A stretch of 26,546 nt of DNA from a virus, in the IMG/VR virus record IMGVR_UViG_3300020183_005970, positions 1-26,546 of that record. One strand, 5' to 3'. The position numbers and the translations under genes were made by a program. Shown piece after piece: positions 1-26,546 of this stretch (positions are counted from its first letter, which is position 1; every line of letters begins with the position of its first letter). The notes under the pieces are model-generated. The model did no database searches. It had not been told where the DNA came from and was given only the letters and a program-made list of their open reading frames with translations.

Positions 1-808
1 CGCTTTCGATTTCTTTTACAGTATATTCTGTGTGGGCGAGTTCAATCAGCCATTGTTCTCGATCTATATCGTATGGACGTTCGATATCCTGAATAGGGAT
101 CGACACCGGCCAGGCCATGCTGGATTCATCCACGATCGGACGTACACCCGCTATGGCTGCTAACACGCCGGGTCCGCTGTTATGATTGACCACGGCATGG
201 TATTGATTGTTCCAATCATAACTGTCATAGGTACCATCTAATCGTCGAGGATATATTATCTTGATATCAGGTAGAGAACCGTGCAGAGACACTGTATCTC
301 TGGGATGTGGTCTCACTGTGATGGGTCGATCTGTATATCGGCGTATCTCTTGTATGCGTTGCACCGTCCAAGCACGGAAATCTGTGATGTCCTGTGCCTG
401 CAGGCTGCGGCTGTGCTGTAAAGCTATCAGTATGTCTGGGTATGTCTGTGGATGTTTTAATGCGATGCCTAATTTCGCTGGACGGTCTGGATCCAGATCT
501 TGATCGTTGCCAAACCAGGCCCGACGATTGGTATGATTGAGACCGATACGCCATGTGCGACCTCGATTGAGATATCCCACATCGATCACTATGACCGGAC
601 GTCCTCGAGATCGATAATGCTCAAATACCCGGCGATTTTCTTTCATCCGACCATTCCAGAGCACTGACCAGATCACGGCACAATCCGCATCCAGAGAATC
701 TTTGTGCATGGTGATCCCATGCCAGATCATGCTGGCATGTACCGCAGACAGTATGGGTGCGGCATTGAGTGCGGCTTGGGTAGGAAAATACGCGGCAGTT
801 TTTATCAC
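1..808 (-). CDS. Partial glycosyltransferase-like protein, capsule-biosynthesis-like family (3' end outside window)
   Basis: This frame stays open from a GTG start at 808 to the left edge (269 codons) with no stop, so the gene is cut by the window. An in-frame stop lies five codons upstream, so GTG is the only reasonable start. The visible C-terminal half contains RPITVRPHP, then NHNSGPGVLAAIAGVRPIV, then a tail of the type WLIELAHTEYTVKEI. The same order of blocks occurs in the next two minus-strand genes (1675-2589 and the C-terminal part of 2586-4232), so the three are paralogues. The block pattern is reminiscent of KpsC/KpsS-type capsule sugar transferases. That assignment is inference, and no substrate can be named. 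The gene is separated from its paralogues by the only plus-strand gene in the window. Confidence 0.75.
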   Translation of the reverse strand, partial: MIKTAAYFPTQAALNAAPILSAVHASMIWHGITMHKDSLDADCAVIWSVLWNGRMKENRRVFEHYRSRGRPVIVIDVGYLNRGRTWRIGLNHTNRRAWFGNDQDLDPDRPAKLGIALKHPQTYPDILIALQHSRSLQAQDITDFRAWTVQRIQEIRRYTDRPITVRPHPRDTVSLHGSLPDIKIIYPRRLDGTYDSYDWNNQYHAVVNHNSGPGVLAAIAGVRPIVDESSMAWPVSIPIQDIERPYDIDREQWLIELAHTEYTVKEIES

Positions 809-814
809 TAAATA
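808..814 (+). promoter_or_regulatory. T4-late-like TAAATA box ahead of plus-strand glycosyltransferase
   Basis: CTAAATA on the plus strand, 27 bases before the ATG at 842, resembles the T4-type late promoter core TATAAATA. It lies in the only divergent intergenic gap of the window and overlaps the GTG start of the opposite gene by one base. The match is to a short motif only. Confidence 0.35.
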
Positions 815-841
815 TCCCTGTCACATAGTTATTCCGATTCC

Positions 842-1678
842 ATGCACCATACGATAATCACTACTTTCAACCAGTCAGGTCTCGAACGTTACGGTCAACG
901 CATGATCGATGCGTTTGATCGGCACTGGCCCATGGCGGTCAATCTGGTCGTATATGCAGAAAATTGCCGACCGACGGTGTCCAGCGATCGTGTACGGGTC
1001 CTGGACCTATTAGAGATCAGCCCGGATCTAGTCAGTTTCAAACAACAGCATGCAAACAATCCTGTAGCCAATGGGCAGGTGGCCAAAGACACCCAAGTAC
1101 CATTCAAAGATAATGCATTCAAATGGGACGCTGTGAGATTCAGCCACAAGGTGTTTTCAGTCATACACGCTTGCCAGAACATCGACAGCGATTGGATCAT
1201 CTGGCTAGACGCCGATACTGTGACCTTTAGAGATGTAGCCGACGGGTTCTTGGATTCAGTCTGCGACGTCACCGCCATGGCCTGTTATCTCGGGCGTCGA
1301 GAAAAATATCACAGTGAATGTGGCTGGGTCGCGTATAATCGACGACACCCAGATCTTGAGAATTTCGTAGGACGGTGGCGAGACCTATACATGTCCGGCA
1401 GTCTTTTCGACCTGCGAGAGTATCACGACAGTTTTGTGTTTGATGTGCTAAGGAAAGAGTTCCAGACACAGCGAAATACCCGTTTCCACAATCTCAGTCC
1501 AGAACTGCCCGGTAAAGGCCCTGGTCATCCTTTTATCGCTAGCCAGTTGGGTCTATACATGGATCACATGAAAGGTGACAAACGCAAGACGCTGGGGCAC
1601 AGTCTCGCAGATGACTTTGATCGCAATCAAGGGCTCAACAGTGATGTGCCTTACTGGCGGCAGGTATTTGGTCGCTAG
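842..1678 (+). CDS. Glycosyltransferase, GT-A-like, with DxD motif (only plus-strand gene)
   Basis: The protein has 278 residues, starting with MHHTIITTFNQSGLERYGQ. Residues 119-128 read WIIWLDADTV, the hydrophobic strand plus DxD metal/nucleotide-sugar site (D123-A-D125) of GT-A glycosyltransferases. The GHPFIASQLG and HSLADDF segments lie in the C-terminal half. No signal peptide or membrane segment is seen, so the protein is probably cytoplasmic and transfers a sugar within the surrounding decoration cluster. There is no good ribosome-binding site. A CTAAATA box lies 27 bases before the ATG on the same strand. The stop codon shares the four bases CTAG with the stop of the convergent gene 1675-2589. 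The sugar donor and acceptor are unknown. Confidence 0.8.
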   Translation: MHHTIITTFNQSGLERYGQRMIDAFDRHWPMAVNLVVYAENCRPTVSSDRVRVLDLLEISPDLVSFKQQHANNPVANGQVAKDTQVPFKDNAFKWDAVRFSHKVFSVIHACQNIDSDWIIWLDADTVTFRDVADGFLDSVCDVTAMACYLGRREKYHSECGWVAYNRRHPDLENFVGRWRDLYMSGSLFDLREYHDSFVFDVLRKEFQTQRNTRFHNLSPELPGKGPGHPFIASQLGLYMDHMKGDKRKTLGHSLADDFDRNQGLNSDVPYWRQVFGR

Positions 1679-2589
1679 CGGATTCGGTCACGCATGAAAC
1701 GCCAGGCCTGGCCGTCCGATAACTGTGATGTAGAGAAGTGACACTGGGCCAGTCGATGATAGAACCCTTCGCGATCTGGCAAGGGTGGATTTCCCAGCAA
1801 TGAAAGATCTGTGGCTGCATAGCCAAATGTCTGGCTACGCCCAGGATTAGGGTCAGTAACGAAAGTAGGAACACCCCAGAGTACACTGGCCACACCGGGA
1901 CTAGAGTTGTAGGCCACAGTGCACCAACTGCGATTGAGATCCTGTCGGAGATCAGAATTTTGGCTGATTTCCAAACGAGGCCATCGACGCTGTATCTCTG
2001 GCACCACCTTGGTACTGCTAGGATGCGGTCGTATCAAGATAGGACGTTGTGTATAGGCCCGGACCAGAGGAATCGTGGTTTCTAACCACTCAATCACTGA
2101 TACTCCATCCATGCTCCAACCGCCGTCTCTCTGCAGACACAGAGTCACACAGCGGCCGTCGTCTCTCCAGGCTCGTTCTTGGAATCCGTAAGACTGTTTG
2201 ATTTCTCCCCAGCGACTGGGATCAACGTCCTGATCAAAATAATAACCGGTAGTGGGAAAGATACCGTCTAGACTGTAGCGTAGATACCGATTGAAATCGC
2301 CGGGTTCCAGGAATCCAAATAGATTGCTGTCAATGACCAGGGTGTGTTGTCCGGACCGGCGTTGTTTTTTAATCACACGATGTCGTTGCTCCAGATGCGG
2401 TGCCTGCTTCATACCGATCCAACCTTGTAGGACTGCGATATCAGCATCCACTACGATGTTTACATCATCAATGACATAGGCTTCGTCGCCTGCGGCTTTT
2501 ACTCCTTGAGCAAAATTTTCTAATAGAGTCCTCTTAAACTCGTTCTTGCTTTTGCTGGGTATGGCCGAGAGATAGACAGCTATCTTCAT
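1675..2589 (-). CDS. Glycosyltransferase-like protein, paralogue of its neighbours
   Basis: The protein has 304 residues starting MKIAVYLSAIPSKSKNEF. I chose the ATG at 2589 because it forms an ATGA overlap with the stop of the upstream gene; a longer reading into that gene is possible but not supported. RPILIRPHP (residues 182-190), YNSSPGVASVLWGVP (227-241) and a C-terminal GQAW (293-296) match the same blocks in the partial gene 1-808 and in the C-terminal domain of 2586-4232. The N-terminal half (nucleotide-sugar or acceptor domain) is less conserved. The family looks like phage-borne capsule/LPS sugar transferases. Function is inferred from motif order and from position in a glycosyltransferase cluster, not from a catalytic signature. 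Confidence 0.75.
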   Translation of the reverse strand: MKIAVYLSAIPSKSKNEFKRTLLENFAQGVKAAGDEAYVIDDVNIVVDADIAVLQGWIGMKQAPHLEQRHRVIKKQRRSGQHTLVIDSNLFGFLEPGDFNRYLRYSLDGIFPTTGYYFDQDVDPSRWGEIKQSYGFQERAWRDDGRCVTLCLQRDGGWSMDGVSVIEWLETTIPLVRAYTQRPILIRPHPSSTKVVPEIQRRWPRLEISQNSDLRQDLNRSWCTVAYNSSPGVASVLWGVPTFVTDPNPGRSQTFGYAATDLSLLGNPPLPDREGFYHRLAQCHFSTSQLSDGQAWRFMRDRIR

Positions 2590-4232
2590 GCCTGCCCATT
2601 GAGCACGGCCCAGGCATAGCCGGTACGCATCTCTTCCACTGTGAACTGATGGTAAGCCAAGCAACGGAGGAGGGCCGTGACTTGGTCTAGATCTGGCCGG
2701 AAGGGTTTTTCTATCTGGGCAAAATCGTTGTTGGCCAACGGTGCGGCCGCGTTTGGGCCCATAGCGAAAACTGGTTTACCGTAGATCAGGCTTTCCACTG
2801 CCGCGATGGAATTGAACGTGACCATGCAATGCACATCCTGGCCCAAGGCCATCTCCATGGTATCCACGGTGGCCCGCACTTCTCTAGGCTGCTTGAGTCG
2901 CACTTCGATGGGTCGGTCGGTGTATTTTTTGATCTTGGCTATGGTTTCTGCTACCCAGGTCTCTTCATCGAGATCCCAATAGCTCATGGCCTTGGCACTG
3001 GGTGGACAGATCAAGATCTTGGATCCCGGAGTCATCGGACGTGCCCGCACCCGGGTGCGTTCCAATCTATCTGCTGGTCGTGGTTCGGTCGCACCCAACC
3101 ACTGCATGGCGTTCTTGGTGATCCTGTGATAATCCTTGAGTTTGCGATTGCCAAAATATCCAGTGTCGATATAGTAGTAATCACGTCCTTGTTCTTCACA
3201 GGCCTGCATGATCTTTTTCTTGGCTATGCTACGCAAGGCTATGGGATTAGTGGCCTTGGCCACGCGGTCCCATGGTGCCATACAACCAGCACTGCCTTGC
3301 ACAAATGCATGGACGATGCCGTCCCATTTCGCACCTTTGGTTTTCATTTTGTTTGTCAAGTCCTCTGCTTCGCTGATACCAGTGATCTGATTTCTCCGTA
3401 TATCAGTCAACCGATCTGTTATGCCCTGCTTGGAGAATGTGTCTCCGTACACACCACGAGGATCTTCCACGTAGGTCATGACATCTTTCAAAAGGTCTTT
3501 CCAGATTGGTGGCAGGTGTAGATCGTCAATGTCCACGTGATCATGGCTGACACAGGTCTCTAGCAGTGCAGATTCATATTCTTTCCACACGTCTGCATAT
3601 TCGCAGTCTCGATAGTTTTCAAACCAAGGACCACCTTCGGTGTAGTGCAAGGCCCTGGGCACCCCATCCCAGGGCTGGTGATACCATCCTACCAACCAAT
3701 TCCATTCCGGCTTCAACTCACCGATGTCGCTGTCGTCTAACCAGGAGAATCTGTGTAATTCTTGTCCGGTGGCATTGTTGATATGATAAGGAGTGAGCCA
3801 CTCATTCTTGGGATGGGCACAATTGAACAGCACCATGCTGGACCAATTCTTGCGTGGATAGTATTCTTGCTTCTTGCCGTCCATCTTGATGGTGTTCTGT
3901 GGGCGATAATCGTGCTTGACCAGCATCACGGCATAGCGATCGTCGGCCTGGCGTATCAGATCCTGTATGTCTCCCAACCACAGGAAATCACAATCGCAGA
4001 ATACGGCCCATCCTTTGTAGTCATTGAGTCGTGGCACCAAGAATCGGGTAAAAGTGAATTCGGTGCTGGCTTGCACATCTCTGGGCCTGGTGTATAGCAG
4101 ACTAGACCGCAGTTCGTCTTGCTTGAGCATGTATGTGTTCACGGGCTCCGAGGCGTTTCGATGTATGCTGTATTCGCAGACATCAGCTGCTATGGACTCT
4201 CGGCTGTCCCATCCTATGTACACATTGGTCAT
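2586..4232 (-). CDS. Two-domain glycosyltransferase: GT-A-type N-terminus plus capsule-biosynthesis-like C-terminus
   Basis: The protein has 548 residues. The start MTNVYIGWDSRES at 4232 overlaps the upstream stop as ATGA. The N-terminal ~240 residues have the layout of GT8-like sugar transferases: VYIGWDSRE at the start, then TEFTFTRFLVPRL, then GWAVFCDCDFLWLGDI with a DxD (D80-C-D82), then LHYTEGGPWF near 195-204. The C-terminal ~150 residues carry RPIEVRLKQP (from 440), TFNSIAAVESLIYGKPVF (472-489) and a final GYAW, matching the domain found alone in 1675-2589 and 1-808. The protein is therefore a fusion of two possible sugar-transferring modules. No signal peptide is visible. Acceptor unknown; a role in building a host-surface or virion glycan is inferred from the neighbours. 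Confidence 0.8.
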   Translation of the reverse strand: MTNVYIGWDSRESIAADVCEYSIHRNASEPVNTYMLKQDELRSSLLYTRPRDVQASTEFTFTRFLVPRLNDYKGWAVFCDCDFLWLGDIQDLIRQADDRYAVMLVKHDYRPQNTIKMDGKKQEYYPRKNWSSMVLFNCAHPKNEWLTPYHINNATGQELHRFSWLDDSDIGELKPEWNWLVGWYHQPWDGVPRALHYTEGGPWFENYRDCEYADVWKEYESALLETCVSHDHVDIDDLHLPPIWKDLLKDVMTYVEDPRGVYGDTFSKQGITDRLTDIRRNQITGISEAEDLTNKMKTKGAKWDGIVHAFVQGSAGCMAPWDRVAKATNPIALRSIAKKKIMQACEEQGRDYYYIDTGYFGNRKLKDYHRITKNAMQWLGATEPRPADRLERTRVRARPMTPGSKILICPPSAKAMSYWDLDEETWVAETIAKIKKYTDRPIEVRLKQPREVRATVDTMEMALGQDVHCMVTFNSIAAVESLIYGKPVFAMGPNAAAPLANNDFAQIEKPFRPDLDQVTALLRCLAYHQFTVEEMRTGYAWAVLNGQA

Positions 4233-4999
4233 GTCATGCGTCTTTCTATGTCTGATTCCTCGCAATTTTCACCGTACTGTATCTCTACGATCTTGAGCGG
4301 GTTAGGGTCCTCATTGACCAACTGGTGCCATTCGTGGGTGGCGACATGTAGATACTCGTGTCGCTTGTATCGATCACGCAGTTCCATGTCGGTAGAGGTC
4401 GTGCTCAGGGTGTATACCGTGGCTTCTCCTGAGGTCACCAACCAGAATTCTGCTCGTTGTTCGTGTCTCTGCATGCTGAGTGCGGCACCAGGATCCACGG
4501 TAAGTTCTTTGACTTTGACGCCAGGTGCTTCGTGTAATACACGGTAATATCCCCAGGGTCTGCGAGTCTGTGGTGCTTTCCATTCTTCCAAGATCCACGA
4601 TGAGGAATTGGCCTTGTCAAAACCACCTACTCCAAACACGAATTTCGTGTTGTCATCGGTCACGTCCATCTCGGGTATGTTTTCGTCGGTACGGTCACCA
4701 CCATTGGCGAATATGATCTGATCTTGTGGATAGCTCTGGCGCACCATCTGGATGGCCCGACGGGCCGTGCCATCTGTGTCATCGAAATCTATGACAAAAT
4801 CCACGCCCTGTATGTTGCGTATGATGTTGGCCCGTTCCGACAAAGGCATAAAACTACGGCCTTTTTTGCGGGTCAACCAGGCATCGCTGTTGACACCTAC
4901 CACTAGGATGTCTCCTAATTTCTGGGCCGCTTGGATGTAGGCCAGATGTCCAGAATGCACAGGATCAAAACCACCAGTTATCAATACTATTTTTTTCAT
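4229..4999 (-). CDS. Nucleotidyltransferase (HldE/RfaE-like) fused to mannose-6-phosphate-isomerase-type cupin
   Basis: The protein has 256 residues starting MKKIVLITGGFDPVHSGH. GGFDPVHSGH (residues 9-18) is the HxGH active site of cytidylyltransferase-like enzymes such as the adenylyltransferase half of HldE, which joins a nucleotide to a sugar phosphate. From about residue 147 the sequence changes to RPWGYYRVLHEAPGVKVKEL, then MQRHEQRAEFWLV (H179) and THEWHQLVN (H222, H225). This is the cupin of type II phosphomannose isomerase/GDP-mannose pyrophosphorylase. One polypeptide may therefore activate a sugar and isomerise or bind one. The start is preceded by a 20-base gap, has no close ribosome-binding site, and has a GTAAATA box five bases upstream. 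The gene is coupled by ATGA to the two-domain glycosyltransferase. Confidence 0.82.
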   Translation of the reverse strand: MKKIVLITGGFDPVHSGHLAYIQAAQKLGDILVVGVNSDAWLTRKKGRSFMPLSERANIIRNIQGVDFVIDFDDTDGTARRAIQMVRQSYPQDQIIFANGGDRTDENIPEMDVTDDNTKFVFGVGGFDKANSSSWILEEWKAPQTRRPWGYYRVLHEAPGVKVKELTVDPGAALSMQRHEQRAEFWLVTSGEATVYTLSTTSTDMELRDRYKRHEYLHVATHEWHQLVNEDPNPLKIVEIQYGENCEESDIERRMT

Positions 5000-5004
5000 G
5001 CTGA

Positions 5005-5012
5005 TATTTACG
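5005..5012 (-). promoter_or_regulatory. TAAATA box five bases before start of nucleotidyltransferase-cupin gene
   Basis: On the minus strand the sequence reads CGTAAATA, then five bases, then the ATG at 4999. It resembles the T4-type late core TATAAATA. At T4-like spacing, transcription would begin at or next to the start codon. Similar boxes precede several other uncoupled genes here. This is a motif match only. Confidence 0.3.
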
Positions 5013-5019
5013 TCATCCT

Positions 5020-5568
5020 CTATCCATAGAAACGGAAACCACGCTGTGCGTAGAAATATTCCATGCAAAACAAACGTTCTACCTGATAAGCATGGGGTTC
5101 GTTGATCTCTCGCGGATCATAGAAGGTAGGAGTCTGCTTCCAATCAAACCCGTACACATCCACTGATGCTGTTTCACAGTGATCTAGATAATCCAGTAGC
5201 ATGATACCGGTAGACGGCTTTTGTCCTTTGTGCAGCCCCAGACGCTCGTGCAGGATCTGTTTGTATTCGTCTGGGTAACCCAGTGTTCCTGATACTGGGG
5301 CATGTTTATTGGCCACCTGCATCATGTGAGAGATGTTGAATCCGCCCATGGATTCCTGATACACACGGGTCTTTTTCATGAAAGCATATTTGATGAATAT
5401 CAGAACGTCGGTCCTAGCACCGTGGCTTTCGGGCCTGTTCACCATGGCACCCAAGTTGATCCTGCATACCACGTCGTGAGAATCTATATCTGGTCCGTAT
5501 CTGAGATCGAACAGAGACGCGGCGTTGCCTACCACGGCCACGTTTCGATCTTGGAACCATGACTTCAT
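5020..5568 (-). CDS. GT29 (sialyltransferase)-like protein
   Basis: The protein has 182 residues. VAVVGNAASLFDLRYGPDIDSHDVVCRINLG (about residues 10-40, here described as a long block) resembles the large sialyl motif that binds CMP-sugar. KPSTGIMLLDYLDHC (117-131) resembles the small motif. H159-A-Y-Q-V-E164 fits the very short HxxxxE motif with the catalytic histidine. It is much shorter than eukaryotic GT29 enzymes (usually over 300 residues with a membrane anchor) and lacks any anchor, as expected for a phage protein. The start at 5568 is fixed by an ATGA overlap with the upstream methyltransferase. Transfer of a sialic-acid-like (nonulosonic) sugar is a family-based inference. No CMP-sialate synthesis gene is visible in the window. 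Confidence 0.7.
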   Translation of the reverse strand: MKSWFQDRNVAVVGNAASLFDLRYGPDIDSHDVVCRINLGAMVNRPESHGARTDVLIFIKYAFMKKTRVYQESMGGFNISHMMQVANKHAPVSGTLGYPDEYKQILHERLGLHKGQKPSTGIMLLDYLDHCETASVDVYGFDWKQTPTFYDPREINEPHAYQVERLFCMEYFYAQRGFRFYG

Positions 5569-6122
5569 CTGCGTGTCAGTATCACATCATATTTGCTGCC
5601 AAACAGCAGAGGATTTTTCTCTCTACGATCAAATTCTTCTATGCGTTCCCAGGCCATGCTCACGGGCATCACCGACAAGATACGATCTCGCCACCATGCG
5701 GGTTCTTCCACGATGAGATGTGCGTTCCGGCCATCGGGCAAGCGTTTCTTGGCCGGATGGCAAGCGATCCTAAGGAACGCACAGCGTTCGATCTTGCTGG
5801 CCAGCAATCGTAGCGTCTCGTCGAGATATTCGGGTTCGATGTGTTCTATAGCGTCTGTGCTTATGACAGCGTCAAAGGTCCTCGAAGGCATGTTGCTGTA
5901 AACAGGGTTGCCTGGATCATACCCCCAGCACTTGATCTCTGGGTGTTCTTTTTTCAGTTCTGCTATCAGGCCTCCCTTGCCACAACCAAAATCTAACACA
6001 GTAGTAGGTCGATATTCATCGAGGAATTTTCGTACCAATTTGTACTGTTTCCCATTAGCGAACTTGCCATTCTCATGCATGTTCTCCAGTTGTTGTTGAT
6101 AGTCTTTGTTTATGAGGCTCAT
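5565..6122 (-). CDS. Class I SAM-dependent methyltransferase
   Basis: The protein has 185 residues starting MSLINKDYQQQLENMHENGKF. Motif I, TVLDFGCGKGGL (41-52), and the post-motif segment GYDP, followed by FDAVISTDAIEHIEP (83-97), are the classical SAM-binding fold of small-molecule methyltransferases. The DAIEHI segment matches methyltransferases that act on metabolites rather than on DNA: no DPPY-type motif is present. Both ends overlap their neighbours as ATGA, placing the gene in the same operon as the oxygenase and the GT29-like protein. The substrate is unknown; methylation of a sugar or sugar-linked intermediate would fit the context. Confidence 0.82.
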   Translation of the reverse strand: MSLINKDYQQQLENMHENGKFANGKQYKLVRKFLDEYRPTTVLDFGCGKGGLIAELKKEHPEIKCWGYDPGNPVYSNMPSRTFDAVISTDAIEHIEPEYLDETLRLLASKIERCAFLRIACHPAKKRLPDGRNAHLIVEEPAWWRDRILSVMPVSMAWERIEEFDRREKNPLLFGSKYDVILTRR

Positions 6123-6853
6123 ATGGTGAATAACTTTCTGTCTTGATGTGCGTCGATGTTGACGTATCTACGCACGCAGTTCGCACCCTGTCTTGGTGTC
6201 ACGCCGTGGATGGTGTCGTGGGTGTTAAGGAACAAGATCATGGTGTTGGCCCGATATGGCACCGATCCTGCCTCGATCACATGATCTGTGTTGACTTCTC
6301 TGATGCCGGTGTATTCTGGTCGATCTATCTTTTTGCGGAACACATGTATGTCTCCACCTGTGCTGGCATCTTCGGGCTTTCGCATGTACAGCAGACCGGC
6401 GAACAGTTCTCGGCTGTTGTCGAGATGCGGAGTACGCACAGTTTCCTCCTGTAGACCATTGAGGACGAATTGCATCTCCATCTGCACCGTGCCCGGTTGT
6501 CCATGGTGTCTCTGAGACACCGGTGCCTGTTTAAGTGTGTCCAGCATGGTAGGATAGTATCGTTCCAAGGCCGGTTCAAAAAGATCCAGCACTCGATCTT
6601 TGAATGCCTGGCTGTTGTGATAGGCCACAAACTCCTGCCACAGCGGCGACACAGTTCCTGGAACAAATTCATGCTGACGATATCGTCGTGCCTGGAAACG
6701 TGTCTTTCCGTCTTGCATCATGTGCTGTTCGGGATATTCTGCTATCAATTGATCATAGAGTGTCTGTGGCAATGCATCGCGGATACAGAAGTAAGGACAA
6801 GGATCCTGTATGAGATCATCTTTGGTTATAGACTGTGTCACGTCAAGTTTCAT
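6119..6853 (-). CDS. 2-oxoglutarate/Fe(II)-dependent oxygenase
   Basis: The protein has 244 residues. The iron-binding facial triad is visible as H143-L-D145 (in RTPHLDNSRELFAGLLYM) and H216 (in NTHDTIHGVTPR). Basic residues downstream (R228/R229, in VRRYVN) suit 2-oxoglutarate binding. The double-stranded beta-helix pattern of the P4H/phytanoyl-type enzymes is consistent with the spacing of about 71 residues between the motifs. The enzyme would hydroxylate a substrate while decarboxylating 2-oxoglutarate. Such genes are frequent in aquatic T4-like phages. ATGA overlaps at both ends tie it to the methyltransferases on each side, so hydroxylation and methylation may act on the same molecule. 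The substrate is not evident. Confidence 0.82.
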   Translation of the reverse strand: MKLDVTQSITKDDLIQDPCPYFCIRDALPQTLYDQLIAEYPEQHMMQDGKTRFQARRYRQHEFVPGTVSPLWQEFVAYHNSQAFKDRVLDLFEPALERYYPTMLDTLKQAPVSQRHHGQPGTVQMEMQFVLNGLQEETVRTPHLDNSRELFAGLLYMRKPEDASTGGDIHVFRKKIDRPEYTGIREVNTDHVIEAGSVPYRANTMILFLNTHDTIHGVTPRQGANCVRRYVNIDAHQDRKLFTI

Positions 6854-7578
6854 TTGTACTTGTTCGCTATGTCGTCGTCGCTGATATTTTCCCCGCCATA
6901 CATGTGTTGGATAGGTATCTCGAATGGTGTGTCTCGCACCTTGCGGAATACCGCGGCCACCATGGGATCGCTTTCCCAGGCGTCGAGATCTAACTTACTT
7001 CTGTGGCCTTTGTTGCGGCCAAGATTGTTGACGTCTAGTTTATGCAAGTAAACAGCATCGCTGGATGCTATCCAAAGTTCTCTGAGTTCATAGCCATTCT
7101 GATTGGCCAGGCAAGGGAATAGATTGGGATTGTAGTTGAAGAATCCATGATCTACCCAACGATAGAATGGTAACACATGTATCATGAATCCGCCCGTACG
7201 ACATAGATCGTGTGCGTTCTTGAACACCATGTATTGGTTAAACACATGTTCACCTGTGCCGTTGTTTGTGACCAGGTCAAACTGTTCACGGAAGCCATAG
7301 GTCTTGGCTATGTCTACATTGAGATCCATGGCCACGGCATCACGTTCGGTATTGACATCTATGGCCAGGTATCGTTCAAACCCTAAACTGAGATACCAGT
7401 CCTTGGTTCCGCCAAGTTCTGCGGGAGGAACTATGCCCAGTTTCTGGTATATTTCTCCGCGTGCCTTGGTGTTTTTGAGAGTTTGATTGCCCAGTTCGAC
7501 CACAGTGGGCCGTTTGTCGGTTACAAGTTCTGCGGCTACAGAACCCACTGCTTTGGTTATTAGATTGCTGAATCCCAT
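6850..7578 (-). CDS. SAM methyltransferase-like protein
   Basis: The protein has 242 residues starting MGFSNLITKAVGSVAAEL. VVELGNQ (26-32) replaces the usual glycine-rich motif I. It is followed by YLAIDVN, and then by QFDLVTNNGTGEHVFNQYMVFKN, which matches the central part of methyltransferase domains (acidic SAM-binding residue, motif IV-like strand). The glycine-poor motif I makes activity less certain. A strong ribosome-binding site (GGAGG) lies just before the ATG, and a GATAAATA box lies 15 bases upstream. This start therefore looks like the beginning of a transcription/translation unit rather than a coupled gene. The downstream oxygenase is coupled by ATGA. Confidence 0.72.
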   Translation of the reverse strand: MGFSNLITKAVGSVAAELVTDKRPTVVELGNQTLKNTKARGEIYQKLGIVPPAELGGTKDWYLSLGFERYLAIDVNTERDAVAMDLNVDIAKTYGFREQFDLVTNNGTGEHVFNQYMVFKNAHDLCRTGGFMIHVLPFYRWVDHGFFNYNPNLFPCLANQNGYELRELWIASSDAVYLHKLDVNNLGRNKGHRSKLDLDAWESDPMVAAVFRKVRDTPFEIPIQHMYGGENISDDDIANKYK

Positions 7579-7593
7579 GTGACCTCCATGGGG

Positions 7594-7601
7594 TATTTAT
7601 C
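7594..7601 (-). promoter_or_regulatory. Putative T4-type late promoter core GATAAATA
   Basis: GATAAATA on the minus strand is one base from the T4 late consensus TATAAATA and sits in a 38-base gap between genes. At T4 spacing, transcription would begin about 10 bases before the ATG at 7578, just ahead of the GGAGG ribosome-binding site. This is the best-placed late-promoter candidate in the window. Confidence 0.5.
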
Positions 7602-7616
7602 TGGGCAGATTATGGG

Positions 7617-8378
7617 TCAGTGTTTAGCGAACGATGACATGCTCTTGTCTAGCCAGGGCAAGATCAATTCTTTCTGCTTGACGTACCCGTGCCGGTTGAT
7701 TGATGCCATGGCCGATGCTGGCAATACTCCACGATCGGCCAGATCATACCAGGTGGTGGTAGCAGGATCCATGGGCCCATGATCTCCGCGATAGACCACG
7801 GCATTTATCCAAGATTCATTGGGAGTTTTTTTGAAGAATCCAGAGCTACAATCCCAGCCGGTGATTGCCAAGACGTGCATGAGATTGACCAGAGTCCAAT
7901 GCCAGTAACATCCAGAAATCTGTTCAAATTCCTGCCGATTGAATTCGATGTTGGTTGTTTGAGGAAGGACGATGACCAACATTCCGCCCGGGGCAGTGAT
8001 ATCATGCCAATTTGCCAGTGTGGCAAAAGGATTAAGAACATATTGGAAAGCGGCATGGCACCATACAAGGTCAAACTTTTTGTCGCCGGCCCGTATTGGA
8101 TCCTGGAAATCCTGACTGAGATATCTCACGTTACGATATTTTTTTGCCAGAGGCAATGACACTGCACGATCAACTCCAGTGCAATCAATATTTAACGGTT
8201 GAGGATTTTCATCTCGGGTGGTCCGTGTGGCCCACCATTCTAGATCTAATCCAGGGCCACAGCCCATGTCTATCATTGACCCCACACTCTCCATGAAATC
8301 ATCGTACTCATACAGAACATTTAAAGTTTGAAGACTTTGTGCATGGCTCTGTTCCGGAGTGTCAAACATAATTTTCAT
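7617..8378 (-). CDS. Class I SAM-dependent methyltransferase
   Basis: The protein has 253 residues from the ATG at 8378 (MKIMFDTPEQSHAQS). This start is chosen because it forms ATGA with the upstream stop and has GGAGG ten bases ahead; a longer reading to 8435 runs into the upstream gene. MIDMGCGPGLDLEWWA (35-50) is motif I. CTGVDRAVSLP supplies the acidic residue that binds the SAM ribose. KKFDLVWCHAAFQYVLNPF and APGGMLVIVLPQT fit motifs II-III of UbiE/Methyltransf_11-type enzymes. It is the third methyltransferase-like gene of the cluster. Substrate unknown. It is placed directly after the UvsY-like gene. Confidence 0.82.
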   Translation of the reverse strand: MKIMFDTPEQSHAQSLQTLNVLYEYDDFMESVGSMIDMGCGPGLDLEWWATRTTRDENPQPLNIDCTGVDRAVSLPLAKKYRNVRYLSQDFQDPIRAGDKKFDLVWCHAAFQYVLNPFATLANWHDITAPGGMLVIVLPQTTNIEFNRQEFEQISGCYWHWTLVNLMHVLAITGWDCSSGFFKKTPNESWINAVVYRGDHGPMDPATTTWYDLADRGVLPASAMASINRHGYVKQKELILPWLDKSMSSFAKH

Positions 8379-8827
8379 ACTTGTATATCCTCCATTCCAG
8401 CAGTTCTCAATCTCACTATATGGCCCATTTGCCACTGCTTGGTATCAAGGCCTTTCATGATGCCTAACCAACGATTGCGTAGCAAGGCCACTTCATTGAT
8501 TATGGTTTCAAAGTCGATCACTTCGTCCTCACCGTCCACATACTTTTCAGCATCGCGGGCCGTGAGTGCCCGAGCATAGTTTTCTAAGTATTTCTGGAAG
8601 TGCTTCCTGCGTATCCTACGCAGTTGGATATTGAGGTAATTGAGTATGGCTTCGATTTCCTGGAGCTGGTTGAAACGATGCTCGGTGATGCCGGGCAGTT
8701 CCTTGATGTTGTGCTCTACATACCCGCCGATGCGACATTCTCGCTTGGCTTCGTCCAATTCACGCTCATAGTGTGCGATGAAATCCGGGATGGCACTGAG
8801 ACTGGTAGTTACTTTGCTATACCACAT
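8375..8827 (-). CDS. uvsY: Probable UvsY-like recombination mediator
   Basis: The protein has 150 residues and is highly charged and helical. It contains a central KYLENYARALTARDAEKYV segment and a C-terminal WLGIMKGLDTKQWQMGHIVRLRTAGMED segment. In T4 and cyanophage UvsY the C-terminal half has the same order: a Lys/Arg- and Tyr-rich helix, an acidic segment, then a helix followed by a short F/W-x-I-x-x-I-x-x-x-R motif. UvsY loads UvsX onto gp32-coated single-stranded DNA. The gene lies close to uvsX and gene 32, which supports the call, but the similarity is weak by eye and the name is tentative. An 11-base overlap with the upstream radical SAM gene and an ATGA overlap with the downstream methyltransferase are seen. 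Confidence 0.5.
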   Translation of the reverse strand: MWYSKVTTSLSAIPDFIAHYERELDEAKRECRIGGYVEHNIKELPGITEHRFNQLQEIEAILNYLNIQLRRIRRKHFQKYLENYARALTARDAEKYVDGEDEVIDFETIINEVALLRNRWLGIMKGLDTKQWQMGHIVRLRTAGMEDIQV

Positions 8828-10064
8828 GTCTGTACTCCACTAACCAGGGAAAAACAGTTTCCCAATTAGTGTTTCTTCTTCGATCTTTTTCATCTAAGAA
8901 TATTATAAGATCTCGTATACGAGAAAGATCAAACTTTGATTGGCATATTTCTTGGAGGATGCCGGACATATATTCTCGAGCATAAAAATCTTCATCGGTC
9001 TCGGCAGGCATGAGTTCTAATATTTTGTGTCGATCTTCTTCAAATACGTGCCCTGGAAATATACCAGCTTTGAGATATTCCGGACCGGGCTCGACTGATG
9101 AAAACCAATGACCAATTTTTCTTTCTGATCTCCACTCTGCTAATTTAATCAAGAGATCTGGCATGGTTTTTATCGTCAATGATGAGATGGTTTGATTGAT
9201 CATAAGATACAGCCATTTAAATTGCATAAGATATCTGAAATTGCTTTCCCATCTTTCTAAGTCTATTCCATATCGTACATATTCTTGTTGTGGTCCCCAA
9301 CAGTCAATGCTACAACTAATATCTATAGATTTTACTTTTTTACCAACTAATATTTTTTGCAATTTAGGAATAAAAGATTTAAGGCGGTCCGGATCTACCA
9401 TAAGATTCGTGACGATGTTGATCCGACAGTCCGGGTTAGGATATTCTTCGATCATTTCTAAAAATTTATCAAATTCATTTTGTATCAATGGTTCTCCACC
9501 GAGGATTCCTAACCTTTTGAGTTTAGGAAAACCTTCTGGAAACCAGTCCCAAAACAACGGCATGTACTGGCCGTACTGATTTTTTACAATTGGAAGGTGC
9601 ACTCCCTCTTTTCGAAACTCTCCAAATTTTTTGTTTTCTGATGTAATGGTACTGCTAAGACCATCAGGGCAATATAAACAACCCATGTTACAAAAACTAC
9701 TAAAATAAACTTCTAAAATTGTAGGATCCACTGAAGTTACTGATGCATCCAAATCTAATTCAGATGGATGCATATTAGGAATAGTAAGATGTCGCATGCG
9801 ATCGCTAGTTCCGCCTGCTTCCTCGACTCGGCGGCAATATTCGCAATTTGAATCTGGCCATTTTCCTTGTAGCATATCTATTCTATCTTGTATTTTTACC
9901 GGAGTATTATGGAAAGACTTAAAATCGTCCGGTGACACTTGACTAAATGCCGTTCTATGACAAGATCCAGTGACGCCGTTATTAAGATATAAGGTCGACC
10001 AGGCCCATTTCAGTTGACATGCAGTATCTGTCTTGATAGGAAAGAATTTTTTATCAGACACCAT
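8817..10064 (-). CDS. Radical SAM protein with N-terminal four-cysteine domain (1 of 4)
   Basis: The protein has 415 residues. CNMGCLYC (C125, C129, C132) is the CxxxCxxC site that holds the radical SAM [4Fe-4S] cluster. LGILGGEPL (185-193) is the GGE motif that contacts the SAM amino group. Ahead of the core, C16, C35, C74 and C77 form a C-x18-C-x38-C-x2-C pattern that could bind an auxiliary iron-sulfur cluster, as SPASM/twitch domains do but here at the N-terminus. The same layout recurs in three other proteins in this window. Such enzymes abstract hydrogen atoms from peptides, sugars or other substrates; the substrate here is unknown. The gene is clearly A+T-richer than the flanking UvsY-like and uvsX genes. 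It overlaps its neighbours by 11 bases on each side. Confidence 0.85.
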   Translation of the reverse strand: MVSDKKFFPIKTDTACQLKWAWSTLYLNNGVTGSCHRTAFSQVSPDDFKSFHNTPVKIQDRIDMLQGKWPDSNCEYCRRVEEAGGTSDRMRHLTIPNMHPSELDLDASVTSVDPTILEVYFSSFCNMGCLYCPDGLSSTITSENKKFGEFRKEGVHLPIVKNQYGQYMPLFWDWFPEGFPKLKRLGILGGEPLIQNEFDKFLEMIEEYPNPDCRINIVTNLMVDPDRLKSFIPKLQKILVGKKVKSIDISCSIDCWGPQQEYVRYGIDLERWESNFRYLMQFKWLYLMINQTISSLTIKTMPDLLIKLAEWRSERKIGHWFSSVEPGPEYLKAGIFPGHVFEEDRHKILELMPAETDEDFYAREYMSGILQEICQSKFDLSRIRDLIIFLDEKDRRRNTNWETVFPWLVEYRHVV

Positions 10065-11220
10065 GTAACCAAGATATAAAATTTTTAGGATAGATGTCTA
10101 AATTTAAGCCTCGTCTCTTTGCAAATTCTAACACATATTTTGAACAGTTTTTTCTCAGCGATTCGCTGACCGGGGAACTCATTGATTTAATTATTTCGTC
10201 TTGAAATTTAATTTCACTCGACAAGAAAGAATCAACTAAAATTTCTTTGCTTTTATCATCTAGCACATTAACACCTAGGAATTGCGGATCGCTGCAAAAT
10301 TCATATTTGATATGCCGATCTGGGTATTTCTCAGTGAATTCTCGGAATCCGAATAAAGTGAGATTAGTAAGAGTCGACGAAAAATACCATTCAAACCCTT
10401 GTTTCGTAATTTCATCGAGATTAGTTTTAAAAGTTTTCCAGGACGTACCAAAACGATTGAACTCGTAAAATTTTTCCAGATTCTCGGCACTAACTATCAA
10501 AGTCGTTTTTTTTGGATCTTCTATCTTTCCTAATAGAGAAACAAAACGACGAGGATCTACACCAAGCCCGGTGTAGATCACGACGTGGTTTTTTTGTGAT
10601 AATCGATTGACTATGTTTGTCAAATTGTTGTAAAGGAAGGTTTCTCCTCCAGTGAGATATATTTCTCCTGTTATCTGCAATTTATCAAGTTCTTCTAATA
10701 GAAAATTATACCCTTGACTTTTTTGATGTTCTGGCTGACTGATCCTTAATAATAAACGATCCATTGGATTAATCTTAAATCTGTCCTCGTCGAGATAAGG
10801 ACCGTGATCAACAATATCCTTTAGCCAAGCCGAGCTATACTGCTTACAACAATAAGAACAAGTCATGTTACATGTAGAGCCTAGCATAATATGTAATTCA
10901 CTCAAAGTTTCAACGGTGGAGGTCGTGAATTTCTGGTCTTGGGTCGGCATTAACATACGACGACTCACTGCTCCGGATCTTTCTGTTTTCCAACATACCG
11001 ATTCGCAACCGGGAACCGGCTGGCCAGATAACATTGTAGATCTTTCTTCTTGAAAATGAGGACTGTTAAAAATCTGGCCAGGATTATCCTTGATCCATTT
11101 TAGATCAATTTGTGTCGGTGCTACTGCACAACAGGAAAAATTTTGCCGCTTTTCTAGGTCAACAGACAGCCAGGTAAACTTTTCACTGCAATAATATCCA
11201 TCAGGTATCTTCAAAGACAT
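10054..11220 (-). CDS. Radical SAM protein with N-terminal four-cysteine domain (2 of 4)
   Basis: The protein has 388 residues. CNMTCSYCC (C117, C121, C124, with an extra C125) is the radical SAM cluster site. EIYLTGGETFLYNN (186-199) supplies GGE. N-terminal cysteines C11, C30/C31, C72 and C76 repeat the extra four-cysteine pattern seen in the neighbouring radical SAM protein. The following ~200 residues fit the rest of a partial TIM barrel plus a variable C-terminus. The start at 11220 overlaps the stop of the small acidic gene as TGATG, so the two are translationally coupled. The gene is A+T-rich compared with uvsX. Function unknown beyond radical SAM chemistry. Confidence 0.85.
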   Translation of the reverse strand: MSLKIPDGYYCSEKFTWLSVDLEKRQNFSCCAVAPTQIDLKWIKDNPGQIFNSPHFQEERSTMLSGQPVPGCESVCWKTERSGAVSRRMLMPTQDQKFTTSTVETLSELHIMLGSTCNMTCSYCCKQYSSAWLKDIVDHGPYLDEDRFKINPMDRLLLRISQPEHQKSQGYNFLLEELDKLQITGEIYLTGGETFLYNNLTNIVNRLSQKNHVVIYTGLGVDPRRFVSLLGKIEDPKKTTLIVSAENLEKFYEFNRFGTSWKTFKTNLDEITKQGFEWYFSSTLTNLTLFGFREFTEKYPDRHIKYEFCSDPQFLGVNVLDDKSKEILVDSFLSSEIKFQDEIIKSMSSPVSESLRKNCSKYVLEFAKRRGLNLDIYPKNFISWLHGV

Positions 11221-11456
11221 CAGTACTCTTCCTCTTCCTCTTCCTCTTCCTCTTCTTGAATGTTATCGTCTACTAGATATTCAGTTAATGCACGTTTAAT
11301 ATCTGCATCGCCCTTGAAAGCAGACTTGATTTCGTCGGCTTCTATATCATTGTCGATCAATATATTGACCACGGTCTCAGCAGCTTCTTCTCGGTCTACC
11401 GAACTGATGTATCGTTTGATTTCGCTCCATATTTCACTGGCTAGTGCTACTGGCAT
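11220..11456 (-). CDS. Small acidic protein with C-terminal poly-glutamate tail, directly downstream of uvsX
   Basis: The protein has 78 residues: MPVALASEIWSEIKRYI at the start, a helical middle, and a tail of ten glutamates followed by the final tyrosine. The tail is encoded by five GAAGAG-type hexamers. A GGAGG ribosome-binding site eight bases before the ATG lies inside the end of uvsX, only two bases from its stop. I recall related small proteins next to uvsX in other aquatic T4-like phages. A role linked to recombination is possible, for example an acidic tail that contacts DNA-binding proteins, but it is not demonstrated. The gene is coupled by TGATG to a radical SAM gene. Confidence 0.8.
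   Translation of the reverse strand: MPVALASEIWSEIKRYISSVDREEAAETVVNILIDNDIEADEIKSAFKGDADIKRALTEYLVDDNIQEEEEEEEEEEY
11226..11255. repeat. Five tandem CTCTTC hexamers (poly-Glu microsatellite)
   Basis: Five perfect copies of CTCTTC on the plus strand are followed by one degenerate unit. On the coding strand they encode alternating GAA/GAG glutamate codons at the end of the small acidic gene. The length is a multiple of three, so slippage by whole units keeps the frame and changes only the length of the acidic tail. Confidence 0.9.
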
Positions 11457-11458
11457 CC

Positions 11459-12517
11459 TTATTCCTCCGTTTCAGAATCTGCTGTACTTACCTCGGCCTT
11501 CTGATTTTGGAAGTCTCGCATGACTTTGTCCAGGCAACCATCCTCGTTGCTTTCCCACCCTTTGCGGAAGTATTTGATGATCTCTCCTTCGCTGGTCACG
11601 AACATGAGTTTGTTGCCGTCTTTCTTGAGCATGCCTTTTTTCTCAGCCAAGTCGGTAAGTCCGCTGTATGGATTCATGCCTGTCTCATACGGGATCTTGA
11701 CCTGCACGCCTTCAAAAGGCTTGGCATAGCGTGTTTTCATTACCTTGCAAGCCGAGCGGATGCCCATGACGTCGGAGATCTTGTTGCCATCCTCATCCTC
11801 TTTGAGTTTGAGTTTACGCATGGCCACCACGATCGATGATGCATAGATGAAGCCTTGTCCGCCCGAGATCTTGTCGTCAGGGTCAAACATATCTTGTGAT
11901 GCGTAGGTGTGATTGGTACACACCATGCCCACGTTGTAGTTACCGAACATGTTGACACAGTTACGCACCAGGGCAGTAAGACTCTTGGCTTTACGGCCTA
12001 AGTCACCTTTCATGTCACCGGCTTCAAACTGGTTCACGTCAGTGGGCGTGAGCAACATGCCCACAGAGTCTATGACGAACATGACTTTGGGACGCTCATC
12101 TGCAGGCAAGCCTTTGTAGTCTGCCATGAAGGTAGAGATGGTCTTGGCCACATCATCGATCATGGCCATGCTCAGTTTGAGCAGTTTCCGTTCATCTGTG
12201 TCTACGCCCAGGGCATGCAACCATGCTTCATCTAAGGCATTTTCTGTGTCGATCAAGACCACAAAGATTCCTTGTTCCTGGGCATGCTTGACGATGTTGC
12301 CGGAGCAGATATACGATTTGCCTGCACCACTTTCTCCCGCGAACACAGTGACCTTGCCAAGGGGTACACCCTTGTTGAAGTCGCCTGAGATCAGATAGTT
12401 CAGGGCAAAGTTGCCTGTGGAGATCCAGTCTGTGGGATCATTGAAACCGATGGAAAGCCCATCGATGGATTTGGTTATTTCCTTGCGGAATTTTGATACG
12501 TCAAAAGGTTTGCCCAT
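11459..12517 (-). CDS. uvsX: UvsX, RecA-like recombinase
   Basis: The protein has 352 residues. Walker A is GESGAGKS (61-68). Walker B is VMFVIDSVG (145-153). Further RecA/UvsX landmarks are LIDTENALDEAWL, the loop FEAGDMKGDLGRKAKSL and VCTNHTY. The C-terminus is acidic (ADSETEE). Like T4 UvsX (391 residues), it would form filaments on single-stranded DNA and drive strand invasion for recombination-dependent replication and repair, with gp32 and UvsY as partners. It has its own ribosome-binding site (GAGG, eight bases ahead) and a 12-base gap from the DUF2061 gene. The small acidic gene follows two bases after its stop. Confidence 0.96.
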   Translation of the reverse strand: MGKPFDVSKFRKEITKSIDGLSIGFNDPTDWISTGNFALNYLISGDFNKGVPLGKVTVFAGESGAGKSYICSGNIVKHAQEQGIFVVLIDTENALDEAWLHALGVDTDERKLLKLSMAMIDDVAKTISTFMADYKGLPADERPKVMFVIDSVGMLLTPTDVNQFEAGDMKGDLGRKAKSLTALVRNCVNMFGNYNVGMVCTNHTYASQDMFDPDDKISGGQGFIYASSIVVAMRKLKLKEDEDGNKISDVMGIRSACKVMKTRYAKPFEGVQVKIPYETGMNPYSGLTDLAEKKGMLKKDGNKLMFVTSEGEIIKYFRKGWESNEDGCLDKVMRDFQNQKAEVSTADSETEE

Positions 12518-12529
12518 TGTTTGCCTCTT

Positions 12530-12739
12530 CTAAAAATTTTTCCTGCCCCACTGGACGAGATTCCATGCACGCTCGTGGAAATAATAAAGCACGGTGTTCG
12601 CGATTACTTGTATTATAGCGATTGATCCGGCTATTGTAAAGTCTTTTGATATGATATAGGATATCAGGAACGTGCTCAGACTGCCTGTTATCCGCCAACT
12701 CACTGTTTTGAGCAGGCTACGTTTTGGTGTCTCATTCAA
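12530..12739 (-). CDS. DUF2061 small membrane protein, TTG start
   Basis: The protein has 69 residues: MNETPKRSLLKTVSWRITGSLS, then a hydrophobic stretch with two likely membrane segments, then YYFHERAWNLVQWGR. This is the full signature of DUF2061 (KR-SLLK-WR at the start, HERxWN-WGR at the end). An in-frame TAA lies seven codons upstream and no ATG or GTG is available before the conserved start, so TTG at 12739 must be used. It overlaps the end of the upstream kinase/nucleotidyltransferase gene by eight bases. In bacteria DUF2061 proteins occur near sulfate-assimilation genes. Here the partner is an APS-kinase-like gene, which is a suggestive coincidence. Molecular function unknown. Confidence 0.88.
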   Translation of the reverse strand: MNETPKRSLLKTVSWRITGSLSTFLISYIISKDFTIAGSIAIIQVIANTVLYYFHERAWNLVQWGRKNF

Positions 12740-13565
12740 GACCCATCTCTTTTCTTATCTTGGTGGCGGAAATCGAATGAGTGGCATCATCGAAGGTTTC
12801 TTGCTCGATCCGATAGCCCACGTCACGACCATAGGTGATGTTGGTGATGTTGGGTACTACCACTATCTCGTACTGCCCTTGATAAAGAGGATCTAGATCT
12901 TTGCGGATGGCGTCCTTGACTGCGGACCATGAAAAAGGATTGGATTGGTTCCATCCCTGGCAGTCACGGATCATGATGCAGACCTGGCCGGTCTTGGCGA
13001 TGGCACGTTCAAATAGAGCACGATGGCCTGCATGCCAGGGCTGCCAGCGACCCAGCATCTGTACCGTCTCCTTCCGCCAGTCAAACCTGGGACGGCGTCG
13101 ATCTTCTAGAATATGCGTGCCGACGAACTCGGCCCACTTTTCTGCGTTCTGTTCGGTGATGCGGAAATCGTACACTTCTGGGGGAACGAACATTTTGTTT
13201 GTGTCTTCATAACGCCCAGCGTCAATGGTATCCACCCAGATGGTCCAGTCTGCTTTGAAATTGTGACGCATTTCTGGCAGAGGTGCCACAAAATCGGCGA
13301 TGACGAAATCGTTGAAGAACGAATCTGCCAGTTCTCTCATGCGTATACTTTGTCTGATGCGACCTTCGTGGCTGAAATCCCAGTCGTTGTATTTCTTGCG
13401 TACATCGTCGGCATTGATCCATTTTACCGCTGCCCGGCTTGCCGCCTCAGTCTCGGCTGTGGCATGGAACAGCATGCTGTGTTCTTGCAGGTATTTCTGC
13501 AGGGCCTGTGCTAGGAAAGTCTTGCCCGAGCCGGGCAGACCCATGATTAGTATGCGTTGTGTCAT
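12732..13565 (-). CDS. Bifunctional P-loop kinase (APS-kinase-like) / HxGH nucleotidyltransferase
   Basis: The protein has 277 residues. The N-terminal half carries the P-loop GLPGSGKT (9-16), then WINADDVRKKYNDWDFSHEGRI and FVAPLPEMR, which follow the layout of adenylylsulfate (APS) kinase, the enzyme that makes the sulfate donor PAPS. The C-terminal half carries GRWQPWHAGH (172-181), SNPFSWSAVK and ISATKIRKEM (265-274), the active-site motifs of NMN adenylyltransferase and cytidylyltransferase-like enzymes. The order kinase then transferase is the reverse of NadR. Two roles are plausible: sulfate activation or NAD salvage; the motifs alone do not decide. It is coupled by ATGA to the upstream radical SAM gene and overlaps the DUF2061 gene. 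Confidence 0.82.
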   Translation of the reverse strand: MTQRILIMGLPGSGKTFLAQALQKYLQEHSMLFHATAETEAASRAAVKWINADDVRKKYNDWDFSHEGRIRQSIRMRELADSFFNDFVIADFVAPLPEMRHNFKADWTIWVDTIDAGRYEDTNKMFVPPEVYDFRITEQNAEKWAEFVGTHILEDRRRPRFDWRKETVQMLGRWQPWHAGHRALFERAIAKTGQVCIMIRDCQGWNQSNPFSWSAVKDAIRKDLDPLYQGQYEIVVVPNITNITYGRDVGYRIEQETFDDATHSISATKIRKEMGLE

Positions 13566-14716
13566 TTTGTGTCCTTTAGTGTGTACAGTCGAGGAAATAC
13601 CTGGCTGCTGTCTAGTCCTCGTCGCTTATCTAGTTTATCTAGGAAATCAAATGTGCGAGAAATATCCGGCAAAAAAGGTTGATCGATGTAGTCCAAGAGA
13701 TTTCGATAAGAATCCTCAAGCAGGTAACCCGGGCGTCGATCTATCCGTCGTGCAAGTTCTTGCCTGACCAGATCTATTTCGCCCGAGGGTAGATGTCTGA
13801 TGTTCAATTCTGTTGGAGTCAGCAGGGGACCAATCACAAAGCTGTTAGCATGGAATGACCTTGACTGCAAAAAATCCACGGTGTCAAATATGCTGAGATG
13901 ATTGAGAACGAAGTGCAACATGTTGAAAGTGATCTTGTGAGGAAGATCGCGTATGTGATCTAGATTCTCCAGGAAATCCTGCCAGGAACCGCCGTACCGG
14001 ACATATTCAAATTCTCGTTCCATCTCGTCTAGGCTTATGGTCCAATGCACGTTTTTGAATCCACAAATTTTTTCGAATATCTGTGTATCCACCTTGCTGA
14101 GATTGGTATTGATACGCAATACCACGCCGGGATTGACTGTTTTCAGCACCTCCAGCAACTCTAGGTTTTGCTTCATTAACAAGGGTTCTCCGCCAGCAAG
14201 ATACACATGTTTCAGATCTCTGGCCCGATCAAAGATGTATTTCTTGAAGGCATCGAGGTCCCGGTCCGACGGAGACACACGAGAATCATCGACTTCTATG
14301 GCCCATCTGCTGGAGAATTCTGCACTGCAATACACGCAGGCAAAATTACAAAGACGGCTCCATCTCACATCGATGGTGTGTAAATCATGATTGCCAGTGC
14401 GATAAGTTTCCAATGGAACCTGCTTCATCTCACGTATGTAAAAAATCCTATCGCTGATGATGTCAAAACTTTTTTTACCTCGTTCTAAATCGTAGCAAGG
14501 ACCACAACGAGGGCCGGGTTGACTCTGCGACATGAGTTCCTGTGTCTCTGTGTTGACCGGGCCAAGTAGAATTTCTTCTATGCTGTTGTCCTTGATGTTA
14601 CCGATGCTGCCAGAACTACGGATGCAGTTCTTGACGGTGCCGTCGAAGTTGTACATCAGTCCAGTCCATGGCATGGGACAGAACGTGCCATCGGTAAGTA
14701 TCTTTTTTGGTTCCAT
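13562..14716 (-). CDS. Radical SAM protein with N-terminal four-cysteine domain (3 of 4)
   Basis: The protein has 384 residues from the ATG at 14716 (MEPKKILTDGTFCPMPW). This start overlaps the upstream stop as TAATG and is preferred over a longer reading to 14767. CNFACVYC (C123, C127, C130) is the radical SAM site. VYLAGGEPLL (171-180) is the GGE motif. C13, C31, C71 and C74 make the N-terminal C-x17-C-x39-C-x2-C pattern. The start, CPMPW followed by FDGTVKNC and IGN, resembles the way SPASM domains begin, but precedes the catalytic core. The substrate is unknown. Base composition is close to that of neighbouring phage genes, unlike the first two radical SAM genes. Confidence 0.86.
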   Translation of the reverse strand: MEPKKILTDGTFCPMPWTGLMYNFDGTVKNCIRSSGSIGNIKDNSIEEILLGPVNTETQELMSQSQPGPRCGPCYDLERGKKSFDIISDRIFYIREMKQVPLETYRTGNHDLHTIDVRWSRLCNFACVYCSAEFSSRWAIEVDDSRVSPSDRDLDAFKKYIFDRARDLKHVYLAGGEPLLMKQNLELLEVLKTVNPGVVLRINTNLSKVDTQIFEKICGFKNVHWTISLDEMEREFEYVRYGGSWQDFLENLDHIRDLPHKITFNMLHFVLNHLSIFDTVDFLQSRSFHANSFVIGPLLTPTELNIRHLPSGEIDLVRQELARRIDRRPGYLLEDSYRNLLDYIDQPFLPDISRTFDFLDKLDKRRGLDSSQVFPRLYTLKDTK

Positions 14717-15282
14717 TAAATCTCCGGAACGCCTGGTCGGAATCCGAGACTGATCTCTTCGGGCCAAAGGTCAGAATTGACTGCGGAGATATAGAAGTCG
14801 CAGACATTTTTAACCCAGGCGTCTACATCGGCCGCGTCAATGCCGACCTGATTATAGTTCTGCGTGGCCACTGTTCCTGGCCGGACCAGGCACATGTTAC
14901 ACCAATCCTTGAGATGATAAAACGCATCTTCTAACGCTCTTTTCTGATTCTTATATTCTGCGATGCTGATCCAGTCCTGTCCAGGTATTGCCGGAACTCC
15001 TGTGTACTGTGTCATCATAGTAGAGATGTTCCAGATGATTTTAGATCTATCATTTTTCCAGTGTTCTGCTACCTTGTACAATAGTTCTGTCTGGGCATAT
15101 CCTGCCTGTGCATTGTTGATCCACATGTCACAAGGTACGATGTGTTCTACTATTCTAGGAATCACCTTGATATTATGACCGTCTCTTTTGCTCAACCCTA
15201 CGATTTCATGACCTCGAGATCCTAAATATTGAGCAAACGCTTTTCCGATGCCAGCGGTATGCCCTGTGATGGCTATTTTCAT
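14716..15282 (-). CDS. Short-chain dehydrogenase/reductase (SDR)
   Basis: The protein has 188 residues. TGHTAGIG (6-13) is the TGxxxGxG dinucleotide-binding motif. INNAQAG (55-61) corresponds to NNAG. NIS (85-87) is followed by Y110-KNQ-K114, the YxxxK catalytic pair. LVRPGTVAT matches the PG motif after the catalytic site. At 188 residues it is shorter than classical SDRs (about 250) and its C-terminal substrate loop is reduced. It would oxidise or reduce a hydroxyl or keto group with NAD(P)(H). It is flanked on both sides by radical SAM genes with ATGA and TAATG overlaps, so it probably acts in the same pathway. Confidence 0.85.
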   Translation of the reverse strand: MKIAITGHTAGIGKAFAQYLGSRGHEIVGLSKRDGHNIKVIPRIVEHIVPCDMWINNAQAGYAQTELLYKVAEHWKNDRSKIIWNISTMMTQYTGVPAIPGQDWISIAEYKNQKRALEDAFYHLKDWCNMCLVRPGTVATQNYNQVGIDAADVDAWVKNVCDFYISAVNSDLWPEEISLGFRPGVPEI

Positions 15283-16154
15283 GCTATACCTCTGAGTAAT
15301 TTTTGCCTGCGTATATATTCATCTCTGGCCCGGATGTCTGTGTTATCTAAACTGAGTTGCCATGGAGATTTGAGATAGGCAAAACTATGATCAATTCCGT
15401 GCTCGGATGCAAACGCTTGTATGTTTGGCAGGTCGTGATGATTTAGCACGCTGACCGTAGTCCATAAGTTTAGGTTAATTGGCATTTTTTTATAGGCCAT
15501 GACATTGTCATAAAACTTTTGCCAAGATATTGGCCATCTGAGCAGATCATGGACATCACCTATTCCATCGCAACTCACTGTGACCGTGACTTTGATTCCT
15601 TTTTTTGCGATATCACTCAGTTCGGTCAACACAGTGCTACAATTGGTATTAAGTCGGAGTGTTCTAAGATTAGGAGGTAAATCTTTTAGTATGGATTTGT
15701 AATTTTTGCTATAGGTCGGTTCACCACCATTGATATCAAGATGCAATATCCTGTCTTGAGGTAAACTCCGGAATCTATCTAAATTGTTTACGATAGGAAA
15801 GGTACGTCCTCGGAGGCTGCCAATCCTGGTGCTGAGATTTTCGTTACATGTCAGGCATGCCGCGTTGCAGAGATTGTCCAATACCCCAGCGACCTGTAGG
15901 TAATCTTTCTTGTCGGTACTCTCATGTAACTGTATAGAATAGCGTCTTATGCTATTGGGTTCTGTTTCTTGGCACCGCACGCACTCTGTGGGCCAGATAT
16001 CCTGCTCCATTTTAGATTTGGTTTCATGGAGCCACGGGCTAGATTCCATGTCATCTAGATTTTGAAACTCAGGAGGATCCACCATGTGCCCACAGCGGCT
16101 CACGGTCCCATTGGGATTGAAACGCACATAATGATCTAATCTTGGACAGTACAT
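15279..16154 (-). CDS. Radical SAM protein with N-terminal four-cysteine domain (4 of 4)
   Basis: The protein has 291 residues starting MYCPRLDHYVRFNPNGTVSRC. CNAACLTC (C96, C100, C103) is the radical SAM site. LDINGGEPTY (139-148) carries GGE. C3, C21, C58 and C61 form the N-terminal C-x17-C-x36-C-x2-C pattern shared with the other three. It is the shortest of the four and ends soon after the barrel, without the longer C-terminal extension. The start at 16154 overlaps the sulfotransferase-like gene by 19 bases. The gene is somewhat A+T-richer than gene 32 upstream. Substrate unknown. Confidence 0.84.
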   Translation of the reverse strand: MYCPRLDHYVRFNPNGTVSRCGHMVDPPEFQNLDDMESSPWLHETKSKMEQDIWPTECVRCQETEPNSIRRYSIQLHESTDKKDYLQVAGVLDNLCNAACLTCNENLSTRIGSLRGRTFPIVNNLDRFRSLPQDRILHLDINGGEPTYSKNYKSILKDLPPNLRTLRLNTNCSTVLTELSDIAKKGIKVTVTVSCDGIGDVHDLLRWPISWQKFYDNVMAYKKMPINLNLWTTVSVLNHHDLPNIQAFASEHGIDHSFAYLKSPWQLSLDNTDIRARDEYIRRQKLLRGIA

Positions 16155-16792
16155 TTACTCAACAGGTCTATGTTGTTTTGAATGACGTAATTCCAGGCGT
16201 GTGGGTCTGATTTTTTCATTTTTAAACAAACTTCGGTCATGGTCAAATCATTGCTGATCAAGTCAAACAATGTTTGATCTAATCTCACATACATTTCTAA
16301 ATTTGGATCCTGGGAGATCCGCTGACGCCGATCCGTTGTGACGGTCAGCACCCCTTCTGGTTCTGCTGTACCCACACACGGCTTTAAAAGATCAACATGT
16401 CTCAGTGCAAATTTGCAATCTTTGGATGCATATCGTGATAGATTCAATAACCATGAAAACTGAGTGCTGTAGTGCCTATTTAAAAAAAGGTAACGCTGAG
16501 CAAACCATTCCACGGTCTTTGCATCTAGATCTGGATAGTCTCGCATGGTCATCTGACAGAATGTATTGATCCCGCTGACAAATCTTTCCAGGGGTGATCT
16601 CAGATAGATTTCAATCCTATCACATTGACCAATTTGATTGTTCAATAGAATATTTAAGTTATTCTGCCAGGCGTAGATTGACAGAGCCGATCTGCCGTTC
16701 TTGAATATAGGATAGACGTACCGCTGTGGGTCGCGTAATACTACGACTTCACAGCGGTCCGGAAACAGCTCACGATCGATGTGTGATAACAT
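16136..16792 (-). CDS. Sulfotransferase-like protein
   Basis: The protein has 218 residues. YPIFKNGRSALSIY (27-40) matches the 5'-phosphosulfate-binding loop of PAPS-dependent sulfotransferases (K-x-G-x-S-type). IYLRSPLERFVSGINTF (62-78) matches the 3'-phosphate-binding segment (R-x-P-x-x-R-x-x-S-G). NRHYSTQFSWLLNL further resembles the carbohydrate-sulfotransferase family. Such enzymes move sulfate from PAPS to a sugar or other hydroxyl. An APS-kinase-like gene that could supply PAPS lies 2.5 kb downstream in the same operon. The start at 16792 overlaps the stop of gene 32 as TGATG. The fold assignment is by motif only. Confidence 0.62.
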   Translation of the reverse strand: MLSHIDRELFPDRCEVVVLRDPQRYVYPIFKNGRSALSIYAWQNNLNILLNNQIGQCDRIEIYLRSPLERFVSGINTFCQMTMRDYPDLDAKTVEWFAQRYLFLNRHYSTQFSWLLNLSRYASKDCKFALRHVDLLKPCVGTAEPEGVLTVTTDRRQRISQDPNLEMYVRLDQTLFDLISNDLTMTEVCLKMKKSDPHAWNYVIQNNIDLLSKCTVQD

Positions 16793-17790
16793 CAGCCCTT
16801 GTTTTGACGGGCACGGATCATGGCCAAGATGTCCTGTGCGTTCTGCCCACCCGCGGCAGGTTTGGCCACAGGAGCAGTAGGTGCTGGTGCATCATCATCG
16901 AAACTACTGGCAGCGGGTGCTGCCTTTGCCACAGGGGTGACCGGGGCCGGTGCGGCTTCCTCATCGGTCGCGACTTGGCTCGTACTGGATGAGCCTGATG
17001 GAGCCGCTATGCCGGCTGGTCGGAAGTACTGACCCCAACGATCGGGATCATAGGGTTTGCCATCCACAGAAGCTTCGAACATCTCTTTCATCACTCGGAG
17101 TTCAACTTCGGTGGGCTTCTTGGGCAGGAAGTCGCTGAGTGTAAACAATCCGTGTGCGGCCAGTGCGGCCTGCTCTGCTTCGGTCAGGGCCGTTTCTTTA
17201 CGGCTCCATTTCGAAGTGTTGTAGTCTGCGTACCCGCCCTTGGAGGTCTTGGTGATGCGGAAATCCAAGCCACGCATCAAATCTGTGGGCAGTTCTTCCA
17301 GTTCTGGATCCATCAGGGCCGATTTGATCAGGGTGAAGATCTGGGGACCGATGATGAAACGACGGATGGGGTTTTCTGGCGTCTTGTCCTCTGCCAGCGG
17401 GTTTTCACGCACGAATCCTTGCATGATGTAACTACGCTTCTTCCAATACTTACGGCCCATGTCTTCCAGGCTCTTGTCTTTGAACCAGGTGCGTACTTCT
17501 GCCAGGATCGGGCAGGCGTCGCCCCACATCTCCACGCACGGTACCTGTACTTGTACCTGTTTGGAATCCATCTCGCCCTTGATACCAGCGAATGGCAGTT
17601 TGATCATGGCCCGCTCGACCCAGAAGAACGTGTTCTTTGAGTCGCCGTCCGGTAGGAAACGCACAGTGGCACTGTGTCCTTCTCCCATGTTCCAGTGGGG
17701 GTAGATCGCGTTGTCGCCGCCAGATGATTGACCGCCTTTGTTCGTCTCTGCGGCTTGGAGACGTGCGCGGATTTCTGCTAAAGATGCCAT
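16792..17790 (-). CDS. 32: gp32-like single-stranded DNA-binding protein
   Basis: The protein has 332 residues (T4 gp32: 301). The central region FWVERAMIKLPFAGIKGE ... CVEMWGDACPIL ... YWKKRSYIMQGFV ... RRFIIGPQIFTLI follows the OB-fold core of gp32 proteins in T4-like phages. Only two cysteines (85 and 93) remain in the zinc region, so the T4 zinc site is incomplete. From about residue 262 the protein turns into an Ala/Pro-rich linker with acidic patches (FDDDAP), the part that contacts replication partners. The last residues, ILAMIRARQ, echo the N-terminal LAEIRARLQ. It coats ssDNA during replication and recombination. A weak AAGGA site precedes the ATG, and the leader carries a strong hairpin (17849-17874). 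Confidence 0.92.
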   Translation of the reverse strand: MASLAEIRARLQAAETNKGGQSSGGDNAIYPHWNMGEGHSATVRFLPDGDSKNTFFWVERAMIKLPFAGIKGEMDSKQVQVQVPCVEMWGDACPILAEVRTWFKDKSLEDMGRKYWKKRSYIMQGFVRENPLAEDKTPENPIRRFIIGPQIFTLIKSALMDPELEELPTDLMRGLDFRITKTSKGGYADYNTSKWSRKETALTEAEQAALAAHGLFTLSDFLPKKPTEVELRVMKEMFEASVDGKPYDPDRWGQYFRPAGIAAPSGSSSTSQVATDEEAAPAPVTPVAKAAPAASSFDDDAPAPTAPVAKPAAGGQNAQDILAMIRARQNKG

Positions 17791-17848
17791 AGTATGATTG
17801 TCCTTTCGTTGCCTATGTTTACTGCTGCCTAGTGTACTACTTGCCTGT

Positions 17849-17874
17849 CACGTACACTGATCACAGTATACGTG
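17849..17874 (-). promoter_or_regulatory. Hairpin in gene 32 leader (11-bp stem, 4-base loop)
   Basis: On the minus-strand transcript CACGUAUACUG pairs along its whole length with CAGUGUACGUG around a UGAU loop, using one G-U pair. On the plus-strand RNA the same position is a C-A mismatch, so the fold favours the gene 32 mRNA. No U-tract follows, so it is not a classical terminator. It begins 58 bases ahead of the gene 32 start codon and could be a 5'-end stabiliser or a translational control element. T4 gene 32 mRNA also uses leader structure for autoregulation, but whether this hairpin does is unknown. Confidence 0.6.
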
Positions 17875-17878
17875 CTTT

Positions 17879-17885
17879 TATTTAG
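17879..17885 (-). promoter_or_regulatory. Putative T4-late-like TAAATA box upstream of gene 32
   Basis: CTAAATA on the minus strand lies in the 135-base gap ahead of gene 32. At T4 late spacing, transcription would begin within a few bases of the foot of the hairpin at 17849-17874, so that the hairpin would form the 5' end of the message. This is a motif match plus a spacing argument; other promoters in this gap are not excluded. Confidence 0.35.
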
Positions 17886-17925
17886 TAAAGTCAAACGGAA
17901 ATTGTATTTTTTGGCGAGATTGCCA

Positions 17926-19212
17926 TCACGAACTCATGTTTGACGGTTTGGTCATCATGACTCCGTCTACGTCGAGATCTTCTTGCTGTGTGGTTGGTAC
18001 GGGCATGTCTATGCCCAATTGTGCCAACCGTTTCTGCACCCGGGCATCTGCCCATACATTGGCATCTGGATCGGCGTCTGCGATATCACCCAATATGTCA
18101 AACAACTCATCATCGCCGATGACATCATATAATTGTTCGGTGGCGTTGATGGCATCGGGTCCTACCACGAGTTCTTGGCTCATGAGATCGGTCAGACGTC
18201 GCTGTTTTTGTGCGTCATCGGGCAAGGCCCAGGTACCTTCGGCCACTTGCTCGGCCCACTGCTCAAATTCTGTGATTTCTTTCATGGCGGCAGGGACGGC
18301 CAATCGTGCCAATATGGGCAGGGCTTCTTCGATCCTGTGATCCAGGCTCTGTTCGACGAACATGTCGCGGATGGACTCCACTGCGATCTCGGTTTCAGTG
18401 ATCTGGGCCGGATCGAATCGTTCTCGTTCTTCTCTATAGCCTCGCTGGCTGATCATCCTTTTGGCCTTGGCCTTGAGAAAGGCATAGTGCCTGACAGCCG
18501 ATTCGGTCATGCCAGCGGCTTGATCTCCCAGACTCCTGGATTTGGCAGCACGGATGAATCTGCTCAGCGTGGCCATCTCGGAAACCAATCCGTTGATGTG
18601 CTGACCGAATGCATCATAGGGTGTGCCGCCTTCGGCTATGTGGCGTGCCAGCATTCGGCCATGTGCGAGACTGCGGCTGGGCACACGGAAACGCTCTCCG
18701 TCGGCGGTCTCCACGAACAGGCTTTCGATGGCACGATAACGGGCATCACCTTCGCCCAGTTCTCGATCGTGACGGATCATCAGCCGGGTTTTCTTGGGCT
18801 GATCAGAATAAGATATCTTGCGGGTACCGTAATAACCTTCAAACAGGCCTTCTTTGATGGCAGCCATGCCTTGCATGGTGTGCTTGAGCTTGCTGAGATC
18901 ATTGAGTTCAAACTGCAACAGATTGCGATTGGCGAAATATTTCAGATGTTCCAGGAAGCTGTACCATGCTCGGCGATCTTCTTTCTCCATGCCGCGACCC
19001 AGATTGTCGCCGTAATAGACCTGCAGATTGTTGTTATCGCCCAGTAACACTACCACGGTACCGTAGTCTCGACCGTCATTTTTCCAGTCAAAACTGAAAA
19101 GATCTGCTTGTGCAGGATCAGTCACAGGTTTTCCGGCATAGTCCAGGATTTCAGGATCAAAATCTCTTGTGACCAAGAGATCGTACAAGTTAGAAGCGGC
19201 AGTTTTTTCCAT
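17926..19212 (-). CDS. Conserved-type phage protein of unknown function between terminase and gene 32
   Basis: The protein has 428 residues starting MEKTAASNLYDLLVTRDFDPEILD. The N-terminal ~150 residues alternate beta-rich stretches (YGTVVVLLGDNNNLQVYYGDNL) with a helix-rich part. The middle is Arg/Lys-rich and helical. The C-terminal quarter is acidic (DDELFDILGDIADADPDANVWADARV) and ends DGVMMTKPSNMSS. No catalytic motif, signal peptide or membrane segment is seen. I believe similar proteins occur in other aquatic T4-like phages, but I cannot name a function. The start is six bases downstream of a CATAAATA box and lacks a clear ribosome-binding site. It is followed by the regulatory gap before gene 32. 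Confidence 0.75.
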   Translation of the reverse strand: MEKTAASNLYDLLVTRDFDPEILDYAGKPVTDPAQADLFSFDWKNDGRDYGTVVVLLGDNNNLQVYYGDNLGRGMEKEDRRAWYSFLEHLKYFANRNLLQFELNDLSKLKHTMQGMAAIKEGLFEGYYGTRKISYSDQPKKTRLMIRHDRELGEGDARYRAIESLFVETADGERFRVPSRSLAHGRMLARHIAEGGTPYDAFGQHINGLVSEMATLSRFIRAAKSRSLGDQAAGMTESAVRHYAFLKAKAKRMISQRGYREERERFDPAQITETEIAVESIRDMFVEQSLDHRIEEALPILARLAVPAAMKEITEFEQWAEQVAEGTWALPDDAQKQRRLTDLMSQELVVGPDAINATEQLYDVIGDDELFDILGDIADADPDANVWADARVQKRLAQLGIDMPVPTTQQEDLDVDGVMMTKPSNMSS

Positions 19213-19218
19213 ATTCCA

Positions 19219-19226
19219 TATTTATG
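19219..19226 (-). promoter_or_regulatory. Putative T4-type late promoter core CATAAATA
   Basis: CATAAATA on the minus strand matches seven of eight bases of the T4 late consensus. It covers the stop codon of the terminase gene and ends six bases before the ATG at 19212. Transcription from it would start almost at the start codon. Confidence 0.42.
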
Positions 19227-20772
19227 TGAAAGTGGCCACAAATGGCAAGGGCTCGATGATCTCTCGATGATCGCTCATCTGTTCGTCTAGATCTACATAA
19301 AAGTCCTTGAGCACCTGCAACATACGCACTACCAACAGAGCAGCCATGATTAGATCGTCGGTTTCGCCCACCTTGCCTGAAAAACTGGTGCCCGAAGCCA
19401 CGAAAGTTTTCAGCTCTGATATGAGATTGCGGCTATGGATCTTCATCTTGTTGGTCTCGATGAGGTTTTTCATCTTGGCACAGGCCGCTATCTTTGGTTT
19501 GTGCGTGGTGTTGAATCCTCGGCGACGGCCGCCGGGTTCGGTTAGGAAATATCCTTTGATGTTCTCTTCTCCGTATTCACGTATGGATATGAGAGCGGCT
19601 TCGCCGATGGTGTTATTTTCTACCGAATAGTAGATGCTCTTGTCGTCCCGGACGATGTCATAGATATGTTGCACGATGTTGGACAGGATACGCACCTGCG
19701 TGGGTATGTCCGTGCGATTATGCCGCCATTCGGCTATTTGTTCGGTGGTGATGGCATCAAATACCTGTATGGCAGCGGGATCGCCGCCGGTGCCCAGGCT
19801 GGGATCCAACCCCAATGCATACACATGTCCGTGTTCGGGATTTTTGTACCATCGAACTTCGCCGGTTTTATACACAGGATCCTGGCCCTCAAGGTCGATC
19901 AGTTTGGCCGGTGCGATCAGGGTCTCATCATTGATGATGAATTCGCAGTCCATTTCTCGTCGGAATCGATCTGTACCCAAGGCCGCACGCTGTTGCTGTG
20001 CCCATGCTTCGTCTCGATCAGGATGTTCATTCCAGAATGATCTATAGGCCCGGAACCCGTTGACTCCCACTTCGGTGGGATTTCCGTACTCGTCCACACA
20101 GCGATTGGCACCTTTCCATAGCAGGGCGAACTGATCTTCGTCGGAGTTGGGTGTTGATGTTATGATGGCCTTGCCACCAGTGGCCAGGGTAGGTGATATC
20201 GAAGTCCAGAATTCTTTGGCTATGGTGGGTCTCACGAAAGCGAACTCATCCGCGTACAGGAGCGATATACTCATACCTCGGCCGGTGTTCTCGGTAGTGG
20301 TCGCACTCACTATGCGGCTGCCATTGTCGAATGAGAGGCTGCCTTTGTTGTAGTCCACGGCACCAGCACGGATGTGATCGGGCACCGATTCATAGGCATA
20401 ACGTATCCTCTGCATGATCTCTTGGCTGCCGGTGTATTTGTGGGCAGCTACCAGGATGGTAGAATCCGGCACAAACATGGCATACCACAGCAGATATCCA
20501 GCGGCCGATGTAGATTTACCGGTCTGTCTGGGCATCATGGAGATAGAGAACCGATAATTATGATAGGTTTCTATCAACCGCTGCTGGTAATCAAATGGAT
20601 GATACAGCATGCGTCCTTGGGTGGGATGCTGTATGTAGAAAAAGTTATCCATGAAGTGAATGGGTCCGGTCACAGGATCAGCACAGGCGGCAAACTCCTG
20701 TATCTGTTGTTCGGTATAGATTTCTTTTTTGTACGGAGTTTTGACCAGTACGATGTCGGCAGATTTACCCAT
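19222..20772 (-). CDS. 17: gp17-like large terminase subunit
   Basis: The protein has 516 residues from the ATG at 20772 (MGKSADIVLVKTPYKKEIY); the longer reading to 20838 runs into the upstream gene. The ATPase half has Walker A MPRQTGKST (80-88), Walker B LLYADEFAF (171-179) and motif C ITSTPN (204-209). The nuclease half has GLDPSLGTGGDPAAIQVF (D323), YYSVENN (E385) and ETDDLIMA (D472/D473), the RNase-H-like acidic residues that cut the DNA concatemer. It pumps DNA into proheads through the portal. The 516-residue length is slightly shorter than T4 gp17 (610). No gp16 small subunit is recognised beside it. Confidence 0.95.
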   Translation of the reverse strand: MGKSADIVLVKTPYKKEIYTEQQIQEFAACADPVTGPIHFMDNFFYIQHPTQGRMLYHPFDYQQRLIETYHNYRFSISMMPRQTGKSTSAAGYLLWYAMFVPDSTILVAAHKYTGSQEIMQRIRYAYESVPDHIRAGAVDYNKGSLSFDNGSRIVSATTTENTGRGMSISLLYADEFAFVRPTIAKEFWTSISPTLATGGKAIITSTPNSDEDQFALLWKGANRCVDEYGNPTEVGVNGFRAYRSFWNEHPDRDEAWAQQQRAALGTDRFRREMDCEFIINDETLIAPAKLIDLEGQDPVYKTGEVRWYKNPEHGHVYALGLDPSLGTGGDPAAIQVFDAITTEQIAEWRHNRTDIPTQVRILSNIVQHIYDIVRDDKSIYYSVENNTIGEAALISIREYGEENIKGYFLTEPGGRRRGFNTTHKPKIAACAKMKNLIETNKMKIHSRNLISELKTFVASGTSFSGKVGETDDLIMAALLVVRMLQVLKDFYVDLDEQMSDHREIIEPLPFVATFT

Positions 20773-20777
20773 GTGGG

Positions 20778-20785
20778 TATTTACT
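20778..20785 (-). promoter_or_regulatory. TAAATA box five bases before terminase start
   Basis: AGTAAATA on the minus strand, five bases before the ATG at 20772, resembles the late core. It also contains the stop codon of the small gene 20781-20972, so part of the match is forced by that stop. No Shine-Dalgarno sequence is seen before the terminase start. Confidence 0.25.
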
Positions 20786-20972
20786 TCGCGGGCTTTTCGC
20801 CAGTAAGATAAGGTCGGCTGAACCACAGCCGGAACCAACGATCAGTACCGGGCTGGATGTTGTTGCGTTTTTGCAAGCGAGATAGGACTGCGGCAGTCTT
20901 GCTGATGTTGGAGCCTGCCAGCGGTTTTTTGGAAGGAGGATATACTCCTTTGCCAAATTCTCGAAATCTCAT
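20781..20972 (-). CDS. Small protein of unknown function upstream of terminase
   Basis: The protein has 63 residues. It begins MRFREFGKGVYPPSKKPLAG and ends WFRLWFSRPYLTGEKPAK, with a basic, aromatic C-terminus. The ATGA overlap with the upstream nuclease gene and the eight-base gap to the terminase support it as a real gene. Its position recalls the small terminase gp16 of T4, but it is far too short (gp16 is about 160 residues) and lacks the expected coiled-coil region. I recall similar short WFRLWFS-type proteins in related phages but know no function. Confidence 0.75.
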   Translation of the reverse strand: MRFREFGKGVYPPSKKPLAGSNISKTAAVLSRLQKRNNIQPGTDRWFRLWFSRPYLTGEKPAK

Positions 20973-21679
20973 CGCACAGGAAATCGCATGCCCGTGGCCT
21001 GCTCTGCGGCCTGTACCGTGGTACGATATCGTGGCAGATCTGCCACGGGCAAGGCCGCGTTGGGCATGAGATAGGCCGTGGCATTACCCGAATTTTTGTT
21101 GATGATGACCTTGAATAGGTGCGTGGGTACGCCCACTCCTTGACCTATGGTAGCATGCCCAGGGGCGAATATGGCACCTGATATCACATACAGACTCTGA
21201 CCAGTGGCCTTGACCTGATCGCGGATCTGCATCTCTAGGATACGCCAGATGCCGCGGTTGTTGTTGGGCACTTGCGGTACCATGTTAGATAGGAAAAAAC
21301 TCTCTGACATGACAGCATCGTTCTGTGTATTGCCCGCGGCCGCACTCATATGACCGCGATCATAGGGCTGGCCAGCATAGTCCTGTAACTGACTACGGCA
21401 TTGCTGATGCACAGCAGGATCAGCACGGAAATCGTCCTTCCTGGAGGCTGGACCAGATATGGCCTGAATAGTGATATGCTCCATGACAGCCACAGGATTC
21501 TTTTTGGAGCAGGAATGTATCACGGCATAGTTGGTTTTACACAGTTCCTGATCACCGGCCTGAGCTTGGAATGTTGGAGCACCATACGCGGTATGCTGTG
21601 GACATTGCTGATTGATATTGGCCCATACCGAGCCCATCATAGTAAGAGTTAATAAGATTGCGGCTAAGATTGATTTCAT
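20969..21679 (-). CDS. Exported DNA/RNA non-specific endonuclease (NucA/Serratia-nuclease-like)
   Basis: The protein has 236 residues. The first ~20 residues (MKSILAAILLTLTMMGSVWA) form a typical Sec signal peptide with an A-x-A-like cleavage region, so the mature enzyme should leave the cytoplasm. YDRGHMSAAAGN (106-117) is the DRGH motif with catalytic H110. NMVPQVPNNNRGIWRILE (132-149) supplies the metal-binding asparagine and the downstream acidic residue of the beta-beta-alpha-metal nuclease fold. Several cysteines (26, 47, 57, 94) could form disulfides outside the cell. Such enzymes cut DNA and RNA without sequence preference. An AAGGA ribosome-binding site precedes the ATG. Its presence beside the terminase is unusual. 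Confidence 0.9.
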   Translation of the reverse strand: MKSILAAILLTLTMMGSVWANINQQCPQHTAYGAPTFQAQAGDQELCKTNYAVIHSCSKKNPVAVMEHITIQAISGPASRKDDFRADPAVHQQCRSQLQDYAGQPYDRGHMSAAAGNTQNDAVMSESFFLSNMVPQVPNNNRGIWRILEMQIRDQVKATGQSLYVISGAIFAPGHATIGQGVGVPTHLFKVIINKNSGNATAYLMPNAALPVADLPRYRTTVQAAEQATGMRFPVR

Positions 21680-21689
21680 GCCGGTTCCT

Positions 21690-21989
21690 TTAGGGTTGGT
21701 AGTAAACTACCTCGCCAGTGGCAGGATCAAAGTATAACTGGTTTAGCCCTGTAGTGTCATTGACCGTCCTGACAGTGCCAAGGAATGTGTTAGCACCAGT
21801 GATCTGTATGACCTTGGTCAGAGCACCAGCAGCATTACCGATGTATATCTCGTTGGTATTGATGTTCACAGTCATCTCTGCTGGGCGAGCGTTGCCATTG
21901 TAGTTGGCCACCGACTCCTGTGCGTTGTCCTTCATCACAGTACGGCTGATGCCAGTAAGATCGCTGTATGGTGGAGGTGGATTGGCCAT
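21690..21989 (-). CDS. Small probable virion protein
   Basis: The protein has 99 residues starting MANPPPPYSDLTGISRTVMK. The middle, ARPAEMTVNINTNEIYIGNAAGALTKV, resembles the short beta-rich repeat found in phage tail-fibre and receptor-binding proteins (a G-E-L/M-x-V-N then I-Y-I-G-N-A-x-G pattern). The end, LYFDPATGEVVYYQP, is also beta-rich. No membrane segment is present. It may be a tail or head decoration protein; this is inference from composition. The ATG is eight bases after a TTAAATA box and has no clear ribosome-binding site. Confidence 0.75.
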   Translation of the reverse strand: MANPPPPYSDLTGISRTVMKDNAQESVANYNGNARPAEMTVNINTNEIYIGNAAGALTKVIQITGANTFLGTVRTVNDTTGLNQLYFDPATGEVVYYQP

Positions 21990-21997
21990 GATCTATG

Positions 21998-22005
21998 TAT
22001 TTAAG
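21998..22005 (-). promoter_or_regulatory. TAAATA box upstream of small virion-type gene
   Basis: CTTAAATA on the minus strand ends eight bases before the ATG at 21989, in a 23-base gap after the amidotransferase-like gene. It differs from the T4 late consensus at two positions. No Shine-Dalgarno sequence lies in the interval. Confidence 0.3.
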
Positions 22006-22012
22006 CCTAGGC

Positions 22013-22732
22013 TTATTTTGATGTCCATGCGGTGTGCTGTAACCATGCCCGATAGATGTGATCGGCTGTGGCTTGGTGCCGCCCAAGATAGGGCTCTATA
22101 CCAGCCAAAATGCCTGCGGCGTCCTGCACAGTCTCGTGCTCAGCCCTGGCAGCTGACCACAACGGATCTTCGTCCTCGGCCCATTCTCTGGCTTTCATCT
22201 CATCCATCTCGATGTGGAACTGCATGGCCAGATGCGATCCCATGCACCAAGCTTGATTGGCACAGGCAGCGCTGGATGCCAATCGTGTGGCTCCTGTGGG
22301 TATGGTAAACGCTTCATAGTGCCATTGTATCACCCGAGAGGTGGGATTGTCGCCAAACCAATGTTTGACCGCAGGATCATCGGCATATTCTATAGGCTGC
22401 CACCCAATCTCAGGTTGCGGACTTGGTCCCACAGTACCTCCCAAGGCCCGGGTCATCAATTGGCCTCCTAAACAGTGTCCGATGGTGGGTCTGTCGCGGA
22501 GCACAGCCTGTAGGATCAAGATCTCAGCCTGACGATTGCTTAACAAGTCATCGTTGCTACTCATACCTCCACCCATCACGGCCAGGGCTGAGTAAGGTTC
22601 TATCGAAAAAGGAAATGCCTGGTCGCGACCAGCATTGCGGATCTCATATGGAATATCGTGTTGATCCAGCCAAGTGGCAAGATAGGCTGGCCTCTCGGGT
22701 GTCTGATGCTGGAGTATAAGTACGGGTCGCAT
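22013..22732 (-). CDS. Class I glutamine-amidotransferase-like protein
   Basis: The protein has 239 residues starting MRPVLILQHQTPERPAYLATWL. The triad of class I amidotransferases is visible: the nucleophile C87 in TIGHCLGGQLM, and H173 with E175 in MQFHIEM. LAVMGGGMSSND supplies the oxyanion-hole glycines. It is a stand-alone domain, as in the bacterial YfeJ/GuaA-like single-domain group, with no synthetase half nearby. It could release ammonia from glutamine or act on another gamma-glutamyl compound. The sequence looks bacterial rather than phage-specific, which suggests a fairly recent host origin. It has 47 bases of non-coding sequence upstream, in which I see no clear promoter. Confidence 0.88.
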   Translation of the reverse strand: MRPVLILQHQTPERPAYLATWLDQHDIPYEIRNAGRDQAFPFSIEPYSALAVMGGGMSSNDDLLSNRQAEILILQAVLRDRPTIGHCLGGQLMTRALGGTVGPSPQPEIGWQPIEYADDPAVKHWFGDNPTSRVIQWHYEAFTIPTGATRLASSAACANQAWCMGSHLAMQFHIEMDEMKAREWAEDEDPLWSAARAEHETVQDAAGILAGIEPYLGRHQATADHIYRAWLQHTAWTSK

Positions 22733-22779
22733 GATCGACCCAATCTAACTGATTTGTTCTGTGATAAACCCACGGGCTC

Positions 22780-23178
22780 TCATCTAGGATACCCGTTAAA
22801 TCCCTTGACGGGGCTGGTCTTGTTGACCCAATCAGCCTCGGTAGATCGATTGTCTGTGATCTTGTTCACACGGCCCGCACCCACTGATTTGGCCGCAGCA
22901 TTGATGATCGCCATGTCTACATCGGAGTATGTGGCCAACAGCGGATCTCCGGCAAACGCACCTGCGGGTTCGGTAGGGTAGTCCGGGGCACCGGCCATGG
23001 CTATGCCAAAACGCCACTGTGTGTAGGGACTTCCGCCCTGCTTGGTCTGGCTGATGTCGGGCATGCTGACCATACCTTTTAGAGCCGAACGTTGGCTCTT
23101 GGGCAGTTTGTTGCCGCTGGCCGGCACATCTTTAGCTGTACCGTATCTGGTTTCTGTCATGAATTCATTGGCACGCAT
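22780..23178 (-). CDS. Small protein with end-conserved tags (MRAxEF...NKTSPV-GYPR), paralogue A
   Basis: The protein has 132 residues from the ATG at 23178, which overlaps the upstream stop as TGATG (a TTG one codon earlier is also possible). The N-terminus MRANEFMTE and the C-terminus DWVNKTSPVKGFNGYPR match the ends of the gene at 24057-24437 (MRAREFITE; DYVNKTSPVRAFQGYPR), while the middles are unrelated by eye. The middle contains a GSPYTQWRFGIAMAGAPDYP segment. A short N-terminal tag of this type recurs, to my knowledge, in many small proteins of aquatic T4-like phages. A targeting role, for example into the prohead, is possible but unproven. Confidence 0.8.
   Translation of the reverse strand: MRANEFMTETRYGTAKDVPASGNKLPKSQRSALKGMVSMPDISQTKQGGSPYTQWRFGIAMAGAPDYPTEPAGAFAGDPLLATYSDVDMAIINAAAKSVGAGRVNKITDNRSTEADWVNKTSPVKGFNGYPR
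22811..22824. repeat. 14-base repeat, copy 1 (end of paralogue A)
   Basis: GGGCTGGTCTTGTT is identical at 24088-24101. Both copies encode the NKTSP part of the shared C-terminal tag in the two end-conserved genes. Conservation at base level points to fairly recent duplication or exchange of the tag. Confidence 0.75.
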
Positions 23179-24053
23179 CAAACATCCTTCATATGCATAT
23201 GGCCAAAAGGTGGATCACCACGTGTGTTCTGCCACAGCTGTCTATTACTTAGTATCTCGACCCAGACATTGGTATCAGGTCTGTTGAGATCCCAGAAATC
23301 AAAGTGCAGATTACTGCTGACCGGGCGGCAATACAAGGTGCGTTCTCGAGGCACACACAACAGTTGACAAGTGGTACGGAAAGCATTGGATTCTGTGCTG
23401 GTCCGCATGATATTGAGCTGAGGATTAGTGACATTGACCCGACAGAGCCCATCCACGAGATCTTCGGGTTCTCTGGCAGCATCCGCAACGGCCTGGGCCT
23501 GCAACATGCGGGCTTCGCTGGATATGCGATCCTGTGTCTGTTGAGCATCATCAGACCGCCGTTGGAAACTGGCCCAGGGCAGATACACACCATGATTGGT
23601 ACGAACCACGGTACGATTAGCAGGTATGCGTTTGACTTTGAATCTGTATGGTGCTGCACCGTCCTGATCGCTGGCCTCTATTAGATACAGCCTATACTGG
23701 TTAAAAACAATGGTGCAGCCCACTAACCGGTGGCGGATTAACACACGCACAGCAGCCAGAGGATCAGTCTCTAGCAAGGCTTCGGCTATGGCACGTCCAT
23801 CTGGACTGGTCTTGGCCTGGCCGGATTCAATGTCTGGTTCGTCTTCGCCGATATCCAGACTGGTGTTGAGTATGCTCACGCCACGGCTATTGATGCCTTC
23901 TTTGTAGCCCGTGACCAGATCATGCATCATCATCCTGCTGATGCCATGTTTGGTGTCTTCAATGAAATACAGCGTGGGGATATATCGTCGATCTCGATTC
24001 TTGGCCCCGGCCCACCCTATACCCGGAAAGTATTTGGCCACTATGACGCACAT
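23178..24053 (-). CDS. Ntn-hydrolase-like protein (choloylglycine hydrolase / C45 / TANGO2-like)
   Basis: The protein has 291 residues and begins MCVIVAKYFPGIGWAGAKNRDRRYIP. After removal of Met1, C2 would be the N-terminal nucleophile. NRDRR (19-23), INSRGVSILNTSL (54-66) and VVRTNHGVY (149-157) follow the order of active-site and oxyanion residues in linear-amide Ntn hydrolases (R/D near 20, N near 60, T-N-H). These enzymes cut amide bonds in acyl-amino compounds or act in self-processing. It has no signal peptide; the Cys is next to the initiator Met. It lies between the two end-conserved genes. The family call rests on motif order; the substrate is unknown. Confidence 0.65.
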   Translation of the reverse strand: MCVIVAKYFPGIGWAGAKNRDRRYIPTLYFIEDTKHGISRMMMHDLVTGYKEGINSRGVSILNTSLDIGEDEPDIESGQAKTSPDGRAIAEALLETDPLAAVRVLIRHRLVGCTIVFNQYRLYLIEASDQDGAAPYRFKVKRIPANRTVVRTNHGVYLPWASFQRRSDDAQQTQDRISSEARMLQAQAVADAAREPEDLVDGLCRVNVTNPQLNIMRTSTESNAFRTTCQLLCVPRERTLYCRPVSSNLHFDFWDLNRPDTNVWVEILSNRQLWQNTRGDPPFGHMHMKDV

Positions 24054-24056
24054 GAA

Positions 24057-24437
24057 CTATCTTGGATAGCCTTGGAATGCTCGCACCGGGCTGGTCTTGT
24101 TCACATAGTCAGGCTCGTAGCTGCCGGTATTGATATACTCGGTGGGTTGCATGCCTAGTTTCTTCATGATGGCTATCAATTTTTGTCGTTCAGATTCGGT
24201 ATAGGCCGAGAACACAGGGAGATTGCCGAAGAAACTGATGTCGTCGGTCTTGGCCAGTTCTTCGAGATCCATACCGACCAGGCTGGCTATTCTGTAGAAA
24301 TCATAGTAGCGGCCCCAGTAAGTGTCTCCTGCAGCAGAAGGACCAATAAGACCAGGATGTGCTACCTCGAATTCTTGGTTGGCCTTGGCTCGAGTACGAG
24401 CAATACCATTCTCGGTAATAAACTCACGAGCTCGCAT
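24057..24437 (-). CDS. Small protein with end-conserved tags, paralogue B
   Basis: The protein has 126 residues: MRAREFITENGIARTRAKANQ at the start and DYVNKTSPVRAFQGYPR at the end, matching the gene at 22780-23178 only at the two ends. The middle (DTYWGRYYDFYRIASLVGMDLEELAKTDD, then ESERQKLIAIMKKLGMQPTEY) looks like a compact helical domain. The stop lies three bases before the Ntn-hydrolase gene and the start one base after the stop of the upstream gene, so it is part of the late operon. Function unknown; a structural or prohead-associated role is inferred from tag and neighbours. Confidence 0.8.
   Translation of the reverse strand: MRAREFITENGIARTRAKANQEFEVAHPGLIGPSAAGDTYWGRYYDFYRIASLVGMDLEELAKTDDISFFGNLPVFSAYTESERQKLIAIMKKLGMQPTEYINTGSYEPDYVNKTSPVRAFQGYPR
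24088..24101. repeat. 14-base repeat, copy 2 (end of paralogue B)
   Basis: Identical to 22811-22824 and in the same orientation, 1277 bases away. It encodes the same part of the C-terminal tag, and the pair flanks the Ntn-hydrolase gene. Confidence 0.75.
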
Positions 24438-24438
24438 G

Positions 24439-24711
24439 TCAGGTATTGGTGGAGACGTCGCCTGAGCTCACTGTGCCCAGTTCTGTGATGGTACAGGTGC
24501 CGGCGACTGTGAGTTTATTTTTATAGCCTACAAACACATCCATGTATGAATTGGCCGGCACGGAAGGTGCGGCTGAATAGAGATTACCGGTGTTGCCGGG
24601 ATATTCCACATAAACCTGGAAAGTTACCGGACTGGTACCAGCGGCTATGCGGACTTTGTCAGTATAGATCGTGGCATTGGCTGCTGTAGTATAAACGTTG
24701 GCTTGAGGCAT
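24439..24711 (-). CDS. Small probable virion protein
   Basis: The protein has 90 residues starting MPQANVYTTAANATIYTDKVRIAAG. It is rich in Thr, Ser, Val and Ala, has no lysine-rich or membrane segments, and looks all-beta (VTFQVYVEYPGNTG; SYMDVFVGYKNKLTV). Such composition is typical of small head- or tail-decoration proteins. An AAGGA ribosome-binding site precedes the ATG. No specific family is recognised. It follows the long basic-ended gene 24729-25856 with a 17-base gap. Confidence 0.75.
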   Translation of the reverse strand: MPQANVYTTAANATIYTDKVRIAAGTSPVTFQVYVEYPGNTGNLYSAAPSVPANSYMDVFVGYKNKLTVAGTCTITELGTVSSGDVSTNT

Positions 24712-24728
24712 TCTTGTTTTTCCTTATA

Positions 24729-25856
24729 TTACCATGCACGGCACGACCAATAGCGTGCTTTGGTCCGCGGTCCTGGATTGTCGCAGTTATGACGAGCACG
24801 GAAACTCTTGCGGCGTGCCGGATTAGATTTTTTGATCTTCATGGTCTTCTGGCCAGCACGTCGGGCTGATGTACCACCGTGACCAAAGTTAACTTTCTTG
24901 ACATTACCAGTCTTAGGATCTTTCACATAGACTTTGAATTTCTTGACATCACCACGCATGGGCTTGCCCAGTGGAACATTTCGTCCTTGATATTCGGCTT
25001 CATCCAACTGCCCACCAAAGTCGTCGATCAGTCGGTCCATGACCAATTCCAACAGTTCTTCGTGATCGTCGTCATAGAGACGATGGTTGATAGAGATTTC
25101 ATTGGCTATCTTTTGTACCATCTGTCCAGCCGGCGAGGTTGAAGTCATGAGATCGTAGAGCCGATCATAATCTTCAGTATCGGCTATCTCTCCAAGATCG
25201 ATCGCGATGTCCTTCATCACGCCTTCGTCTACAGTCGTAGCCGTGGTAGGATCTTGTTCGGTGCCCACCGGGGCTAGATCCGCGGCTTTCTGTGCCAAGG
25301 GATCTGTGTGTGCGGCATTGGTTTCTGGTTGTTCTGGTGCGGTTTCATCCATCTGCCTGCACCCAGCCAGTTCCAGCATGCGGCTCATGAAATCTTCGGC
25401 TATGGGTTCTTCTTTTTTATCATCCATGGCCTGTCGCATACCTTTGCGGGCCAGATGCCGGGCCATGTGCTTGATAGGATTACCAAACTGGTCTTTGTGA
25501 GAAATATCTTGATCGGGCTCGAACGGCAGATCATCCTCATCCTCACCTCGACCGTAATCGCGTGTCTGAGGATGGCGATTGGGGTCTATACCTCCTTCGC
25601 CCAGGGCAAATCCGGTACCGCGTGTGTTGCCTACCGGACCATAACGAGCGATACGCTCTTGTAGCAGTCCTCTGCGATCCATGGCAGCAAAGGCCTGCTC
25701 TGATACGGCCAGAATGATGCGGCCCGCATCAGACTCAACTACCTGTGCTTCTACCAGCTCATCTGGGGCCAACTCAATGTCCAGTTCATCTCCGGCACGG
25801 GGATGATCGGCCCATTGTTCGGATTCGGCAAAGTAGTCACGTAGCGTCTTCATCAT
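24729..25856 (-). CDS. Large charged probable structural or prohead protein with conserved basic C-terminus
   Basis: The protein has 375 residues (or 374 from the second Met) starting MMKTLRDYFAESEQW. The N-terminal MKTLRDYFAE is the kind of short amphipathic leader found on many T4-like aquatic phage structural proteins. The first 290 residues are acidic, with an RMLELAGCRQ segment (about 160-169) similar to QILKLAGLEQ of the next gene. The last ~85 residues are strongly basic and look like a separate domain: GDVKKFKVYVKDPKTGNVKK, then KSNPARRKSFRARHNC, ending TKARYWSCRAW. I recall this C-terminus from other T4-like marine phages. A head-core, DNA-contacting or assembly role is inferred. The start overlaps the upstream stop as ATGA. 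Confidence 0.82.
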   Translation of the reverse strand: MMKTLRDYFAESEQWADHPRAGDELDIELAPDELVEAQVVESDAGRIILAVSEQAFAAMDRRGLLQERIARYGPVGNTRGTGFALGEGGIDPNRHPQTRDYGRGEDEDDLPFEPDQDISHKDQFGNPIKHMARHLARKGMRQAMDDKKEEPIAEDFMSRMLELAGCRQMDETAPEQPETNAAHTDPLAQKAADLAPVGTEQDPTTATTVDEGVMKDIAIDLGEIADTEDYDRLYDLMTSTSPAGQMVQKIANEISINHRLYDDDHEELLELVMDRLIDDFGGQLDEAEYQGRNVPLGKPMRGDVKKFKVYVKDPKTGNVKKVNFGHGGTSARRAGQKTMKIKKSNPARRKSFRARHNCDNPGPRTKARYWSCRAW

Positions 25857-26546
25857 GCGATCCTTTTGTAGAGATCCATGAGACGTGTCTCTGTTTCTGT
25901 TTGTATATCCTCTGCCACTGCACCGAGATTGAGGCTGTGTGCTGTTTTACCAAGTTTCTGCATGGCCAGAGGATTATCTGCCATGTTGTTAGGATTGACT
26001 TGCAGTTTAGGACCATTGAGACCGCCGCTGAGACCATTGACCATGGTATCTGTATCAGACTCTTCTACGTCCGGGCTGTTGGCATACTCGCCTTCTTCCA
26101 TCTGGCTGTGCTCGCACATGCCTTGGCCGGCACCACATTGAGAGCAAACGCCATGATACTGTTCGCTCTGTTCTAGACCGGCCAATTTCAGGATCTGTGC
26201 CAATTTGACAGCATCCTCGTCGGAGGCATTCACTGACAGGCTCTTCTTGCCGTCCTCGCCCACGCTCATGTTGATGCTCATGCCCTCGGTCAGGGTCTGT
26301 AGTTTCTTATCAAAACTCTCGACCAGTTGGCTTTCGTATACTCCCTTGCCGAAGATCATGCCTTTTTTGCCCTTGGATGTTTCGGTGCTGGTGGCCACTG
26401 AACCGGATACCGTGGTTTCATCCACAGATTCGTCTTTGGCCACTTTTTCTGGTAGACCCTTTTCCTTGGTCTTGGCGAACTTCCGGAGCTCGCCAGCGGG
26501 CATCCGGGCCATCTCTTTTGACGCACCGCGTAGTTCTGACTTAGGA
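25853..26546 (-). CDS. Partial charged probable structural protein with Cys-rich motif (5' end outside window)
   Basis: The frame is open to the right edge. A Met at 26512 is internal, because the sequence continues upstream as PKSELRGASKEMARMPAGELRKF. At least 231 codons are visible. Segments include ELRKFAKTKEKGLPEKV, a Ser/Thr-rich stretch, QILKLAGLEQ, a cysteine cluster CSQCGAGQGMCEH (C-x2-C-x6-C-x-H, possible zinc site) and a helical end TRLMDLYKRIA. The KGLPEKV segment recalls proteins of aquatic T4-like phages whose function I do not know. It is coupled by ATGA to the next gene, which shares the LKLAG-type segment. Confidence 0.75.
   Translation of the reverse strand, partial: PKSELRGASKEMARMPAGELRKFAKTKEKGLPEKVAKDESVDETTVSGSVATSTETSKGKKGMIFGKGVYESQLVESFDKKLQTLTEGMSINMSVGEDGKKSLSVNASDEDAVKLAQILKLAGLEQSEQYHGVCSQCGAGQGMCEHSQMEEGEYANSPDVEESDTDTMVNGLSGGLNGPKLQVNPNNMADNPLAMQKLGKTAHSLNLGAVAEDIQTETETRLMDLYKRIA

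Follow-up and report, generated by a model that had tools for sequence, protein, structure and literature searches.

The internal proteins of phage T4 (IPI, IPII, and IPIII, together with Alt) are the closest described counterparts of the proteins considered here. They are small, carry a leader of about 10 residues that ends in a gp21-type site, and in IPII and IPIII show the sequence E-F-I-x-E. The N-terminal 10 residues of IPIII are enough for packaging in T4, processing is set by residues 8 and 10, and gp21 cleaves after L/I-x-E (PMC9026906). IPI blocks a restriction enzyme, IPIII is required on one Escherichia coli host, and leaderless IPIII works in the cytoplasm (PMC9391042). In giant phages of the phiKZ/SPN3US type, many ejection proteins per virion are head proteins cut after Glu by the prohead protease, as proposed below; their sites are S/A-x-E (PMC9026906), unlike the leader reported here, and those parts of the literature that were covered describe no MRAxEF leader for them. 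Here, we report a locus from an uncultured virus with two genes, P1 and P2, whose paralogous products are probably housed inside the head of a large T4-like phage, where a leader would target them before they are cleaved.

Locus and genomic context

The DNA analyzed (the window), a virus record of 26.5 kb (26,546 nucleotides), encodes a T4-like TerL, a gp32-like protein, and UvsX. By TerL, the closest isolated phages are PA5oct-like jumbo phages (53%). This fragment contains no genes for gp21 to gp23, and the exact T4 late-promoter motif TATAAATA was not found within it. P2, an Ntn hydrolase gene, and P1 follow one another in head-to-tail order, all three on the minus strand (a slash in a sequence marks a cleavage position, predicted for the window):

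22780 to 23178, minus strand: P1, 132 amino acids from ATG, A type; its start overlaps the stop of the Ntn hydrolase gene (TGATG)
24057 to 24437, minus strand: P2, 126 amino acids
23152 to 23178, minus strand: N-tag of P1, MRANEFMTE; prohead-protease cut predicted after E9
24411 to 24437, minus strand: N-tag of P2, MRAREFITE; cut predicted after E9
22783 to 22833, minus strand: C-tag of P1, DWVNKTSPVKGFNGYPR; S112, E114, S122, and P123 invariant (alignment A1)
24060 to 24110, minus strand: C-tag of P2, DYVNKTSPVRAFQGYPR; S116, P117, F121, G123, and Y124 invariant (alignment A2)
22811 to 22824 (P1) and 24088 to 24101 (P2), minus strand: 14-base run AACAAGACCAGCCC, identical in both genes, encoding NKTSP
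23178 to 24053, minus strand: Ntn hydrolase of the AAT/C45 type, predicted Cys2 nucleophile; 291 amino acids, starting MCVIVAKYF...KNRDR
24729 to 25853, minus strand: leader-bearing neighbor, MKTLRDYFAE/S, with a C-terminal phrog_7595 domain

Relationship of P1 and P2

The original prediction held that P1 and P2 share both ends around unrelated middles. The common ends, MRAxEF(I/M)TE and D(W/Y)VNKTSPV..F.GYPR, are real (a P2 query of the window returned P1 at an E value of 1.4e-8), as is the 14-base run; identical runs of such length arose in 0.4% of codon shuffles, and no extra explanation is needed because this one encodes the conserved NKTSP. The middles proved to belong to one family by linked BLAST and profile comparison. 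With tags stripped, P1 was connected to P2 through L183 (1.7e-18) and L203 (1.8e-8), the last step reaching P2 at 2.9e-21; single-linkage BLAST of the stripped middles united all 201 members at an E value of 1e-6, and P1 and P2 came apart at 1e-8. Stripped profiles of the P1-like kind (A) and of a third paralogue (B) matched with 97% probability (E value, 4e-11), and the stripped P2 profile matched B and A weakly, over the helix preceding the C-tag. Homologous middles in a profile search were the finding that the original prediction had itself named as evidence against it. These sequence comparisons make P1 and P2 sister genes, paralogous but diverged, in a family of small proteins from large, uncultured T4-like phages.

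About 200 relatives were found in IMG/VR, often as overlapping tandem runs, with A, P2-like, and B as the three recurring kinds; viral contigs yielded 16 loci for P2, 55 for P1, and, in a further search, 80 loci retained out of 217 with an alignment. Isolated phages (INPHARED) held no relatives of P1, P2, or one distant member, another member having a single chance-level match, and no relatives were found in the bacterial genomes searched. Neither P1/P2 nor the Ntn hydrolase was recognizable in PA5oct by tblastn or profile search. Purifying selection acts on both P1 and P2 (dN/dS, ∼0.1). Comparison of orthologues shows faster change in the C-tag than in the middle, although the C-tag anchors S, P, F, G, and Y are mostly kept. 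The structure model of P1 was poor (pLDDT, 67.7; pTM, 0.29), and a fold comparison that used it gave no match. Nor did a profile of the stripped middle match anything in the 64- to 160-kb stretch of T4 (best E value, 2.2).

The N-terminal leader

T4 IPII and IPIII start MKTYQEFIAE/A, with which MRAREFITE/N of P2 and MRANEFMTE/T of P1 align, one residue shorter; F6 and I/V/L/M7 of the leader correspond to the T4 EFI. All 201 tagged members have I, V, L, or M at position 7 and Glu at position 9, an invariance that is circular, as members were chosen by tag; P1 and P2 themselves had been identified independently of the tag. The closing site is I/L-x-E in 152 members and V/M-x-E in 49 (I-T-E in P2, M-T-E in P1). 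Among annotated T4 starts, a looser form of the motif matches ipII, ipIII, gp21, gp22, gp24, and inh, plus denV.

The leader extends beyond the family. Across 1,298 proteins from five relatives and the window, the motif starts 26 (13 of them non-family) against 2.6 expected (maximum of 9 in 300 shuffles), the motif having been fixed after part of these data had been seen. A scan with MRAxEFhxE found at least 101 open reading frames; among the matches listed, 48 belong to the family and 53 do not. The latter form at least 18 sequence clusters; some of these open reading frames may be chance matches, but several are arranged next to one another in runs (L243, L255, L259, L299, and L317). Across 49 leader-bearing non-family proteins among the matches listed, the domains included GH19 (6), GNAT, dCMP deaminase, DUF6321, and LysM.

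Two conserved neighbors of the cassette also carry the leader, the phrog_7595-domain protein and a 202-amino-acid protein. The latter matches a PHROG virion structural family and, from residue 1, PA5oct EST35_0202, a phrog_14802-like virion structural protein found by electrospray ionization-tandem mass spectrometry (ESI-MS/MS); this PA5oct homologue (MKSFRDYYDASK) is without the Glu, and the leader motif was not enriched among MS-detected PA5oct proteins. A gp21-type protease (Peptidase_S77) is encoded in 7 of 16 relative records, and gp22 and Gp23 are likewise present in relatives, whose gp23 has a conserved L-x-E/N or L-x-E/S near residue 41.

Since the leader sits on unrelated proteins, targeting followed by removal by the prohead protease is its likely role. 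The original prediction of tags for targeting or processing is thus supported for the N-tag, which resembles a T4-type capsid-targeting leader with a prohead-protease site, and fails for the C-tag as a general tag. As judged from sequence, the N-tag is probably a portable head-targeting leader. The main competing reading, that it is the conserved start of another class of late proteins (for example, a site bound by a partner in the cytoplasm or in tail assembly) that stay outside the head, draws on the predicted enzymes and a twin-arginine translocation (TAT)-signal-like protein within the leader-bearing set. We consider this improbable given the match to the T4 capsid-targeting sequence and gp21 site, the gp21 and gp23 genes of relatives, and the neighbor homologous to a virion structural protein.

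By likeness to T4, the 9-residue leader MRAxEFhxE would act like the T4 capsid-targeting sequence and dock the protein on the core of the prohead, and a gp21-type protease, encoded by relatives, would then cut after the invariant Glu (h-x-E/). The mature protein of about 117 to 123 residues would stay in the head and probably be injected with the DNA. A postinjection role like that of IPI or IPIII is possible; the domain is unrelated in sequence to theirs, and mature T4 internal proteins diverge from each other, whereas many phages share P1-type proteins that are strongly conserved, which would fit a structural role equally well or better. If the head-targeting reading is true, MRAxEFhxE makes it possible to tell, with nothing but the sequence, which proteins of uncultured jumbo T4-like phages are probable capsid cargo; it marks, besides the small-protein family, GH19 endolysins, acetyltransferases, a deaminase-domain protein, and uncharacterized proteins.

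Individual leader-bearing open reading frames include a deaminase-domain protein between two paralogues (L229:2340-3209), a predicted GH19 endolysin (L175:3166-3993), and a predicted protein with two GNAT domains (L123:1894-3882). Two others (L273:818-2110 and L300:1909-2772; MRATEFLIERISSRVFHYTR...) resemble, by eye, starts of the ADP-ribosyltransferase type; Pfam returned nothing for L273.

The C-terminal tail

Among the leader-bearing matches listed, the C-tag is confined to the family, being present on 31 of 48 family members and on 0 of 53 unrelated open reading frames. The last residues of A and P2 agree far more when both genes come from one genome than when they come from different genomes (GYTR/GYTR, GYGQ/GYGQ, GFK/GFKR, and GYE/GYE), and this covariation persists when a single genome is taken from each 75% Ntn identity cluster (14 genomes; p < 1/4000). 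Agreement is greatest for P2 and A; B often differs. GC content was rejected as the cause, as covariation holds within GC strata and after thinning. Synonymous codons of shared tag residues agree no more within genomes (0.415) than between them (0.412), for which reason gene conversion of the tags was rejected. Residues that covary without such codon likeness favor a common binding partner over recent gene conversion, and the pattern suggests co-adaptation of the tails, at the protein level, to a partner common to the paralogues.

One candidate link is an acidic prohead-core protein encoded beside gp21, which ends GVNTKSPL or similar in several relatives; its MS-detected PA5oct counterpart ends VDKESPLSKAPKK. 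In L181 and L221, the paralogues have lost SP and the core protein is also without it. The NxxSP likeness is only suggestive, since few independent lineages and families contribute, and could stem from the common ancestry of these genomes. Core and leader-bearing proteins were enriched in SP[VILMF] tails (Fisher p, 2e-6), a result given little weight because only two independent families are involved.

In the reading that we favor, of leader-targeted and cleaved head proteins, the NxxSPVxxFxGYxR tail would remain on the protein after cleavage and act as a second docking motif, for a partner that the paralogues of a given phage share. More tentatively, it could be a second head-packaging or maturation signal whose partner also binds the acidic core protein (GVNTKSPL), making loading of this family a two-signal process; we rate this below an even chance. 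T4 internal proteins carry no C-terminal tag of this kind. If true, a family-specific tail that covaries within each phage points to a second head-assembly interaction, for which we know of no T4 counterpart. Relative to the original prediction, the leader is broader, the ideas on middles and recombination are weaker, and the C-tag is the newest part.

Slightly less probable than the reading of the leader as another protein class is a propeptide role for the C-tag as well, in which the protease would also cut after the invariant S-x-E ahead of it. All 171 members that have SP carry Glu at position −8 relative to it, and 166 have Ser at −10. T4 Alt is processed at its two termini, the sites of phiKZ-type proteases are S/A-x-E, and C-terminal processing has a precedent (PMC9026906). 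At this site, however, P3 is Ser, whereas a T4-type protease should require a hydrophobic residue there, such as the Leu of gp23 (L-x-E) or the I/V/L/M of the leader (I/V/L/M-x-E).

Tails of other kinds were seen. In the L181, L185, L189, L190, L191, L192, L209, and L220 lineages, ...NKYG(V/I) replaces GYPR. Both paralogues of one phage (L204:3660-4348) end SPVAQWMKK, unlike GYPR, with synonymous differences between them.

The Ntn hydrolase and gene order

The gene between P1 and P2 was originally read as an Ntn hydrolase, which its structure model (pLDDT, 83.7; pTM, 0.86) bears out. The best Foldseek match was acyl-CoA:isopenicillin N acyltransferase (2x1e; E value, 8e-10), with further matches to NAAA and bile salt hydrolases; identity to the acyltransferase/C45 group is about 16%. 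Pfam AAT (PF03417) scored 16.2 bits, under the gathering score of 23.2, and matched weakly in 20 of 34 Ntn members. C2, N19 to R22, and N153 to G155 are invariant. By this model, the protein has an AAT/C45-like fold with a predicted N-terminal Cys nucleophile as in C45 hydrolases. It bears neither tag and would be a separate enzyme, usually co-inherited.

The order P2-Ntn-A was found in 51 of 73 loci, a redundant set (many overlap or share a contig) in which the 51 include two loci cut before A; with duplicates removed, 36 genomes have both A and P2. B lies after A or ahead of P2. Slots between successive paralogues, counted over the redundant loci, were adjacent in 100 cases, held an Ntn gene in 67, and held another gene in 13. 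These other genes include leader-bearing ones, with a deaminase domain (L229), TerB-like (L037; scanned from L128), and DUF6321 (L023), and, in L020 and L022, a homologue of the GATase-like neighbor of P1. Genes do enter the paralogue array; nothing links their entry to the tags.

This bears on the proposal that homologous recombination between the conserved ends homogenizes the tags and swaps the enclosed gene. Tails match within genomes, and other genes, some leader-bearing, do lie between paralogues in a minority of phages (the deaminase-domain gene, for example), so a weaker form of swapping stands, minus the tags as its driver. With the Ntn hydrolase as the usual occupant between P2 and P1, and tag codons shared no more within genomes than between them, swapping by the ends is largely unsupported, and we consider it unlikely. 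Least probable of all, and rejected, is that the Ntn hydrolase acts on P1 and P2 to process their tags: co-occurrence is constant and the genes overlap, but P1-type genes have intact tags in a 102.8-kb record (a fragment; G021) with no Ntn gene, tandem pairs occur without one in L199 and L203, and AAT/C45 enzymes act on small amides.

Other genes in and around the locus were also noted. A class-I glutamine amidotransferase-like gene adjoins P1 (22013 to 22732), and GATase-like genes lie between A and B paralogues at L020:6400-7140 and L022:6400-7146. A DNA/RNA nonspecific endonuclease (20969 to 21679; E value, 3e-45) has a secretion-signal-like N terminus. Four radical-SAM-domain proteins (phrog_14086 and phrog_1802) are encoded at 8817 to 16154, close to an epimerase-like gene, and a sugar-like set at 4229 to 6853 comprises a cytidylyltransferase fused to a mannose-6-phosphate isomerase-type cupin, a GT29-like sialyltransferase domain, a methyltransferase, and a 2OG-Fe(II) oxygenase-like protein.
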